A DNA stretch of 64,000 bases, from positions 4,194,501 to 4,258,500 of the forward strand of contig NZ_CP022203.1 of assembly GCF_002305895.1 (NCBI RefSeq), written 5' to 3'. Source of the stretch: Corallococcus macrosporus DSM 14697 (GTDB lineage: Bacteria; Myxococcota; Myxococcia; Myxococcales; Myxococcaceae). Under the pieces are notes generated by a model that was given only the letters and a program-made list of their open reading frames with translations, ran no database searches and had not been told where the DNA came from. A program made the translations under genes and the position numbers. Shown here in pieces: positions 1 through 64,000 of the stretch; positions within the stretch are counted from its first letter, which is position 1; every line of letters starts with the position of its first letter.

Positions 1-248
1 TGCCACGGCAAGAGCCCCCGGGCGCTGACGGGGTCCAGCACGCGGGCCAGATAGGGCACCAGGAACGGGAAGCGGGCCTCCAGCGTGGCCCGGCCCTCGT
101 GCGTGAAGATGAAGGCGAAGCCCCGGCTGGCCTGGAACGACCCCATCAAGGGGCTGCGGGCCACGAAGCGCGAGCCGAGCAGGGCGTCCCTCAGCGCATG
201 CAGCTCGGTGCGGGGGAGGGCCTTTTGATGGGTGGTGTAAGCGCGCAC
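1..248 (-). CDS. Hypothetical protein, N-terminal part only (runs off left edge)
   Basis: An open frame enters from the left edge and reads leftwards from a GTG at 248; 82 codons are visible with no stop. A GGGAAG about 11 nt upstream could be its ribosome site. The visible protein has a basic, mixed N-terminus, then a stretch with FAFIFTHEGRATLEARFPF and VPYLARVLDP. I do not recognise the family. The frame is continuous upstream to a stop near 288, so a rarer start codon further out (for example ATT) cannot be excluded. It is divergent from the O-methyltransferase gene, so the ~100 nt between them should hold both promoters. Confidence 0.5.
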   Translation of the reverse strand, partial: MRAYTTHQKALPRTELHALRDALLGSRFVARSPLMGSFQASRGFAFIFTHEGRATLEARFPFLVPYLARVLDPVSARGLLPW

Positions 249-299
249 AGAGGCTTGGACTTCCCGACGAATAAGAGAACCGTAGCAGTTTTACAGCCT

Positions 300-310
300 A
301 CCTTATAGGT
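300..310. promoter_or_regulatory. Palindrome in the divergent promoter region
   Basis: ACCT-TAT-AGGT is a perfect 4+4 inverted repeat around a 3-nt centre, 43 nt before the methyltransferase start, and it contains a -10-like TATAGG. It could be an operator or simply part of a promoter; short palindromes occur by chance, so confidence is low. Confidence 0.2.
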
Positions 311-352
311 TGCAGCCTTGCCGTGGCTTCACAACACCTTGGAGACGGACAC

Positions 353-1396
353 ATGAGCCAGCAACCTCGAGCCTCTCACGCGCCTCCGCCGCCCGCCGCC
401 TTGCAGATGACGCAAATGGTCTATGGCTTCTGGGTTTCCCGGTGCCTCCAAATCATGGCGGAGCTGGGGCTCGCCGACATCATTGGGGATGTGCCCAAGA
501 CGGTCGAGGAGCTCGCCGACGCCAGCGGCACGCATGCCCCGACGCTGCGGCGGATGTTGCGTCTGCTCAGCGGGCTGGGCGTGCTCGTGAAGGATGAAGC
601 CACGCAGCGCTGGGCCCTCACGGAGCTGGGCGGAATGCTCCGCAAGGACAACCCGGGCTCCGTGTATGGCTCGCTCATGGCGCATGGCCATCTGCTGTCA
701 TGGCAGGCCTGGGGGGACCTGGCCACCGCCTTGAAGACGGGCAAGCCCACGGTGGAGAAGTTCATGGGCGACACGTTCTTCAACTACATGACGACGCACC
801 CCGACGTCGCCGCCATCTTCAATGGCAGCATGGCCGCGTATCAGACGATGAACGCGCCGGCGGTGGTGAACGCGTATGACTTTTCCTCCGCGCGCACCGT
901 CGTCGACGTGGGCGGCGGTACCGGCATGTTGCTGGCGCACATCCTGGGCGCCAACCCTGGCGTGCGCGGCACCATCTTCGAGATGCCTCACGTCGCCGTG
1001 GAGGCCCGTGAGCGGCTCGCCCAGCGGGGCTTGTCGGGGCGCTGCGACGTGGTTGACGGAGACTTCTTCGCGCGCATCACCCCGGAGGGCCACGACGTCT
1101 ACATCCTGTCGCAGATCCTCCATGACTGGGATGACGAGCAGAGCCTGCGCATCCTCCAGAACATCCGCGCGGCGATGCGCCCCGACTCGCGGCTGCTCAT
1201 CGTGGAGACGGTGCTGCCGGGTGACAACGTGCAGCACTTCGGCAACCTCTATGACATGGCCATGCTGGTGCTCGTGGGCGGCCGCGAGCGCACGGGCCCG
1301 GAGTACACGGCGCTGCTGGAGAAGGCGGGGCTGAGGCTGTCCAACGTCTTCCCGACGGCGATGCCGCCCAGCGTCGTCGAAGCCGTGGTGGCCTGA
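353..1396 (+). CDS. SAM-dependent O-methyltransferase
   Basis: This is a 347-residue protein of the plant-type/small-molecule O-methyltransferase family (PF00891 with an N-terminal dimerisation winged helix). Residues about 15-110 form the dimerisation part. The SAM-binding loop VDVGGGTG is at about 184-191, and the catalytic-base motif LHDWDDE places the general-base histidine near residue 257. I chose the ATG at 353 because GGAG lies 8 nt before it; a GTG/ATG start further upstream would place the ribosome site inside the gene. Members methylate hydroxyl groups of aromatic or polyketide metabolites; the substrate cannot be told here, and no biosynthetic genes are adjacent. Convergent with the topoisomerase gene. 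Confidence 0.88.
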   Translation: MSQQPRASHAPPPPAALQMTQMVYGFWVSRCLQIMAELGLADIIGDVPKTVEELADASGTHAPTLRRMLRLLSGLGVLVKDEATQRWALTELGGMLRKDNPGSVYGSLMAHGHLLSWQAWGDLATALKTGKPTVEKFMGDTFFNYMTTHPDVAAIFNGSMAAYQTMNAPAVVNAYDFSSARTVVDVGGGTGMLLAHILGANPGVRGTIFEMPHVAVEARERLAQRGLSGRCDVVDGDFFARITPEGHDVYILSQILHDWDDEQSLRILQNIRAAMRPDSRLLIVETVLPGDNVQHFGNLYDMAMLVLVGGRERTGPEYTALLEKAGLRLSNVFPTAMPPSVVEAVVA

Positions 1397-1418
1397 GCCA
1401 ACGCCGCGGGGCGGGGGC

Positions 1419-2528
1419 TCAGTGCCGCGCCCGCCTCCGGCGCCGCCGGGACGTGTCGAGCATGTCGAGCAGGGCCTTCTCCGAACAGTGAAGGCTCCCG
1501 CTCCGTGTCTCCGCCAGCTCGTCCACGGAGTCGAACCAGGTGTCCACCACCTGCCCGCGCTCGAACATCGCGAGCACGGAGGGGTAGATATACGAGGAGC
1601 GCGCCACCGCGGGGGTGTTGCCCAGGTGCTCGGCGGCCTCCTTCACGGCGGCCACCATCGTCTTCTTGAGCACCGTCTGCTTCACCGGGCCGCCGGGGGC
1701 CTTGGCCCGCTCGCGCGCCCGGGCCAGCGCGCAGGCGCAGATGAGGGTGCCGGCCCAGGTGCGGAAGTCCTTGGCGCTGAACTGGTCGCCCATGACCTCC
1801 TGGATGTACTCGTTGATGTGGCGGCGCCGCACGTCCACCACGAAGCCGTCATCCAGCACGAACTTGAAGACGTCGCGCCCGGGCACCTTCAAGAGGCGCC
1901 GCACCAGCGTGGCCACCCGCCGGTCGCGGAGCTGCCTCCGCTGCTGCTTGCCGCTCTTGCCAGGGAAGTCGAAGTGCACCGTGTCCCCGGCCACGCGCAC
2001 GTGCCGGCGGCGCAGGGTGGCGATGCCGAAGCTGCCATTCTCTTCCGCGTACTGCTGGCTCCCGGGGCGGATGAAGCAGGTGCCCAGGATGCGGAGGATG
2101 CCCGCCATCACCTTGTCCCGGCCCAGGCCCTGCTTGCGCAGGTCCGCGTTGACTCGCCGCCGCATCCGGGGGAGCGCCCGCGCGAAGCTGACGATTCGCC
2201 GGAACTTCTCCTCGTCCCGCCTGCGGGTGTGTGAGGCGTGATAGCGGTACTGCCAGCGCCCCGCGGCGTCCCGGCCCACGGCCTGCAAACGCGCCGTGGG
2301 GGAGGGGGCGATGGCCACGTCCGTCCAGGCGGGAGGGAGGCGCAGCGCGTCGATTCGCTCGCGCTCCCCCGGGCTCACGGCCCGGCCATCCGGCTGGACA
2401 TAGCGGAAACCCCGCTTGGGGGAGCCCCGCCGCCGGATGCCGGCGCGCTGGAGCCGTTCGAGCTGCGTCTCGCGCCGGGCCCCTGGCCGGGGGCGGGGCT
2501 GCCGGGTGGGTTCCGCGTGAAGGGCCAT
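1419..2528 (-). CDS. DNA topoisomerase IB (poxvirus/eukaryote-like)
   Basis: A 369-residue type IB topoisomerase, which relaxes DNA supercoils through a 3'-phosphotyrosyl intermediate. The N-terminal domain (about 40-120) carries the LPPAWTDVAIAP signature; the catalytic domain follows with the KDFRTWAGT motif (active-site Arg/Lys region). The nucleophilic tyrosine is most likely Tyr313 in RSSYIYPSV near the C-terminus; Tyr315 is the alternative. The two ends are Arg-rich, as is common in bacterial TopIB. The tail after the tyrosine is about 55 residues. Transcribed alone, convergent with the methyltransferase and divergent from the YqiJ-like gene. Confidence 0.9.
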   Translation of the reverse strand: MALHAEPTRQPRPRPGARRETQLERLQRAGIRRRGSPKRGFRYVQPDGRAVSPGERERIDALRLPPAWTDVAIAPSPTARLQAVGRDAAGRWQYRYHASHTRRRDEEKFRRIVSFARALPRMRRRVNADLRKQGLGRDKVMAGILRILGTCFIRPGSQQYAEENGSFGIATLRRRHVRVAGDTVHFDFPGKSGKQQRRQLRDRRVATLVRRLLKVPGRDVFKFVLDDGFVVDVRRRHINEYIQEVMGDQFSAKDFRTWAGTLICACALARARERAKAPGGPVKQTVLKKTMVAAVKEAAEHLGNTPAVARSSYIYPSVLAMFERGQVVDTWFDSVDELAETRSGSLHCSEKALLDMLDTSRRRRRRARH

Positions 2529-2706
2529 GCGCCTGGGCTGGGAGGAACCCCGCTCACCCCATTGTGAGCGGTCTTCCTGTAGTGCTCAGGGTGGGGCCGA
2601 GCGGCAACGCAGGTGCCGCCCGGTCGCCCGCCCAGGGGCAAGGCAGAAAAGCGCCCGGTGCGTTTTCGACGGGAATGACATTCGTTTAGAGTGCAGCGCA
2701 AGCCGC

Positions 2707-3549
2707 ATGAGCGCCTTCCTCGACACCATCCTGGCCTTCCCGACCGCCATCTTCACCATCGTCCTCGGCGTGGTGATGACGTACTGGCTGTTCGTCATCG
2801 TGGGCGCGGTGGGCATCGACTTGTTCGATGGGGACATCTCGGTGGAGGCGGGTGGCAAGGCCTTGAGCGGCGCCGTCGAGGGCGGTGGCAAGGCATTGGG
2901 CGGCGCCATCGAAGGTGGTGGCAAGGCATTGGGCGGCGCCATCGAAGGCGGTGGCAAGGCATTGGGCGGCGCGAAGGCGCTGGTGGGCTCCGACGCGGAC
3001 TTCGACGTCGACGGCGGCGGGGTCCTGGCGGCCATGGGCTTCGCCGGCATCCCCATCACCGTGTCCGTGAGCTTCGTCGCGTTCATCGCCTGGTTCCTGT
3101 CGGTGCTGAGCGCGCAGCCGCTGCACCAGGCGCTGGGCGGGGTGCTGCCGTCGTGGCTGCTGAGCAGCGGGCTGGGGCTGGCGTGCTTCGCCACGGGGAC
3201 GGTGACGGCGGGCCTCGCGGTCCGGCCCTTGCGGCCGGTGTTCGTGGCTAGGCGCGCGCCGGGCCGGGACGCGCTGATGGGCCGCGTGTGCACCATCTCC
3301 AGCGGCAGCGTGACGGCCAGGACGGGGCACGCGACCTTCGAGGACGGCGGGGCGGGGGTCATCCTCAACGTCGTCTGCTCGAAGCCCAATGAACTCAAAC
3401 GAGGGCAGCCGGCGCTGATCCTCGCGTACGACGCCGACAGGCATGTCTACGAAGTGGAGCCGGTCGACTGGCTGCTGCCGGAGGAGCTGGAGCAGCTCCA
3501 GGACCCGGCCCGCGCCGCGGCCCTGGCGCGCGTGAAGGCACGAGGCTGA
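2707..3549 (+). CDS. yqiJ: YqiJ-like inner-membrane OB-fold protein
   Basis: A 280-residue membrane protein that lies directly upstream of a YqiK-type flotillin, the same order as yqiJ-yqiK in E. coli. Start taken at ATG 2707, giving a hydrophobic N-terminus (MSAFLDTILAFPTAIFTIVL). Residues 1-35 form one membrane segment; residues 49-91 are a Gly/Ala/Lys low-complexity stretch built of four tandem copies of an 11-residue unit (GGKALGGAIEG type); two more membrane segments span about 103-160; the C-terminal 100 residues look like the NfeD/YqiJ OB-fold (GRVCTISSGSVTARTGHATF and so on). Such proteins partner SPFH/flotillin proteins in the membrane. The family call is by architecture and context; the repeat insert is unusual. 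Confidence 0.72.
   Translation: MSAFLDTILAFPTAIFTIVLGVVMTYWLFVIVGAVGIDLFDGDISVEAGGKALSGAVEGGGKALGGAIEGGGKALGGAIEGGGKALGGAKALVGSDADFDVDGGGVLAAMGFAGIPITVSVSFVAFIAWFLSVLSAQPLHQALGGVLPSWLLSSGLGLACFATGTVTAGLAVRPLRPVFVARRAPGRDALMGRVCTISSGSVTARTGHATFEDGGAGVILNVVCSKPNELKRGQPALILAYDADRHVYEVEPVDWLLPEELEQLQDPARAAALARVKARG
2851..2979 (+). repeat. 33-bp in-frame tandem repeat (3 full units plus a partial fourth)
   Basis: Units begin at 2851, 2884, 2917 and 2950, each opening GGTGGCAAGGC. Units 2 and 3 differ only at the third base of their last codon (GGT versus GGC); unit 1 is more diverged; unit 4 is cut after 30 nt. Each unit encodes 11 residues of Gly/Ala/Lys-rich linker. Confidence 0.95.
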
Positions 3550-3664
3550 TGCATCACCGGCCGCGCTGAGGGGGCGGCCGTCACATTCGACGCCGGAGGG
3601 CTTTTGCGGGGGACCTCCGGCGCCTGATACAAGGCCCGCTGTCATCATCAATCAGGAATTGGCC

Positions 3665-5827
3665 ATGGATCCCATTACCGCGGTCGCCGCCGGCACCGGT
3701 GGCATCATCCTTCTCGGAGGCATCCTCCTCACCATCGTCCGGCTGTACCGGCAGGTGGACCAGGGCAAGGTGCTCATCGTCAACACGCTGAAGGCCGAGC
3801 CGGTCGTCACCTTCTCCGGCGCGGTGGTGTTCCCCATCATCAACCGCGCCGAGGTGATGGACATCGCCTTGAAGACGGTTGAAATCGACCGCCGCGGCAA
3901 GGAAGGCCTCATCTGCCGGGACAACATCCGCGCGGACATCAAGGTGACCTTCTTCGTGCGCGTGAACAAGACGCGCGAGGACGTGCTGAAGGTGGCGCAG
4001 TCCATTGGCTGCGCGCGCGCGTCCGACCAGGAGACGCTGGAGAACCTCTTCGAGGCCAAGTTCTCCGAGGCGCTCAAGACGGTGGGCAAGAGCTTCGACT
4101 TCGAGGAGCTCTACACCAAGCGCGAGGAGATCAAGGACCAGGTCGTCAACGTCATCGGCAGGGACCTCAGCGGCTACATGCTGGAGGACTGCGCCATCGA
4201 CTTCCTGGAGCAGACCCCCGTCGAGATGCTGGACAAGGACAACATCCTCGACGCGCAGGGCATCCGGAAGATCACCGAGCTGACCACCAAGCAGAACGTC
4301 TTCACCAACGAGCTGCGCCAGGACGAGCGCATGGCCGTCACCAAGCGCAACGTCGAGGCGGATGAGGCCATCTTCGCCCTCGAGCGTCAGCGCGAGGAGG
4401 CCGCGGCCAAGCAGAAGCGTGAGATTGACAGCATCCAGGCCCGCGAGACGGCCGAGGCCGAGCGCGTGAAGCAGGAGGAGTACGCCAAGGCCCAGCTCGC
4501 GCGCATCAAGGCGGAGGAGGAGATCCACATCAACGAGCAGAACAAGGCTCGTCAGGTGGAGGTCGCGCAGAAGAACCGCGAGCGCGTGGTGGGCGTGGAG
4601 GCCGAGCGCGTGGAGAAGGACCGCGCCCTGGAGGCCATCAACCGCGAGCGTGAGACGGAGCTGCAGCGCATCGCCAAGGAGAAGGCGCTGGAAGGCGAGA
4701 AGAAGCTCATCGCCGACGTGGTGCGCGCCCGCATCGCCGTGGAGAAGACGGTGGCCGAGGAGGAGGAGCGCATCAAGGACCTGCGCGTGAAGGCCGAGGC
4801 CACCCGCCGCAAGGACGCGCTGCTCATCACCGCCGAGGCGCAGGCGCAGGAGAAGCTGGTCAAGGACATCAAGGCGGCCGAGGCCTCCAACGAGGTGGCC
4901 AAGTTCAGCGCCAAGGAGAAGCTGACGCTGGCCGAGGCCGAGCTCGAGGCCGCCGACAAGACGGCCAAGGCGAAGGTCCGCCTGGCCGAGGGCGTCCAGG
5001 CCGAGGCCGCCGCCGAGGGCCTCGCCGAGGTGCGCGTGAAGGAGGCCGACGCGCAGGCGCAGGAGAAGCTGGGCATGGTCAACGTCCGCGTGAAGGAGGC
5101 GGAGGCCGGCGCCATCGAGAAGCAGGGCCAGGCGGAGGCGGCCATCGTCCGCGAGAAGCTGCTGGCGGAGGCCGCGGGCGCGCAGGAGAAGGGGCTGGCC
5201 CAGGCGCGCGTGCTGGAGGCGGAAGCCAGCGCCATCCAGAAGCGCGGCGAGGCGGAGGCCATCGCCACGCGCGAGAAGCAGCTGGCCGAGGCCGCTGCCA
5301 TCCAGGAGAAGCTGCTGGCCGAGGCCCGGGGCCTGGCGGAGAAGGCCGCGTCCATGAAGCTGATGGACGGCGTCGGTCGCGAGCACGAGGAGTTCCGCCT
5401 CAAGCTCAACAAGGAGCGCGACGTGGAGCTGGAGTCCATCCGCGCGCGGAAGGACATCGCGCACGCCCAGGCCGAGGTGCTGGCCAAGGCGTTCGCCAAC
5501 GCGAAGTTCAACATCGTCGGTGGCGACGGCCAGTTCTTCGAGCGCTTCGTCAAGGCGGTGTCGTTCGGCTCCGCGGTGGACGGCGCGCTGGACCACGGCG
5601 AGGCGCTGCAGAAGGCGCTGGGTGGCTACCTCAACGGCGAGAAGGACTTCGCGGCGGACCTGAAGGAGGTCCTCTCCAAGCCCGGCCTCACCAACGACGC
5701 GCAGAACCTGGCGGTCGCCGCGCTGCTGCACAAGATGGCGGCCAGCCCGGTCGCCGCCACCGGCGCGGGCCTCAAGGCGCTGGTGAACGAGGTCAAGCCC
5801 GGCACGACGGACACCACGCAGGGCTGA
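3665..5827 (+). CDS. yqiK: Flotillin-family SPFH protein (YqiK-like)
   Basis: A 720-residue membrane-anchored SPFH/Band 7 protein. Residues about 5-25 are a single N-terminal membrane helix, residues about 30-200 the SPFH domain (starting at GKVLIVNTLKAEP), then a very long Ala/Glu/Lys/Arg-rich coiled coil from about 210 to 600, and a C-terminal globular tail. I chose the ATG at 3665 because AGGAA lies 6 nt upstream; a TTG 6 nt earlier overlaps that site. Flotillins oligomerise on membranes and organise ordered lipid microdomains. It follows the YqiJ-like gene by 115 nt and precedes the giant AAA+ gene by 143 nt, all co-directional, so the three probably work together at the inner membrane. 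Confidence 0.88.
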   Translation: MDPITAVAAGTGGIILLGGILLTIVRLYRQVDQGKVLIVNTLKAEPVVTFSGAVVFPIINRAEVMDIALKTVEIDRRGKEGLICRDNIRADIKVTFFVRVNKTREDVLKVAQSIGCARASDQETLENLFEAKFSEALKTVGKSFDFEELYTKREEIKDQVVNVIGRDLSGYMLEDCAIDFLEQTPVEMLDKDNILDAQGIRKITELTTKQNVFTNELRQDERMAVTKRNVEADEAIFALERQREEAAAKQKREIDSIQARETAEAERVKQEEYAKAQLARIKAEEEIHINEQNKARQVEVAQKNRERVVGVEAERVEKDRALEAINRERETELQRIAKEKALEGEKKLIADVVRARIAVEKTVAEEEERIKDLRVKAEATRRKDALLITAEAQAQEKLVKDIKAAEASNEVAKFSAKEKLTLAEAELEAADKTAKAKVRLAEGVQAEAAAEGLAEVRVKEADAQAQEKLGMVNVRVKEAEAGAIEKQGQAEAAIVREKLLAEAAGAQEKGLAQARVLEAEASAIQKRGEAEAIATREKQLAEAAAIQEKLLAEARGLAEKAASMKLMDGVGREHEEFRLKLNKERDVELESIRARKDIAHAQAEVLAKAFANAKFNIVGGDGQFFERFVKAVSFGSAVDGALDHGEALQKALGGYLNGEKDFAADLKEVLSKPGLTNDAQNLAVAALLHKMAASPVAATGAGLKALVNEVKPGTTDTTQG

Positions 5828-5840
5828 CCGTCCTGGAAGG

Positions 5841-5932
5841 GCCACCGCCGCGAACCGGCGGCGGTGGCACGGCTGTAAGACGACCCTCACCCCGGCCTCC
5901 CCTCCGGGGTGGCGCCCCTCCGCTCGGGAGGG
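5841..5932. repeat. Cluster of three palindromes (REP-like intergenic element)
   Basis: Three stem-loops lie in a row: GCCACCGCCG (5841-5850) with its complement at 5859-5868; CACCCCGG (5888-5895) with its complement at 5904-5911; CCCTCC (5916-5921) with GGAGGG (5927-5932). The second and third resemble the widespread CCCTCACCCCGG... intergenic repeats of GC-rich genomes. None ends in a T tract, so they are not obvious intrinsic terminators, but they could modulate read-through or mRNA stability between the flotillin and AAA+ genes. Confidence 0.6.
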
Positions 5933-5970
5933 TGCGGGGGTGGGGGTCTCCGCTTTCTCGGTGAACAACC

Positions 5971-8900
5971 ATGGCAACTGACGGTGGCAAGGGCGCGGCG
6001 CCCGCGGGCGAGGCGGCGCTGGAAGGCGGCAGCTACGAGGTCATCCGCGCGCGGCTGCTGGCGCAGGCGGACGTCCTCGGCGGGAAGGCGACGGACCTCA
6101 ACGGGCGGCGCAAGGCGCTGTTCGGCGGGACGGAGCTGTCCGTCATTGGCAACGAGCGGGTGCGCACCGAGAACAACTGCGTCCCGTGCGACATCGCCAG
6201 CGTCGGCAAGTACCTGCTCTTCGGCTACAACGTCTTCATCGGCTTGAAGCGCGAGACGTCGGTGTCCGACGTGTTCTCGCTGCACAAGTTCGAGAAGACG
6301 GCCGACGGCTTCGACTTCTCCACGGTGCCGGACACCGAGGCGGGCGGGTTCCTGGCGGACCCGCGCTTCGTGAAGGACTTCGGCGAGCTCTACAAGTACT
6401 ACAAGGACGCCAAGCTCCTCCAGATTCGCAAGCTGGACTCGCGCCTGCTGGCCATCTTCCAGACGGGCCAGTCGCTGCGCGACATCAAGGTCTTCCGCTT
6501 CAGCCTGGATCTGGAGGGCCGCGCCACCTACCTGGACAACCAGGGCGAGCGTGACCACGTCTTCCCGCCGTCGCACGACTTCGAGTGGACGGTGGCCACG
6601 CGGGACAACTACGTCACCGGCCAGCACCCGCACGTCAACGTGCTGGACCAGGTGTTCGTGGAGACGGTGAAGGGCGACCTCACCGTCAAGGTGGAGGACA
6701 ACACCTCCAGCGGCATGGGCATCTACAGCGAGCCCGTGGACGACCCGGACCAGTCGCTGGACGACGCCGAGTTCGCCTGGGCGCGGGTGGGCACCCTCAT
6801 CCTCCTGCGGGTGCTGCCCTTCCGGGAGAAGGCGCACCGCTACCTCGTCTTCAACTCGCGCACGCAGCACGTGGTGCGCATCGACGCCATTGGCCAGGCG
6901 TGCGTGCGGCTGCCGGAGGACCAGGGCATCGTCTTCCCCGGCGGCTACTACCTCCAGACGGGGGACTTCAAGGTCTTCGACGGCGCCGCGGCGTCGGAGG
7001 GCATGGAGTTCAAGCGCGCCATCCGCTCGCCCAACGGCGAGGACGTGCTCTACATCTTCCACCGGCGCACGGACGGCTGCTACGTCCTGTTCCCGTACAA
7101 CCTGGTGCGCAAGGAGGTGCAGAACCCCCTGGTGGCGCACGGCATGAGCCTGTTCTCCGACGGCCAGCTCGTCATCTTCCGCTCCACGTCGGACGAGCCC
7201 ACGCGCGTCCACCCGATGCAGGTGTGGCAGACGCCGTTCGTCTCCGCGGAGCACGCGGCGGCCACGCCGCCGGCCCCCGGCTACCTGGGCAAGGTGGGCA
7301 ACGCGGAGCTGGTGCGCGGCATCTCCGACGCGTTGACGATTCAGCGCGTCGCGAAGTCGGAGAAGCCCACCCGGCGCACCTACGAGGACCTGGTGGGCGC
7401 GGCCACCCGCGCGCTGGACGCGTACTACTGGCTGGGCCACGAGGAGACGGGGCTCCAGGAGCCCATCGAGACGCTGCGGCGCACCGCCGAGCTCATCATC
7501 GATGAGTTCGAGAAGGTGGTCGCGATGCAGAAGCGCGCCACCGAGGCATTGGCGGTCGCCGAGACGGAGCAGGAGACGCTGCTGCTCCGCGTCCAGCCGG
7601 AGAACCTCACCCACGCCGAAGCCTTCATGCAGGCGCTGGCGGACCTGCGCAAGCAGCGCGGGCACCTGATTACGCTGAAGGACATCCGCTACATGGACCT
7701 GGGGCGCGTGGACGTCCTGGAGACGGCGGTGGTGGAGGCGTCCGACCGGGTCAGCACGGCCTGCGTGGAGTTCCTCCAGACGGGCGAGGCCCTGGCGCCG
7801 CTGGCCCAGCGCCTGGACGAGCTGCTGGCGAAGCTGGAGCCGGTGCAGACGTCCGTGGAGCTGGCGCCCCTGGGCGAGGACATCGAGCGGACGGCCCATG
7901 GCCTGGAGGTCCTGGGCGAGGTCGTTGGCGGGCTCCAGGTGGGCGACCCGCTGGCCCGCGCCCGCATCCTGGAGGGCATCTCCGAGCTGTTCAGCCGCCT
8001 CAACCGCGTGCGCGCCAGCCTCGCGGCCAAGCGCAAGGAGCTGTCCGGCCGGGAGAAGCGCGCGGAGTTCGGCGCACAGTTCAAGCTGCTGGGGCAGAGC
8101 ATCGAGAGCGCGCTGTCCCAGGCGGACAGCCCGGAGCGCTGCGACGAGGCGATGTCCCGCCTCACGGTGCAACTGGAGGAGCTGGAGGGCCGCTTCGGCG
8201 AGTTCGACGAGTTCCTGGAGCAGATCACCCAGAAGCGCGAGGAGCTGCTGGAGGCCTTCGGCGCGCGCAAGCAGTCGCTGTTGGACGAGCGGCAGCGCCG
8301 CGCGCAGAGCCTCTTCGGCGCCGCGGAGCGCATCCTCCAGGGCGTGCAGCGCCGGGCGAAGTCGTTCAAGACGGACGACGAGCTCAACGGCTACTTCGCC
8401 TCCGACGCGATGATCCTCAAGCTGCGTCAGCTCGCTGACCAGCTCATGGAGCTCCAGGACAGCGTCCGCGCGGACGAGGTGCTGTCGCGGGTGAAGTCCG
8501 CGAAGCAGGACGCCCTGCGCGCCCTGCGCGACCGGCAGGACCTGTTCGCGGACGGCGAGAACCTCATCAAGCTGGGGACGTACCGCTTCAACGTCAACAC
8601 GCAGCCGCTGGACCTCACGCTGCTGCCGCGCGACGGCGAGCTGTACCTCCAGCTCACCGGCACGGACTACGCGCAGAAGGTGGATGACGCGGAGCTGCTG
8701 AAGTTCCGCGACCTCTGGGACCAGCACCTCGTCTCCGAGTCCCACACCGTCTACCGCTCCGAGTACCTGGCGGGCTGCCTCCTGGCGGACGCGGAGGACG
8801 GCAAGGCCGGGCAGTCCCTGGACGCGCTCCACGAGGCGCTGGTGGGCGGCGCGCTGCTGGAGAAGGTGCGCGCCTACGCGGCCGACCGCTTCGACGAGGG

Positions 8901-11529
8901 CTACGAGCGCGGCGTCCATGACGCGGACGCGGCCTCCATCCTGGAGAAGCTGCTGGGGCTGCACCAGGGCGCGGGGCTGTTGCGCTTCGCGCCGGTGCCT
9001 CGCGCCTGGGCGGCGCTGTACTGGGCCTTCGACACCGACGAGGCGGGCCGCGCCGTGTTCCAGCGGCGCGCGCGCAGCCTGGCCCGGCTGCGCTCGACCT
9101 TCGCCTCCGGCGGCAGCCTGGCCGAGGTGGGCGAGGCGTTGGGCGAGCGCATCGCCGCGTTCCTCACCGCGCAGGGCCTGGAGCACTCGCCGGCCGAGCC
9201 TCGGCAGGCGGGCCGCTACCTCGTCGAGGAGCTGGGCGCGGAGCACCCGCGCTTCACCACCAGCGGCGAGGCGGTGGCGCTGCGGGACGCGTTCCTCCAG
9301 GAGCTGGACCGTCACGGGACGCGCTCCGCGTTCGAGGACGACCTGCGGGGCCTGGAGAAGGACCTGGGCGCCCGGCTGGAGCTGGCCCGGGTGTGGCTGG
9401 ACGGCTACCTCGCGCAGCGCGAGGGAGGCCCGGGTGAGTCCGTCCACGTGGCGCTGGAGGCGGCGGTGCTGCTGCTCACCGGCACCAAGCTGGACCGCGA
9501 GACGGCGGGCGCGCTGACGGCCACGGAGGTCTCCTCGCTGCTGGGCAACCACCCGCGCATCCAGGACCGGAAGCTGCCGCTGCGCCTGGATGAGTTCCTG
9601 GCCCGCCTGGGCGAGTTCCGGCAGGTGCGCGTGCCGCAGTACCAGGCCTACCGCGCGCTGCTGCGGGACCTGCTGGAGCGCGAGCGCCGCAAGCTGCGCC
9701 TGGAGGAGCTGACGCCGAAGGTGCTGTCCTCCTTCGTGCGCAACCGGCTCATCGACGAGGTGTACCTGCCGCTCATCGGCGCCAACCTGGCGAAGCAGCT
9801 CGGCGCGGCGGGCGAGGGCAAGCGCACCGACCGCATGGGCATGCTGCTGCTCATGTCGCCGCCGGGCTACGGCAAGACGACGCTGATGGAGTACGTCGCC
9901 AGCCGCCTGGGGCTCACCTTCGTGAAGGTGAACGGCCCGGCGCTGGGCCACTCCGTGAAGTCGTTGGATCCGGCCGAGGCGCCCAACGCCACGTCCCGGC
10001 AGGAGGTGGAGCGCATCAACCTGTCCTTCGAGATGGGCAACAACGTGATGCTCTACCTGGACGACATCCAGCACACGGACCCGGAGCTGCTCCAGAAGTT
10101 CATCTCCCTGTGCGACGGCCAGCGCCGCGTGGAGGGCGTGTGGAACGGCCGGACCCGCACCTACGACTTGCGCGGCAAGAAGTTCTGCGTGGTCATGGCC
10201 GGCAACCCGTACACGGAGACGGGCGAGCGCTTCCGCATCCCGGACATGCTCGCCAACCGCGCGGACACCTACAACCTGGGTGACATCCTCGACGGCAAGG
10301 AGCACCTGTTCGCGCTCAGCTACATCGAGAACGCGCTCACCTCGAACCCGGTGACGGCGCCGCTGGCCACGCGCGACCCCGCGGACACGCACCGCCTCAT
10401 CCGCATGGCGCAGGGCGAGGAGGTCCAGTCGGGCGAGCTGAAGCACGGCTACGCGGCGGCGGAGCTCCAGGAGATCATCGCGGTGTTCCAGCGCATGTTC
10501 CGGGCCCAGTCGGTGCTGCTGAAGGTGAACCTGCAGTACATCGCCTCGGCGGCGCAGGACGAGCGCTTCCGCTCCGAGCCCGCGTTCAAGTTGCAGGGCA
10601 GCTACCGCAACATGAACAAGCTCACGGAGAAGATTGTCGCGGCCATGACGGACGACGAGCTGGAGCGGCTCATCGACGACCACTACCAGGGTGAGTCCCA
10701 GACGCTGACGACGGCGGCGGAGCAGAACCTGCTCAAGCTGGCGGAGATGCGCGGGCGCCTGACGCCGGAGAAGGCGAAGCGCTGGGAGGACATCAAGCAG
10801 GGCTTCGCGCGCGTGAAGCGCATGGGCGGCAAGGACGACGACCCCGTGGCGCGCGTCACCGGGCAGCTCAGCGGCATCGAGGAGCAGCTCGGCGCGGTGC
10901 GGGACGCGGTGGTGCAGGCGGCCAACCACGTCTCCGCCAGCCAGGTCCGTGACGAGCAGTCCGGCGCGGTGGTGGAGGTGCTGCCCCGCCTGGAGTCCCT
11001 GCGCGAGGCCGTGCTGGAGGTGGCGAGCGTGGGCCGCGAGTCCGTGAAGGTCGCGAAGGCCGTGCCGGCGCCCGTGGCGCCGGTGGCCGCGGGGCCGGAC
11101 CTGACGCCGTACCTCAAGCACATGGCCCACCTGCTCAAGGCGCTGACGGAGCGGGTGGCGGCGCAGGCGGAGCGGCCCCCGGAGCCGCCGCCGGAGTCCG
11201 CGCCCACCGTGCGGATGGCGGCCTTGGCGCCTTCGCCCGACTTCGGCCCGTACATGGAGCAGCTCGCCCGCGCCATCACCGCGCTGGCGGAGCGGCCGGT
11301 GAATGTGTCCGCGAGCGTGCCCGCGGAGGCGCTCCAGCGCACCGCGCTCACGGGGCCTTCCCCCGCCGAGCTGAGCCGTCAAATCGAGCTGGTGGAGGGC
11401 GTGCTGCTCCCGCTGGAGCGCGCCTCGCGCCGCGCCATCCAGGGCGAGGGCGAGGGCGTGAAGTCGCTCCAGGTCTGGCAGCAGGTGACCGAGGCGCTGG
11501 AGCTGCTGCGCTCCATGCTGCGGCGCTGA
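5971..11529 (+). CDS. Giant AAA+ 'DNA repair ATPase' (DUF3686 type)
   Basis: A 1852-residue protein. The N-terminal ~500 residues match what I know of the DUF3686 domain (motifs NNCVPCDIASVG, YNVFIGLKRET, PDTEAGGFL). The middle (about 500-1200) is helical and probably coiled coil. An AAA+ ATPase core follows with Walker A PPGYGKTT (Lys1302) and Walker B VMLYLDD (Asp1364-Asp1365), and a sensor-like VVMAGNPY. The C-terminal ~300 residues are helix- and proline-rich. The family is annotated as DNA-repair ATPase, but the biochemical role is not established to my knowledge. Its position after a YqiJ/YqiK pair suggests a membrane-linked remodelling machine rather than classic DNA repair. ATG at 5971 fits the start of homology. 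Confidence 0.82.
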   Translation: MATDGGKGAAPAGEAALEGGSYEVIRARLLAQADVLGGKATDLNGRRKALFGGTELSVIGNERVRTENNCVPCDIASVGKYLLFGYNVFIGLKRETSVSDVFSLHKFEKTADGFDFSTVPDTEAGGFLADPRFVKDFGELYKYYKDAKLLQIRKLDSRLLAIFQTGQSLRDIKVFRFSLDLEGRATYLDNQGERDHVFPPSHDFEWTVATRDNYVTGQHPHVNVLDQVFVETVKGDLTVKVEDNTSSGMGIYSEPVDDPDQSLDDAEFAWARVGTLILLRVLPFREKAHRYLVFNSRTQHVVRIDAIGQACVRLPEDQGIVFPGGYYLQTGDFKVFDGAAASEGMEFKRAIRSPNGEDVLYIFHRRTDGCYVLFPYNLVRKEVQNPLVAHGMSLFSDGQLVIFRSTSDEPTRVHPMQVWQTPFVSAEHAAATPPAPGYLGKVGNAELVRGISDALTIQRVAKSEKPTRRTYEDLVGAATRALDAYYWLGHEETGLQEPIETLRRTAELIIDEFEKVVAMQKRATEALAVAETEQETLLLRVQPENLTHAEAFMQALADLRKQRGHLITLKDIRYMDLGRVDVLETAVVEASDRVSTACVEFLQTGEALAPLAQRLDELLAKLEPVQTSVELAPLGEDIERTAHGLEVLGEVVGGLQVGDPLARARILEGISELFSRLNRVRASLAAKRKELSGREKRAEFGAQFKLLGQSIESALSQADSPERCDEAMSRLTVQLEELEGRFGEFDEFLEQITQKREELLEAFGARKQSLLDERQRRAQSLFGAAERILQGVQRRAKSFKTDDELNGYFASDAMILKLRQLADQLMELQDSVRADEVLSRVKSAKQDALRALRDRQDLFADGENLIKLGTYRFNVNTQPLDLTLLPRDGELYLQLTGTDYAQKVDDAELLKFRDLWDQHLVSESHTVYRSEYLAGCLLADAEDGKAGQSLDALHEALVGGALLEKVRAYAADRFDEGYERGVHDADAASILEKLLGLHQGAGLLRFAPVPRAWAALYWAFDTDEAGRAVFQRRARSLARLRSTFASGGSLAEVGEALGERIAAFLTAQGLEHSPAEPRQAGRYLVEELGAEHPRFTTSGEAVALRDAFLQELDRHGTRSAFEDDLRGLEKDLGARLELARVWLDGYLAQREGGPGESVHVALEAAVLLLTGTKLDRETAGALTATEVSSLLGNHPRIQDRKLPLRLDEFLARLGEFRQVRVPQYQAYRALLRDLLERERRKLRLEELTPKVLSSFVRNRLIDEVYLPLIGANLAKQLGAAGEGKRTDRMGMLLLMSPPGYGKTTLMEYVASRLGLTFVKVNGPALGHSVKSLDPAEAPNATSRQEVERINLSFEMGNNVMLYLDDIQHTDPELLQKFISLCDGQRRVEGVWNGRTRTYDLRGKKFCVVMAGNPYTETGERFRIPDMLANRADTYNLGDILDGKEHLFALSYIENALTSNPVTAPLATRDPADTHRLIRMAQGEEVQSGELKHGYAAAELQEIIAVFQRMFRAQSVLLKVNLQYIASAAQDERFRSEPAFKLQGSYRNMNKLTEKIVAAMTDDELERLIDDHYQGESQTLTTAAEQNLLKLAEMRGRLTPEKAKRWEDIKQGFARVKRMGGKDDDPVARVTGQLSGIEEQLGAVRDAVVQAANHVSASQVRDEQSGAVVEVLPRLESLREAVLEVASVGRESVKVAKAVPAPVAPVAAGPDLTPYLKHMAHLLKALTERVAAQAERPPEPPPESAPTVRMAALAPSPDFGPYMEQLARAITALAERPVNVSASVPAEALQRTALTGPSPAELSRQIELVEGVLLPLERASRRAIQGEGEGVKSLQVWQQVTEALELLRSMLRR

Positions 11530-11537
11530 GCCGCGCG

Positions 11538-12227
11538 CTAGCGGAACTGGGCAGCGCCCTCGACGCCGCGGTTGTCGAGGACGCTGTCCAGCGTGTCTTC
11601 CAGTTGCTGGCCGTCCACGGCGGTGACGCGCACGGAGAAGGGGCCGTCACCCATGCCGCTCGCGTTGACGAAGTAGTTGTAGCTCTCGCGCGGGACGTCC
11701 TGCCAGCCGCCGGTGCCGCGCCGCCACTCCAGCTTCTGGATGGGCAGGCGGTGGTTGCGCACCTGGATGGCGGTCCACCACGGGTTGCTGCCGTCCTTGA
11801 AGAAGTACTCGACGTTCCCCGCCACGTCGCAGGACACCGGCGTCCAGGTGATGTCGACCCGGCCCAGGTGCATGTCCGCGATGCGGGCGAAGGCCTGCCG
11901 GCTCAGGTCCAGGTGGCCGGACTCACACTCCGGGCAGCGGTCCACGATGCGCACGCGGACCGAGCCCTTGGGCCCGGTGATGTCCACGCACTGTCCACAG
12001 GCCGCGCTGTTGGCGTACTGGGGCGTGTTCATGGCAGCCACCATCAAGTCGCCGGTCGGCTCGTAGCTGCAGTTGCCGGAGCCGTCGGCGTCGTAGAAGG
12101 TGGCGATGCCCTGTTGCTCCTCGCCCAGCGGCGCGCCGCCGCCGGACGGGTCGTCACTGCAACCGCCACAGGCGAGGAACACCGTGGCGACAGGGAGGAG
12201 GAAGCGTCGGGACTTGCGAGCGTGCAT
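11538..12227 (-). CDS. Expansin-like secreted lipoprotein
   Basis: A 229-residue protein with a lipoprotein signal peptide (cysteine in FLAC or CGGC, residues 20-23). The first domain (about 40-130) is a six-stranded double-psi barrel like expansins/Rlp[10 protein letters not shown] at its start and the conserved HLDLS with the Asp essential in bacterial expansins. The second domain (about 135-229) resembles CBM63, with [12 protein letters not shown] and KLEWRRG containing surface aromatics. Bacterial expansins loosen cellulose or peptidoglycan without hydrolysis. The gene ends 8 nt from the convergent AAA+ gene. Its role here could be in wall loosening, plant-debris attachment or predation; this is inference. 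Confidence 0.85.
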
Positions 12228-12319
12228 GGCCCCTCAGCATACCCCCGGGAAACGGCCGCGGGGTGGAAGGGCCCTGGGCACCCTCCACCCCGACGTGTAG
12301 GCGGGCCTGGGCCCAGGTG

Positions 12320-14113
12320 TCAGCGGCCCTGGGCGGAGGCGCCCTTGAGGGCGCGGGCCTGGGCCACCAGCCGCACGAACTCCTCGCGGTCGGCGTCACC
12401 CTCGGTGGCGCCTTCGGCCAGCTTCTGGGCCGTGGCCAGGCTCCAGCCCTCCGCGGCGGGGCCGTCGCGGAGGACGTCCGCGGTGGCGGCCACGGCGACG
12501 GCGAAGCGGAAGTCCGGGGACGCCTGCGCCAGCGTGTCACGCACCATCGAGCGCTCGAAGGGGAAGGCGCGCTCGGAGGCCTCGGTGCCGTTGGGCGCCT
12601 TGGCGCGGACGCGGACGGTGGCCAGCGGCTCGGTGGCCTCGCCCGTCAGCTCCACCTCGTACACGGCGGTGACGTTGTGGCCAGCGCCAATCTCACCCGC
12701 GTCCACCTTGTCGTTGCGGAAGTCGTGGTCGGCGACGTCGCGGTTCTCATAGCCCACCAGCCGGTAGCGGCGGACGGACGCGGGGTTGAACTCCACCTGG
12801 AACTTCACGTCCTTGGCGATGACCTCCAGCGTGCCGGTGAGCTGCGTCTCGAAGACCTTCTTCGCCTCGCGGAGGCTGTCCACGTAGAAGCAGTTGCCGT
12901 TGCCCTTGTCCGCCAGCTTCTCCATGAGGTCATCGCGGTAGTTGCCCATGCCGAAGCCCACGGTGGTGAGGGTGACGCCCTCGGCCGTGTACTTGTGGAT
13001 GCTGTTGAGCATGGCGTCGGCGCTCACGTTCCGGCCGATGTTGGCGTCACCGTCGGTGAGGACGACGACGCGGGACACCACGCTGCCGGAGGCCTTCTTC
13101 ACGGCGTGGCGGTAGGCCATCTCCATGCCGGAGCCCATCGCCGTGCCGCCGCCCGCGCTGAGCGAGTCGAGCGCGGCGTGGATGTGCTTCACGTCGGTGG
13201 CGGGCGTGGGCGGCAGCACGTCCCGGGTGCTGCCCGCGTAGGTGACGAGGGCGACGGTGTCGTTCTCATTGAGGTTCTTGATGGCGACCTTGATGGCCTG
13301 CACGGCGAGGGGCAGCTTGTCCTCCGAGTACATGGAGCCGCTGGTGTCCACGAGGAACACCAGGTGCGCGGGCTTGCGCTGCGAGCGCGAGACGACCTTG
13401 CCCTGCACGCCCACGCGCAGGAAGTGGCGCCTGGCGTCGAAGGGAGACGGCGCGCCCTCGAGCTGCACGGCGAAGGCGCCCGTCTCCGGCGGCGCGTAGC
13501 GGAACTTGAAGTAGTTGACGAACTCCTCCACGCGGACGGCGGACGGCGGCGGGAGCTGGCCGTTGACCAGGTAGCGGCGCGACACCGTGTACGACGCGGT
13601 GTCCACGTCCGCGGCGAAGGTGGAGAGCGGGTCCTTGGCCGTCTCGATGAAGGCGTTGGCCTTCCAGGCCTCGAAGGTGTTGCCGCCCGTGGCCGCGCTG
13701 GCGTCCCGGGGGTGCTCGGCGTCGCGCGGCGCGCCCTCCATGGCGTCGGCGGCGGGCTTCGCTTCGCGGCGATGCAGCAGCTCCGCCACCTTGGCCTGGG
13801 AGCGCTTCCTGGCGGCCTGCGGCGCTGGAGCGTGCGCCACGGGCCCGGCGAGGGAAGGCTCGGCGACGGCGGGCGGCGGAGCACCGGCGGGAGCCGCGGC
13901 GCCCACCGAGGACGCCATGGCGGCCTGGTCATCGCTGTCCGTCTCGTACTCCGGAGCGGGCGCGCCGTGCGCCTTCCGCGCCTGGGGACGCAGCAGCTCG
14001 GCGGGGCGCTCGTCGGCGGCCGGGGTCCGGCTGTGGCAACCCGGCAGGGTGCTGACGACAAGAAGGGCGCTGCCCCAGACGGTCAGTTGACGCTTCAGCG
14101 AGAAGGGGGACAT
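12320..14113 (-). CDS. von Willebrand factor A lipoprotein (YfbK-like)
   Basis: A 597-residue exported lipoprotein. The start at 14113 is backed by TTGGAG 5 nt upstream and gives a clean signal with lipobox TLPGC. Residues about 30-120 are a low-complexity Ala/Pro linker; about 135-230 match the vWF_A N-terminal domain of YfbK proteins ([13 protein letters not shown]); the vWA domain follows with the MIDAS motif DTSGS (Asp256) and TDGDANIG; the C-terminal ~180 residues resemble DUF3520. These proteins bind metal ions and partners at the cell surface; no specific function is known. It is divergent from the VOC gene, separated by 144 nt. Confidence 0.87.
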
Positions 14114-14257
14114 CAGGGCTCCAAGGTCGGTGATTGGGTCGCCCACCGAAAACGCATGGCCCGAGAAAATGGGTCTAGCGCCGGATGGATTTTCCGGAGG
14201 ACACCCGGGGTTTGGCGTCCTTGTCTGGAGCACCTCCGTCTGACAGGGTGCCGCGCC

Positions 14258-14746
14258 ATGCAGACCACCAGGCCATTTCGAATTCTGGGCATCCAGCAGG
14301 TCGCCATTGGAGGCGCGGACAAGGCGCCGCTCCGCAAGCTCTGGGTCGACCTGCTGGGCTTGACGCCACACGGCACCTACCGCAGCGAGCGGGAGAATGT
14401 GGACGAGGACATCGTCACCGCGGGCGCGGGGCCCTTCAAGGTGGAGGTGGACCTGATGCAGCCCGTGGACCCGGAGAAGAAGCCCCGCGTCCACGAGACG
14501 CCGCTCAACCACGTGGGCCTCTGGGTGGATGACCTGCCGGTGGCCGTGCGGTGGCTGGAGTCCCAGGGCCTGCGCTTCGCGCCCGGTGGCATCCGCAAGG
14601 GCGCCGCGGGCCACGACATCTGCTTCATCCACCCCAAGGGCAGCGAGCGGTTCCCCTTCGGCGGAGAGGGCGTGCTCATCGAGCTGGTCCAGGCGCCGAG
14701 GGAGGTCATCGCCGCCTTCGACACGCTGTCAGCCGCCGGCCACTGA
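14258..14746 (+). CDS. VOC-superfamily (glyoxalase-like) protein
   Basis: A 162-residue protein with two beta-alpha-beta-beta-beta repeats. The second repeat begins [19 protein letters not shown] with a metal-ligand-type His, and the C-terminal [10 protein letters not shown] supplies a metal-ligand-type Glu. The first repeat has QQVAIGGAD, where a ligand His is expected but Ala/Ile is seen, so one canonical metal ligand may be missing. The layout (about 160 residues, HPKGS near the end) is close to methylmalonyl-CoA epimerase-like or HPPD-like VOC proteins; the substrate is unknown. ATG at 14258 chosen because sequence further upstream in frame lies on the vWA gene. Ends 1 nt from the convergent acyltransferase. 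Confidence 0.78.
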
Positions 14747-14747
14747 G

Positions 14748-15869
14748 TCAGCGCCCGGCGGGGGCGTGCTGGCCCTGCCGGCGCAGCCGCTCCAGGAGGC
14801 TCCGGAGCGCGGGCCGCACCACGCGCTCCAGCCGGTCCGTGGCGACGCACAGCACGAAGGTGAGGCCGATGACGACGGCCGTCAGCACCCAGTACTGGAG
14901 CCAGCCGCTGCGGTCTCCCCAGAAAAGCTGGAAGGAGAAGACGCCGCCCAGCCGGTAGAACAGCAGCATCTCGTGGAAGAAGTACGCGGACAGCGACGAG
15001 GTGCCGAACACCTCCACGAAGCGCCGCAGCCGGGACGGCGCCGCGCCCGCGGGCACCCGGGCCTCCAGCCACGTCAGCACCAGGAGCACCGTGCTGACCC
15101 ACCCGAAGCGCGCCGCCGCGTTGGACGGGTTGGCGACGAAGAAGCGGTGGGGCGGGTAGAGGCCATAGAGGAAGTCACCCAGCACCGCGCCCGTGAAGCC
15201 CAGGACCATCAGCACCCGCAGTGCCTTGATGAGGCCGGCGCGGCCCCAGACGCCCGCCACCGTCCCCGTGGAGACGCCCAGCCACGCGTAGCCCAGCCAG
15301 GGCAGCAGCGGGAAGGGCGCGAAGGAGGACTTCTCCGTCAGCGTGGCCCAGGGGCCGTCCACGTGCTCGCCCAGCGGTGACACGGCGAAGGTGAGCAGGG
15401 CCAGCACGAAGGCGCCGGTGCTCAGCACCTTGGGGCGCGCGGCGAGCAGCGCGGCCACCGGCAGGACGATGAGCAGGCACAGGCCCACGCACTGGAGGAT
15501 GTCCATGCGGAAGAGCCACTGGGGCTCGCGCAGCAGGGGGAACCAGGCCCAGTTGACCAGGGTGGCCACGGCGAGCACCTCGCCGGCGCGGCGGAGGTTG
15601 CGGTGGACGCGCTCGCGGAGCATGCCGCCAGCGGCGCTGCGGACCATCATCAGCGCGGTGGCGAAGCCGGCGGAGAAGATGAACGCGGGGGCCACCAGCC
15701 CGTCGACGCGCAGCAGGCGCGCCACCCAGTCGCTCTGCCGCAGCTCGGGCGTCAGCAGGGCCAGGGTGTGCGTCTGGACCATGAACAGCACCGCGATGCC
15801 CCGGAGCCAGTCGATGGCTCGGATGCGATCACGGGAGACGAGGGCAGGGGAGGCGGGCGTGGACGTCAC
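14748..15869 (-). CDS. Membrane acyltransferase, DUF1624/HGSNAT-like
   Basis: A 373-residue polytopic membrane protein with about 10 hydrophobic segments. It opens RDRIRAIDWLRGIAVLFMV, typical of the DUF1624 / heparan-alpha-glucosaminide N-acetyltransferase-like group: the R(A/S)xDxLRG signature followed by a conserved His in VQTHTL. Members transfer acyl groups across the membrane onto sugars; the acceptor here is unknown. The C-terminus is basic and cytoplasmic-like. It is tail-to-tail with the VOC gene with 1 nt between stop codons, and lies downstream of the metallophosphoesterase on the same strand by 20 nt, so co-transcription with that gene is likely. Confidence 0.78.
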   Translation of the reverse strand: MTSTPASPALVSRDRIRAIDWLRGIAVLFMVQTHTLALLTPELRQSDWVARLLRVDGLVAPAFIFSAGFATALMMVRSAAGGMLRERVHRNLRRAGEVLAVATLVNWAWFPLLREPQWLFRMDILQCVGLCLLIVLPVAALLAARPKVLSTGAFVLALLTFAVSPLGEHVDGPWATLTEKSSFAPFPLLPWLGYAWLGVSTGTVAGVWGRAGLIKALRVLMVLGFTGAVLGDFLYGLYPPHRFFVANPSNAAARFGWVSTVLLVLTWLEARVPAGAAPSRLRRFVEVFGTSSLSAYFFHEMLLFYRLGGVFSFQLFWGDRSGWLQYWVLTAVVIGLTFVLCVATDRLERVVRPALRSLLERLRRQGQHAPAGR

Positions 15870-15889
15870 AGCCCGCCTACCCTAGAGCA

Positions 15890-17341
15890 TCAGCGGACCC
15901 AGCTCACGTTACTGATGGTGAATTTGGAGCCGTCCTGCTTCTCCGCGTTCGTCATGGGCGAGTAGACGCGCGTGGAGAAGGTGTTGGCCGCCGTGTCCAC
16001 CTCCACCAGCCGCGTCAGGTTCGACGTGTTCTCGTGATAGGCCGTCAGGAGCTGATGGATGGTGTTGCCGTGGACGCCGGTGCTGGCCCGGTACGCGGCG
16101 TTGCCCGTGTGGCCGGAGAAGACGAACCGCACGTTGGCGTACTGCTTGATGAGCTGGTCGAACACGTACTGCGGGCTGTTGTTGCCGTAGCCGCCGTTGC
16201 GCTGCTCGATGGCGCCGCTGCCGTTCAGGTGGGAGTGGGTGTTGATGATGACGTTGTGCCGCGGATGCTGCGCCAGCACCGTCTTCGCCCAGTCGACGGC
16301 GCCGGTGCGCGCCCACAGCTCCAGGTTGAGCACCAGCCAGTCCAGCCCGCCCGCGGAGAACGTGTGGTAGGCGTTGTCGCTCTTCCCCGCCTCGTAGACG
16401 CCTGCCAGCGCGGTGAAGCGCGTGAGCGGGAAGTGCGCGTTGAAGGTGGAGGTGTCGCGCAGGTTGGCGTTGACGTTGCCGGGGCAGGCGCTGCCGCCGG
16501 GGCAGACGGCCGCCGTGTCGTGGTTTCCAATGGCGTAGACGTAGGGGATGTCCGCGGCGTCCAGAAGCTCCGTGGCCTCGCTGGCGCGCACGTACTGGAT
16601 GTGATCCGCCGTGTCCCAGTTCACCACGTCGCCCGTGTGCAGCACGAAGCGCAGGTCGAGCGAGCTCCGGTTGTCCACCAGCCACTGGAGCCGGTGGACG
16701 AGCCGCGTGGGCGGCGACGTGAGGACCTCGTTCTGCGTGTCGGGGATGACGGCGAAGGTGAACTTCGTGTCGACCGGAGGCGCGGACTCCGGCGCGGTGT
16801 AGAACTTGATGCCCTGGTCGACCCAGCCCGAGGCGGCCAGCGCGTCGCGTTGGGCCTCGGTGATGGCGAAGCGGTGCTTGCGGAGCGTCGTGTTGGAGAA
16901 GCGGTACACGGGAACGAGGCACCGCGCCGCCGTCTTCGACGCGTAGAAGCCGACGTTCTCGTTCGTCGTGTAGCCCCCGTTCTGCATGAGGTCGTTCCGC
17001 TCGGCCTCATCAATGGTCCAGAAGTGCTCCCCGCGGCTGGGGCTGTAGATGCGGTAGACGGGGGACAGCCCCGTCCCGGTGGAGGCCGCGGCGCGGAAGG
17101 CCACGCCCCGGTCCTCCGTGAAGCCCCACGTCGTCGCCGCGTTGGCGGCCTCGTTCGCGTTGAGCGTGTAGAGGCTGTCTCCGTTGGCCGGCTTGATGCG
17201 GTGATAGACGGGCCGGTTCAGCGTGGCGCAGTCCAGCGCGGACGCGGTGGTGGCGACCTCGGGCTTGGACGCTCCGGGGTCGCCGCACGCCGCCAGCCAG
17301 CTCAGCAGCGCGACGGGGACCGCGACTCTCAGGTGTCTCAA
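15890..17341 (-). CDS. Secreted calcineurin-like metallophosphoesterase lipoprotein
   Basis: A 483-residue lipoprotein (lipobox LAAC at about residue 19). Residues about 40-185 contain three copies of a YRIYSPSRGEHFWT / YRFSNTTLRKHRFAIT type motif, the DUF5648 repeat domain found in secreted myxobacterial and actinobacterial proteins. The catalytic domain (about 195-470) has the calcineurin-like set: FAVIPDTQ, LHTGDVVNW, IGNHD, INTHSH and FSGHTGN, that is all five metal-binding blocks. It should hydrolyse phosphoesters outside the cytoplasm; the substrate is unknown. The gene has a 113-nt gap to the dehydrogenase upstream and likely runs into the acyltransferase gene. Confidence 0.86.
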   Translation of the reverse strand: MRHLRVAVPVALLSWLAACGDPGASKPEVATTASALDCATLNRPVYHRIKPANGDSLYTLNANEAANAATTWGFTEDRGVAFRAAASTGTGLSPVYRIYSPSRGEHFWTIDEAERNDLMQNGGYTTNENVGFYASKTAARCLVPVYRFSNTTLRKHRFAITEAQRDALAASGWVDQGIKFYTAPESAPPVDTKFTFAVIPDTQNEVLTSPPTRLVHRLQWLVDNRSSLDLRFVLHTGDVVNWDTADHIQYVRASEATELLDAADIPYVYAIGNHDTAAVCPGGSACPGNVNANLRDTSTFNAHFPLTRFTALAGVYEAGKSDNAYHTFSAGGLDWLVLNLELWARTGAVDWAKTVLAQHPRHNVIINTHSHLNGSGAIEQRNGGYGNNSPQYVFDQLIKQYANVRFVFSGHTGNAAYRASTGVHGNTIHQLLTAYHENTSNLTRLVEVDTAANTFSTRVYSPMTNAEKQDGSKFTISNVSWVR

Positions 17342-17454
17342 AGGTGTCTCCTCGCAAGGGGGTGTGGCGCGGCCATCAAGGCCGCAAAACGAGCATTGCG
17401 AGAAAATTCATAACACCTGCGTCGCGGTCCCGGAAGACCCACCCCTTGGAGTGT

Positions 17455-18378
17455 CTAGCGGTAGCCAGTGGCGTCCGCGGGCTTGCCGGCGTCCTGGACC
17501 TCGGGGACGTAGCGCCAGGCATCGGGCTGGCTGCCGTCCAGGTCGGTGAAGCCGTACACGCGGGCGAGCTGGCCGCTGGAGAGCGACTGCCCGTTCCAGC
17601 GCGCGCGGTCAGCGTCGGCGGCCAGCGCGGACACGGCGCGGCCGACGTAGGCCGGCGACTCCGAGATGACGAAGTGGGGCTCCTTCACCGTCGCGTCGCG
17701 CCAGTTCGCCTCGGTGACGCCGAAGTGCTCCAGCATGCCTTCGGAGCGCATCCAGCCCGGCGTGAGCGCGATGGCGGTGCCGCCATGGGGTTTCAACTCC
17801 TGGGCCTGGCTCCAGGCCAGCCGGAGGACGGAGGCCTTTGCGAGGTCATAGAACGTGGAGATGCGGTACTTCGTCGCGTTGTATTCGGCGGTGCCGTCGG
17901 TGACCTCGACGACGAGCCCGCCCGGGCGGCGGATGAGCAGGGGCAGGGCGAAGTGGCTGGTGATGAGGTGCGTGTCCACGCCCAGCCGGAGCAGCCGCAA
18001 GCCCTTGTCGAGCGAATGCTCCCAGACGCTCTTGTTCCACTCGAAGATGTGCTCGCCGCCCCAGATGTCGTTCACGAGCACGTCGAGCCGTCCCTGCTCC
18101 CGGTCGATGCGCTCCACCAACGACTGGACCTGCCCCGGCACCAGGTGGTCCGTCTGCACGGGGATGCCGAGTCCACCCGCCGCCGTCACCAGCTCCGCGG
18201 TCTCCTCGATGGTCTCCGGTCGGTTCTGCTCGGAGCGCTGCGCTCGCGTCGTCCGGCCCGTGACATAGACGGTGGCGCCCGCCGCGCCGAGCTGCACCGC
18301 GATGCCCCGGCCCGCCCCACGCGTGCCGCCCGCGACCAGCGCCACGCGCCCCTTCAACGAATCCTTCATGTCCCGCAT
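17455..18378 (-). CDS. Short-chain dehydrogenase/reductase (SDR)
   Basis: A 307-residue NAD(P)-dependent oxidoreductase. The dinucleotide loop is GGTRGAGRG (about residues 17-25), the second-strand Arg in VTGRTTR suggests NADPH preference, and the catalytic YxxxK is in STFYDLAKAS. The usual NAG motif is replaced by NDIWGG. Start placed at 18378 since an AGGAGG lies about 5 nt upstream; a GTG 36 nt further out would bury it. The C-terminal third (GQLARVYGFTDLDGS) is typical of a proteobacterial SDR group of unknown substrate. Monocistronic as far as can be seen. Confidence 0.87.
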   Translation of the reverse strand: MRDMKDSLKGRVALVAGGTRGAGRGIAVQLGAAGATVYVTGRTTRAQRSEQNRPETIEETAELVTAAGGLGIPVQTDHLVPGQVQSLVERIDREQGRLDVLVNDIWGGEHIFEWNKSVWEHSLDKGLRLLRLGVDTHLITSHFALPLLIRRPGGLVVEVTDGTAEYNATKYRISTFYDLAKASVLRLAWSQAQELKPHGGTAIALTPGWMRSEGMLEHFGVTEANWRDATVKEPHFVISESPAYVGRAVSALAADADRARWNGQSLSSGQLARVYGFTDLDGSQPDAWRYVPEVQDAGKPADATGYR

Positions 18379-18485
18379 GCCTGCCTCCTGGGTGGATGTC
18401 TGTGTCCGAACCACGCGGAGAGCCTACGGAGGTTTGTTGACACCTCCTGTCATGATTGGGCGAGCCGCCCGCCGCGAGCGGCTCC

Positions 18486-19070
18486 CTACCGGCGTGACGG
18501 CGCGTGGAACTCAGGGGGCGCGGGGCAGGTGAGCCGAGGCTCCGGCGCGTCGACGTCCTGGAGCCGCATCAGGCAGCGAAGGGCCTCGGGGTCCGCGGCG
18601 TCGGCCAGGTACGTCCGGCGCCACAGCATCGCGGCCACTCGCCGGGGGAGCGTGGGATCCGGCGCCACCAGGGCCCTGCGGACGGCATTGCCTCCCTTGG
18701 GCGCGGTCGCCGCCGCGGCTTCGAGCTTCGCCACTTCGTCCGGACATCCCTCCGGGCAGTTGTAGAGGAACACCGCGTGCCCGTGCTCCAGGTTGTGGAT
18801 GTAGAGGCAGGGCGCCACGGGCTCGGAGAAGCTCCCGCACGCGGACACGTTGCCGCAGTGGAGGCCGGAGTTGGGCGGACGCTCTCCGTTGCCACAACCC
18901 TCGCTCGAACAGGTGTCGAGGTGGTGGGAGGGGCTCGGCGCCGACAGGGGGAAGCTGAAGCGCTCACAGGCGTCGGCATCGTCGGAGGCGGTGTCGCCGC
19001 AGCCGGTGAGGGCGATGGCCGTGAGGAGGGGAAGGAGCGGGCGGGGCATCACGGCCACGTCATACCGCAT
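18486..19070 (-). CDS. DUF3105-family lipoprotein
   Basis: A 194-residue exported lipoprotein with lipobox ALTGC. It carries the DUF3105 pattern: RPPNSGLHCGN, then LYIHNLEHGHAVFLYNCPEG, with extra Cys residues in CSSEGCGNG and CPEGCP that could pair. The start at 19070 overlaps the upstream stop by one base (TGATG), a common translational-coupling arrangement; an ATG 21 nt downstream (19049) would give a more compact signal peptide and is a real alternative. Function of DUF3105 proteins is unknown. It is the second gene of a two-gene unit with the DHH-like gene. Confidence 0.72.
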   Translation of the reverse strand: MRYDVAVMPRPLLPLLTAIALTGCGDTASDDADACERFSFPLSAPSPSHHLDTCSSEGCGNGERPPNSGLHCGNVSACGSFSEPVAPCLYIHNLEHGHAVFLYNCPEGCPDEVAKLEAAAATAPKGGNAVRRALVAPDPTLPRRVAAMLWRRTYLADAADPEALRCLMRLQDVDAPEPRLTCPAPPEFHAPSRR

Positions 19071-20257
19071 CAGCCGGGGAACGCGCCCCGCCGCTCGACG
19101 TCGATGTCCCGCAGCCCCTTGAAGCCCAGGCCGGCGGCGAAGCGGAGGAAGTCCTCTCGGGACAGGCTGCCTCCTGTCGGGTGCACCGGGAGCGCCCCGA
19201 GGCCCATCGGCATCCGGCTGCGCACCGCGAAGTCCACGCGGCCCGGGAGGTAGCCCGCGTTCGCGGCGATGATGATGTGCTCGGGGAGCCGCTGGGCCCA
19301 GCGCACCGCGACCTGCGGATGGACCTGGGCCTCCGAGCTGAACAGCAGCAGCGCCACGGGACTGGCGATGCGCGGTGGCGTCTTCGAGCACCGCAGCACC
19401 TCGCGCTGCACCTCCAGCCGGCAGTCATGCAGCGTGTCGACACCTGGGACGTTGCCCCGGGTGATGTCGGTGGCGCTGCCCGCGCGGAGGAGGACCCCCA
19501 GCGCGAGCGGCGCGGCGAACCGGGAGGACTTCCGGGCCGCGTTCAGCAGGGACACGGCCTCCGTCACGGCGGTGCGCCCGGCGCGGCGGAGCGCGTCCTT
19601 GAGGAAGGGAATGGGCGCATCCGCGCCCTGGTCCGCCACGGTCCCCAGGACGGCCAGCCATTCCAAGGGGCCCGGCACGACACAGGGCGACACGAGCGCG
19701 AACGTGAGCACGCTGCAACTGACCGGGGGCTCCAGCCCCTGGGCGGAGAGCACCTTCGTGCTCGCGTTCCCTGGTGAATCCACCTGAGGGGCCACGACAA
19801 GCGTGGGAACACCCGGCGGCGCTCCCGAGACGTCCAGGGCCGCCGACGACGACAGGCCCACGTCAGCGCCAGCACGCCACCGGCCTCCGGGTGCCCCGGC
19901 CGTGGACTCCAGCGCCGGAGCGGAGGACTCCTGAGACGCGGCGGGCCTCGGGCCCCGCTCGAGCACCACGAACGCATCGGGAGGGGCCGCGCGGAGGCGC
20001 TCCTGAAAGGCGGGCGAGAAGGCGTGCTCGCCCTTGCCTGGCACTCGCGCCGTCACCTGGGCTCCCAGTGCCTGGAGCGCGCGGAGCATCAGCGCCCCGG
20101 CGGCGAGCCCGTCCACGCTGGGATGGGGGGCCACCACCACGCGCCGGTCCTTCAGCTCCGTCAGGAAGTCGCGAGCCTCCGTCAGCGCCGCTTCGGACGC
20201 GGGCCATCGCGGGTCCTTCATGTGTCCAAGCAACATGGGGTGAAGGTTTAACGCCAC
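19070..20257 (-). CDS. DHH-like phosphoesterase homologue with degraded motif
   Basis: A 395-residue protein. Residues 35-60 read VVVAPHPSVDGLAAGALML, in the position of the first DHH-superfamily motif (HxNPDxDA or HxDxDG), but the second Asp-rich motif DHH is not visible. The middle has RPAASQE... where DHH should be, then a long Ala/Gly region. The C-terminal third (VALLLFSSEAQVHPQVAVRW, NAGYLPGRVDFAVRSR) resembles the DHHA1-like substrate domain of RecJ/NrnA relatives. It may therefore be an inactive or strongly diverged member. It is coupled to the DUF3105 gene by a 1-nt overlap. Divergent from the M2 peptidase gene. Confidence 0.55.
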   Translation of the reverse strand: MALNLHPMLLGHMKDPRWPASEAALTEARDFLTELKDRRVVVAPHPSVDGLAAGALMLRALQALGAQVTARVPGKGEHAFSPAFQERLRAAPPDAFVVLERGPRPAASQESSAPALESTAGAPGGRWRAGADVGLSSSAALDVSGAPPGVPTLVVAPQVDSPGNASTKVLSAQGLEPPVSCSVLTFALVSPCVVPGPLEWLAVLGTVADQGADAPIPFLKDALRRAGRTAVTEAVSLLNAARKSSRFAAPLALGVLLRAGSATDITRGNVPGVDTLHDCRLEVQREVLRCSKTPPRIASPVALLLFSSEAQVHPQVAVRWAQRLPEHIIIAANAGYLPGRVDFAVRSRMPMGLGALPVHPTGGSLSREDFLRFAAGLGFKGLRDIDVERRGAFPG

Positions 20258-20495
20258 GGGGCGACACGGGAGGCCGGGTGTGCCACGCCCGCACGGTACC
20301 CGGCCGGGCGGATCCGGAGCCGAACCGGAAGAAGGGCGGCAGGTGAGGCGCGGGAGCCGTCACCGCTCCACGCGCCCACGGTGTCGCGCCGCGTCGGCGG
20401 AGTGCGGCCTGCGTGACATCGGAGAACCCACGAGGGCAGGCGTCCGCCCAGTTTCGGGGTGTCATCGGGCGCGGGTTCTTCTACGGTCCGCGGTC

Positions 20496-22382
20496 ATGAA
20501 CCGGAAACGTCCCCTGAACTCCCTGCTGCGTGCGGCCGCGGCCATGGCGCTGCCCGCCTTCCTGGGGTGTGCCCAGGATTCGCAAGTGACGCGTGAGGCG
20601 CCTGCCCCCGCCGAGTCCTCCACCCCCACCGCCCCCACCGCGTCGCAGCCCACGCCGGAAGAGGCGAAGGCCTTCGCGGAGAAGGTCAACGCGGACCTGA
20701 AGCGCCTGTGGACGAAGCAGGCCACCGCGGAGTGGATCAAGTCCACGTACATCACCGACGACACCGAGCAGAACGCCGCCTTCGTCAACGAAGAGGTGCT
20801 GGCCTACGTCAACGGCGCCATCAAGGAAGCGCGCCGCTTCGACGGCCTGACGCTGGACGCGGACACCGCGCGCATGCTGCACCTGCTCAAGGTGTCCCAG
20901 GCGCTGCCGGCGCCGTCGGACGCGCAGAAGCGGGCCGAGCTGGCCGCCACGGCGGCGAAGCTGGAAGGCCTCTACGGCAAGGGCAAGTACTGCGGGCCGG
21001 ACGGGAAGGGGAAGTGCCGCGACCTGGAGGTGCTGTCCGACGTCATCGCGGAGAGCCGCGACTACGACGAGCTGCTGGACGCGTGGCAGGGCTGGCACTC
21101 CGTGGCCCGCCCCATGCGGCCGCTGTACGAGCGCCTGGTGTCCATCTCCAACGAGGGCGCCAAGGACATCGGCTTCAACGACCTGGGCACGCTCTGGCGC
21201 TCCGCGTACGACATGTCCCCGGCCGAGTTCGAGGTCGAGGCCCAGCGCCTGTGGGGCCAGGTGAAGCCGCTCTACGACGACGTGCACTGCTACGTGCGCG
21301 GCCGGCTGGCGAAGCAGTACGGCGCCGACAAGGTGCCTGAAGGCAAGCCCATCCCCGCGCACCTGCTGGGCAACATGTGGGCGCAGGAGTGGAACAACAT
21401 CTACCCGCTGGTGGAGCCCTTCCCCGGGCAGGCCAACCTGGACGTGGACGCGGCGCTGAAGCAGCAGAAGTATGACGCGATGCGCATGGTGAAGCTGGGT
21501 GAGAAGTTCTTCACCTCGCTGGGCCTCAAGCCGCTGCCTCGGACCTTCTTCGAGCGCTCGCAGTTCACCAAGCCGGAAGGCCGCGACGTCGTCTGCCACG
21601 CCAGCGCCTGGGACGTGAACTACAGCAACGATTTGCGCATCAAGATGTGCATCAAGCCCACGGAGGAGGACCTCGTCACCATCCACCACGAGCTGGGCCA
21701 CAACTACTACTACACGTACTACTACCAGCTCCCGGTGCTCTTCCAGGCCGGCGCGAACGACGGCTTCCACGAGGCCATTGGTGACGCGCTGACGCTGTCC
21801 ATCACCCCCGGCTACCTCCAGCAGGCGGGGCTGTTGAAGTCCGTTCCCAAGAACGAGAAGAACCTCATCAACCTCCAGATGAAGGACGCCCTGGAGAAGA
21901 TCGCCTTCCTGCCCTTCGGTCTGCTCGTGGACCAGTGGCGTTGGGAGGTGTTCTCCGGCCGCGTGCAGCCGGCGGACTACAACAAGTCCTGGTGGGCGCT
22001 GCGGGAGAAGTACCAGGGCGTGGCCGCGCCGGTGGCCCGCTCCGAGCAGGACTTCGACCCGGGGGCGAAGTACCACGTACCCGCAAACGTTCCGTATACG
22101 CGTTATTTCCTGGCGCGAATCCTCCAGTTCCAGTTCCACAAGGCGCTCTGCGAGGCGTCCGGCCACACGGGCCCTCTCCACGAGTGCTCCATCTACGGGA
22201 ACAAGGAGGCCGGCAAGCGGCTCCAGGCCATGCTGGAGCTGGGCGCCAGCAAGCCCTGGCCCGACGCGCTCCAGGCCATGACGGGCACCCGGCAGATGGA
22301 CGCCACGCCGCTGCTTGACTACTTCAGCCCGCTGCGCACCTGGCTCCAGGCTCAGAACAAGGGCCAGAAGTGTGGTTGGTAA
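20496..22382 (+). CDS. M2-family peptidyl-dipeptidase (ACE-like) lipoprotein
   Basis: A 628-residue zinc metallopeptidase of the angiotensin-converting-enzyme family. It starts with a lipoprotein signal (lipobox FLGC), then a Thr/Pro linker, then the M2 domain. The zinc site is HELGH at 398-402 with the third ligand Glu in GFHEAIGD near residue 426, the spacing expected for gluzincins. Conserved YYTYYY follows HELGH. Typical bacterial ACE is about 600-670 residues, so this is full length. Exported dipeptidases of this type could take part in digesting peptides outside the cytoplasm. ATG 20496 gives the signal peptide directly. Confidence 0.92.
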   Translation: MNRKRPLNSLLRAAAAMALPAFLGCAQDSQVTREAPAPAESSTPTAPTASQPTPEEAKAFAEKVNADLKRLWTKQATAEWIKSTYITDDTEQNAAFVNEEVLAYVNGAIKEARRFDGLTLDADTARMLHLLKVSQALPAPSDAQKRAELAATAAKLEGLYGKGKYCGPDGKGKCRDLEVLSDVIAESRDYDELLDAWQGWHSVARPMRPLYERLVSISNEGAKDIGFNDLGTLWRSAYDMSPAEFEVEAQRLWGQVKPLYDDVHCYVRGRLAKQYGADKVPEGKPIPAHLLGNMWAQEWNNIYPLVEPFPGQANLDVDAALKQQKYDAMRMVKLGEKFFTSLGLKPLPRTFFERSQFTKPEGRDVVCHASAWDVNYSNDLRIKMCIKPTEEDLVTIHHELGHNYYYTYYYQLPVLFQAGANDGFHEAIGDALTLSITPGYLQQAGLLKSVPKNEKNLINLQMKDALEKIAFLPFGLLVDQWRWEVFSGRVQPADYNKSWWALREKYQGVAAPVARSEQDFDPGAKYHVPANVPYTRYFLARILQFQFHKALCEASGHTGPLHECSIYGNKEAGKRLQAMLELGASKPWPDALQAMTGTRQMDATPLLDYFSPLRTWLQAQNKGQKCGW

Positions 22383-22403
22383 CGGTCTGGAGTAGACGCG
22401 CCG

Positions 22404-22475
22404 GACGGCCACGCTTAAATTGCGGCCGTCTAGGCGGGTTCGCTCGTAGGACCGGACGGCGGATATTCGCGTCCG
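22404..22475. promoter_or_regulatory. Two inverted repeats in the 5' leader of the cold-shock gene
   Basis: GACGGCC (22404-22410) pairs with GGCCGTC (22424-22430) across an AT-richer loop, and CGGACG (22453-22458) pairs with CGTCCG (22470-22475). They lie in the 115-nt gap upstream of the cspA-like start. The first may close off the peptidase transcript; the second would sit in the cold-shock mRNA leader, where structure commonly sets temperature response. Regulatory role is inference. Confidence 0.4.
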
Positions 22476-22497
22476 TGACGAAAGAAGAAGAGAGCAA

Positions 22498-22701
22498 ATG
22501 GCTACTGGTACCGTGAAGTGGTTCAACGATGCGAAGGGTTTCGGCTTCCTCACGCAGGACGGTGGTGGTGAGGACGTGTTCTGCCACCACACCGCCATCA
22601 ACATGGATGGCTTCCGCACCCTGCAGGAGGGCCAGAAGGTGGAGTTCGAAGTGACCCGCGGCCCCAAGGGCCTGCAGGCGCAGAACGTCCGCGCGGCCTG
22701 A
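22498..22701 (+). CDS. Cold-shock domain protein (CspA family)
   Basis: A 67-residue single cold-shock domain. RNP1 is KGFGFL (about 13-18) and RNP2 is DVFCHHTAI (about 26-34; most relatives have VFVHH, so Cys replaces Val). It binds single-stranded nucleic acid and acts as an RNA chaperone. The start has a purine-rich GAAAGAAGAAGAG before it. Length and ending (QAQNVRAA) are normal for the family. Followed by a GC-rich stem-loop. Confidence 0.96.
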
Positions 22702-22738
22702 GCCGAGCGTCGTTCGAACTGCTTCTGTTGCATCATGA

Positions 22739-22764
22739 GGGTCCGGCCCCACGGGGTCGGGCCC
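22739..22764 (+). terminator. GC-rich stem-loop after the cold-shock gene
   Basis: A 12-bp stem (GGGTCCGGCCCC with GGGGTCGGGCCC, two G-T pairs) around a 2-nt centre, followed by TTCGTGCTTT. The T tract is weak, but position between the cold-shock gene and the next start (25 nt downstream) fits a terminator or a transcription barrier. Confidence 0.55.
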
Positions 22765-22789
22765 TTCGTGCTTTCTGGAGTGCTCCGCC

Positions 22790-24946
22790 GTGCATTCGTC
22801 GACGAAGTTCCGCCGTGTCCGCGCCTGCCTGTTGCCTGTCCTCGCCGTGCTGGGTTGCTCCACCACGCCCACCGGGCCGTCGGGCCCGGGCTCGGCCGCA
22901 GCCCCTGATACGTCCGCCGTGGCAACGCCTGCCGCCAACGTCCCGGAGAAGGAGCCCGCCGCCATGCCGTCCACGTTCGACGCCGAGGCGCTGAAGGCGG
23001 AGCTCGTGGCGAAGCACGGCGAGGCGCAGCGGGCCCGCATCGAGCGGGGTGTGGACCAGGTGGCGGCGATGTGGCGGCCGGAGGACGGTGACCTCGCGGC
23101 CTTCGCGCGGGAGCAGTTCCTGGCGGAGCCGAAGGCGCTCGACGCGACGTTCCAGCGGCTGGAGCGGCTGTTCGAGCAGCTCGACGGGCATCTGTACGAA
23201 ATCGGACGCGAGCTCCAGTGGTACACGGACTTGGACCTGGGGCCCTTGCTGCCGGTGGAGCCGCTCCTGGCGGCGTACGACCCGTTCGCCCACGTCACGA
23301 CAGACCTGTTCACCTCGCGCGTGGGCTTCGTGGTGCTGCTCAACTTCCCGCTCACCACGCTGGCGGAGCGGGTGGAGCAGGGGCCGTCCTGGACGCGGCG
23401 GCAGTGGGCCGAGACGCGGCTGGCCGGGCGCTTCAGCCAGCGCGTCCCCGCGGAGGTGCAGCAGGCGTCCTCGCGCGCCATCGCCGCGGCCAACCTGTAC
23501 ATCGCCGAGTACAACCTCTGGATGCATCACCTGGTGGATGCCCAGGGGCGGCGGCCCTTCCCCAAGGGGCTGCGCCTCATCAGCCACTGGAACCTGCGTG
23601 ACGAGCTGAAGGGCGACTACGCGGACGCGGCGACCGGCCCGCTGAAGCAGCGGATGATCGTCCAGGTGATGGAGCGCATTGTCACCCAGACGATTCCCAA
23701 GGCCGTCATCGACAACCCGCGGCTGGACTGGGACCCCTTCACCAACACCGTCACCGCGGCGCCTCCGGAGACGGTGGAGGCGGACGCGCCCGAGCGCACG
23801 TCGAAGCCGGACGCGTCACCGGAGCCGGACACGCGCTATGCGCACCTGCTGGCCACCTTCCAGACGGCGCGGCGGGCGGACCCCTACGTGCCGGTGGCGC
23901 CCACGCGCATCGCGCGGAGCTTCGAGCTGGGCCGCGAGCTGCCGGAGGCGCGCGTCCGCGCGCTGCTGACGCAGGTGCTGGAGTCGCCGCTGGTGCCGCG
24001 CGTGGCGAAGGAGATTGAGGCGCGCCTGGGCCGGAAGCTGGAGCCGCAGGACCTGTGGTATCCGGGCTTCAACCCGGGCGGCAAGCGGCCGGAGTCGGAG
24101 CTGGATGCGCTGACGCGCGAGCGCTACCCCACGGCGGAGGCCTTCGCCAAGGACCTGCCGCGCATCCTCCAGGGCATGGGCTTCACGAAGGAGAAGGCCG
24201 TGTGGCTGGCGGAGCGCATCCGCGTGGACGCGTCCCGCGGGGCGGGGCACGCGATGCCAGCGCTGCGGCGCGGCGACTTCCCCCGGCTGCGCACGCGCGT
24301 GGAGAAGGGGGGCATGGACTACAAGGGCTACAACATCGCGGTGCACGAGCTGGGGCACAACGTGGAGCAGGTGTTCAGCCTCTACGGCGTGGACCACACG
24401 CTGCTCGCGGGGGTGCCCAACAACGCCTTCACGGAGGCGCTGGCCTTCGTGTTCCAGGCGCGTGATTTGGAGCTGCTCGGGCTGGGCAAGCCGGACGCGG
24501 CCAGTGAGCGGGAGCGCGTGCTCGGCGAGCTGTGGCAGACGTGGGAGCGCGCGGGCATCGCGCTGGTGGACATGGCGGTGTGGCACTGGATGTACGCGCA
24601 CCCGGACGCCACGCCCGCGCAGCTTCGCGAGGCGGTGGTGGGCCTCTCCCGCGACGTGTGGAACCAGTACTTCGCGCCCGTGCTGGGCGGGGAGGGGAGC
24701 ACGCTGCTGGCCGTCTACAGCCACATGATCAGCTACCCGCTCTACCTGCCGGACTACCCGCTGGGGCACCTCATCGCGTTCCAGATTGAGGAGCACCTGA
24801 AGCGCAAGGGGCCGCTGGGCGCGGAGTTCGAGCGCATGGCCACCTACGGCTCGGTGACGCCCGACCAGTGGATGATTCATGCGACCGGGGCCCCGGTGAG
24901 CGCGGAGCCCCTGCTCCGCGCCGCCGAGGCCGCCCTGCGCCACTGA
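22790..24946 (+). CDS. Zinc peptidase-like lipoprotein (gluzincin)
   Basis: A 718-residue exported lipoprotein (lipobox VLGC) starting at GTG 22790, with CTGGAG 9 nt upstream. After a Pro/Ala linker the body is helical. A zinc motif HELGH occurs in AVHELGHNVEQVF (about residue 520), and a candidate third ligand Glu in NNAFTEALAFVFQ some 30 residues on, the layout of M3-like gluzincins. I do not recognise a named family beyond that. The paired position with the ACE-like peptidase, separated only by the cold-shock gene, suggests both feed extracytoplasmic peptide digestion. The stop codon directly abuts the convergent FKBP stop. Confidence 0.72.
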   Translation: MHSSTKFRRVRACLLPVLAVLGCSTTPTGPSGPGSAAAPDTSAVATPAANVPEKEPAAMPSTFDAEALKAELVAKHGEAQRARIERGVDQVAAMWRPEDGDLAAFAREQFLAEPKALDATFQRLERLFEQLDGHLYEIGRELQWYTDLDLGPLLPVEPLLAAYDPFAHVTTDLFTSRVGFVVLLNFPLTTLAERVEQGPSWTRRQWAETRLAGRFSQRVPAEVQQASSRAIAAANLYIAEYNLWMHHLVDAQGRRPFPKGLRLISHWNLRDELKGDYADAATGPLKQRMIVQVMERIVTQTIPKAVIDNPRLDWDPFTNTVTAAPPETVEADAPERTSKPDASPEPDTRYAHLLATFQTARRADPYVPVAPTRIARSFELGRELPEARVRALLTQVLESPLVPRVAKEIEARLGRKLEPQDLWYPGFNPGGKRPESELDALTRERYPTAEAFAKDLPRILQGMGFTKEKAVWLAERIRVDASRGAGHAMPALRRGDFPRLRTRVEKGGMDYKGYNIAVHELGHNVEQVFSLYGVDHTLLAGVPNNAFTEALAFVFQARDLELLGLGKPDAASERERVLGELWQTWERAGIALVDMAVWHWMYAHPDATPAQLREAVVGLSRDVWNQYFAPVLGGEGSTLLAVYSHMISYPLYLPDYPLGHLIAFQIEEHLKRKGPLGAEFERMATYGSVTPDQWMIHATGAPVSAEPLLRAAEAALRH

Positions 24947-25651
24947 CTACGGCTGCCGGGACGTGTCGCCGGGGATGTCGATGAGCTCGACGTCGAAGAT
25001 GAGGACGGCGTTGGGCGGGATGCGCGAGCCGGAGGGCGGGCGCTCGCCGTAGGCGGTGTTGCCAGGGCAGGTGAGCTTCGCCTTGCCGCCCACCTTCATC
25101 TTCGACACGCCCTGCGTCCAGCAGGGGATGACGCCGTTGAGCGGGAACTCCACGGGGATGCCGCGACGGGCGGAGGTGTCGAAGACGGTGCCGTCCACGA
25201 GCCGGCCCTCGTAGTGGACCTTGACGGTGTCGACGGCGCGCGGGCTGCGGCCGCTTCCGGCCTTGACCTGCTTGTAGACGACGCCGGAGGGGAGCACTTC
25301 CGCGCCGGGCTCCTTCCCGGCGCGCTCCAGCGCGGCCTTGCCCGCCTGCGCCTGCCGGCTCTTGGCGAAGGCCTGGATGCGCTGCGCCTGCTCCTTCGGG
25401 TCGATGTCGGACGTCTTCCCCTCGAGGCCATCCGCCAGGCCCTGCTGGAGGACCTTCAGCTCCTCGGGTGACAGCGAGAAGAGGGACAGGTCGCGGCCAA
25501 TGGAGAGACCGAGCGTGTAGAGCGTCTCCCGGTCCCCTTCGGAAAGCGCGGCGGGGGCGGCGGCGGGTTGCTTCGCCGACTTCGAGTCCTGCGCCTGAGC
25601 CCCCGTCGCGCCGAGCGCGAACACCAGGGCCGCCGTCCACATCGTTCGCAT
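24947..25651 (-). CDS. FKBP-type peptidyl-prolyl isomerase, exported (Mip/FkpA-like)
   Basis: A 234-residue periplasmic or surface isomerase. The signal peptide ends GAQA-Q at about residue 20. Residues about 35-115 are a helical dimerisation region (LSEGDRETLYTLG...), and 125-230 the FKBP domain with VKVHYEGRLVDGTVFDTS and the FPLNGVIPCWTQG pocket; its Trp and the Tyr in NTAYGERP are present. It is a folding catalyst for exported proteins. Start chosen at 25651 where AAGGTGG sits 5 nt before the ATG. Confidence 0.93.
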   Translation of the reverse strand: MRTMWTAALVFALGATGAQAQDSKSAKQPAAAPAALSEGDRETLYTLGLSIGRDLSLFSLSPEELKVLQQGLADGLEGKTSDIDPKEQAQRIQAFAKSRQAQAGKAALERAGKEPGAEVLPSGVVYKQVKAGSGRSPRAVDTVKVHYEGRLVDGTVFDTSARRGIPVEFPLNGVIPCWTQGVSKMKVGGKAKLTCPGNTAYGERPPSGSRIPPNAVLIFDVELIDIPGDTSRQP

Positions 25652-25876
25652 GCATCCACCTTTCATGAAAGCCGGCGCACTATAGAGCGTGCGCGCGCGC
25701 TCGGTAGACACAAGCCCGCGCGAAGAATTCAGCGGGGAAGCACGGCGAGCGCGCGAGGCCTCCGCGCCCCGTCCGTTTTCTTGCGCGTTCGGCGCGCGCC
25801 TCTACCCTGCCTCCAGGTTGCTTCACCCCCGGAGCAACCTGTTGCACCGCACCACCTGACCGGAGGCGAAGAAGCC

Positions 25877-26215
25877 ATGAGCGACAAGCGGAAGAGCAAG
25901 CGGGCGCCCCTCGACATCTACCTGAACAAGTACATGGGTGGCGTGCCGTACATGTCGCGGGCCGCGGACATCAGCCAGGAAGGGCTGAGCCTGGGCCGGC
26001 TGCTCGAGCCCGAGCACGAGGCCCGGCGCATCGGCCTCCAGTTCCAGCTCCCGGGCTCGGAGGAGATCATCTACGCCGAGGGTGAAGTGGTGCGCGAGTG
26101 GGCGGAGCTGGGGACGGCGAAGCGCGAGCGCTCGGGTGTGCGCTTCACGCTCCTCACCGACCGTCACCGGAAGATGATCGACGCCTACGTCGACCGTCAC
26201 GGCAACGAGAACTGA
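25877..26215 (+). CDS. PilZ-domain protein
   Basis: A 112-residue single PilZ domain. The cyclic-di-GMP-binding signature is intact: RKSKR (RxxxR, residues 5-9) and DISQEG (D/NxSxxG). A GGAGG lies 10 nt before the ATG. Single-domain PilZ proteins of myxobacteria regulate motility and other c-di-GMP outputs through unknown partners. It stands 225 nt from the divergent FKBP gene. Confidence 0.9.
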   Translation: MSDKRKSKRAPLDIYLNKYMGGVPYMSRAADISQEGLSLGRLLEPEHEARRIGLQFQLPGSEEIIYAEGEVVREWAELGTAKRERSGVRFTLLTDRHRKMIDAYVDRHGNEN

Positions 26216-26335
26216 CGCGCCCCCGTCGTACCCGCGGGGCCCGCCTTGACTTCCCCGGAAGCGGGCCCGTTGAATGGGGAGCCATTCTGCTCCAACACGA
26301 CGCGTGACGTCGGGTGCGGGGCTGGAGGATTTCCC

Positions 26336-27151
26336 GTGAGGCACTCGCTGTGGGGGATGCTGCTGGCCGTGCCGCTGACGGCTTCCGGTCAGGGCAAGGA
26401 AGCGAAGGCCCCGAAGCCCACCGTCGCTGCCGTGAAGCCGGCACCGGGGGCGCCGGGAGTGAATTGGGAAGGCCAGGTCCTGCGAGCCACGGGTGCCGGT
26501 GCCCCCGACTTGAAGGCCTCCAACCCCGGGCAGGCCCGCCTGGGCGCCGAGCGGACCGCCAGACAGGCCGCCATTCAAGGTCTCCTGGAGCGGGCCGGGC
26601 GCATCCACATCAGCGCGGGCCGCACCGTGGCGGACGAACTGACCCGCGAGGACGTCCGCGAGCGCGTCGAGGCCGCCATCGGTGGCTACAAGGTCGTCGG
26701 CCGGCGCTTCTTCTCCGACAGTGGCGTGGAGATCGACGTGGAGCTGCCGCTGGCGGCCATCACCGCGGCGCTGCTCTCGCCTCCATCCGCGGACCCCGCC
26801 ATCGTCCTGAATGGCGCGGGCGCGAAGAAGTACACGGGCCTGGTGGTGGACGCGCGTGGGCTCGGGGTGCAGCCGGTGCTGGCGCCCCGCTTGGTGGATG
26901 ACAGCGGCAAGGCGCTCTACGGCGCGGCCGCGCTGGCCCGCGAGCACCGCGCGGCGACGGGCGTGGCCGCGTGGTTCCAGAGTCTGGACGCGGCGAAGAA
27001 GGCGGCGCTGGTGGGGGACAAGCCCCTGGTGGTGAAGGCCACCGGCTCGAAGGGCTCCGACCTGGTGCTGGCCTCGGAGGACGCGAAGGCGCTCGCCGAG
27101 GTGAACACACGCTTCCTGGCCGAGGGCCGGGTGGTCATCGTCACGCAGTGA
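26336..27151 (+). CDS. Secreted LPP20-like protein
   Basis: A 271-residue protein with an N-terminal signal (GMLLAVPLTASGQG). The GTG start at 26336 has GGAGG 7 nt upstream. The conserved core (about 60-150) has the alternating alpha/beta pattern ARQAAIQGLLERAGRI ... VRERVEAAIGGYKVV ... GVEIDVELPL, typical of the LPP20/FlgP-like fold of outer-membrane-associated proteins. The C-terminal half (TGLVVDARGLGVQPVLAPRL) resembles the extension seen in FlgP-type relatives. Function unknown. It is 22 nt before the PEGA lipoprotein gene and probably co-transcribed. Confidence 0.7.
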   Translation: MRHSLWGMLLAVPLTASGQGKEAKAPKPTVAAVKPAPGAPGVNWEGQVLRATGAGAPDLKASNPGQARLGAERTARQAAIQGLLERAGRIHISAGRTVADELTREDVRERVEAAIGGYKVVGRRFFSDSGVEIDVELPLAAITAALLSPPSADPAIVLNGAGAKKYTGLVVDARGLGVQPVLAPRLVDDSGKALYGAAALAREHRAATGVAAWFQSLDAAKKAALVGDKPLVVKATGSKGSDLVLASEDAKALAEVNTRFLAEGRVVIVTQ

Positions 27152-27173
27152 CTTCGAGGTCCTTGGCGCGCTG

Positions 27174-27536
27174 ATGCGGAAGGTATTGCTGTGGGTGGCG
27201 GTGTCGACGCTCGCCGGGTGTGCGAAGCGTCAGGAGCCCGAGTCCCTGCTCAAGGCCCGGGAGTTGATGGCGGAGGCCCAGAGTCCCAGCGGCAACCTGG
27301 CCCTGGTGTGCGAGCCCACGGACGCGGAGGTGTACCTGGACGGCGTCTGGCAGGGCCTGTGCAGTGACTTCAACGGTTCGCCCAAGGCGCTCCGGGTGGG
27401 CACCGGGCTCCACGAGATTGAGGTGAAGAAGCGGGGCTATTGGCCCTATACGACGTACTTCGAGCCCAGCCGGGCCCGGGCGCGGCTGACCATCCAGCTT
27501 CGCGCGAATGGGGCCTCGGGCGGTGGGGCGGAGTGA
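27174..27536 (+). CDS. PEGA-domain lipoprotein
   Basis: A 120-residue lipoprotein (lipobox TLAGC). After the signal and a short linker, residues about 40-115 form a single PEGA beta-sandwich domain (LALVCEPTDAEVYLDGVWQG ... LHEIEVKKRGYWPY). PEGA domains are surface-layer-like binding modules in bacteria. It follows the LPP20-like gene closely, suggesting both are envelope components. Confidence 0.82.
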   Translation: MRKVLLWVAVSTLAGCAKRQEPESLLKARELMAEAQSPSGNLALVCEPTDAEVYLDGVWQGLCSDFNGSPKALRVGTGLHEIEVKKRGYWPYTTYFEPSRARARLTIQLRANGASGGGAE

Positions 27537-27624
27537 GGCCTCGCCGGGTGTGAAGCGAGCGGGCGGACGGGCCCACCTGTTCCATCCGGGCGTCGCCGGG
27601 CGATGATTCCGGCGCTTTCATGAA

Positions 27625-28944
27625 GTGCAATCAGCACGAGCCGCCGCCGTAGCAGGGACTGAAGAGGAGAGCGCCATCGGACGCCGCAGGAAAGGTCATT
27701 CCCCCGCCGCCGTGAAACCCGCCGCCGCGCCGCCCGCGCCGGTCCGCCCCGTCCCCGTGCTGCACGAGGTGGCGCCGCCCCAGCCGCACGCCAAGGCCGT
27801 GTCTCCAGCGCAGCCGGCGCCCGTCGCGGAGCCCGTGGCGGTGGACGAGCGCGCGCTGTCCGAGTCGGACGCCCGCCGCATCGACCTGTGGTGGTCGGCG
27901 GTGATGCTGGGCTCGCTGGGCCTGGTGTTCGCGCTGCTCTCCGTGTTCGGCGGCGTGGCGGTGCCCGTGCTGCTCGCGCTGGCGGGGGCGTACGTGTTCA
28001 ACCCCATCGTCACCGAGCTGGAGAAGCGGCGGTTGAACCGCACCTGGGGGACGACGCTCGTCTTCGTGGCGGGCACGCTGATGCTGGTGGGCGGGGTGCT
28101 GTACCTCATCCCGGTGTTCCGCGAGGAGGCGTCGAAGCTGCCGGACTTCTTCAACCGCGCGAGCACCCAGGTGGTGCCGAAGGTGGAAGGGCTGGTGGGG
28201 CATTCGCTGCCGGACCTGGTGCGCCAGCGCACCACGGAGCTGGGACAGCAGGCGTCGGAGCTGGTCCAGAGCGCGGGCCCGGCGGCGGCGCGCATCCTGG
28301 CGAGCTTCGCGGGCAACACGGCGCGGCTGGTGGTGACGCTCCTGGGCCTGTCGGTGGTGCCGGTGCTGGCCTTCTTCTTCCTCCAGGACTACCCGCGGCT
28401 CATGGGCATGGTGAAGGACCTGCTGCCCCGGCGCGCGGTGGGGCTGGTGAGCCGGCGCTTCGCCGAGGTGGACGAGGTGCTCTCCGCCTTCGTGCGCGGG
28501 CAGCTCATCGTGGGCGGGGTGCTGTCGGTCATCTACGCGGTGGGCCTGTCCGCGGCGCGCATCGACATGGCCATCGTCATTGGCGTGATCGCCGGCTTCG
28601 GCAACATGGTGCCGTACCTGGGCACGGGCGTGGGCATCGTGCTGTCGCTGGTGGGGCTGATGCTGTCGTGGCAGGGGCCGTGGCAGCTCGCGGCGGTGGC
28701 GGCCACCTTCGTCATCGGGCAGATGCTGGAGGGCTTCGTCATCACCCCGCGCATCGTGGGGGAGAAGGTCGGCCTGGCGCCGGTGGCGGTCATCCTGGCC
28801 ATCCTCGCCTTCGGCGAGCTGTTCGGCTTCGTGGGCATCCTGCTGGCGGTGCCGGTGGCGGCCATCCTGAAGGTGGTGCTGAGCGTGGTGGTGCAGCGCT
28901 ACCAGCGGACGCGGCTGTACACGGGGGAGCCCAGGTCGCCGTGA
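27625..28944 (+). CDS. PerM/AI-2E-family transporter
   Basis: A polytopic membrane protein, up to 439 residues. The first ~85 residues are a hydrophilic Ala/Pro-rich extension; the rest shows about 8 membrane segments with the family signatures (NPIVTELEKRR, VPYLGTGVGIVLSLVG, GQMLEGFVITPRIVGE). Members export or exchange small molecules; the original AI-2 export role is not general. The start is uncertain: GTG 27625 has no clear ribosome site, and a non-ATG codon around 27679 follows GAAGAGGAG. The stop overlaps the next gene (GTGA). Confidence 0.82.
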   Translation: MQSARAAAVAGTEEESAIGRRRKGHSPAAVKPAAAPPAPVRPVPVLHEVAPPQPHAKAVSPAQPAPVAEPVAVDERALSESDARRIDLWWSAVMLGSLGLVFALLSVFGGVAVPVLLALAGAYVFNPIVTELEKRRLNRTWGTTLVFVAGTLMLVGGVLYLIPVFREEASKLPDFFNRASTQVVPKVEGLVGHSLPDLVRQRTTELGQQASELVQSAGPAAARILASFAGNTARLVVTLLGLSVVPVLAFFFLQDYPRLMGMVKDLLPRRAVGLVSRRFAEVDEVLSAFVRGQLIVGGVLSVIYAVGLSAARIDMAIVIGVIAGFGNMVPYLGTGVGIVLSLVGLMLSWQGPWQLAAVAATFVIGQMLEGFVITPRIVGEKVGLAPVAVILAILAFGELFGFVGILLAVPVAAILKVVLSVVVQRYQRTRLYTGEPRSP

Positions 28945-29648
28945 CGCGGTTGGAGGCGCTGCACGAGGAGATCACCGGCTGCCGGGCCTGCCCCCGGCTG
29001 GTGGCGTGGCGGGAGGAGGTGGCGCGGGTGAAGCGCCGCGCCTACCGCGACTGGAGCTACTGGGGCCTGCCGGTGCCGGGCTTCGGAGACCCGCAGGCGC
29101 GGCTCATCATCGTCGGGCTGGCGCCGGCGGCCCATGGGGCGAACCGGACGGGGCGGATGTTCACCGGGGACCGGTCCGGGGACTTCCTCTATGCCGGGCT
29201 GCACCGCGCGGGCTTCGCGAACCAGGCGCGCAGCGAGCACCGGGAGGACGGGCTCCGGCTCCACGACGCGTTCATCGTCTCGGCGGCGCGGTGTGCGCCT
29301 CCGGACAACAAGCCCCTCCCGGAGGAGCTGGCCCGGTGCGCGCCGTTCCTGGACCGCGAGCTGGCGCTGCTGCCGGGCAGGGTGCTGCTGGCGCTGGGGG
29401 CCATTGGCTGGAACGCCGCGCTGGTGGCCCTGGCGCGGCAGGGGATGCAGGTGCCGTCGCCTCGGCCCGCGTTCGGCCATGGGGCGGAGCTGCGCCTGCC
29501 GGGCGGCCGGACGCTGCTGGGCTGCTACCACGTCAGTCAGCAGAACACGCAGACGGGGCGGCTCACCCCGGCGATGTTCGACGCCGTCATGGCCCGGGTC
29601 CACGCGCTGCTGGAAACGGCGGATCCGAAGGGGCGCGGGAAGAGTTGA
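28941..29648 (+). CDS. Uracil-DNA glycosylase, family 5 (UdgB-like)
   Basis: A 235-residue DNA-repair enzyme that removes uracil (and often hypoxanthine) from DNA. It has the UdgB hallmarks: motif A GLAPAAHGANRTGR from residue 59, the FTGDRSGDFLY continuation, HVSQQNTQTG near the C-terminus, and four cysteines (14, 17, 118, 133) arranged for a 4Fe-4S cluster. The catalytic loop uses Ala/Asn rather than the Asp of family 1. GTG at 28941 overlaps the upstream stop as GTGA, so it is translationally coupled to the PerM gene. Confidence 0.9.
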   Translation: MTRLEALHEEITGCRACPRLVAWREEVARVKRRAYRDWSYWGLPVPGFGDPQARLIIVGLAPAAHGANRTGRMFTGDRSGDFLYAGLHRAGFANQARSEHREDGLRLHDAFIVSAARCAPPDNKPLPEELARCAPFLDRELALLPGRVLLALGAIGWNAALVALARQGMQVPSPRPAFGHGAELRLPGGRTLLGCYHVSQQNTQTGRLTPAMFDAVMARVHALLETADPKGRGKS

Positions 29649-29667
29649 AGAACCCTTCTGTGTTTCC

Positions 29668-29697
29668 TTGACAGCTCGGGGAGCCCGCTGGTATTCC
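29668..29697 (+). promoter_or_regulatory. Sigma-70-type promoter of tRNA-Val
   Basis: TTGACA (29668-29673), 18-nt spacer, TATTCC (29692-29697), 30 nt before the tRNA. The -35 is a perfect consensus. Confidence 0.7.
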
Positions 29698-29726
29698 CCG
29701 CGCCACCAAAGCGGCTGCAACGCCAA

Positions 29727-29798
<72 letters not shown>

Positions 29799-29817
29799 TC
29801 ATCAGTGAGTGACTTTC

Positions 29818-29861
29818 AGCGGGCGGCATGGCTTCCAAAGAGCCTGCCGCCCGCTGTTTTT
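29818..29861 (+). terminator. Intrinsic terminator after tRNA-Val
   Basis: An 11-bp perfect stem AGCGGGCGGCA / TGCCGCCCGCT (29818-29828 with 29845-29855), an inner GGCT/AGCC helix, then GTTTTT. It ends 11 nt before the thrS start and separates the tRNA from thrS; thrS then needs its own promoter or read-through. Confidence 0.85.
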
Positions 29862-29872
29862 CCGAGGTTCGT

Positions 29873-31801
29873 ATGTCCGACATCATCACGGTGACGCTCC
29901 CCGACGGCTCGCAGAAGCAGACGTCCCGGGGCACCACCATCGCGGACTTCGTGCGGGAGAGCATCGGCCCCGGCCTGGCGAAGGCCGCCCTGTTCGCGCG
30001 CGTCAATGGCCAGGACATGGACCTGGCGCGCAAGCTGGACGAGGACGCGAAGCTCCAGATCTTCACCCCCAAGAGCCCCGAGTCCCTGGAGCTCATCCGC
30101 CATGACGCCGCCCACGTGGTGGCCAGCGCGGTGCAGAGGCTGTTCCCCGGCACGCAGGTGACCATCGGTCCCGCGACGGAGGAGGGCTTCTATTACGACT
30201 TCTTCCGCGAGAAGCCCTTCACGCCCGAGGACCTGGAGAAGATCGAGGCCGAGGCGAACGCCGAGCTGAAGCGGGACATGGCCTTCGTCCGCACGGAGAT
30301 CTCCATGGACGAGGCCGTGCGCCTCTTCGAGGAGAAGGGCGAGAAGTTCAAGGTCGAGATCGTCAAGGACATCGCGGCCAAGGGCGCCAAGACGCTGACG
30401 CTCTACACCCACGGCGACTGGGTGGACTTCTGCCTGGGGCCCCACGCGCCCAGCACGGGGAAGATCGGCGTCATCAAGATCCTCTCCTCCAGCGGCGCGT
30501 ACTGGCGCGGTGACCACCGCAACCCGATGCTCCAGCGCGTCTACGGCACGGCCTTCTTCGACAAGAAGCAGCTCGCGGAGTACCTGAACCGCATCGAGGA
30601 GTCGAAGAAGCGCGACCACCGCAAGCTGGGCAAGGAGCTGGACCTCTTCCACTTCCACCCGTACTCGCCGGGCTCCGCGTTCTGGACCCCGAAGGGCACC
30701 ACGCTCTACACCACGCTGTCGAACTGGATGCGTCAGCTCACCCAGAACGACGGCTACGTGGAGATCAAGACGCCCCTGATGTTCAACAAGGGGCTGTGGG
30801 AGACCAGCGGCCACTGGGGCAAGTACAAGGAGAACATGTTCCTCGTGCTCGACAGCGAGTCCGGGGAGCATGACTTCTCGCTCAAGCCGATGAACTGCCC
30901 GTCGCACCACCTGTTCTACGGCTTCAAGAAGCACAGCTACCGCGACCTGCCGCTGCGCTTCCACACCCAGGACGTGCTGCACCGCAACGAGGCGGCGGGC
31001 TCCCTGGGCGGCCTCACGCGCGTGCGCCAGTTCGCGCAGGACGACGCGCACATCTACTGCACCGAGGCGCAGATCACGGATGAAGTCCGGCGCTTCGTGA
31101 AGCTGCTGGACCACGTCTACAAGGCGGTGGGCCTCACCTACGCGGTGAAGCTGTCCACCCGGCCCGAGCAGCGCCTGGGCGATGACTCCCTGTGGGACCG
31201 CGCCGAGGGCGACCTCAAGGCGGCGCTGGATTCGCTGGGCCTCCCGTACGAGCTGGCCCCGGGCGACGGCGCCTTCTACGGCCCGAAGATCGACTTCGCG
31301 GTGTCGGACAGCATCGGCCGCCGGTGGCAGCTCGGCACCATGCAGTTGGACTACCTGGCCCCCGAGCGCTTCGACCTGACCTACGTGGGCGAGGACAACG
31401 CCGAGCACCGGCCCGTGGTGCTCCACCGCGCCATCTTCGGCTCCTTCGAGCGCTTCACGGCCATCCTCATCGAGCACTTCGCCGGCGCCTTCCCGGCCTG
31501 GCTGGCCCCCGTCCAGGCGGTGCTGGTGACGGTGGCGGACCGCCAGAACGACTACGCCCGGAAGGTGCGGGACACCCTGAAGGCCAAGGGCTACCGGGTG
31601 GAGTTCGACGAGCGCGGCCTGTCGATGAACGCGAAAATCCGCGAGGCGCAGCTCCAGAAGGTGCCGTTCACCCTGGTGGTGGGCGACAACGAGGTGTCCG
31701 GCGAGGGCGTGTCCCCCCGGCGCTACGGCGGCGAGGACCTCAAGACGATGAAGCTGGCGGACTTCGAGGCCCTGCTGGCGAAGGAAGCGGCCCTGCCGTG
31801 A
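29873..31801 (+). CDS. thrS: Threonyl-tRNA synthetase
   Basis: A 642-residue class II synthetase that charges tRNA-Thr. It has the full bacterial order: TGS domain (1-65), editing/SAD domain (about 70-230, with [11 protein letters not shown] and the zinc-like pocket), catalytic core with MNCPSHH (Cys342 ligating zinc) and [17 protein letters not shown] (motif 2), and the anticodon-binding domain (about 540-642, [18 protein letters not shown]). The ATG at 29873 was chosen because the in-frame start 45 nt earlier lies inside the terminator hairpin. Unusually, no infC follows before rpmI. Confidence 0.97.
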
Positions 31802-31839
31802 TCCGGAGGTCAGGACGCCTGTCTGCTTGCTGACGGGCC

Positions 31840-31867
31840 TTGACTCCCGGTTGCACCTAAGTATCTT
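31840..31867 (+). promoter_or_regulatory. Candidate promoter for rpmI-rplT
   Basis: TTGACT (31840-31845), 16-nt spacer, TATCTT (31862-31867), about 100 nt before rpmI. It would let the ribosomal-protein genes be expressed independently of thrS, leaving a leader long enough for L20 autoregulation, though I see no clear L20 site. Confidence 0.5.
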
Positions 31868-31969
31868 GGCGCACTTTCGAGGGGAGCCTGCCCAAGTTCC
31901 CCAGTTTCCGAGAGTTCTCGCACCGGCCGCGGCAGTCCCAGCGGCGCAGTGCATGGAAGGATCAGGACG

Positions 31970-32176
31970 ATGCCGAAGTTGAAGACCCGCAGCAGCGCGA
32001 AGAAGCGCTTTGACGTGAAGAAGAGCGGCAAGGTCAAGTACGGCAAGGCCTTCGCGAAGCACCTCTTCACGTTCTCGAAGACGCCGAAGTCCAAGCGCAA
32101 CGGCCGCGGCACCGGTCATCTTCGCGACATGGACGCGAAGAAGGTCATCAAGGAGATGTTCCCCTACGGGGGCTGA
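31970..32176 (+). CDS. rpmI: Ribosomal protein L35
   Basis: A 68-residue large-subunit protein, highly basic, opening MPKLKTRSSAKKRF, which is the L35 signature, and containing the KRNGRGT and FPYGG segments of the family. GGAAGGA lies 8 nt before the ATG at 31970; an in-frame start 21 nt upstream lacks a site. It is followed by rplT after 98 nt, the conserved pair. Normally infC precedes it. Confidence 0.97.
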   Translation: MPKLKTRSSAKKRFDVKKSGKVKYGKAFAKHLFTFSKTPKSKRNGRGTGHLRDMDAKKVIKEMFPYGG

Positions 32177-32274
32177 TTTCGCGGTCCTGAAGTCAGGATT
32201 ACGTGGCCTCGTCGGAGCGGCGGTACGCCTGCGCCGGGGGGCTTCTCAACTACGCAGTCCGAAGTGAGGCAGTC

Positions 32275-32622
32275 ATGCGCGTGAAGAAGGGCGTCAAGGC
32301 CCGTCGTCGTCGTAATCGGATTTTGAAGCTGGCCAAGGGTTTCCGCGGCCGTCGGAAGAACTGCTACAAGCGCGCCAACCAGGCGGTTGAGCGGGCGCTG
32401 GACTACGCCAGCCGCGACCGCATGCAGCGCAAGCGGGACTTCCGTCGCCTGTGGATCGTCCGCATCAACGCGGCGGCCCGCACGGTCGGCCTGTCCTACT
32501 CGAAGCTGATCGCGGGCCTCGCGAAGGCGAAGATCGGCCTGGACCGCAAGGTCCTGTCCGACATGGCCATCGCGGATCCCTCGGGTTTTGCGGCCGTCGC
32601 CAACATCGCGAAGGCGGCCTGA
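32275..32622 (+). CDS. rplT: Ribosomal protein L20
   Basis: A 115-residue protein that binds 23S rRNA early in 50S assembly and in many bacteria represses its own operon. It opens [13 protein letters not shown] and has the conserved [15 protein letters not shown] and [19 protein letters not shown] blocks. ATG 32275 was chosen because earlier in-frame starts add residues that no L20 has. The gene ends 81 nt before a strong terminator. Confidence 0.98.
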
Positions 32623-32629
32623 GACACAT

Positions 32630-32734
32630 CCAGCCCCCAAGGCTGGAGACAGAACGGGTGGGGTGGTGGGCTGACGCTGGCCACCCTGTCCGGATGTTTG
32701 AACGGGCTGCCTCTTCGGGGCGGCCCTTTTTTTT
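32630..32734 (+). terminator. Structured leader ending in an intrinsic terminator before pheS
   Basis: First a hairpin CCAGCC/GGCTGG (32630-32646), then a region with GGGTGG/CCACCC pairing, then GGGCTGCC (32704-32711) with GGCGGCCC (32719-32726) and eight T residues (32727-32734). It terminates rplT transcription, or acts as an attenuator for pheST, which starts 49 nt later. Confidence 0.8.
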
Positions 32735-32782
32735 GCCTCGGCGCCAAGGGCGCGCGGGGAACTGGAACGGAGGCGGAAGTCC

Positions 32783-33832
32783 ATGCGGGATCGGTTGCTG
32801 GCGCTCGCGGAGTCCGCGAGGCGGGAGATTGGCGGCGCGTCGGAGCTGTCCGCGGTGGAAGCGCTGCGGGTCCGCTACCTGGGCAAGAAGGGCGAGCTGT
32901 CCGGCGTGCTGGGCGGCATGGGCAAGCTGCCCCCGGACGAGCGGCGCTCGCTGGGCGAGGTGGCCAACAGCGTGAAGGCGGAGCTGGAGAAGCTGCTCGC
33001 CGAGGCCGTGGAGCGCGCCGAGGCGGCCGCGCTGGAGGCCCAGCTCCAGGGCCCGGGCCTGGACGTGACGCTGCCGGGACGCGGCGTGGCGCTGGGCAGC
33101 CGGCACCCCGTGTCGCGGACGATGGAGGAGATTGTCCGGACCTTCGCGCGGCTCGGCTTCGACGTGGCCAGCGGCCCGGAGATCGAGCTGGACTACTTCA
33201 ACTTCGAGGCGCTGAACCTGCCCAAGGACCACCCCGCGCGGGACATGCAGGACACCTTCTACGTGGACGAGGCCACCCTGGGCCACGCGAAGAAGGCGGA
33301 CAGCTCCGCGCTGCTGCGCACGCACACGTCGCCGGTGCAGGTGCGGTACATGCTGAACCGCAAGCCGCCCATCCGCGCGGTGATGCCGGGCCGGGTGTAC
33401 CGGCGCGACTCGGACCTCACGCACACGCCGATGTTCCACCAGGTGGAGGGCCTGCTGGTGGACAAGGGCGTGACGTTCGCCGAGCTGAAGGGCTCGCTGG
33501 CGGCCTTCGTGACGGCGTTCTTCGGCTCGGACACGCGCACCCGCTTCCGCCCGTCCTTCTTCCCCTTCACGGAGCCCTCCGCGGAGGTGGACATCACCTG
33601 CACGAACTGCAGCGGCAAGGGCTGCCGCATCTGCAAGCAGACGGGGTGGCTGGAGGTGCTGGGCAGCGGCATGGTGCACCCCAACGTCTTCACGTCCGCC
33701 GGGTATGACCCGAACGAGGTGACGGGCTACGCGTTCGGCATGGGCGTGGAGCGCATCGCCATGCTGCGCTACCGCATCGACGACCTGCGGATGATGTTCG
33801 AGAACGACGCGCGCTTCCTCGAGCAGTTCTGA
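32783..33832 (+). CDS. pheS: Phenylalanyl-tRNA synthetase, alpha subunit
   Basis: A 349-residue class II catalytic subunit of the (alpha-beta)2 PheRS. It has an N-terminal coiled coil (about 1-90), then the catalytic core with motif 2 [20 protein letters not shown] and motif 3 [13 protein letters not shown] Cys-rich insert ([17 protein letters not shown]), seen in many bacteria, could bind zinc. GGAGG and GGAAG lie upstream of ATG 32783. It is followed 62 nt later by pheT in the usual pheST order. Confidence 0.97.
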
Positions 33833-33894
33833 GATTCCAGGGGGCCGCTTCGTGGGCCCCCGTGTTCCAGCCGGTAGAAGAAGAGGGTGGACCT

Positions 33895-36309
33895 GTGAAG
33901 ATTTCGGTGAAGTGGCTGGGCGATTACGTGGCGCTGCCGCCGTCCGTGGACGAGCTGGCGCGCAAGCTGACCGCCGCGGGCCTGGAGATTGAGGGAATGG
34001 AGCGCCCCGCGGAGGCCCTTCGCGGCGTGGTGGTGGCGCAAATCAAGGAGTCCGTGCAGCACCCCAACGCGGACAAGCTGTCCGTCACGCAGGTGGACAT
34101 CGGCGGGACGGCGCTGCTCCAGGTGGTGTGCGGCGCGAAGAACTTCAAGGTGGGCGACAAGGTGCCGCTGGCCACCGTGGGCGCGAAGCTGCCCAACGGC
34201 ATGGACATCAAGCAGGCGGCCCTGCGCGGCGTGGACAGCTTCGGCATGCTCTGCTCCTCCAAGGAGCTGGGCCTGAGCGAGGAGTCCAGCGGCCTGCTCA
34301 TCCTCCCAGCGGACACGCGCGTGGGCCTGCCCATCGCGGAGGCCGTGGGGCTGGATGACGTGGTGCTGGAGGTGAACGTCACGCCGAACCGGCCGGACGC
34401 GCTCAGCCACCTGGGCGTGGCGCGCGAGGTCAGCGTGGTGACGGGCGCCGCGCTGAAGGTGCCGCAGCCGAAGCCCGCCGAGTCGGGCACGCCCGCCGCG
34501 GACCAGGTGAAGGTGCGCGTGGAGGCCCCGGACCGCTGCCCGCGCTACGTGGCGCGCGTGGTGGAGAACGTGACCATTGGGCCGTCTCCGCAGTGGATGC
34601 AGGACCGGCTGAAGGCGGCCGGGGTGCGCGCCATCAACAACGTGGTGGACGTCACCAACTACGTGAATCTGGAGTACGGGCAGCCGCTGCACGCCTTCGA
34701 CCTGGAGAAGCTGGCCGGGCAGGAGCTTGTCGTCCGCACGGCGACGCGCGGCGAGAAGCTCAAGACGCTGGACGGCAAGGACCGCGTGCTGGACGTGGAT
34801 GACCTGGTCATCGCGGACAAGGAGCGGGCGCAGGCCATCGCCGGGGTCATGGGCGGCGGCGACAGCGAGGTGACGGAGGGGACGAAGCGGCTGGTGCTGG
34901 AGTCGGCGAACTTCCAGGGCTCCACGGTGCGGCGCTCGTCGAAGCGGCACGGGCTGCACACGGAGGCGTCGCACCGCTTCGAGCGCGGCGCGGACATGGA
35001 CGCGGTGGTGCCGGCGATTGACCGGGCCGCGCAGCTCATCGCGGAGCTGGCGGGTGGGACGGTGGCCCCGGGCCGCGTGGACGTGTACCCGGCGCCGAAG
35101 CCGGCTCGGAAGGTGACGCTGCGCTTCGCCCGGGTGGAGCAGGTGCTGGGCGTGGCCGTGGCGGAGCCGGAGGTCCGGCGCATCCTGGAGGCCCTGGGCT
35201 TCAAGGCGGTGGAGCAGGGGACGGGGCAGGCGACGTACGAGGTGCCCCGGGCCCGCGTGGACGTGGAGCGCGAGGAGGACCTGCTGGAGGAGGTCGCGCG
35301 CATCTACGGCTACGACAACATTCCGGCGACGCTGCCGCGCGGCCTGGCCACGCTGGCCCCGGAGCCCGCGCACGCCGAGGCCGAGCGCCGCATGCGTCAC
35401 GCGCTGGCCGGTGCGGGCTTCGACGAGGTGGTGAACTACTCGTTCGTCGCGCCGCGCAGCCTGGAGGTGCTGGGGGGGGCGGAGAAGCCGGTGTCGCTGC
35501 TCAACCCGCTGAGCGTGGAGCAGTCGGTGATGCGCACCAGCCTGCTGCCGGGGCTGCTGGAGAACCTGTCCCGCAGCGTGCGGCACCAGGTGGAGGCGGT
35601 GGCCATCTACGAGACGGGCCGCGCCTACTTCCGGGACGCGGAGGGCGGGCAGGGGCAGCGTCCGGCGGCGCGCGAGGTGCATCGGGTGGCGGGCCTGGTG
35701 TGGGGCCTGCGGGGCGGCGGCCGGAGCTGGACGCACAAGGACGCGCGGGCGGACTTCTACGACGCGAAGGCTGCGGTGGAGGGGCTGCTGGGCGCGCTCC
35801 GCGTGGAGGGCGTGACGTACGTGCCCGAGGGGCCGGCGGCGTACCACCCGAAGGCGGTGGCGCAGGTGAAGGCGGCGGACGGGGCGGTGCTGGGCCACGT
35901 GGGCGAGGTGCACCCCCGGGTGGCGAAGGCGCTGGGCCTGCCGGGCGGGGTGTTCGTGTTCGAGCTGGACACGGAGCCGCTGTACGCGGCGGCGAAGCTG
36001 GTGCCGGCGTACCGGTCGCTGCCGCGCTTCCCGGCGGTGCTGCGGGACCTGGCGGTGGTGGTGCCGCTGGAGCTGCCCAACGACGAGGTGCGGCGGGTGA
36101 TCCTGGAGGTGGGCAAGCCGCTGGTGGAGGACGCTCAGGTGTTCGACGTGTACACCGGTGAGCAGATCCCCCAGGGACGGAAGAACCTGGCGTACGCGCT
36201 GCGGTACCGCTCGGCCGAGCGGACGCTGACCGACGTGGAGGTCAACGAGGCGCACCAACGCATCGTGGACGAGGTGAAGCAGCGGCTGGGTGCTGCCTTG
36301 CGCGCCTGA
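33895..36309 (+). CDS. pheT: Phenylalanyl-tRNA synthetase, beta subunit
   Basis: An 804-residue partner of PheS. Domains in order: EMAP-like tRNA-binding domain (about 38-150, VVVAQIKESVQHPNADKL), B3/B4 editing domain (about 200-390), B5 domains (about 400-475), catalytic-like core, and C-terminal FDX-ACB anticodon domain (about 700-800, PRFPAVLRDLAVVVP). I chose GTG 33895 (GAGGGTGG just upstream), because it places the conserved KISVKWLGDYV at the N-terminus. It discriminates Phe from Tyr by editing. Confidence 0.96.
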   Translation: MKISVKWLGDYVALPPSVDELARKLTAAGLEIEGMERPAEALRGVVVAQIKESVQHPNADKLSVTQVDIGGTALLQVVCGAKNFKVGDKVPLATVGAKLPNGMDIKQAALRGVDSFGMLCSSKELGLSEESSGLLILPADTRVGLPIAEAVGLDDVVLEVNVTPNRPDALSHLGVAREVSVVTGAALKVPQPKPAESGTPAADQVKVRVEAPDRCPRYVARVVENVTIGPSPQWMQDRLKAAGVRAINNVVDVTNYVNLEYGQPLHAFDLEKLAGQELVVRTATRGEKLKTLDGKDRVLDVDDLVIADKERAQAIAGVMGGGDSEVTEGTKRLVLESANFQGSTVRRSSKRHGLHTEASHRFERGADMDAVVPAIDRAAQLIAELAGGTVAPGRVDVYPAPKPARKVTLRFARVEQVLGVAVAEPEVRRILEALGFKAVEQGTGQATYEVPRARVDVEREEDLLEEVARIYGYDNIPATLPRGLATLAPEPAHAEAERRMRHALAGAGFDEVVNYSFVAPRSLEVLGGAEKPVSLLNPLSVEQSVMRTSLLPGLLENLSRSVRHQVEAVAIYETGRAYFRDAEGGQGQRPAAREVHRVAGLVWGLRGGGRSWTHKDARADFYDAKAAVEGLLGALRVEGVTYVPEGPAAYHPKAVAQVKAADGAVLGHVGEVHPRVAKALGLPGGVFVFELDTEPLYAAAKLVPAYRSLPRFPAVLRDLAVVVPLELPNDEVRRVILEVGKPLVEDAQVFDVYTGEQIPQGRKNLAYALRYRSAERTLTDVEVNEAHQRIVDEVKQRLGAALRA

Positions 36310-36331
36310 ATTCCTGAATGAAGTCAGAGGG

Positions 36332-36360
36332 TTGACACGTCTTCGGGAAGGCTGCAACAG
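36332..36360 (+). promoter_or_regulatory. Candidate promoter for ihfA
   Basis: TTGACA (36332-36337) with 17-nt spacer to a weak CAACAG (36355-36360), 40 nt before the ihfA start. It may allow ihfA to be expressed apart from pheST. Confidence 0.4.
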
Positions 36361-36399
36361 TGCCCGCCGTTCAGCCCCGAGGGCTTCCCGAGGATTCGC

Positions 36400-36789
36400 A
36401 TGACGAAGGCGGACATCATCGAGGGTGTCTACGAGAAGGTCGGCTTCTCGAAGAAGGAGTCGGCCGAGATCGTGGAGCTCGTGTTCGACACGCTCAAGGA
36501 GACCCTGGAGCGCGGGGACAAGATCAAGATCTCCGGGTTCGGCAACTTCCAGGTGCGCCAGAAGAAGGCGCGCGTGGGCCGCAATCCGCAGACGGGCAAG
36601 GAGATCGAGATCTCGGCGCGCCGGGTGCTGACCTTCCGGCCGAGCCAGGTGCTGAAGAGCGCCCTGAACGGCGAGGCGCCGCCGGAAGATCACGCGGAGA
36701 TCGACGCCCGGGAAGAGGCCGCCGCCGACGCGGCCGAGGCCCGGGGCGAGGACTTCGACGAAGAGGGAATGGAGGACATGGAAGGGTGA
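36400..36789 (+). CDS. ihfA: Integration host factor alpha subunit with acidic tail
   Basis: A 129-residue HU/IHF-family DNA-bending protein. The first 95 residues are a normal IhfA fold (TKADIIEGVYEKVGFSKKES ... ISGFGNFQVRQKKARVGRNPQTG), with the flexible-arm Arg/Pro of IHF. From about 95 to the end (EAPPEDHAEIDAREEAAADA...) is a highly acidic extension absent from the ~95-100-residue E. coli protein. pheST-ihfA is the standard operon neighbourhood. The tail may tune DNA binding or contact other proteins. Confidence 0.93.
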   Translation: MTKADIIEGVYEKVGFSKKESAEIVELVFDTLKETLERGDKIKISGFGNFQVRQKKARVGRNPQTGKEIEISARRVLTFRPSQVLKSALNGEAPPEDHAEIDAREEAAADAAEARGEDFDEEGMEDMEG

Positions 36790-36819
36790 GTTTTTTGGAT
36801 GTTGCCCTGCTGCTCTTGC

Positions 36820-36848
36820 TTGACCTGAACGTCATGTGGGGGCATAAG
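36820..36848 (+). promoter_or_regulatory. Promoter of tRNA-Pro
   Basis: TTGACC (36820-36825), 17-nt spacer, CATAAG (36843-36848), 30 nt before the tRNA. Confidence 0.6.
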
Positions 36849-36877
36849 GGCGCACCCTTTCACGGCAGCAGCAGTGC

Positions 36878-36954
<77 letters not shown>

Positions 36955-36961
36955 TCGAAGG

Positions 36962-37008
36962 CCCTGGAGTTCTTGGCGAAAGCTGAGGATTCCAGGGCCT
37001 TTGTTTTT
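36962..37008 (+). terminator. tRNA-Pro terminator; its 3' arm is the left direct repeat
   Basis: CCCTGGA (36963-36969) region pairs with TCCAGGG (36991-36997), followed by CCTTTGTTTTT. The 3' arm plus T tract (36991-37007) is repeated exactly at 40292-40308. Confidence 0.75.
36991..37007. repeat. Left copy of 17-nt direct repeat (putative attL)
   Basis: TCCAGGGCCTTTGTTTT, identical to 40292-40308. Together they bracket the McrBC-like genes and the transposase remnant. Confidence 0.7.
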
Positions 37009-37152
37009 AGTTCCCAAGGGGCAATGTTGCCAACACGTTCAGCCGATCGTCGGGCGCAGCAGGCTCACACAACCGACGCATTCGGCTCAGCGCATGCGCT
37101 TCCATCCCTACTGAAAATCGTCCCGTACTATGGTTCCGGGGAAATCAGGCAG

Positions 37153-38664
37153 ATGGGAGCGCCCGTGGCCAGTTCAGATCCTGATGCGCTTGGAAGGCTG
37201 TCGGACCGCATTCGCGTCGGACTTGCGGGGACGGATCGGAGCAGTGTTCGCCCGTTGCTTGAAGGGCTTTTTGGCGGGCGGTTTGCCCAGCGCCACACCG
37301 AAAAGACGATGTTCCGAGACGCGTATTCGTTGGGGGAGGGAAGCGGCGACGGTGTGCCCTATGCTGGCCTGATCCATCCAGAGAATCCCCAGAGCGGCCC
37401 GTACGGTGGAACGAGCCTGGTCTGGTTCCCGACGACTGAAGCCGGAAGCCTGATTGGGCTGGTCGTGGGGACGCGAGGCCTGTCTCCCGATGAGGGCATC
37501 CTCATGCGACCGGGACATCGTCGCCGGATCGCAGCGCTTCGTCGCTACCTGGCGCAGCGCAGGGTGGAGGTGTGGACCAAGCCAGATCCTGCGGCACTCG
37601 GGGTTCTCGTCCCGAAGACTGTTCGCGAACGCTTCGCCGGCTTCGATGGAACGTTCCAGCGTTACGGCCGCGAGATGTACTGCACCGCTGTGGTGCCGTC
37701 GGACCCTGCCAAGGCCCGTTGGGTTGTTCAGGCGTTCCTTGACCTCTATGCGCACGAGCGTGGATGGCAGGTACTGAAGCCATACGAAGCAGAATACGAC
37801 CGTCTCCACGGCGAGCTCCGATCAGACCTGTTTCCGTCGGTCGATGCAGAGGTCGTTCATCGCCTCTTGCAAAGCCGCCATTTCGTTATCCTGCAGGGGC
37901 CACCGGGCACCGGAAAGACGCGGCTCGCTGAAGAGATTCGCGAGAGGTTCTTCGGTGGACAGGGGATGACGGTTCAGTTCCATCCTGCAGTGACCTACGA
38001 AGATTTTGTTGTCGGCCTTACTCCTGACGCCCGGGCGGGCTCGCTCCGATTCGCTGTGCGTTCCGGATGGCTGCTCGAAGCGGCGCGTGCCGCGCGGGAG
38101 CGCCCATTTCTGCTCACCATTGATGAACTCAATCGAGCAGATCTGGGCAAGGTCCTCGGCGAAGCGATCTACCTCTTCGAGCCAGGGGAAATTGGGAGCG
38201 AGCGGCCTCGCTCTATCCGGCTACCGCATCAAGCCGAAGGGATGTCGACGCTTGATTTGCCTGCCAATCTTTTCGTCCTGGCTACCATGAACACGGCGGA
38301 CCGAAGCATTGCGCCCTTGGACTTGGCCATTCGGAGAAGATTCGCATTCGTCCACGTTCCACCAGACCGAGAGGTTGTGGTGGCACAGGGGTTGGGGTTG
38401 GCTACGGAGGTGTTTGATCGGCTGACAGACATCTTTGTTGAGCATGCGCCGCCTGAGGCACTCGAGCTATTGCCAGGCCATGCATATTTCATCGCGAAGG
38501 ATACGGCCGACCTCCTCAGCCGATTCCGCTTCGAGTTACTTCCGCTCCTCGATGAGTATCTTCGGCAAGGCTTTCTCGGTCCGGCCTCCAGTGAACTGAG
38601 CGCCGTGCGCGACTCTATTGAGGATGCTGTTCATCAATTCGAGCATGCCGCGTCCACAAAGTAG
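37153..38664 (+). CDS. mcrB: McrB-like AAA+ protein (type IV restriction)
   Basis: About 503 residues. The N-terminal ~190 residues resemble the MrcB-like (DUF3578) modified-DNA recognition domain (TSLVWFPT, GLVVGTRGLSPDEGILMRPG). The AAA+ domain has Walker A GPPGTGKTR, the Walker B-type LLTIDELNRAD, and the McrB hallmark MNTADRSIAPLDLAIRRRF. McrB proteins hydrolyse GTP and with McrC cut modified DNA. The start is uncertain: ATG 37153 follows an AGG; ATG 37024 (after AAGGGG) would add 43 residues. GC is lower than flanks, suggesting transfer. Overlaps mcrC. Confidence 0.82.
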   Translation: MGAPVASSDPDALGRLSDRIRVGLAGTDRSSVRPLLEGLFGGRFAQRHTEKTMFRDAYSLGEGSGDGVPYAGLIHPENPQSGPYGGTSLVWFPTTEAGSLIGLVVGTRGLSPDEGILMRPGHRRRIAALRRYLAQRRVEVWTKPDPAALGVLVPKTVRERFAGFDGTFQRYGREMYCTAVVPSDPAKARWVVQAFLDLYAHERGWQVLKPYEAEYDRLHGELRSDLFPSVDAEVVHRLLQSRHFVILQGPPGTGKTRLAEEIRERFFGGQGMTVQFHPAVTYEDFVVGLTPDARAGSLRFAVRSGWLLEAARAARERPFLLTIDELNRADLGKVLGEAIYLFEPGEIGSERPRSIRLPHQAEGMSTLDLPANLFVLATMNTADRSIAPLDLAIRRRFAFVHVPPDREVVVAQGLGLATEVFDRLTDIFVEHAPPEALELLPGHAYFIAKDTADLLSRFRFELLPLLDEYLRQGFLGPASSELSAVRDSIEDAVHQFEHAASTK

Positions 38665-40075
38665 AACCCGCAAGCTGGGAAGCGGACGGCGGTCACAAGT
38701 CCGCCGGACTCCTCCTGCGCCCACTTCACTGCCACTTTTCGCTGCACGCGATCATGGCCGTTCGGTGCGGCTTCCAGCCGAAGTCTTTGCTCCAGCGCAG
38801 CGCGGGGGGGGCTGGGGGGCGTTCGCAGAGTCTTTCCTCGCCTTCAACCAAGTGGCGTTTGCTGCCCTGGATGTGCGTAGCGAGGTGAGAGTCTCCGCGC
38901 AGGGGGCTGAGTTACACATGTTCCCAGGTGCACGGGCGGGTGCTGTTCCGTTGCGCTCGGCACAGACGGGGCAAGTTGCGGCAGGCCTGGTTGTTCAACC
39001 TCGATTTGGATGGAGTGGTGTGGGCGCGGTGCTGGCACAGGTTGGTTGGGCCGCGGCTCCTCAGTTTGTCGACCTTCCGTTGGTGCCTGGAAGCGGGCGC
39101 GAGATCCCGCCATGGGTACTCGCGGGCCCCGTACTTGCGCGGCTGGATGCATTGCTGCGTGAGCGTCGTCGCGGCTTTCATGATGTAGATGCCGTACTCG
39201 GTAAGCCCCGCGGCCGAATTCTATGGCCTCGCTACCGAACGGAGTCGCTCGCCACGGGGAGATGGCACCAACTACCATGTCGATATCCGGAGCTCGACGG
39301 TGACCCTCGGCTTTGGGGGCTCATTCGGTGGACCGTGGAGCGGGTACGCACCGCTTTGACTGCCAGTCTCGGGATAGATCCGACCGCACGACGCCTCTAC
39401 GCTCTGGCTGAACAGCTTCTTGAACAGGTTGCTGGCGTTCGTCCTGTGGTCCCGACCCGCGAAGAGCTGCGGGGAGTCTATGGGCGAGGAGGATTCTCCT
39501 CGGACGTGCTTCGGCAGGGCGTTGAAGCAATTGGCTGGATTTCGGATGAGCGAGGCCTTGGGGGAGGCCGGGAACTTGATGGACTTGCGTGGTACCTGCC
39601 GCTCGCAGAGGCCTGGGAACGTTATGTGGAGGCGGTTCTTCGCGAGGAGGCGGCACTGACAGGCGCGGATTTGCGAACAGCCCGGTTGCGACAAACAATG
39701 TTCCCTATCACATGGTCGCATTCTGGCCCTCAGTCGCTGAGTCATTTGGCACCCGACTTTGTTTTGCGAAGAGGCCGGACGGTTCAGATTGTGGACGCAA
39801 AGTACAAGGCGCATTTGGCTGAACTGGATGAAGGAGGCTGGTTGGAGTTCACATCGGATGCGCGCGAAGCGCATCGCGCGGATGTGCACCAAGTACTTGC
39901 CTATGCCGCCCTATTTGACGCGGATGAGGTGACAGTGACGTTGGTTTACCCATTGAGGCAAGAGACGTGGCAGGTCCTCCAGGAAAGAGGGAGAGAGACC
40001 TCCCGCGCAGTGCTCACATACGGTGGGCGCATGTTGCGCTTGGAGCTTCGCGGCTTGCCATTTGGTCGCCCATAG
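38645..40075 (+). CDS. mcrC: McrC-like PD-(D/E)xK nuclease subunit
   Basis: About 476 residues. The N-terminal half is McrC-like (QPRFGWSGVGAVLAQ, then GKPRGRILWPR, the conserved McrC core motif). The nuclease domain shows LAPDFVLRRGRTVQIVDAKYK, where the Asp and Asp-x-Lys form the PD-(D/E)xK site. It is the DNA-cutting partner of the preceding McrB. The start is uncertain: ATG 38645 overlaps mcrB by 20 nt; an ATG at 38624 and TTG at 38618 are alternatives, all overlapping. Low-GC codon use matches mcrB. Confidence 0.82.
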   Translation: MPRPQSRTRKLGSGRRSQVRRTPPAPTSLPLFAARDHGRSVRLPAEVFAPAQRGGGWGAFAESFLAFNQVAFAALDVRSEVRVSAQGAELHMFPGARAGAVPLRSAQTGQVAAGLVVQPRFGWSGVGAVLAQVGWAAAPQFVDLPLVPGSGREIPPWVLAGPVLARLDALLRERRRGFHDVDAVLGKPRGRILWPRYRTESLATGRWHQLPCRYPELDGDPRLWGLIRWTVERVRTALTASLGIDPTARRLYALAEQLLEQVAGVRPVVPTREELRGVYGRGGFSSDVLRQGVEAIGWISDERGLGGGRELDGLAWYLPLAEAWERYVEAVLREEAALTGADLRTARLRQTMFPITWSHSGPQSLSHLAPDFVLRRGRTVQIVDAKYKAHLAELDEGGWLEFTSDAREAHRADVHQVLAYAALFDADEVTVTLVYPLRQETWQVLQERGRETSRAVLTYGGRMLRLELRGLPFGRP

Positions 40076-40149
40076 GCGCTGGCGTGCCTATGATTGCTGA
40101 CTGTGTCGTTGGTTTGATGGGGGCGAGGGAGGAAGGCTCCTCGGCGGCA

Positions 40150-40290
40150 TCATGCAGCGACGGTGTCAGTAGTTGATTTCAGCAGGGACATGTCGAGGTA
40201 GCGGCGGTCATCCCAAACGCCGGTGGCTTCAAGTGCGACGATGGTAATGAGGCGCAGGGCGCTGGCTCGGTCCGGGAAGGCTCCGATGGA
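40150..40290 (-). pseudogene. IS256-type (mutator) transposase C-terminal fragment
   Basis: Reading leftwards, GAFPDRASALRLITIVALEA then GVWDDRRYLDMSLLK match the conserved C-terminus of IS256/mutator transposases (FPxxxSALRLVxAxxLE...W...RRYL). The rest of the element and any inverted repeats are missing. Upstream in frame, the translation runs through the 17-nt direct repeat, where the similarity stops, so the fragment was probably cut at that junction. Confidence 0.6.
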
Positions 40291-40291
40291 C

Positions 40292-40308
40292 TCCAGGGCC
40301 TTTGTTTT
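40292..40308. repeat. Right copy of 17-nt direct repeat (putative attR)
   Basis: Identical to 36991-37007. The 316-nt stretch 40076-40391 holds only this, the transposase fragment and no other gene I can support. Confidence 0.7.
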
Positions 40309-40410
40309 CGGATCCGAGCGAACGCAGGGCATCCTGGCCGGGGCGGAGGACGTCACTCCTCGTAAGCCGCTCCCTGGGGGCGGAGACGTTCATGTCGGCG
40401 CAGTTCGAGC

Positions 40411-41757
40411 ATGCCATCGCCGACTTCATCACTCGGCGTGCTCAAGTTACTCCTCGTGGACCCAACTGTTACGACATTGCTGTCCCGCATCTACGGCTCG
40501 CACCAGACGTACTTCGATGAGAAAGAGCGCTACTGCCACCGAGTCCCCTCCACCTTCACGGAGGAAGACCACCTGCGCTTGAGGGCGGCCGGGTTGGTGC
40601 CCAACACCTTCGTTCAGTGGGGGCATGATGAAGTCATCGACAGATTGCGCCAGTGCGCCAAGGCCGTCACGCCGCGTCGGGCGGCGAACGCGTTCGTGGC
40701 ATCGATGACGTCGGCGGACCTCTCCTGGTTGACCGTCCTGCCCGCCGCAGTCCTCGGGCGCGCGATGCCGGTTCACGACGAAGCTCGCATGGGCGGCGGA
40801 AGCTGCCGTGTCTGCTTCTTCAATGCGGACGCCATCGACGCCACCTTCGAGGCATATATGCGTCACGCGCAGGGCGCGAGCTGGGGGGAGGCTCATCCGG
40901 CCCATGGCGTCCTCGCGCTGGGCTCGGCCCTTGCCGGTCCCTCGTCCGCGTGGCCCACGCCCACGCCGCGGGATGTCTGGGTGTTCCACCAATTGCTCGA
41001 CCTGCTGCGCGGACTTCCTCCCTCGGCGCGCTACAGCCAGGCACGCACCGCGATCCACAAGGCCAGGCTGCTGAGCAACAATCGCCCCGCGCGCTGCGAG
41101 ACCGTGCTGGAGGCGCTCGCGTTCATCGGCATCCTTGACACGCCCGAGCACCCGGGCTTGATGAACCGCTTCACCTCGGCGGCCGAGCGCGACCAGCGCC
41201 CCTCGGTCCGCGTCGAGGTGCCCGCGCCCTTGGCGTGGTGGTCGGCGAAGGAAGGCATCCAGGAAGAGCTGGTGACGCGGCTGTTCGGCCATCTCGAGCG
41301 CCCGAAGCAGGAACCTGTCGCTCCGGCTTCGCCGCCCACGAAGCGACGCAAGGCTGCCACCCCGGCTGCTCCGGCCACCGCGAAGCCGAAGTCCATTCCC
41401 GGCCCGCCCACGCCGGGCAGCGTCTACGCCATCCGCTTCAGTGAGGACCGCTGGGGCGCCGCCTACTGCCACGAGGTGCGCACCGAACGGGGCGTCCAGC
41501 GCGGCCGGATGGAGTATCTCGACCTGTTGTCCCCGGAGCCTCCCTCGGCGAAGCAGGTGGTGGGCCTCGGGTTCAAGGACCGGCTGAACGGAGAGCGCTG
41601 GCAGACCTGGTGCAGCGGGCTCGACAAGACGACCGGAGTCAAGCGCATCGCGACCGATGTGCCTGCTCCCGCGCACCGCCAGCCCGGTCCGAAGCGCGTC
41701 CCCTTCGGCGGCGCCAGCGACCTGATTCAGCTCGCCGGCTGGAACTTCAAAATCTGA
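40411..41757 (+). CDS. Unknown protein, possibly frameshifted near its start
   Basis: A 448-residue protein I do not recognise. It has a Cys pair in SCRVCFFNADAIDATFEAYM, a Pro/Ala/Lys-rich linker around 310-335, and a C-terminal beta-rich domain opening TPGSVYAIRFSEDRWGAAY, faintly like Imm26-type domains. An ATG at 40392 in another frame has a better ribosome site (GGAG, 7 nt) and reads MSAQFEHAIADFITRRA before it shifts; the current frame seems to continue it from about 40440. So the true gene may start at 40392 with a frameshift. GC is back to the genomic level. Confidence 0.6.
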   Translation: MPSPTSSLGVLKLLLVDPTVTTLLSRIYGSHQTYFDEKERYCHRVPSTFTEEDHLRLRAAGLVPNTFVQWGHDEVIDRLRQCAKAVTPRRAANAFVASMTSADLSWLTVLPAAVLGRAMPVHDEARMGGGSCRVCFFNADAIDATFEAYMRHAQGASWGEAHPAHGVLALGSALAGPSSAWPTPTPRDVWVFHQLLDLLRGLPPSARYSQARTAIHKARLLSNNRPARCETVLEALAFIGILDTPEHPGLMNRFTSAAERDQRPSVRVEVPAPLAWWSAKEGIQEELVTRLFGHLERPKQEPVAPASPPTKRRKAATPAAPATAKPKSIPGPPTPGSVYAIRFSEDRWGAAYCHEVRTERGVQRGRMEYLDLLSPEPPSAKQVVGLGFKDRLNGERWQTWCSGLDKTTGVKRIATDVPAPAHRQPGPKRVPFGGASDLIQLAGWNFKI

Positions 41758-41828
41758 CGGCCCGCGTGATTCCGCCGAAACCTCCAGACCCCATCCGGGT
41801 TCACGGGGTATTTCAGGAGGAATCACCC

Positions 41829-42857
41829 ATGACGGGATTCGGGACGAAGAGGCTCATCGGGGCGTGCGCGCTGTGGACGATGGGCGCTGTCGGTTGTGGT
41901 CTCCCGGAAGTCGCGCTCGATTCGGACGAGGGACGCCATGGCTCTTCCCGCGCGGCGCTCACGTCGCATGAGCAGGCCGCGCTGGACACGGCTCACAACG
42001 CCGCGAGCTGCACGTCACTCGGGAGCTTCTACTGGGAGATCGGCACCGGTGCCGGTCCGCTCTACGGTTTCTCGAAGGGCAGCGGCGTTACGGCGACGAC
42101 GACGATGCCCCTCGCCTCCGCCAGCAAGTGGCTCTACGCGGCGGCCTACGTCCAGTCCAAGGGGTACGAGCTCCTCACCGCGGACGAGAAGCGCCGGCTC
42201 AACTTCACCAGCGGCTTCATCGACGAGAACCTCTCGCTGTGCAACGCGGAGGGGACGTCCGTCTTCACCTGTTACGGGCCCTCCTTCATGGACGTCTCGT
42301 ACCGCCCGCTCGAGGAGGGGCGCTTCTTCTACAATAACGGTCACATGCAGAGGCTGGCCCTGGTCGACATGCCCCTGCGCCGGGGCACGGGCCTCGCGAG
42401 CGTCACGGACTGGCTCAACCCGTTGCTGGGAACCACCTTCCCGGAGGCAGACAGCGATGTCGCCGTGGCGGCCGGCTTCACGGGCAGCGCGGCGCAGTAC
42501 CGCGTCTTCCTGATGAAGCTGATCAACAACGAGTATGCGCTGTCCGCCAAGCTGACGGTGGACGCCGTCCCCGCCTGGAGCGGAGGCCCGGACGTGTCCT
42601 ACACACCGTGGAGCGCGGGCGAGGCGTACTACGGGCTCGGGCACTGGATTGAAGGGGAGGGGAGCGGCGGCGCGTGGACCCTGACAGGGCACTCGTCCCC
42701 GGGTGCGTTCGGCTTCTACCCGTGGGTGAACGCGACCAGGACCCAGTACATGCTCCTGGCGCGCGTGCGGCTCCTCGGCCGGGACGACGGAGAGAAGTCA
42801 CGGGCCTGCGCCCAGGCCGTCCGTGAGGCCTACGCGACCGGCGTGGCGCAGCTTTAG
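41829..42857 (+). CDS. Serine-hydrolase (beta-lactamase-like) lipoprotein
   Basis: A 342-residue exported lipoprotein (lipobox AVGC). The start at 41829 has AGGAGG 9 nt upstream. The penicillin-binding fold motifs are readable: SASK (SxxK, about residue 98), YNNG (YxN type, about 173) and TGHSSPGAFGFYP near residue 280 in the place of the KTG box (here HS). It may hydrolyse an ester or peptide rather than penicillins. Function unknown. It lies downstream of the unknown gene by 71 nt. Confidence 0.72.
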   Translation: MTGFGTKRLIGACALWTMGAVGCGLPEVALDSDEGRHGSSRAALTSHEQAALDTAHNAASCTSLGSFYWEIGTGAGPLYGFSKGSGVTATTTMPLASASKWLYAAAYVQSKGYELLTADEKRRLNFTSGFIDENLSLCNAEGTSVFTCYGPSFMDVSYRPLEEGRFFYNNGHMQRLALVDMPLRRGTGLASVTDWLNPLLGTTFPEADSDVAVAAGFTGSAAQYRVFLMKLINNEYALSAKLTVDAVPAWSGGPDVSYTPWSAGEAYYGLGHWIEGEGSGGAWTLTGHSSPGAFGFYPWVNATRTQYMLLARVRLLGRDDGEKSRACAQAVREAYATGVAQL

Positions 42858-42888
42858 AGCGCTCCCATGGCATACCGCCAGGGTTCGT

Positions 42889-43128
42889 TCATGTTGACCG
42901 GGCCCGAGAGCCGGGTGCCCCCGGAGCGATGTCACGCACGAGCACCGTGCCCGCGCAGGTGCCGAGGCAATAGACACGGGCCTCTGCCTGGACGGCCTGT
43001 CGCCAGCAGTCCGGCCGCTGGTGGCGCGCCACGAAGCACGCGGTGCCCTGGCAGGCCCGGTCGCCGAGGGGCCCATGGCCCAGATGGTAGAAGGACTCCA
43101 GCTCTGGCGTATTGCCCCCTGGCGTCAT
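42889..43128 (-). pseudogene. Remnant of a thioredoxin-like [2Fe-2S] subunit
   Basis: Reading leftwards from 43128: FYHLGHGPLGDRACQGTACF, then ARVYCLGTCAG. The CxxxxC ... CLGxC pattern matches the [2Fe-2S] thioredoxin-like part of NuoE/HoxE-like or formate-dehydrogenase-associated NuoF-type subunits, but the frame ends after 79 codons with no further domain. I read it as a truncated remnant; a real small ferredoxin is less likely. The rest of 42858-43294 shows no other gene. Confidence 0.45.
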
Positions 43129-43294
43129 GCGTGCCGTTCCCTCGCGACTCGAGCCGGAGGCCGCGAGCCTCCCATGGAGCTGAGGATAGGGACGGGACGC
43201 GCGCGCCAGAGGAGACGGGGAGGCGGCGCCTCGGCTCGCCCGTACTCCTCTTCGCTGACCGTGGCCCCCACACTCAGGGGAAAGGGTGGTGCCC

Positions 43295-44722
43295 ATGTAC
43301 TTCCAGGCCATCAAGACGCCGGGGCTCGCCCACGTCGCCTACGTCCTCGGCAGCGAGGGGGAGGCGCTCGTGGTGGACCCGGGGCGTGATGTCGGCGTGT
43401 ACCTCGACGTGCTCCAGCGCCAGCGGCTGCGCCTGCGCTACGTCCTGCAGACGCACCGCCAGGAGGACTTCGTCCAGGGCACGGCGGAGCTGGCCCGCCT
43501 CTCTGGCGCCCAGGTGGTGGCGGGCAGGCACCCCATCAACGCCCATGCCGGCATGCAGGTGGGCGAGCGCGAGCGGCTGCACCTCGGCGGGCTGACGCTG
43601 GTGGCCTTCCACACGCCGGGCCACACGCCGGAGAGCACGAGCTGGGCCGTCTACCTCGAGCCCCACCACACCCGGGCCTGGGGCGTGTTCACCGGCGACG
43701 CGCTCTTCGCCGGGGAGACGGGGCGCACGGACCTGCAGGACCCGGAGCGGACGTACGAGAACGCCGGGCTCCTCTACGACGCCCTCCACCAGAAGGTGCT
43801 GCCGCTGGGGGACCAGGCGCTCGTCCTCCCCGCGCATGGGCCGGGCTCGGTGTGCGGCGGTGACATCGCGGACCGCGAGCCGACCACGCTGGGCCTCGAG
43901 CGCCAGAGCAACCCCGTCTTCCTCCTCTCCCGGAGCGACTTCATCCAGCGCAAGGTGCGCGAGCGGCTCCCCCGGCCGGGGTACTTCACTCGCATGGAGG
44001 AGGTGAACCTGCACGGCGGCCACCCGCTCCTGGCCGAGTCACGCGCCATCACCTTCCTGGGGCCGGGCGGCTTCCAGCGGGCCATCCAGAGCGGGCAACT
44101 CCTGGACGCCCGTGAGCCCGAGGCCTTCGCGGGGGGACATGTCCCCGGCGCGCTGAACGTCTGGATGAACGGGCTGTCCGTGTTCGGCGCCCAGGTGGCG
44201 CGGCCCCCCACGCCGCTCTTCCTCATCCTGCCCGAGCACGCGGACCCCTGGGCGGCGGTGCTGGCGCTGGCCCGCGTCGGCCTCGACGAGGTGCATGGCG
44301 TGCTCGCCGGAGGCTTCGGCGCGTGGCGCGACGCGGGGCTGCCCGTCGAGCACAGCGGCACCCTGACCCCCGAGGCGCTCTTCGCCCGGGCCGGACACTT
44401 CCAGACGCTGGACGTGCGCGGACGCGCCGAGTTCGAGCAGGGCCACATCCCTCAGACGCGCCACGTGTACGTGGGCGACCTGGAGGCGCGGCTGCCCCAG
44501 CTCGGGCTGCGCGAGGACCTGCCGCTGGCGGTGACGTGCAGCGTGGGCCACCGCGCCGGGCTCGCGGTGAGCATCCTCCTGCGCCATGGCTTCCAGCAGG
44601 TCTCGAACGTGCTGGGAGGCACGAAGGCGTGGACGCGGCTGGAGCTGCCCGTCCGGCGGGGCCCGCCGCGCCCGGATGAGGCCGTGGCGACGCAGCCTCA
44701 GGAGCCTTCGCCGCCGCCTTGA
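43295..44722 (+). CDS. Metallo-beta-lactamase / double rhodanese fusion with degenerate metal site
   Basis: A 475-residue cytoplasmic protein of the persulfide-dioxygenase-like MBL fold fused to two rhodanese domains. In the MBL part the usual THxHxDF block reads THRQEDF (residues 53-59), so one metal-ligand His is Gln; His106-x3-His110, Asp135 and His181 remain. The first rhodanese domain (about 260-360) lacks a catalytic Cys; the second has Cys415 in TCSVGHRA. Members handle persulfides in sulfur detoxification. ATG 43295 chosen with AGGGTGG upstream. Activity at the MBL site is doubtful. Confidence 0.82.
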   Translation: MYFQAIKTPGLAHVAYVLGSEGEALVVDPGRDVGVYLDVLQRQRLRLRYVLQTHRQEDFVQGTAELARLSGAQVVAGRHPINAHAGMQVGERERLHLGGLTLVAFHTPGHTPESTSWAVYLEPHHTRAWGVFTGDALFAGETGRTDLQDPERTYENAGLLYDALHQKVLPLGDQALVLPAHGPGSVCGGDIADREPTTLGLERQSNPVFLLSRSDFIQRKVRERLPRPGYFTRMEEVNLHGGHPLLAESRAITFLGPGGFQRAIQSGQLLDAREPEAFAGGHVPGALNVWMNGLSVFGAQVARPPTPLFLILPEHADPWAAVLALARVGLDEVHGVLAGGFGAWRDAGLPVEHSGTLTPEALFARAGHFQTLDVRGRAEFEQGHIPQTRHVYVGDLEARLPQLGLREDLPLAVTCSVGHRAGLAVSILLRHGFQQVSNVLGGTKAWTRLELPVRRGPPRPDEAVATQPQEPSPPP

Positions 44723-44743
44723 AGCGGGCCTCGGCGCGCGGGC

Positions 44744-47700
44744 TCAGTCCTGTCCTCGGAAGAAGGGGCCCTTGGCCCGCTCCGCCGCCACGACGTAGAG
44801 GACGGTGATGACGGCCACGGCCACGAGCAGGGTGACGGGGGGCCGCACGAAGCCGAGCGCGCCCGCGAAGGGGAGCCAGGGGACGAGGAAGGTGAACACG
44901 GTGACCGCCGCCGTGGAGACGAGCAGCAGGGTTCCGGGCCGGCTGCGGAGGAAGGGCCGGCGCGTGCGCACCACCAGCGCGATGAGCAGCTCCGTCAACA
45001 GGGACTCGATGAACCAGCCCGTCCGGAACAGCGCGGGGCCGGCCTGGAACAGGCCCAGGAGCACCCCGAAGGTCAGCAGGTCGAAGCAGGAGCTCAGCAG
45101 GCCGAAGGCGACCATGAAGCGCCCGATGAGGCGCATGTCCCAGCGCCGGGGCCGGTCCACCAGCTCGGGGTCCACGCTGTCGCCCGCCAGCCCCACGGCG
45201 GGGATGTCGGAGAGGAAGTTGTTGAGGAGGATCTGCCCCGGCAGCAGCGGCAGGAAGGGCAGGAACAGCGAGGCGGCCGCCATGCTCATCATGTTGCCCA
45301 GGTTCGCGCTCGTCGTGGTGAGGATGTACTTGAGCGTGTTCGCGAACGTCCTGCGTCCCTCCTCGATGCCGCGCCGGACGACGTCCAGGTGGCGCTGGAG
45401 CAGGACGAAGTCCGCGGCCTCCCCCACCACGACCGCGGCGTGGTCGACGCAGATGCTGGCATCCGCCGCGTGCATGGCGGGGGCGTCATTCACCCCGTCT
45501 CCCAGGAAGCCCACCACGTGCCCCTGCTTCTTCAGCGCCAGGATGATGCGCTCCTTCTGCGTCGGGTCCACCTCGACGAAGAGCTCCGTCAGCTCGGCCT
45601 GATGCCACAGCGCCTCGTCGGTCAGTTGGTGGAGCTGCGCCCCCGTCAGCACCCGCGCGGTGCCGAGCCCCACCTGCCGGGCTACGTGCTCCGCCACCCG
45701 GCGGTTGTCGCCGGTGATGAGCCTGGTGCCCACCCCCAGCCGGGACAGCTCCAGGAGGGCCTCCCGCGCTCCCTCCTTCGGCCGGTCGATGAAGGCGAGG
45801 AAGCCCCTGAAGGTCAGCGCGTGCTCGTCCTCCCGCGCGTAGCGCTCCCGGGCCTCGATGGCGCGGGTGGCCAGCGCCAGGATGCGCACGCCTTGCTCGC
45901 CCCACGCGTCCGCGCGTCGCTGGAGGTCCTCCTTCCACCTCGCGTCCAGGGGCGCCCCGTCCGCCACGTGGGTGCAGACCTGGACGACCTGCGTGAAGGC
46001 CCCCTTGGTGATGAGCTGGACCTCTCCCTTCCGGCGGACGATGACCGACAGGCGCTTGCGCACGAAGTCGTAGGGAATCTCGCCGAGCTTCCCTGCGGCG
46101 TCCGGCGGGGGGCGGCGCGCGCGGAGGATGGCCTCGTCGAGCGGGTTCGACAGGCCCGTCTGGAACGCGGCGTTGAGCGCGGCGAGCGCGAGCACGTCCT
46201 CCGAGGGCTGGCCCGCGGCGTCATGGGCGCCGTGGAGGCTGACCACGCCCTCCGTCAGGGTGCCCGTCTTGTCGGTGCACAGCACGTCCATGCCGCCGAG
46301 GTTCTCGATGGCGCTCAGCCTGCGCACCAGCACGCCCCGCGCGGCCATGGCCTGCGAGCCGGTGGACAGGTTCACGTTGAGGATGGCCGGCAGCAGCTCC
46401 GGGCTCAGCCCCACCGCGAGGGCGAGGGCGAAGAGGAGCGTCTCCACGGGCGGCCTGTCCAGCAGGACGTTCACGGTGACGACGGCCAGCACCATCACCA
46501 CCATGGTGGTGAGCAGCACGTGCCCGAACTGACGGAGGCCCCGGTCGAACTCCGTCTCGGGCGCCCGCAGCGTCAGCCGCCTCGCGATGCCGCCGAAGGC
46601 CGTGTCCCGGCCCGTCGCCACGACGAGCGCCCTGGCCGTGCCGTTGCGGACATGGGTGCCGCGGAAGACACAGTTGTCGCGCCCGGCCAGCGCCGCTCCC
46701 GGGGCGGCCTCGCCGGGCCGCTTCTCCACCGGGAAGCTCTCTCCCGTCAGCATCGCCTGGCTGACGAAGAGGTCCGTGGCCTCCAGCACCCGCGCGTCCG
46801 CGGGCACCACGCTTCCCGCCGACAGCAGCACGACGTCCCCCGGCACGACGTCCGCCAGCGGCACGGAGACGGTTCGCCCGTCGCGGAGGACCTCCACCGT
46901 GGTCGCCACGCGCTCGCGCAGCCGGGCGATGGTGACCTGGGCCTTGTACTCGCGCGAGGAGCCCAGCAGCACGCTGCCGAGGACGATGGCCAGGATGATG
47001 CTCGCGTCGCTCCAGCTCCCCGTGAACGCGGAGATGACCGCCGCGAAGACGAGGAGGAGGACCAGGGGCGTGCGGAGCTGGAGCCAGACGACGCGGAGGT
47101 GGGACGGCGGCCGGCGCTCCTCCAGCGCGTTCGTGCCGTATTGCTCCAGCCGCCGCGCGGCCTCGTCCGTGGACAGCCCCTGGGGCGTCGTCCGCAGGGC
47201 CTCGCGGAGCGCCGGGGCGGGCAGGGCCCAGGGGTGTTCGATGGGTGGAGGGCGGGCCGCTGCGCGCTGCTCCCGCAGCTCCCCCCGGGAGAGCAGCAGC
47301 CCTGGCAGCAGGGGCACGTAGAAGCTGTAGCCGCGAAAGAGGAGCGTCCCCGACAGCGCCGCCTCCAGGGGGACGCCCATCAGGTTCAGCAACCCGATGG
47401 AGGCGGCCTCGAAGGTCCCCAGCCCTCCGGGGATGACCCCCAGCGTGCGGGCGAGCGTGGACAGCATGAAGGCGCTGAAGACGCCCGTGGGCGGAGCGTC
47501 CACGCCCAGGGAGCGCAGGAGCGCCCAGAGCGTCGCCGCGTCGAGCAGGTGGATGATGAAGTTGAAGCCGGTGGCCTCGGTCAGCACGCGCGGGTCGTGC
47601 GTGAGCGAGGCCGGGGCCTCGGCGAGCGCCTGGAGGAGCGTCTTCATGCCGGGGATGCGGGCGACGAGCCGGGGCGGCTGGACGGGCGCGCCGCCGCGCG

Positions 47701-48226
47701 ACAGCCGCAGCAGCAGCGCGATGAGCGCGCCGCTGAGCATGACGAGCGCCGCCGTGCCGAGCCACACCAGCGTCCGCGCCTCGCCGACCCAACCCGCCAT
47801 GCCGAGGGCGACCAGGAGCGCGAGGATGAGCGCGGTGTAGTTGGTCATCGTCTCCACCACGACGCAGGCCATGACCGGGCCTCGGGCCACGCCGCGCCGC
47901 CCCAGGCCGTTGACGATGAGCGCCGCGCCGCTGACGCCAGCGGAGGGGAGGGCCTGGTCGATGAAGAGCTTGGCGACGCTCATCGCGTAGAGCGCGCCCA
48001 GGGGAACCCGGAAGGGCGTCCTCGCCAGCACGGACCGCCACACGGCCGACTGCGACAGGTACGTGGCCGCCTGGAGCAGCGCGGCGAGCAGCAGCCAGGC
48101 GGGCGCCGAGCGCCTCAGCAGCAGCGCGAACTCCCGCTGCTCCGTCCAGCGGGTGGCGATGAGGATGACGGCCGCCAGCAACGCCAGCCCGAAGCCCCAC
48201 TTGCGCCAATCCCGCCGGAGCGTCAC
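44744..48226 (-). CDS. UPF0104/flippase-like domain fused to MgtA-type P-type ATPase
   Basis: A 1160-residue membrane protein. Residues about 1-315 are the UPF0104 / lysylphosphatidylglycerol-synthase-type membrane region (LPSAGVSGAALIV, PGGLGTFEAASIGLL). From about 325 on is a complete P3B ATPase: actuator LTGES, the MgtA-type membrane motif SPELLP, phosphorylation Asp652 in DKTGTLTEG, hinge GDGVNDAPAM. P3B pumps import Mg2+. The two modules are usually separate proteins. The GTG start overlaps the upstream ATPase stop (GTGA), so it is translationally coupled to it. A lipid-linked or Mg2+ role is inference. Confidence 0.85.
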   Translation of the reverse strand: MTLRRDWRKWGFGLALLAAVILIATRWTEQREFALLLRRSAPAWLLLAALLQAATYLSQSAVWRSVLARTPFRVPLGALYAMSVAKLFIDQALPSAGVSGAALIVNGLGRRGVARGPVMACVVVETMTNYTALILALLVALGMAGWVGEARTLVWLGTAALVMLSGALIALLLRLSRGGAPVQPPRLVARIPGMKTLLQALAEAPASLTHDPRVLTEATGFNFIIHLLDAATLWALLRSLGVDAPPTGVFSAFMLSTLARTLGVIPGGLGTFEAASIGLLNLMGVPLEAALSGTLLFRGYSFYVPLLPGLLLSRGELREQRAAARPPPIEHPWALPAPALREALRTTPQGLSTDEAARRLEQYGTNALEERRPPSHLRVVWLQLRTPLVLLLVFAAVISAFTGSWSDASIILAIVLGSVLLGSSREYKAQVTIARLRERVATTVEVLRDGRTVSVPLADVVPGDVVLLSAGSVVPADARVLEATDLFVSQAMLTGESFPVEKRPGEAAPGAALAGRDNCVFRGTHVRNGTARALVVATGRDTAFGGIARRLTLRAPETEFDRGLRQFGHVLLTTMVVMVLAVVTVNVLLDRPPVETLLFALALAVGLSPELLPAILNVNLSTGSQAMAARGVLVRRLSAIENLGGMDVLCTDKTGTLTEGVVSLHGAHDAAGQPSEDVLALAALNAAFQTGLSNPLDEAILRARRPPPDAAGKLGEIPYDFVRKRLSVIVRRKGEVQLITKGAFTQVVQVCTHVADGAPLDARWKEDLQRRADAWGEQGVRILALATRAIEARERYAREDEHALTFRGFLAFIDRPKEGAREALLELSRLGVGTRLITGDNRRVAEHVARQVGLGTARVLTGAQLHQLTDEALWHQAELTELFVEVDPTQKERIILALKKQGHVVGFLGDGVNDAPAMHAADASICVDHAAVVVGEAADFVLLQRHLDVVRRGIEEGRRTFANTLKYILTTTSANLGNMMSMAAASLFLPFLPLLPGQILLNNFLSDIPAVGLAGDSVDPELVDRPRRWDMRLIGRFMVAFGLLSSCFDLLTFGVLLGLFQAGPALFRTGWFIESLLTELLIALVVRTRRPFLRSRPGTLLLVSTAAVTVFTFLVPWLPFAGALGFVRPPVTLLVAVAVITVLYVVAAERAKGPFFRGQD

Positions 48227-50937
48227 CCGCGTCCCTCCCGTGCGGCCGGGGCATCACGGGCGGAGGGCCGCCGCAGCAGCTTGTGCAGCTCCATGGCCAC
48301 GATGATGGACGCGGCCACCAGGACGATTCGCAGCCACGAGCCTCCGTCCGTCAGCGGCACCACCCTCAACACGAACTGCGTGGGGGCGAAGTAGAGGGCG
48401 CCCACGTGGACGGCGAGCGCCGCGGCCGTGGCCCAGAACAGGAAGGGATTGGAGAACGGGCTGCGTGCGAACACCGACTGCGTCTCCGAGCGGGCATTGC
48501 CCACCTGGAACATCTGGAAGAGCACCATCGTCGTGAGCGCCGCCGTCCGCGCGTCCGGGAGCGAGTCCGTCCTGGCCAGCTCCCAGTGGAACACCCCCAG
48601 CGTCCCCGCGGCCATGACGACCCCGGCGACCACCGTGCGCTCCCACAGCAGCCCCGAGAGGAACCCCTCTCGCCTCGGGCGCGGTGCTCGCGCCATCACC
48701 CCGGGGTCCGCGGGCTCGAAGGCCAGCGCCACGTCCTGGAGCCCGTTCGTCACCAGGTTGAGCCACAGGAGCTGCGCGGGCAGCAGCGGCAGCGGCCACC
48801 CGAGCGTCAGCGCGGAGAGGAGCGTGATGACGGCCGCCGCCCCCGTGCTCACCAGGAAGAACGTCACCTTGCGCAGGTTGTCGAACGTGACGCGCCCTTC
48901 CTCCACCGCCGCGGCGATGCTCACGAAGTTGTCGTCCGCCAGCACCATGTCGGAGGCCTCGCGCGCCACGTCCGTCCCGCCTCGGCCCATGGCCACGCCA
49001 ATGTCCGCCGCCTTGAGCGCTGGCGCGTCATTCACGCCGTCGCCCGTCACCGCCACCACCTCGCCCCCGGCCTGGAGCGCGCGCACCACCCGCAGCTTCT
49101 GCTCTGGCGTCACCCGCGCGTAGAGGTCCACCTCCAGCGCCCGCCCGAGGAGCGCCGCGTCGTCCAGCGCCGCCAGCTCGGTCCCCGTCAGCGCCGCGCC
49201 GTCGCTCGTCAGCCCCAGCTCCCGGCCGATGGCGCGCGCCGTCGCCACGTGGTCGCCGGTCACCATCACCACCCGGATGCCCGCGTCCTGGCAGCGCGCG
49301 ATGGCCTCGCGCACGCCCTCCCGGGGTGGGTCCATCATCCCCGTCAGCCCCAGGAAGGTGAGGCCCTCGGGGCCCTCTACCGCGTCAGGCCGCGCGGGGG
49401 CCTCCTCCAGCGGGCGGTAGGCCATGGCCAGCATCCGGAGGCCCCGGCCCGCCAGCGCCGCCGCCGCGGCGTGCGCGGCCTCCGCGTCGAGCGGCTCCAG
49501 CCCCGCCTCGCCGAGCTGCGCGGTGCTCATGGCCAGCACCCGCTCCGGCGCCCCCTTCAGGAAGAGGGCGCGGCGCCCGTCGCGGCTCCGGAGGCTCGCG
49601 GAGTATTGCCGCTCGGGCTCGAAGGGAATCTCCGCGTCGGAGGTCCAGTGGCCTCTGAGGGCCTCGTGCGCCAGCCCCAGCCGCTCCCCCGCCAGCAGCA
49701 GCGCCGCCTCGGTCGGGTCCCCGCGCGTCACCTGGCCGCGCTCCGTCTGGAACACGTCGGCCTCGTTCGCGAGCACGCCCGTCAGGAGCAGCAGGTACAG
49801 GGGAGGGTGCTCGGCCAGGTCCTGCGCGCCCTCGACGGGGCGGGCCCTCGGGTCTTCCAGCAGGGCCTCGTTCGAAAGCGAGAAGAAGCGGCCCCCGGCC
49901 CACAGCTCCTGCACCGTCATCCGGTTCTCCGTCAGCGTGCCCGTCTTGTCCGAGCCGATGACGGTGGTGCTGCCCAGCGTCTCGATGGCCGGCAGCCTGC
50001 GGATGACGGCCCTCCGCCGCGCCATGCGCGCCACGCCCAGCGCCAGGGTGATGGTGAGCACCACGGGCAGCCCCTCGGGCACCGCGGCGACCGCCAGCGC
50101 CACCGCGAGCATGAACATGTCGGAGGTGGATTCGCCCCGCACCACGCCGATGAGGAAGCCCAGCGCCGAGCTCCCTCCCACCACCAGCCCCACCACCCGC
50201 GCGAAGCGGCGCATCCGCTCCTGCAGCGGCGTGGCGGCGGCGGCCTCACCGCGGATGCTGCCGGCGATCTCCCCCAGCTCGGTGCGCGCCCCGGTGGCCA
50301 CGACATAGCCGCGTCCCCGCCCGCTGGACACCACCGTGCCCGTGTAGGCCATGTCTTCCCGGTCCGGCAGCGGCGCGTCCTCGGCCACGGCGCCCGCCTG
50401 CTTGTGCACGGAGGCGGACTCGCCGGTGAGCAGCGACTCGTCGACGGTCAGCGTCGTGGCGGCCACCAGCCGGAGGTCCGCCGGCACCCGCGTGCCCGAC
50501 TCCAGCAGCACCAGGTCTCCGGGCACCAGCTCCCGGCTCTCCACCTCCCACTCGTGCCCGTCGCGGATGACGCGCGTCCTGGGCGACACCAGCCGCGTCA
50601 ACGCCCGCACGGAGACCTCGGCCCGACGCTCCTGGGTAAAGCCGATGGCCGCGTTGATGACGAGGATCGCGGCGATGGCCCCCGCGTCGATGGTCTTTCC
50701 AAGCAAGAGCGTCACCGCGAAGGCGGCCAACAGGATGTAGATGAGCGGGCTCTTGAATTGGTGGAGCAGCCGCGCCAGGGCGCTGGTGGGTGGGGCTTCC
50801 GCGAGCTGATTGGGGCCGTACCGCGCCAGCCGGCTCTTCGCGGTGGCCTGCCGCAGCCCGAGCGCCCCGGTGTCGAGCCTGGACGCGACTTCTTCCACGA
50901 GCAGGGCATGCCAGGGCCGCGCGTGTTCTTGCTCCAT
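48223..50937 (-). CDS. P2A-type cation-transporting ATPase (Ca2+-like)
   Basis: A 904-residue P-type ATPase. Key blocks: N-terminal cation-ATPase domain, actuator LTGES, membrane motif VPEGLPVVLT (PEGL as in SERCA/PMR1-type pumps), phosphorylation Asp330 in DKTGTLTEN, KGAPE in the nucleotide domain, GDGVNDAPAL, and a C-terminal six-helix cation-ATPase domain. It should extrude Ca2+ or Mn2+. ATG 50937 has GGAGGAAAG upstream. It lies 125 nt after the TVP38-like gene and is coupled to the fused Mg-type ATPase. Confidence 0.9.
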   Translation of the reverse strand: MEQEHARPWHALLVEEVASRLDTGALGLRQATAKSRLARYGPNQLAEAPPTSALARLLHQFKSPLIYILLAAFAVTLLLGKTIDAGAIAAILVINAAIGFTQERRAEVSVRALTRLVSPRTRVIRDGHEWEVESRELVPGDLVLLESGTRVPADLRLVAATTLTVDESLLTGESASVHKQAGAVAEDAPLPDREDMAYTGTVVSSGRGRGYVVATGARTELGEIAGSIRGEAAAATPLQERMRRFARVVGLVVGGSSALGFLIGVVRGESTSDMFMLAVALAVAAVPEGLPVVLTITLALGVARMARRRAVIRRLPAIETLGSTTVIGSDKTGTLTENRMTVQELWAGGRFFSLSNEALLEDPRARPVEGAQDLAEHPPLYLLLLTGVLANEADVFQTERGQVTRGDPTEAALLLAGERLGLAHEALRGHWTSDAEIPFEPERQYSASLRSRDGRRALFLKGAPERVLAMSTAQLGEAGLEPLDAEAAHAAAAALAGRGLRMLAMAYRPLEEAPARPDAVEGPEGLTFLGLTGMMDPPREGVREAIARCQDAGIRVVMVTGDHVATARAIGRELGLTSDGAALTGTELAALDDAALLGRALEVDLYARVTPEQKLRVVRALQAGGEVVAVTGDGVNDAPALKAADIGVAMGRGGTDVAREASDMVLADDNFVSIAAAVEEGRVTFDNLRKVTFFLVSTGAAAVITLLSALTLGWPLPLLPAQLLWLNLVTNGLQDVALAFEPADPGVMARAPRPRREGFLSGLLWERTVVAGVVMAAGTLGVFHWELARTDSLPDARTAALTTMVLFQMFQVGNARSETQSVFARSPFSNPFLFWATAAALAVHVGALYFAPTQFVLRVVPLTDGGSWLRIVLVAASIIVAMELHKLLRRPSARDAPAAREGRG

Positions 50938-51062
50938 GGTGCTTTCCTCCAGGTGCGTGGCGAGCGTCCCGTCGTCCGGCGCCCATGGCGCGTGGCCCTC
51001 GGGGAAGGATGCGGCCCGCCAGCGGCAAGAGGCACGCCACGAGGAGCCCTGCACCTGCCGGG

Positions 51063-51752
51063 CTAGGCGCCGAGTCGCTTGCGCAGCAGGTGGAGGGCCC
51101 ACACGCCGAAGACAATGCCGGCCACGCCCAGGCCGAGCAGCACGGCGGTGCGCTGCTCGAGGAAGCTGGCCCCCAGGTAGACGGTGCCCACCGCGTAGGG
51201 CAGCTCCGCCACGGCGAGCACGAGCAGGTAGCGGCGCAGCCCATAGCGCGCCAGCCCGAGCACGTAGCCAGGGATCTCCGAGGGGACGGCGAGCTGGAAG
51301 AGCAGGACGAGGCCGAAGGAGCTGTGCCGGGAGAGGCGCGCCTCGTAGCGGGCGAGCATGCGGCCGGAGGTGAGCCGGCGGACGACGGGGCGGCCCCATG
51401 CGCGGGCGATGCCATAGGCGCAGGCGCCCCCCACCATCCAGCCCACCCAGAGCAGGAGCGCGCTGAGCGCCTGGCCCCAGGCGTGGATCGCCACCGGCAG
51501 CAGCAGCGCGCTGGAGAAGAAGGCCAGCATGGCCGACACGGCGGAGAGGAGGACGAAGAGCGCCGCGCCCCGGACGGGGTGCTCGGCGATGATGGGCGCC
51601 GCGGCGTCCAGGACGCGGTGGAGGAGGGCCTGGAACGCGTCCGACGAGGCGAGGAGCGCGAGGCCGCCGAGCAGCAGCACCAGGGGGAGCACCTGGAGCC
51701 ACGGGGAGGGGAGCCCGCGGCGCGCGTCCTTTGGCAGGGAAGAGGTACCCAT
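51063..51752 (-). CDS. TVP38/DedA-like membrane protein (VTT domain)
   Basis: A 229-residue protein with about 5-6 membrane segments. The core reads ALLLPVAIHAWGQ ... VGGACAYGIARAWGR ... FQLAVPSEIPGYVLGLARYGLRRYL, the VTT/SNARE-associated pattern with the conserved Gly-rich and Pro-containing re-entrant loops. Relatives scramble or flip lipids and affect membrane homeostasis. It is the first gene of the three-gene run with the two ATPases, fitting a membrane/ion homeostasis operon. Confidence 0.85.
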   Translation of the reverse strand: MGTSSLPKDARRGLPSPWLQVLPLVLLLGGLALLASSDAFQALLHRVLDAAAPIIAEHPVRGAALFVLLSAVSAMLAFFSSALLLPVAIHAWGQALSALLLWVGWMVGGACAYGIARAWGRPVVRRLTSGRMLARYEARLSRHSSFGLVLLFQLAVPSEIPGYVLGLARYGLRRYLLVLAVAELPYAVGTVYLGASFLEQRTAVLLGLGVAGIVFGVWALHLLRKRLGA

Positions 51753-51765
51753 GGCCCCTGGCCCG

Positions 51766-51840
51766 TCAGAAGAGGAGCGCCCGCGGCCAGAGGAGCAGCA
51801 GCAGCCCGAGCGTGAGCATCACCCCGCCGCTCAGCAGCAT
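51766..51840 (-). CDS. Possible 24-residue membrane peptide
   Basis: MLLSGGVMLTLGLLLLLWPR is a short, strongly hydrophobic frame 13 nt before the TVP38-like gene. No family; may be chance. Confidence 0.25.
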   Translation of the reverse strand: MLLSGGVMLTLGLLLLLWPRALLF

Positions 51841-52024
51841 ACGCTCAGCCCCCCAGGGCAATGGGTGGAGAGGAACGGGGCCTCGCCCGGACGGACGCCG
51901 GTGAGGGACCACCCCTTCGCCTGGCCCAGCGCGCGCCTGGGAGAAGCTGCGTCCTGTGTGCCCCGGGGACACGCGGGCACCAGTCAGGGCGCCGTTGGCT
52001 CCGCTCCCCGACCTGCCTCGGAGG

Positions 52025-55000
52025 TCAGTCAGCGGGAGGCGTGTCGGCGTGCGCCAGGATGTCGGTCAGCGCACTGGCGAGTGCCTCGACTCCGGGGGCT
52101 CGCAGGACGCTGTAGTGATCGCCCTCGACGACTCGGACGGAAAGCCGCGCCGCGTGACGGCCCCAGCCGCGATCCTCCGGCGCGGAGGACTCCAGCTCCG
52201 TGTGGCTGCCTCGCAGGACGGTGAGGGCTCCTGGGAACGTGCCTGGCGTGTGCTGCTGGAGCGCCCGGAGGTTGCTGGTGAAGACGCGAAGGAGCGCGTG
52301 GACGTGTTCCAGGCCCGCGCCTGGGATGAGCGCACCCGCCTCGCGGCCTTCCCGAAGCACACGCTCCAGGAGCGCCGTCGCGTCCAGCTCCGCATCCTCC
52401 GGGAGCGCCGACGGGGCGATTCCCGCGGTGCGAGCCAGGTCGAGCGCGAACATCGTCGCCGCGGCCAGGTCGTCGCTGGTCGCGCTGCCTCGGGCCTGCG
52501 AGGTGGCGCTGGGCTCAATCAGCGCCAGGACGTCGACCGTCTCACCCATTCGCTGGAGCAGGCGCGCCATCTCGAAGGCGATGACGGCTCCGAGAGACCA
52601 GCCTCCCAACCGATAGGGCCCTTGAGGCTGCACGGCGCGGATGGCCGCCACGTAGCTGGCCGCCATGGATTCAATGGACCCGTTCGGAGGCAGCGTCCCT
52701 TCGAGCCCTTGCGCCTGCAGCCCGTAGAAGGGCTGTTCGGGGCCCAGCCGCCGCGCCAACTCGACGTAGCAGAACACCGTGCCTCCCACCGGGTGGACGC
52801 AGAAGAAGGGCACCCGTGAGCCACCGCGCTGGATGGGGACGAGCGGCGTCCATGCGGCGGGCTCTCGCCGCAGGAACGCGGCCAGGCCCTCGACGGTCGG
52901 CGCCTGGAGGAGCGCCGTCACAGGCAGGTCGCGGCCCGTGCGGGAGCGCAGCATGGAGACGAGCCGCACGGCGAGCAGCGAATGGCCGCCAAGCTCGAAG
53001 AAGTCGCCCGTGACGCCGATGGGCGAGACTCCCAGGAGCTCCTCGAAGAGCTGCGCCACCTCCAGCTCGAGGGCATCGCGCGGTGGAAGGTAGGCCACCT
53101 GCCGCGTCGCGCTGTCTTCGGGAGCCGGCAGGGCCTTCCTGTCCACCTTGCCACTCGTGTTCAGAGGCAGCGCGCCCAGCGAGACGTAGGCCGAGGGCAC
53201 CATGTGCTCGGGCAGCCGCTCCTTGAGGAATGGGCGGAGCGCGTTGCCGTCCACCTCCTTGGAGGACTCCGCTTCCATGACGACGTACGCCACCAGGCGC
53301 TGCGACCCGGTGGTGTCCTCGCGGACCAGGACGACGGTGTCGCGCACCGAGGGGTGCTGGCGCAGCGCGGACTCAATCTCCCCCAGCTCGATGCGGAAGC
53401 CGCGCAGCTTCACCTGGAAGTCGGTGCGGCCCAGGAACTCGAGCTCGCCCTGAGGCAGCCAGCGTGCCCGGTCTCCCGTCCGGTAGAGGCGAGCCCCCGG
53501 CGCGGTGCTGAAGGGATTGGGGATGAAGCGCTCCGCGGTGAGCTCGGGGCGGTTCAGGTAGCCCCGCGCGAGGCCCGCTCCACCAATGTAGAGCTCTCCT
53601 GGAACACCGACCGGCACGGGCTGGAGGTACGCGTCCAGCACGTAGGTCCGCGCGTTCGCCAGCGGGCCGCCCAGCGAGGGCGGCAGCGGCGCTCCCCGCA
53701 CGGCGCGCAGGGTGGAGTCCACCGTGCATTCGGTGGGGCCGTAGACGTTGAAGCACTCGATGTTCGGATGGGCGGAGAGCCGGGCCCAGAGCGCGTCGTC
53801 CAACGCTTCACCGCCAGCCAGCACGCGCAAGGGGCGGCGGGCCGCGAGGCCCTCGTCCAGGAGCACGCGAAGCAGCGACGGAGCGCAGTCCAGCACATCC
53901 ACCTCATGCCGCTCCAACCAGGCCAACATCACGCGCGCATCCTCGCGAGCGCCCTGGGGCACCACGCACAGCGCGTGTCCGTCCGCGAGCTGCACGAGTT
54001 GCTGCACGGACGCGTCAAAGGAGAGGGACGCGTTGAGGCTGACGCGGAGGGGCCTGTCCACGCTCGCGTAGGCTGTGGCCGCCAGCGCCGCGCGCAGGTT
54101 CATCACCGAGGCATGCTGCACCATGACGCCCTTGGGCTTGCCGGTGCTGCCCGAGGTGTAGATGACGTAAGCGAGGTGTTCGGGCTGGCTGCGCCGCGGC
54201 GGGTTCGATGCGCCTCGTGAATCACTCATGTCCCCTGCGTCCTCCACGCAGAGGGTTTCCACCTCGTGCCCGGCGAGCTTGACTGCGATGCGGCGCTGCG
54301 TGAGCAACCAGCGCACCTGCGAGTCGCCCACCATGTAGGCCAGACGCTGGGCAGGGTAGGCCGGGTCCATGGGCACGTAGGCGCCGCCCGCCTTGAGGAT
54401 GGCGAGGATGGAGACAACCGTATCCACCGAGCGCTCCATGCACAGGCCCACGCGAGCCTCGGGGCCCACGCCGCGGGCGCGCAGGGCCCAGGCGAGCAGG
54501 TTGGCTCGGCGGTTCAGTTCCGCATAGCTGAGCGAGCGCTCCTCATCGAGCACCGCGAGCGCGTCGGGGGTGAGCGTCGCCCGGTCCTCGAAGCGCTCGT
54601 GCAAGCAGCCTTCCCAGGCGACCTCCCGGCGCGTGTCGTTCCAGGCTGCGAGCACCGTGGCGCGTTCGGCCTCAGGCAGCAGCGCGGCCTGCTCGTAGCG
54701 GCCACGTGGCGCTGCTGTCACTGCCTCCAGCGCACGCAGGTAGTAGTGCCCCAGTTGCCGCGTCTGCTCCGCTTCGTGCCGCGTGCCCGTCGTGGCAATG
54801 GAGACAGACAGCGAAGAGGTGTCCGGGTCTTGCGTAAAGGTGACGCCGAGCGGCAGCTCCATCCAGGCGGCGCCGAGCATCTCGTCGACGAAGCGCAGGC
54901 CCTTCTGTTGGGAAAGTCCTCCGGCGACGTGGAAGTGGATGAAGTTGAAGAGCGTGTCGAACAGAGGCTGGCCGCCGCGCTTCTGCTGGAGCCGCGCCAT

Positions 55001-58000
55001 GGGGAAGCGGCGGTGCGGTATCAGCTCCTGCTCATGCTTCGCGACCTGCTGAATGAGCTCCAGCCAGGAGCCGCCGTGCAGCGTGAGGGGGAAGGGGACG
55101 CTGTTGAGGAAGAGGCCAATCATCCGCTCGCCGTCGACGACTTCCGGGCGGCCGTTGGTGACGATGCCAGTGACGACGGAGGTGTTCCCTTCAACGAAGG
55201 CCCGGACGCGCAGGTGGACGGCGAGGAGGACTGTCTTGAGGGACACGCCGGCCTCATGGGCCACGCGGAGCAGCGCCTGCTGGAGGGACGCGGGGATTTG
55301 CACGCCGTGGGTGTGCAAGACGCGCTCTTCGTCCCGGGCCCGGTGCGGACGCGGACTCGCCGCGTCCACGCCCTCCATGCGGTCGAGCCAGTAGCGCTCA
55401 CTCTCCGTGGAGCGCTGCGCCGCGCGTTCCAACGCGATGAACTGCCGGTAGGACGCAGCCAGCGATGGCGGAGGAGCTGCGTGGCGGTCCTCCATCAGTT
55501 CGAGGTAGCGGCCGAAGAGCTCGGAGAACAGGGTCGCGGCGCTCCAGCCATCCAGGATGGCGTGGTGGAAGACGATGGTCAGTTGAAGGCCGCGGGCCGT
55601 GCGGCGGTGCACCGCGATACGGAGCAGGGGCGCCTGGGTCCACTCGAAGGGCTTGAGGCGCTCCGCTTCCACCCACTCACGGAGGAAGGCGTCTTGCTGG
55701 GAGGGCTCCAGGTGACGGAGGTCCTCGATACGGAGCGGCGGCGCGACCTCCCGGTGAACGAGCTGGAGTGGCTCGTCATAGCCGTCCAGGTGGAAGGAGG
55801 TGCGCAGGAGGGGGTGGCGCGCCATCAGCTCCTGGAGGGCCTGCCGTAGCCGCGGCTCGTGCAGCTCCAGCTCCAGGTGGAAGCTGAACATGTCGTGGTA
55901 GATGCCGGCCGAGGCATCCAGGGCGCTCTCGAAGAGCATGCCCGACTGGAGCGCGGCCAGTGGGTAGGCATCCTCCACGTCCGCGGGCAGCCGCTCGCGG
56001 TCCGCATCGGACAGGAGGCCGAAGGGCGCCACGTCCTGCGCGGAGGCGGGCCCTCCGGTGTGCTTCACCACAGCCGAGAGCTGGCGAATGGTGGGGTGCT
56101 GGAGCAGCTCCAGGATGGGCAACTCCAGGCCCCGTTCACGCAGCTTCGCGATGATCTGGATGCTGCGGATGGAGTCGCCGCCCAGCTCGAAGAAGCTGTC
56201 GTCGATACCCACCTGGCTGAGCCCCAGCACTTCGGCCCAGATGTCGGCGATGGCCTGCTCGGAGGCGTCGCGGGGGGCTTCGAAGGCTTCGCCCGTCCGT
56301 GCCCGCTCCGCGTCGGGAGCGGGCAGGGCCTTGCGGTCCACCTTGCCGTTCGGAGACAGCGGCAGGGCCTCCATGGGGATGACGAAGGCGGGGACCAGGT
56401 ACTCAGGCAGCTTGCGCAGGATGTGGTCTCTCAGGGCCCGCGGATCCACGGAGTCCACGCCATCTTCGCCCACCACGTAGGCGACGAGGCGCTTGTCGCC
56501 CGGGGAGTCCTCGCGAGCGAGGACGACGGCCTCCAGGACGCCGGGGGCCTGCTGGAGGGCGGCTTCGATTTCGCCCAGCTCGATGCGGAAGCCACGCACC
56601 TTCACCTGGAAGTCGGAGCGGCCGAGGAACTCCAACGAGCCGTCGGGCTTCCAGCGGACGCGGTCGCCGGTGCGGTAGAGGCGAGCGCCAGGGGAGGAGG
56701 AGAAGGGGTGTGGGAGGAACTTCTCAGCCGTCAACTCAGGGCGGTGGAGGTAGCCCCAGGCGAGGCCGTCACCGCCGACGAAGAGCTCGCCCGGGACGCC
56801 GACGGGGACGGGCTCCAGGCGGGAGTCGAGGACGAAGGCGGAGGAGTGGGCGAGCGGCTTGCCAATGGGGACGGAGGTGGCGAAGGCGTCTCCGGCACGA
56901 AGGGGATGCGTGGCGGAGAAGGTGGTGTTCTCGGTGGGCCCGTAGCCGTTGACGAGGAGGGCGCCGAGAGGAATGTGCTCCAGGTGCTGCCGGACACGAA
57001 GCGGGGACAGCACGTCGCCTCCCGCCAGCACCTGCCGGACGCTGGCGAGGGCTGGGCCTTGGTGAAGCACCATCTGCTCGAAGAGCGCGGCGGTGAGCCA
57101 GAGGGTGGAGACGCGGTGGTGAGTCAGCAGCGCGGCGAGTTCGTCGAGGGAGGGCGTGTGAGGCGGAGCGAGGACGAGGCGAGCGCCGTGAAGCAGGGCG
57201 CCCCAGAGTTCCAGGGTGGAGGCGTCGAAGGCGACGGGAGCGAGCTGGAGGAAGACTTCGTCGGGGCCGAAGTGGATGAAGGGGTTGGAGAGGACGAGGC
57301 GAGCGACGGCGCGGTGAGGGATGCAGACGCCCTTGGGCCTGCCGGTGCTGCCGGAGGTGAACATGACGTAGGCGAGGTCATCGCCGCACATGTCCACGGA
57401 AGGAGGGGCGTCATGGGGCAAGGCCGTGATGAGGTCCGCGTCCGCGTCCACGCAGACCATCAAGCCTCCAGCGATTGGCAGCTCGTCCGCGATTGACTCT
57501 TGCGTCACGAAGACGCTGACGCCTGCCTCCTGAAGCAGCAGCGAGATGCGCTCTGTGGGGTAGTGGTGGTCGATGGGGACGTAGGCGCCGCCGGCCTTGA
57601 GGATGGCGAGCAGCCCCACCACCAGCTCCGGCGAGCGCTCCAGGCACAGGCCCACTCGAGTGCCCCGGGTGACGCCGTAAGCGCGCAGATGGCGCGCGAG
57701 CTGGTTCGCGCGGCGCTCCAGCTCCGCGTAGCTGACGACCCGCTCACCGCTGACGAGCGCCACGGCCTCCGGTGTGCGTGCTGCTTGCGCGGAGAACAAC
57801 GCGTGAATCGGCGTCTCACGCGGGAACGTCGTGGACGTCGCGTTCCAGTCGACCAGGAGCTGCTGCCGCTCCTCGGCGCGTAGCAACGGCAGCTCCGCCA
57901 GACGCTGGTCCGCATTCGCGACGACGGATTCCAGCAGCGTGCGGAAGTGCCCCATCATCCGCTCGGCCGTGGCGGCGTCGAACAGGTCGGTGTTGTAGTT

Positions 58001-61000
58001 CAGCGCGCCGGAGAACCCCTTCGGGGACTCTTCCAGCAAGAGGCTCAGGTCGAATTTGACGGTCTCCAGCTCGGTCTCGAGGACTTGCAACGACAGCCCC
58101 GGCAACTCCAGGCGCACGGGAGGCGTGTTCTGCAGGGTGAAGGTGACCTGGAAGAGCGGGGAGCGGCTCGGGTCTCTCGCGGGTTGCAGTACGTCGACCA
58201 GCTTTTCGAAGGGCACGTCCTGGTGCTCGAAGGCGCCCAACGTTGACACCTTTACCTGCGCCAACAGCTCGCGGAAGGTGAGCTCCGGCGACATCCGGGC
58301 ACGGAAGACCAGCGTGTTGACGAAGAAGCCGATGAGCCCTTCCAGCTCAGGCCGGGTGCGGCCGGCAATCGGCGAGCCGACGGAGATGTCCTGCTGACCA
58401 GAGTACCGTGAGAGCAGCACCTGCCATGTGGCCAGCAGCACCATGAACGGCGTGGCCTCGTGGCGGCGCGCCACCGTGGTGACCGCCTCGGAGAGCGCCG
58501 CGGGCAGGCTCACCGGGAGGAGCGCTCCACGATAGGTCTGCACCGCCGGGCGCGGCCTGTCCGTGGGCAACTCCAGCGCCGCGGGCGCGCCGGCGAGCTG
58601 TTCGCGCCAGTAGCCCAGCCGTGACTCCAGCACCGGCCCCTGCATCCACTCTCGCTGCCAGAGGGCGTAGTCGGCGTACTGGACCGGCAGCGACGGGAAG
58701 TGGGGAGCACGGCCCTGAACGGCGGCCTCATAGCCCTCCGCCACTTCGCGCACCAGCACGCCCACCGACCAGCCGTCGGACACGATGTGGTGCATCGTCA
58801 CCAGCAGGACGTGCCGGTCCGCGGCCAGCCGCAGCAGGCGGGCCCGGAAGAGCGGGCCTCGTACCAGATTGAAGGGAACGTGCGCCTCCTCGTTCGCGAG
58901 CTGCAGCGCCCGGGCGTCACGCTCGCCTTCAGGCTCGGTGGAGAGGTCCGTGATGGGCAACTCCAGGGGGAAATGCGGGTGCACCACCTGGACAGGCTGG
59001 TCACCCTCGTTCCGGAACGTCGTGCGCAGTGCCTCGTGCCGCTGCACCACCCGCCGCAGGGCTTGCTCCATCGCGTGAGCGTCGAGCGCCCCGTCGATGG
59101 CCACTGCCGCGGGATTGTTGTACGTCGCGGTGTCGGGCGTCAGTTGCTCCATCACCCACAGTCGCTGTTGAACGAAGGACTGGGGCAGTGGCCTCTCGCG
59201 TGGCGCGGCACGGAGGGGCGGCAGGGTACCCGCGGTGCCACGGGCCCGTTCAACATCCAGACGCGCGGCCAGCGCCTCCACCGTGCTCTGTTCGAAGAGC
59301 GCGCGGAGTGGCAGGTCGACTTCGAATTCTTGTCGCAGCCGTGCCACCAACTGCGTGGCCAGGAGTGAGTGGCCTCCAAGCGCGAAGAAGTCGTCCTCCG
59401 CGTTGACCGTTTCGACATGGAGCAGCGTGGCCCAGTGAGCGGCGACACGACGCTCTGTGTCCGTGCGGAGCGGTCGCGTTGCGGCGTGCCGAGGGGCTTC
59501 CGGTGCCGGGAGGGCCTTGCGGTCCAGCTTGCCGTTGGGGGTGAGTGGCAGGGCCTCCAGCGTGACGAAGGCCGAGGGCACCATGTGCTCGGGGAGCCGC
59601 TCCTTGAGGAACGGACGGAACGTGCTGCCGTCCACGGAGGTGGTGGCCTCCGCTTCCGTCACCACGTACGCCACCAGGCGTTGCAGCCCTGGCGTGTCTT
59701 CGCGTACCAGGACCACGGTGTCGCGCACCGTGGGGTGTTGGCGCAGCGCGGACTCAATCTCTCCCAGCTCAATGCGGAAGCCACGCAGCTTCACCTGGAA
59801 GTCGATGCGGCCCAGGAACTCGAGTTCGCCCTGAGGCAGCCACCGCGCCCGGTCTCCCGTCCGGTAGAGCCGAGCACCCGGAACCGTGCTGAACGGATCG
59901 GGGATGAACCGCTCGGCGGTGAGCTCGGGACGATTCAGGTAACCGCGCGCCAGTCCCGCTCCACCAATGTAGAGCTCTCCCTGCACTCCGACCGGCACAG
60001 GCTGCAGGAACGCGTCCAGCACGTAGGTTCGTGCGTTCGCCAATGGCCCGCCCAGGGACGGCGGCAGCGGTGCTCCGCGGACGGTGCGCACCGTGGAGTC
60101 CACGGTGCACTCCGTGGGACCGTAGACATTGAAGCACTCGATATTGGGATGGGCGGAGAGCCGGGCCCAGAGCGCCGCGTCCAGCGCTTCACCGCCAGCC
60201 AGGACGCGCAAGGGGCGGTGGGCAGCGAGCCCCTCGTCCAGAAGCAGCCGCAGTTGGGAGGGGGCGCAGTCCAGCACGTCCACCTCGTGGCGCTCCAACC
60301 ACGCCATCATCTGGCGGGTGTCCTCACGAGTGGCCTGGGACACCACGCACAGCGCATGCCCGTCCGCGAGCTGCACCAACTGCTGCACAGATGCGTCAAA
60401 TGACAAGGACGCGTTGAGGCTGACCCGCAGGGGTCGGTCCACGCCCGCGTAAGCGGTGGCTGCCAGCGCCGCGCGCAGGTTCATCATCGAACCGTGCTGC
60501 ACCATGACGCCCTTGGGCTTGCCCGTGCTACCGGAGGTGTAGATGACGTACGCGAGGTGTCCGGGCTCGCTGAGCCTCGGCGGGTTCAATGCGCCTCGTG
60601 AATCACTCATGTCCCCTGCGTCATCCACGCAGAGGATTTCCACCTCGTGCCCGGTGAGCTTGTCCGCGATGCGGCGCTGCGTGAGCACCCAGCCCACCTG
60701 CGAGTCGCCCACCATGTACGCCAGGCGCTGGGCGGGGTAGGCCGGGTCCATGGGCACGTAGGCGCCGCCGGCCTTGAGGATGGCGAGGATGGCGACCACT
60801 GAGTCCACAGAGCGCTCCATGCACAGGCCCACACGAACCTCGGGGCCCACACCTCGGGCACGGAGGGCCCATGCGAGCTGGTTGGCGCGGCGGTTCAGCT
60901 CCGCATAGGTGAGCGCGTGCTCATCATCGATCGCCGCGAGCGCGTCAGGGGTGAGCTCCGCTCGGTCCTCGAACCGCTCATGCAAGCAGCCGTCCCAGGC

Positions 61001-64000
61001 GACCTCCCGGCGCGTGGCATTCCACGTCTCCAGCAGCGTGGTTCGTTGGACCTCTGGCAGCAGCGCTGCCCGCTCGTATCGGCCTTGTGGCTCCGATGCC
61101 ACTGCCTCCAATGCGCGCAGGTAGTAGTGCCCCAGCTCTTGTGACCGCTCTGCTTCGTGCCGAGTGCCCGTGGTGGCAATGGAGACCGACAGCGCCGAGC
61201 TGTACGGGTCTTGCGTGAAGGTGACGCCCAGCGGCAGCTCCATCCAGGCGGCGCCCAGCATCTCGTCGACGAAGCGCAGGCCCTTCTGTTGGGACAGTCC
61301 GCCCGCGATATGGAAGTGGATGAAGTTGAAGAGCGTGTCGAACAGGGGCTGCCCACCGCGCTTGTGCTGCAGCCGCGCCATGGGATAGCGGCGGTGCGGC
61401 ATCAACTCCTGCTCATGCTTCGCGACCTGTTGGATGAGTTCCAGCCAGGTGCCCCCGCGCAGTGTCACCGGGAATGGGACGCTGTTGAGGAACAGGCCGA
61501 TCATCCGCTCGCCGTCGATGACTTCCGGCCGGCCGTTGGTGACGATGCCTGTGACGACGGAGGAACTCCCTTCGACGAAGCCTCGGACGCGCAGGTGCAC
61601 GGCCAGCAGCACCGTCTTGAGGGACACGCCGGCCTCGTGGGCCACGCGTAGCAAGGCCTGCTGGAGGGCGGCGGGGATTCGTACCTCGTGGGTGTGTAGG
61701 ACGCGCTCATCGTCGCGGGCCCGCTTCGGGCGAGGGCTCGCGGAGTCCACGCCCTCCATTCGGTTGAGCCAGTAACGCTCGCTCTCGGGGGAGTTCTGCG
61801 CGTCGCGCTCCAATGCCACGAACTGCCGGTAGCTGGCGGCTGGGGATGGCGCGGCGGGTGCCGTACTGCCTTCCAGCAACTGGAGGTAGCGGCCAAAGAG
61901 CTCCGAGAGCAGGGTCGCGGCGCTCCAGCCATCCAGGATGGCGTGGTGGAAGACGATGGTCAGTTGGGCGGTGGTCTCCGACCGGCGGTGCACGCAAAGC
62001 CGCATCAGCGGGGCCTTGTTCCAGGTGAAGGGCTGGATGCGCTCCTTCTCCGCCCATGCCTGCAAGTAGGCCGTTTGCTGGGCGGTCTCCAGGTGTCGGA
62101 GGTCTTCGAACCTCAGCGGCAGTGCAACGTCTCGGTGGACCCACTGGAGGGGCTCTTCGAAGCCCTCCAGGTGGAACGACGTGCGTAGGATGGCGTGGCG
62201 CGCGAACAGCTCCCGGAAAGACTGGTGCAACAGCGACTCATTCAGCGCCATCTCCACGTGGAAGCTGAACATGTCGTGATAGATGCCGGCCGAGGCATCC
62301 AGGGCACTCTCGAACAGCATGCCTGACTGGAGCGCGGCCAGCGGATAGGCGTCCTCCACGTCCGACGGCAGTCGCTGGCGGTCGGTCTCGGACACGAGGC
62401 TGAAGGGCTCGACCTGGAGCGAGGAGGGCTTGCCAGTCGCCTTGACGACACCCGCGAGCTCGCGAATAGTCGGGTGCTGGAGCAACTCCAGCGTGGGCAG
62501 TTCCAGGCCGCGTTCACGCAGCTTCGCGATGACCTGGATGCTGCGGATGGAGTCTCCGCCCAACTCGAAGAAGCTGTCGTCGATGCCGACCTGTCGGAGG
62601 CCCAGGACCTCCGCCCAGATGTCGGCCAGGGTCTGCTCGGAGGCGTTCCGAGGCCCTTCGAAGGGCGTGCCGGCCCGGGCCAGGTTCACGTCGGGAGCGG
62701 GCAGGGCTTTACGGTCCACCTTGCCGTTCGGGGACAGCGGTAGGGCGTCCAGCGGCATGAAGACCGCGGGCAGCATGTACTCGGGCAGGCGTGTCTTGAG
62801 GTACGTGCGGATGGCGCTCAGGACGTTCGCGCTCTGTTCGGCCGAAAGCGCTGGTGCGCTCGGGACGACGTAGGCGACGAGGCGCTTGTCGCCCGGCGCA
62901 TCCTCGCGGGCGAGGACGACGGCTTCCTGGACACCTGGAGCTTGCTGGAGGACGGCTTCGATTTCGCCCAGCTCAATGCGGAAGCCGCGCACCTTCACCT
63001 GGAAGTCGGAGCGGCCGAGGAACTCCAGCGTGCCGTCGGGCTTCCAGCGGACGCGGTCGCCGGTGCGGTAGAGGCGAGCACCGGGGGCGGAGGAGAAGGG
63101 GTGAGGGAGGAACTTCTCAGCTGTCAACTCGGGGCGGTGGAGGTAGCCCCAGGCAAGGCCGTCACCGCCGACGAAGAGCTCGCCCGGGACGCCGACGGGG
63201 ACAGGCTCCAGGCGGGAGTCGAGGACGAAGGCGGAGGAGTGGCCCAGCGGCTTGCCAATGGGGACGGAGGTGCCGAAAGCCTCACCGGCGCGGAGGGTGT
63301 GGGTGGCAGAAAAGGTGGTGTTCTCGGTGGGCCCGTAGCCGTTGACGAGGATGGCACCGGAAGGAATGCGCTCCAGGTGCTGACGGACACGCAGCGGGGG
63401 CAACACGTCACCACCTGCCAGCACCTGCCTGACACCAGCCAGGGCAGTGCCTTGGTGAATCACCATCTGCTCGAAGAGAGCGGCGGTGAGCCAGAGGGTG
63501 GAGACGCGGTGGTGCGTCAGCAGTGCGGCGAGTTCATCCAGAGAAGGTGAGTGAGGCGGAGCGAGGACGAGGCGAGCGCCGTGAAGCAGGGCGCCCCAGA
63601 GCTCCAGGGTGGAGGCGTCGAAGGCGACGGGAGCGAGCTGGAGGAAGACTTCGTCAGGGCCGAAGTGGATGAAGGGATTGGCGAGGACGAGGCGAGCGAC
63701 GGCGCGGTGAGGGATGCAGACGCCCTTAGGCCTGCCGGTGCTGCCGGAGGTGAACATGACGTAGGCGAGGTCATCGCTGCCCACGTCCACGGAAGGAGGT
63801 GCGTCCCCCGGCAGGTCCGCGATGAGGTCCGCGTCCGTATCCACGCAGACTCGCTTGCTGTCTGAATCAGGGAGCCCTTCGGCCAGCGGCTGTGCCGTGA
63901 CAAGCACGCCGATGTCAGCCTCCTGAAGGAGCAGCGAGATGCGCTCCGCGGGGTAGTGGTGGTCGATGGGGACGTAGGCGCCGCCGGCCTTGAGGATGGC
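52025..64000 (-). CDS. Non-ribosomal peptide synthetase, C-terminal part (5' end off right edge)
   Basis: 3991 residues are visible and the frame is open to the edge. Order: A1 (about 62700-64000, incomplete), T1 (LGGDS, ~62550), C2 (~62400-61060), A2 (~61000-59500), T2 (LGGHS, ~59370), C3 (~59200-57870, HHIVSDGWS), A3 (~57830-56330), T3 (~56180), C4 (~56000-54670), A4 (~54630-53120), T4 (~52985), thioesterase (~52830-52040, nucleophile GWSLGA, His in VEGDHYSVL). C2 and C4 open YPLAALQSGMLFE and have HHAILDGWS; C3 opens SFVQQRLWVM as in LCL domains. No epimerase or methyltransferase domain is seen. Ten-residue pocket codes by alignment to GrsA: A2 and A4 DAQDLGVVDK (the known Gln code), A1 and A3 DALWLGGTFK (close to Val DAFWIGGTFK). 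Product unknown; the visible modules alternate Val-like and Gln. Confidence 0.95.
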   Translation of the reverse strand, partial: AILKAGGAYVPIDHHYPAERISLLLQEADIGVLVTAQPLAEGLPDSDSKRVCVDTDADLIADLPGDAPPSVDVGSDDLAYVMFTSGSTGRPKGVCIPHRAVARLVLANPFIHFGPDEVFLQLAPVAFDASTLELWGALLHGARLVLAPPHSPSLDELAALLTHHRVSTLWLTAALFEQMVIHQGTALAGVRQVLAGGDVLPPLRVRQHLERIPSGAILVNGYGPTENTTFSATHTLRAGEAFGTSVPIGKPLGHSSAFVLDSRLEPVPVGVPGELFVGGDGLAWGYLHRPELTAEKFLPHPFSSAPGARLYRTGDRVRWKPDGTLEFLGRSDFQVKVRGFRIELGEIEAVLQQAPGVQEAVVLAREDAPGDKRLVAYVVPSAPALSAEQSANVLSAIRTYLKTRLPEYMLPAVFMPLDALPLSPNGKVDRKALPAPDVNLARAGTPFEGPRNASEQTLADIWAEVLGLRQVGIDDSFFELGGDSIRSIQVIAKLRERGLELPTLELLQHPTIRELAGVVKATGKPSSLQVEPFSLVSETDRQRLPSDVEDAYPLAALQSGMLFESALDASAGIYHDMFSFHVEMALNESLLHQSFRELFARHAILRTSFHLEGFEEPLQWVHRDVALPLRFEDLRHLETAQQTAYLQAWAEKERIQPFTWNKAPLMRLCVHRRSETTAQLTIVFHHAILDGWSAATLLSELFGRYLQLLEGSTAPAAPSPAASYRQFVALERDAQNSPESERYWLNRMEGVDSASPRPKRARDDERVLHTHEVRIPAALQQALLRVAHEAGVSLKTVLLAVHLRVRGFVEGSSSVVTGIVTNGRPEVIDGERMIGLFLNSVPFPVTLRGGTWLELIQQVAKHEQELMPHRRYPMARLQHKRGGQPLFDTLFNFIHFHIAGGLSQQKGLRFVDEMLGAAWMELPLGVTFTQDPYSSALSVSIATTGTRHEAERSQELGHYYLRALEAVASEPQGRYERAALLPEVQRTTLLETWNATRREVAWDGCLHERFEDRAELTPDALAAIDDEHALTYAELNRRANQLAWALRARGVGPEVRVGLCMERSVDSVVAILAILKAGGAYVPMDPAYPAQRLAYMVGDSQVGWVLTQRRIADKLTGHEVEILCVDDAGDMSDSRGALNPPRLSEPGHLAYVIYTSGSTGKPKGVMVQHGSMMNLRAALAATAYAGVDRPLRVSLNASLSFDASVQQLVQLADGHALCVVSQATREDTRQMMAWLERHEVDVLDCAPSQLRLLLDEGLAAHRPLRVLAGGEALDAALWARLSAHPNIECFNVYGPTECTVDSTVRTVRGAPLPPSLGGPLANARTYVLDAFLQPVPVGVQGELYIGGAGLARGYLNRPELTAERFIPDPFSTVPGARLYRTGDRARWLPQGELEFLGRIDFQVKLRGFRIELGEIESALRQHPTVRDTVVLVREDTPGLQRLVAYVVTEAEATTSVDGSTFRPFLKERLPEHMVPSAFVTLEALPLTPNGKLDRKALPAPEAPRHAATRPLRTDTERRVAAHWATLLHVETVNAEDDFFALGGHSLLATQLVARLRQEFEVDLPLRALFEQSTVEALAARLDVERARGTAGTLPPLRAAPRERPLPQSFVQQRLWVMEQLTPDTATYNNPAAVAIDGALDAHAMEQALRRVVQRHEALRTTFRNEGDQPVQVVHPHFPLELPITDLSTEPEGERDARALQLANEEAHVPFNLVRGPLFRARLLRLAADRHVLLVTMHHIVSDGWSVGVLVREVAEGYEAAVQGRAPHFPSLPVQYADYALWQREWMQGPVLESRLGYWREQLAGAPAALELPTDRPRPAVQTYRGALLPVSLPAALSEAVTTVARRHEATPFMVLLATWQVLLSRYSGQQDISVGSPIAGRTRPELEGLIGFFVNTLVFRARMSPELTFRELLAQVKVSTLGAFEHQDVPFEKLVDVLQPARDPSRSPLFQVTFTLQNTPPVRLELPGLSLQVLETELETVKFDLSLLLEESPKGFSGALNYNTDLFDAATAERMMGHFRTLLESVVANADQRLAELPLLRAEERQQLLVDWNATSTTFPRETPIHALFSAQAARTPEAVALVSGERVVSYAELERRANQLARHLRAYGVTRGTRVGLCLERSPELVVGLLAILKAGGAYVPIDHHYPTERISLLLQEAGVSVFVTQESIADELPIAGGLMVCVDADADLITALPHDAPPSVDMCGDDLAYVMFTSGSTGRPKGVCIPHRAVARLVLSNPFIHFGPDEVFLQLAPVAFDASTLELWGALLHGARLVLAPPHTPSLDELAALLTHHRVSTLWLTAALFEQMVLHQGPALASVRQVLAGGDVLSPLRVRQHLEHIPLGALLVNGYGPTENTTFSATHPLRAGDAFATSVPIGKPLAHSSAFVLDSRLEPVPVGVPGELFVGGDGLAWGYLHRPELTAEKFLPHPFSSSPGARLYRTGDRVRWKPDGSLEFLGRSDFQVKVRGFRIELGEIEAALQQAPGVLEAVVLAREDSPGDKRLVAYVVGEDGVDSVDPRALRDHILRKLPEYLVPAFVIPMEALPLSPNGKVDRKALPAPDAERARTGEAFEAPRDASEQAIADIWAEVLGLSQVGIDDSFFELGGDSIRSIQIIAKLRERGLELPILELLQHPTIRQLSAVVKHTGGPASAQDVAPFGLLSDADRERLPADVEDAYPLAALQSGMLFESALDASAGIYHDMFSFHLELELHEPRLRQALQELMARHPLLRTSFHLDGYDEPLQLVHREVAPPLRIEDLRHLEPSQQDAFLREWVEAERLKPFEWTQAPLLRIAVHRRTARGLQLTIVFHHAILDGWSAATLFSELFGRYLELMEDRHAAPPPSLAASYRQFIALERAAQRSTESERYWLDRMEGVDAASPRPHRARDEERVLHTHGVQIPASLQQALLRVAHEAGVSLKTVLLAVHLRVRAFVEGNTSVVTGIVTNGRPEVVDGERMIGLFLNSVPFPLTLHGGSWLELIQQVAKHEQELIPHRRFPMARLQQKRGGQPLFDTLFNFIHFHVAGGLSQQKGLRFVDEMLGAAWMELPLGVTFTQDPDTSSLSVSIATTGTRHEAEQTRQLGHYYLRALEAVTAAPRGRYEQAALLPEAERATVLAAWNDTRREVAWEGCLHERFEDRATLTPDALAVLDEERSLSYAELNRRANLLAWALRARGVGPEARVGLCMERSVDTVVSILAILKAGGAYVPMDPAYPAQRLAYMVGDSQVRWLLTQRRIAVKLAGHEVETLCVEDAGDMSDSRGASNPPRRSQPEHLAYVIYTSGSTGKPKGVMVQHASVMNLRAALAATAYASVDRPLRVSLNASLSFDASVQQLVQLADGHALCVVPQGAREDARVMLAWLERHEVDVLDCAPSLLRVLLDEGLAARRPLRVLAGGEALDDALWARLSAHPNIECFNVYGPTECTVDSTLRAVRGAPLPPSLGGPLANARTYVLDAYLQPVPVGVPGELYIGGAGLARGYLNRPELTAERFIPNPFSTAPGARLYRTGDRARWLPQGELEFLGRTDFQVKLRGFRIELGEIESALRQHPSVRDTVVLVREDTTGSQRLVAYVVMEAESSKEVDGNALRPFLKERLPEHMVPSAYVSLGALPLNTSGKVDRKALPAPEDSATRQVAYLPPRDALELEVAQLFEELLGVSPIGVTGDFFELGGHSLLAVRLVSMLRSRTGRDLPVTALLQAPTVEGLAAFLRREPAAWTPLVPIQRGGSRVPFFCVHPVGGTVFCYVELARRLGPEQPFYGLQAQGLEGTLPPNGSIESMAASYVAAIRAVQPQGPYRLGGWSLGAVIAFEMARLLQRMGETVDVLALIEPSATSQARGSATSDDLAAATMFALDLARTAGIAPSALPEDAELDATALLERVLREGREAGALIPGAGLEHVHALLRVFTSNLRALQQHTPGTFPGALTVLRGSHTELESSAPEDRGWGRHAARLSVRVVEGDHYSVLRAPGVEALASALTDILAHADTPPAD
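53105..57607 (-). repeat. NRPS tandem copy 2 (A3-T3-C4-A4)
   Basis: Second copy of the block above. T2-C3 between the copies and T4-TE after this copy are not part of the repeat. Confidence 0.8.
59490..64000 (-). repeat. NRPS tandem copy 1 (A1-T1-C2-A2)
   Basis: Nearly the same block recurs at about 53105-57607, offset ~6.39 kb (for example GCGAGATGCG at 63934 versus 57541). Edges are approximate. Confidence 0.8.

Follow-up and report, generated by a model that had tools for sequence, protein, structure and literature searches.

A predicted Val-Gln cassette, copied and homogenised, in the putative terminal NRPS of an orphan hybrid PKS-NRPS line of Corallococcus macrosporus DSM 14697

The right-hand end of the 64,000-nucleotide stretch of DNA analysed here (the window; genome positions 4194501-4258500 of the single 8,973,512-bp contig of the predatory soil bacterium Corallococcus (M.) macrosporus DSM 14697) carries an NRPS gene whose two halves are near copies of each other, and one may ask how this doubling came about, what has kept the halves alike and which product such an assembly line would release. 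The gene lies on the - strand, as do the domains and copies within it that are described below; it occupies window 52025..64000 and a further 1,725 bp past the right edge of the window, its start ATG being at L031:14225 (window-equivalent 65725, genome 4260225) and its end at window 52025, and this one frame encodes a protein of 4,566 aa. An earlier note, made from the part inside the window, had described alternating Val-like and Gln modules that arose by duplication and end in a TE, and had proposed that the gene be completed to the right. Once completed, the gene displays four modules in the order C-A-T-C-A-T-C-A-T-C-A-T-TE, that is, 4x(C-A-T)-TE; alternation, duplication and release by a TE all stand, the alternation is complete and the peptide part of the product can therefore now be set at exactly four residues. 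Pfam identifies 4 Condensation, 4 AMP-binding, 4 PP-binding and 1 Thioesterase domain, and these repeated C, A and T modules followed by a terminal TE characterise a type I modular NRPS. The upstream PKS modules, the dehydrating-type C domains that link Val to Gln (through which Val may become dehydrovaline) and the gene conversion between the halves, all discussed below, were not part of that earlier description.

The residues predicted for this line follow from the pocket codes of its four A domains. Re-extracted from the alignment, these codes are the ones given in the earlier note, and they repeat twice as it had stated: DALWLGGTFK in A1 (62696..64000, continuing to window-equivalent 64210) and again in A3 (56318..57817), DAQDLGVVDK in A2 (59504..60994) and again in A4 (53123..54613). 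The Val-like code DALWLGGTFK departs from the commonest Val code, DALWIGGTFK (PMC12283262), by one conservative change, Leu for Ile, and probably denotes a plain Val pocket, since a neighbouring NRPS of 11,939 aa uses the same code in six modules, all of which have GGHSL carriers and ordinary C domains. DAQDLGVVDK is the code of Gln-activating A domains; reports link it to Glu as well as to Gln, and it does not separate them (PMC12283262), so that the Val-like half of the original assignment is retained and its Gln half has to be widened to Gln or Glu. The neighbouring NRPS belongs to a second, far longer line situated to the right of the window (genome 4294428-4360553, + strand, loci L145-L148), which starts with a FAAL; its 11,939-aa gene comprises eleven modules, most of them with DALWLGGTFK, and a TE at the end.

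The two copies share 85% DNA identity over 4.49 kb (window 53105-57607 against the other copy) and are spaced by 2,131 codons or 6,393 bp, which agrees with the ~6.39 kb first estimated. Other NRPS matches of at least 1 kb in this NRPS-rich 9-Mb genome, where the background amounts to about 74 C-domain hits, reach at most 69% identity (shorter ones reach higher); the pair thus stands far outside the background. Along the gene, similarity sets in within the last ~35 aa of a C domain and ceases where the second A domain ends (aa 455-2075 against aa 2586-4202), and the duplicated unit is therefore A-T-C-A. The repeat is slightly longer than the block delimited before: copy 1 (end of C1-A1-T1-C2-A2) runs from 59501 to about 64363, and copy 2 (end of C3-A3-T3-C4-A4) covers 53120..57970.

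An identity as high as 85% over 4.5 kb might mean that the tandem duplication is very recent or that the copies are an artefact of assembly, the latter having been named at the outset as an outcome that would undo the claim, and the draft assemblies of relatives do break at this place: the contigs of G023 (a strain labelled M. xanthus AM003) and G007 end in the repeat and G019 has an N gap. This explanation is nevertheless highly improbable. The M. macrosporus DSM 14697 genome (CP022203) was obtained as one PacBio contig at 83x (PMC5629066), the copies are only 85% alike, their fourfold sites are only about 57-77% identical depending on the domain, and the same doubled gene, with 87% aa identity and the same four codes, is present in G001 (Myxococcus sp. 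CA023) and G006, where it carries a block-wise signal of old duplication; the copies are therefore no artefact of assembly. The three-module version in G019 was considered as a natural loss of the cassette and rejected, as an X run (assembly gap) lies at its A3/A4 junction. That each lineage duplicated the cassette separately is likewise improbable, if less remote: parts of the copies do resemble each other more within a genome than they resemble their counterparts in another, as separate events would have it, yet two blocks of the gene (aa 950-1050 and aa 1150-1250) display the pattern of an old duplication at 65 sites to 3.

One duplication followed by gene conversion, the reading preferred here, emerges from the distribution of informative sites between this genome and G001, in which concerted sites are those where the copies are alike within a genome and old-duplication sites those where copies are alike between genomes. 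There are 165 sites of the concerted kind and 157 of the old-duplication kind, with 20 in a third pattern that represents noise. Their order along the gene is far from random, with 57 runs vs 162 expected and 124 in the lowest of 10,000 shuffles. Concerted blocks (approximate limits, counts given as concerted:old) are found at aa 650-950 (36:1), aa 1350-1550 (20:0) and aa 1550-1750 (29:5), and old-duplication blocks at aa 950-1050 (1:31) and aa 1150-1250 (2:34). In terms of domains, homogenisation has reached the core of A1/A3 and the C-lobe of the DHC, but not the C-terminal part of the A domain with the T domain, nor the DHC N-lobe. The first concerted block holds all nine variable pocket positions of A1/A3, and at fourfold sites A1 and A3 are more alike within this genome (identity 0.77) than either is to its orthologue (about 0.68). 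Paralogues that are closer than orthologues in contiguous tracts are the mark of concerted evolution; the near identity of the copies is thus partly due to later gene conversion and not to duplication alone. Read from the sequences, the juxtaposition of sharp concerted and old-duplication blocks argues for one duplication before the split of these species, with gene conversion having later overwritten blocks that include the A1/A3 pocket region.

Which of the two copies came first is suggested by more distant relatives in which the cassette is single. One Val-GGDS(I/M)-DHC-Gln-like cassette, within genes of four to seven modules, is found in G011, G026, G018 and G024, which belong to the genus of the window genome, and in G079 (Archangium lansinium); the doubled cassette is found in the present genome, G001 and G006. 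C3 (57863..59206), an ordinary LCL-like C domain with the motif HHIVSDGWS, is closest, in all relatives, to the C domain in front of the Val module (67-79%), and the terminal T4-TE is closest to their last T-TE, two matches that place copy 2 (by sequence relationship) at the ancestral position and make copy 1 the added one. That the doubling is derived, and was not lost elsewhere, is the parsimonious reading, the outgroup not being firmly placed in the cassette tree. In contrast to C3 and T4-TE, C1 (window-equivalent 64256-65605, outside the window) has no specific relation to any relative's C domain in the domain comparison among relatives. Simple tandem insertion of a second cassette was checked against these relationships, and the unmatched C1 points to a remodelling of the upstream half of the NRPS. 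The motif of C1 is HHSVTDQWS in the doubled-cassette genes, departing from HHxxxDG by Gly to Gln; in G011 and G026 it reads HHSISDGWS. In the proposed history, a single A-T-C-A cassette (Val-T-DHC-Gln) would have been copied upstream in the ancestor of the M. macrosporus/M. xanthus group, and conversion between the copies, the A1/A3 pocket core included, would have kept the halves alike.

At the Val->Gln junctions, the C domains C2 (61040..62365) and C4 (54659..55984) look like the dehydrating DHC/CmodAA type, an assignment made by similarity. Among all solved structures, McyA C2 (381 bits) and AmbE C2 (235 bits) score highest with C2, others reaching at most 162, and the same two score 371 and 206 bits with C4, others reaching at most 153; with C1, ordinary C domains rank first. 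A dual C/E or DCL type, suggested for C2/C4 by their YPLxxLQxGM start, was set aside on account of the far higher McyA/AmbE scores. Both domains have an intact HHxxxDG (HHAILDGWS), and the GGDSI carrier type is confined to the T domains that precede them, T1 (62429..62653) and T3 (56051..56275), GGHSL being found in T2 (59243..59470) and in T4 (52856..53083), which precedes the TE; the pairing of a GGDSI/M carrier with a DHC-type C domain also holds in the relatives. In comparison, the dehydrating C domains of the AmbE, AlbB and LgnD type belong to the CmodAA clade and combine a normal HHxxxDG with an upstream GGDSx carrier, GGDSI-type carriers occur before DHC/E/DCL domains, and myxovalargin has C domains of the CmodAA cluster behind its dehydrovalines (PMC10880069). 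C2 and C4 thus have HHxxxDG and the upstream GGDSx carrier in common with McyA C2, AmbE C2, AlbB C2/C3 and LgnD C2 (PMC10880069).

Domains of this type behind GGDSI carriers make dehydration of the Val-like residue by C2/C4 the natural reading, to which about even odds are given, and ΔVal-Gln pairs are possible on the strength of these motifs. Known DHC domains that act on Ser/Thr need no extra hydroxylase, whereas the donor here is Val-like and the dehydrating activity putative. Dehydration of Val requires its beta-hydroxylation, and in the neighbourhoods of relatives no beta-hydroxylase conserved near all cassette-bearing clusters was seen, so that the dehydration step is one that we infer. 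A Cupin_8/JmjC protein encoded among the PKS genes of the cluster, at genome 4278899-4279765, is a candidate for the Val hydroxylase and not evidence for it, because its close homologues are in place in the doubled-cassette Myxococcus group alone; G011, G018, G024 and G026 have weaker homologues elsewhere only, and G079 has a 57% homologue 0.7 Mb off. The same assembly line could operate with C2/C4 as ordinary condensation domains and give a product with saturated Val, a serious contender to which we grant somewhat less than an even chance. It accords with the search for a hydroxylase conserved with the cassette, which found none, with the resemblance of DALWLGGTFK to an ordinary Val pocket and with the behaviour of LgnD-C2, which catalyses condensation without dehydration, indicating that a DHC may work as an ordinary C domain (PMC10880069); it sits uneasily with the consistent pairing of GGDSI/M carrier and DHC-type C domain in the window gene and its homologues, and with C2/C4 being far nearer to the McyA/AmbE domains than to ordinary C domains. 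A further point against the proposed reading is that, judged by eye on the alignment, C2 shows no obvious conservation of the charged residues described around the active site of AmbE.

Directly upstream of the NRPS, on the same strand and 57 bp away, lies a PKS of 1,541 aa with the organisation KS-AT-KR-ACP; such a same-strand PKS module ending in ACP before C1 defines a hybrid PKS-NRPS, and homologues of this PKS adjoin the NRPS in G001, G006, G011, G026, G079, G018 and G024. Divergent from it are genes for a KS-AT-KR-ACP and a KS-AT-ACP protein. Judged from this gene order, the NRPS is predicted to be the last part of a PKS-NRPS line. In G011, G079, G018 and G024 the PKS genes stand together with genes for a FAAL-T-C-A-T protein, which starts the line in these relatives, and for a GT28-type glycosyltransferase; the FAAL-T-C-A-T of G079 (L040:6174-12683, - strand), the one scanned, has a luciferase-like monooxygenase (MOX) inserted in its A domain. 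In the M. macrosporus group the corresponding place lacks the FAAL-T-C-A-T and GT28 genes, and the PKS pair is followed by genes for FemAB-like, GST, lantibiotic dehydratase N-terminus, Cupin_8, type II TE and GT4 proteins and by two more PKS. Among the PKS genes, at genome 4275082-4277388 (L032/L033 junction), a 768-aa protein with the lantibiotic dehydratase N-terminal domain (PF04738) adjoins one of two ~500-aa paralogues that have no Pfam match; a PEARL-like step is possible for it. The genes scanned beyond the NRPS stop codon, to its left, show no synteny with the cluster of any relative, and this stop codon is therefore probably the left border of the cluster. Outside the cluster, at window 44744-51702, two long - strand frames of 1,160 and 1,159 aa lie next to each other; by eye both look like P-type cation ATPases, and the first seems to be fused to a further membrane domain. 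One cluster of this kind is contained in records L052 and L066 (BNCN01), titled 'Comamonas sp. KCTC 72670'; the matching genome, G024, falls in the genus of the window genome and the record is probably mislabelled.

We conclude with moderate confidence that the NRPS encoded by this gene is the last enzyme of a hybrid PKS-NRPS line that is still an orphan, in which a Val-Gln-Val-Gln chain is assembled by a cassette that was copied and homogenised. In the order of PKS modules that we infer, the upstream KS-AT-KR-ACP would pass a beta-hydroxyacyl chain to C1, after which modules 1 and 3 would load Val and modules 2 and 4 Gln (or Glu). If the carrier-bound Val were beta-hydroxylated, C2/C4 would convert it to dehydrovaline before the coupling of Gln. 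The TE (52028..52825, aa 4301-4566, motif GWSLGA; PF00975, 117 bits) would then free acyl-Val-Gln-Val-Gln, the predicted release giving an acid or a ring. The product is likely a polyketide-capped (dehydro)Val-Gln-(dehydro)Val-Gln peptide; a described product of the cluster was not found in open papers on the pocket codes or on myxobacterial Val/Gln or dehydrovaline lipopeptides, most subscription literature lying outside this search.

The cluster is built of known kinds of elements, namely a hybrid PKS-NRPS line, DHC domains and duplicated modules that evolve in concert. A close parallel, the myxovalargin NRPS (mxv), is also myxobacterial and has Val-derived dehydro residues followed by C domains of the DHC cluster (PMC10880069; PMC9853869). 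The mxv line contains E domains, incorporates beta-Tyr and uses a C domain for release with agmatine, and it has no type-1 TE (PMC9853869); unlike it, the present NRPS has four modules, an upstream PKS, TE release, Gln and no E domain. As for the doubling, homogenisation of duplicated NRPS/PKS modules by internal recombination is a general model (Medema 2014, PMC4256081; Booth 2022, PMC9205934), compared with which the conversion tracts described here are traced within a single gene down to blocks smaller than a domain.

The present gene is a clean natural case of an A-T-C-A cassette copied whole and held alike by gene conversion, and the copying of an intact A-T-C-A bears on which NRPS exchange-unit boundaries work. 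If the proposed reading is right, it offers a testable target of defined mass and residues in an orphan pathway. The strain can be cultured, and homologues exist in others that carry the labels Myxococcus xanthus and Archangium lansinium. It is suggested, more tentatively, that these genes may represent a new myxobacterial polyketide-peptide family founded on a (Val to dehydrovaline)-Gln cassette, with four-, six- and seven-module variants, in which the A-T-DHC-A unit would here have been copied and homogenised to give two dehydrovalines alternating with Gln.
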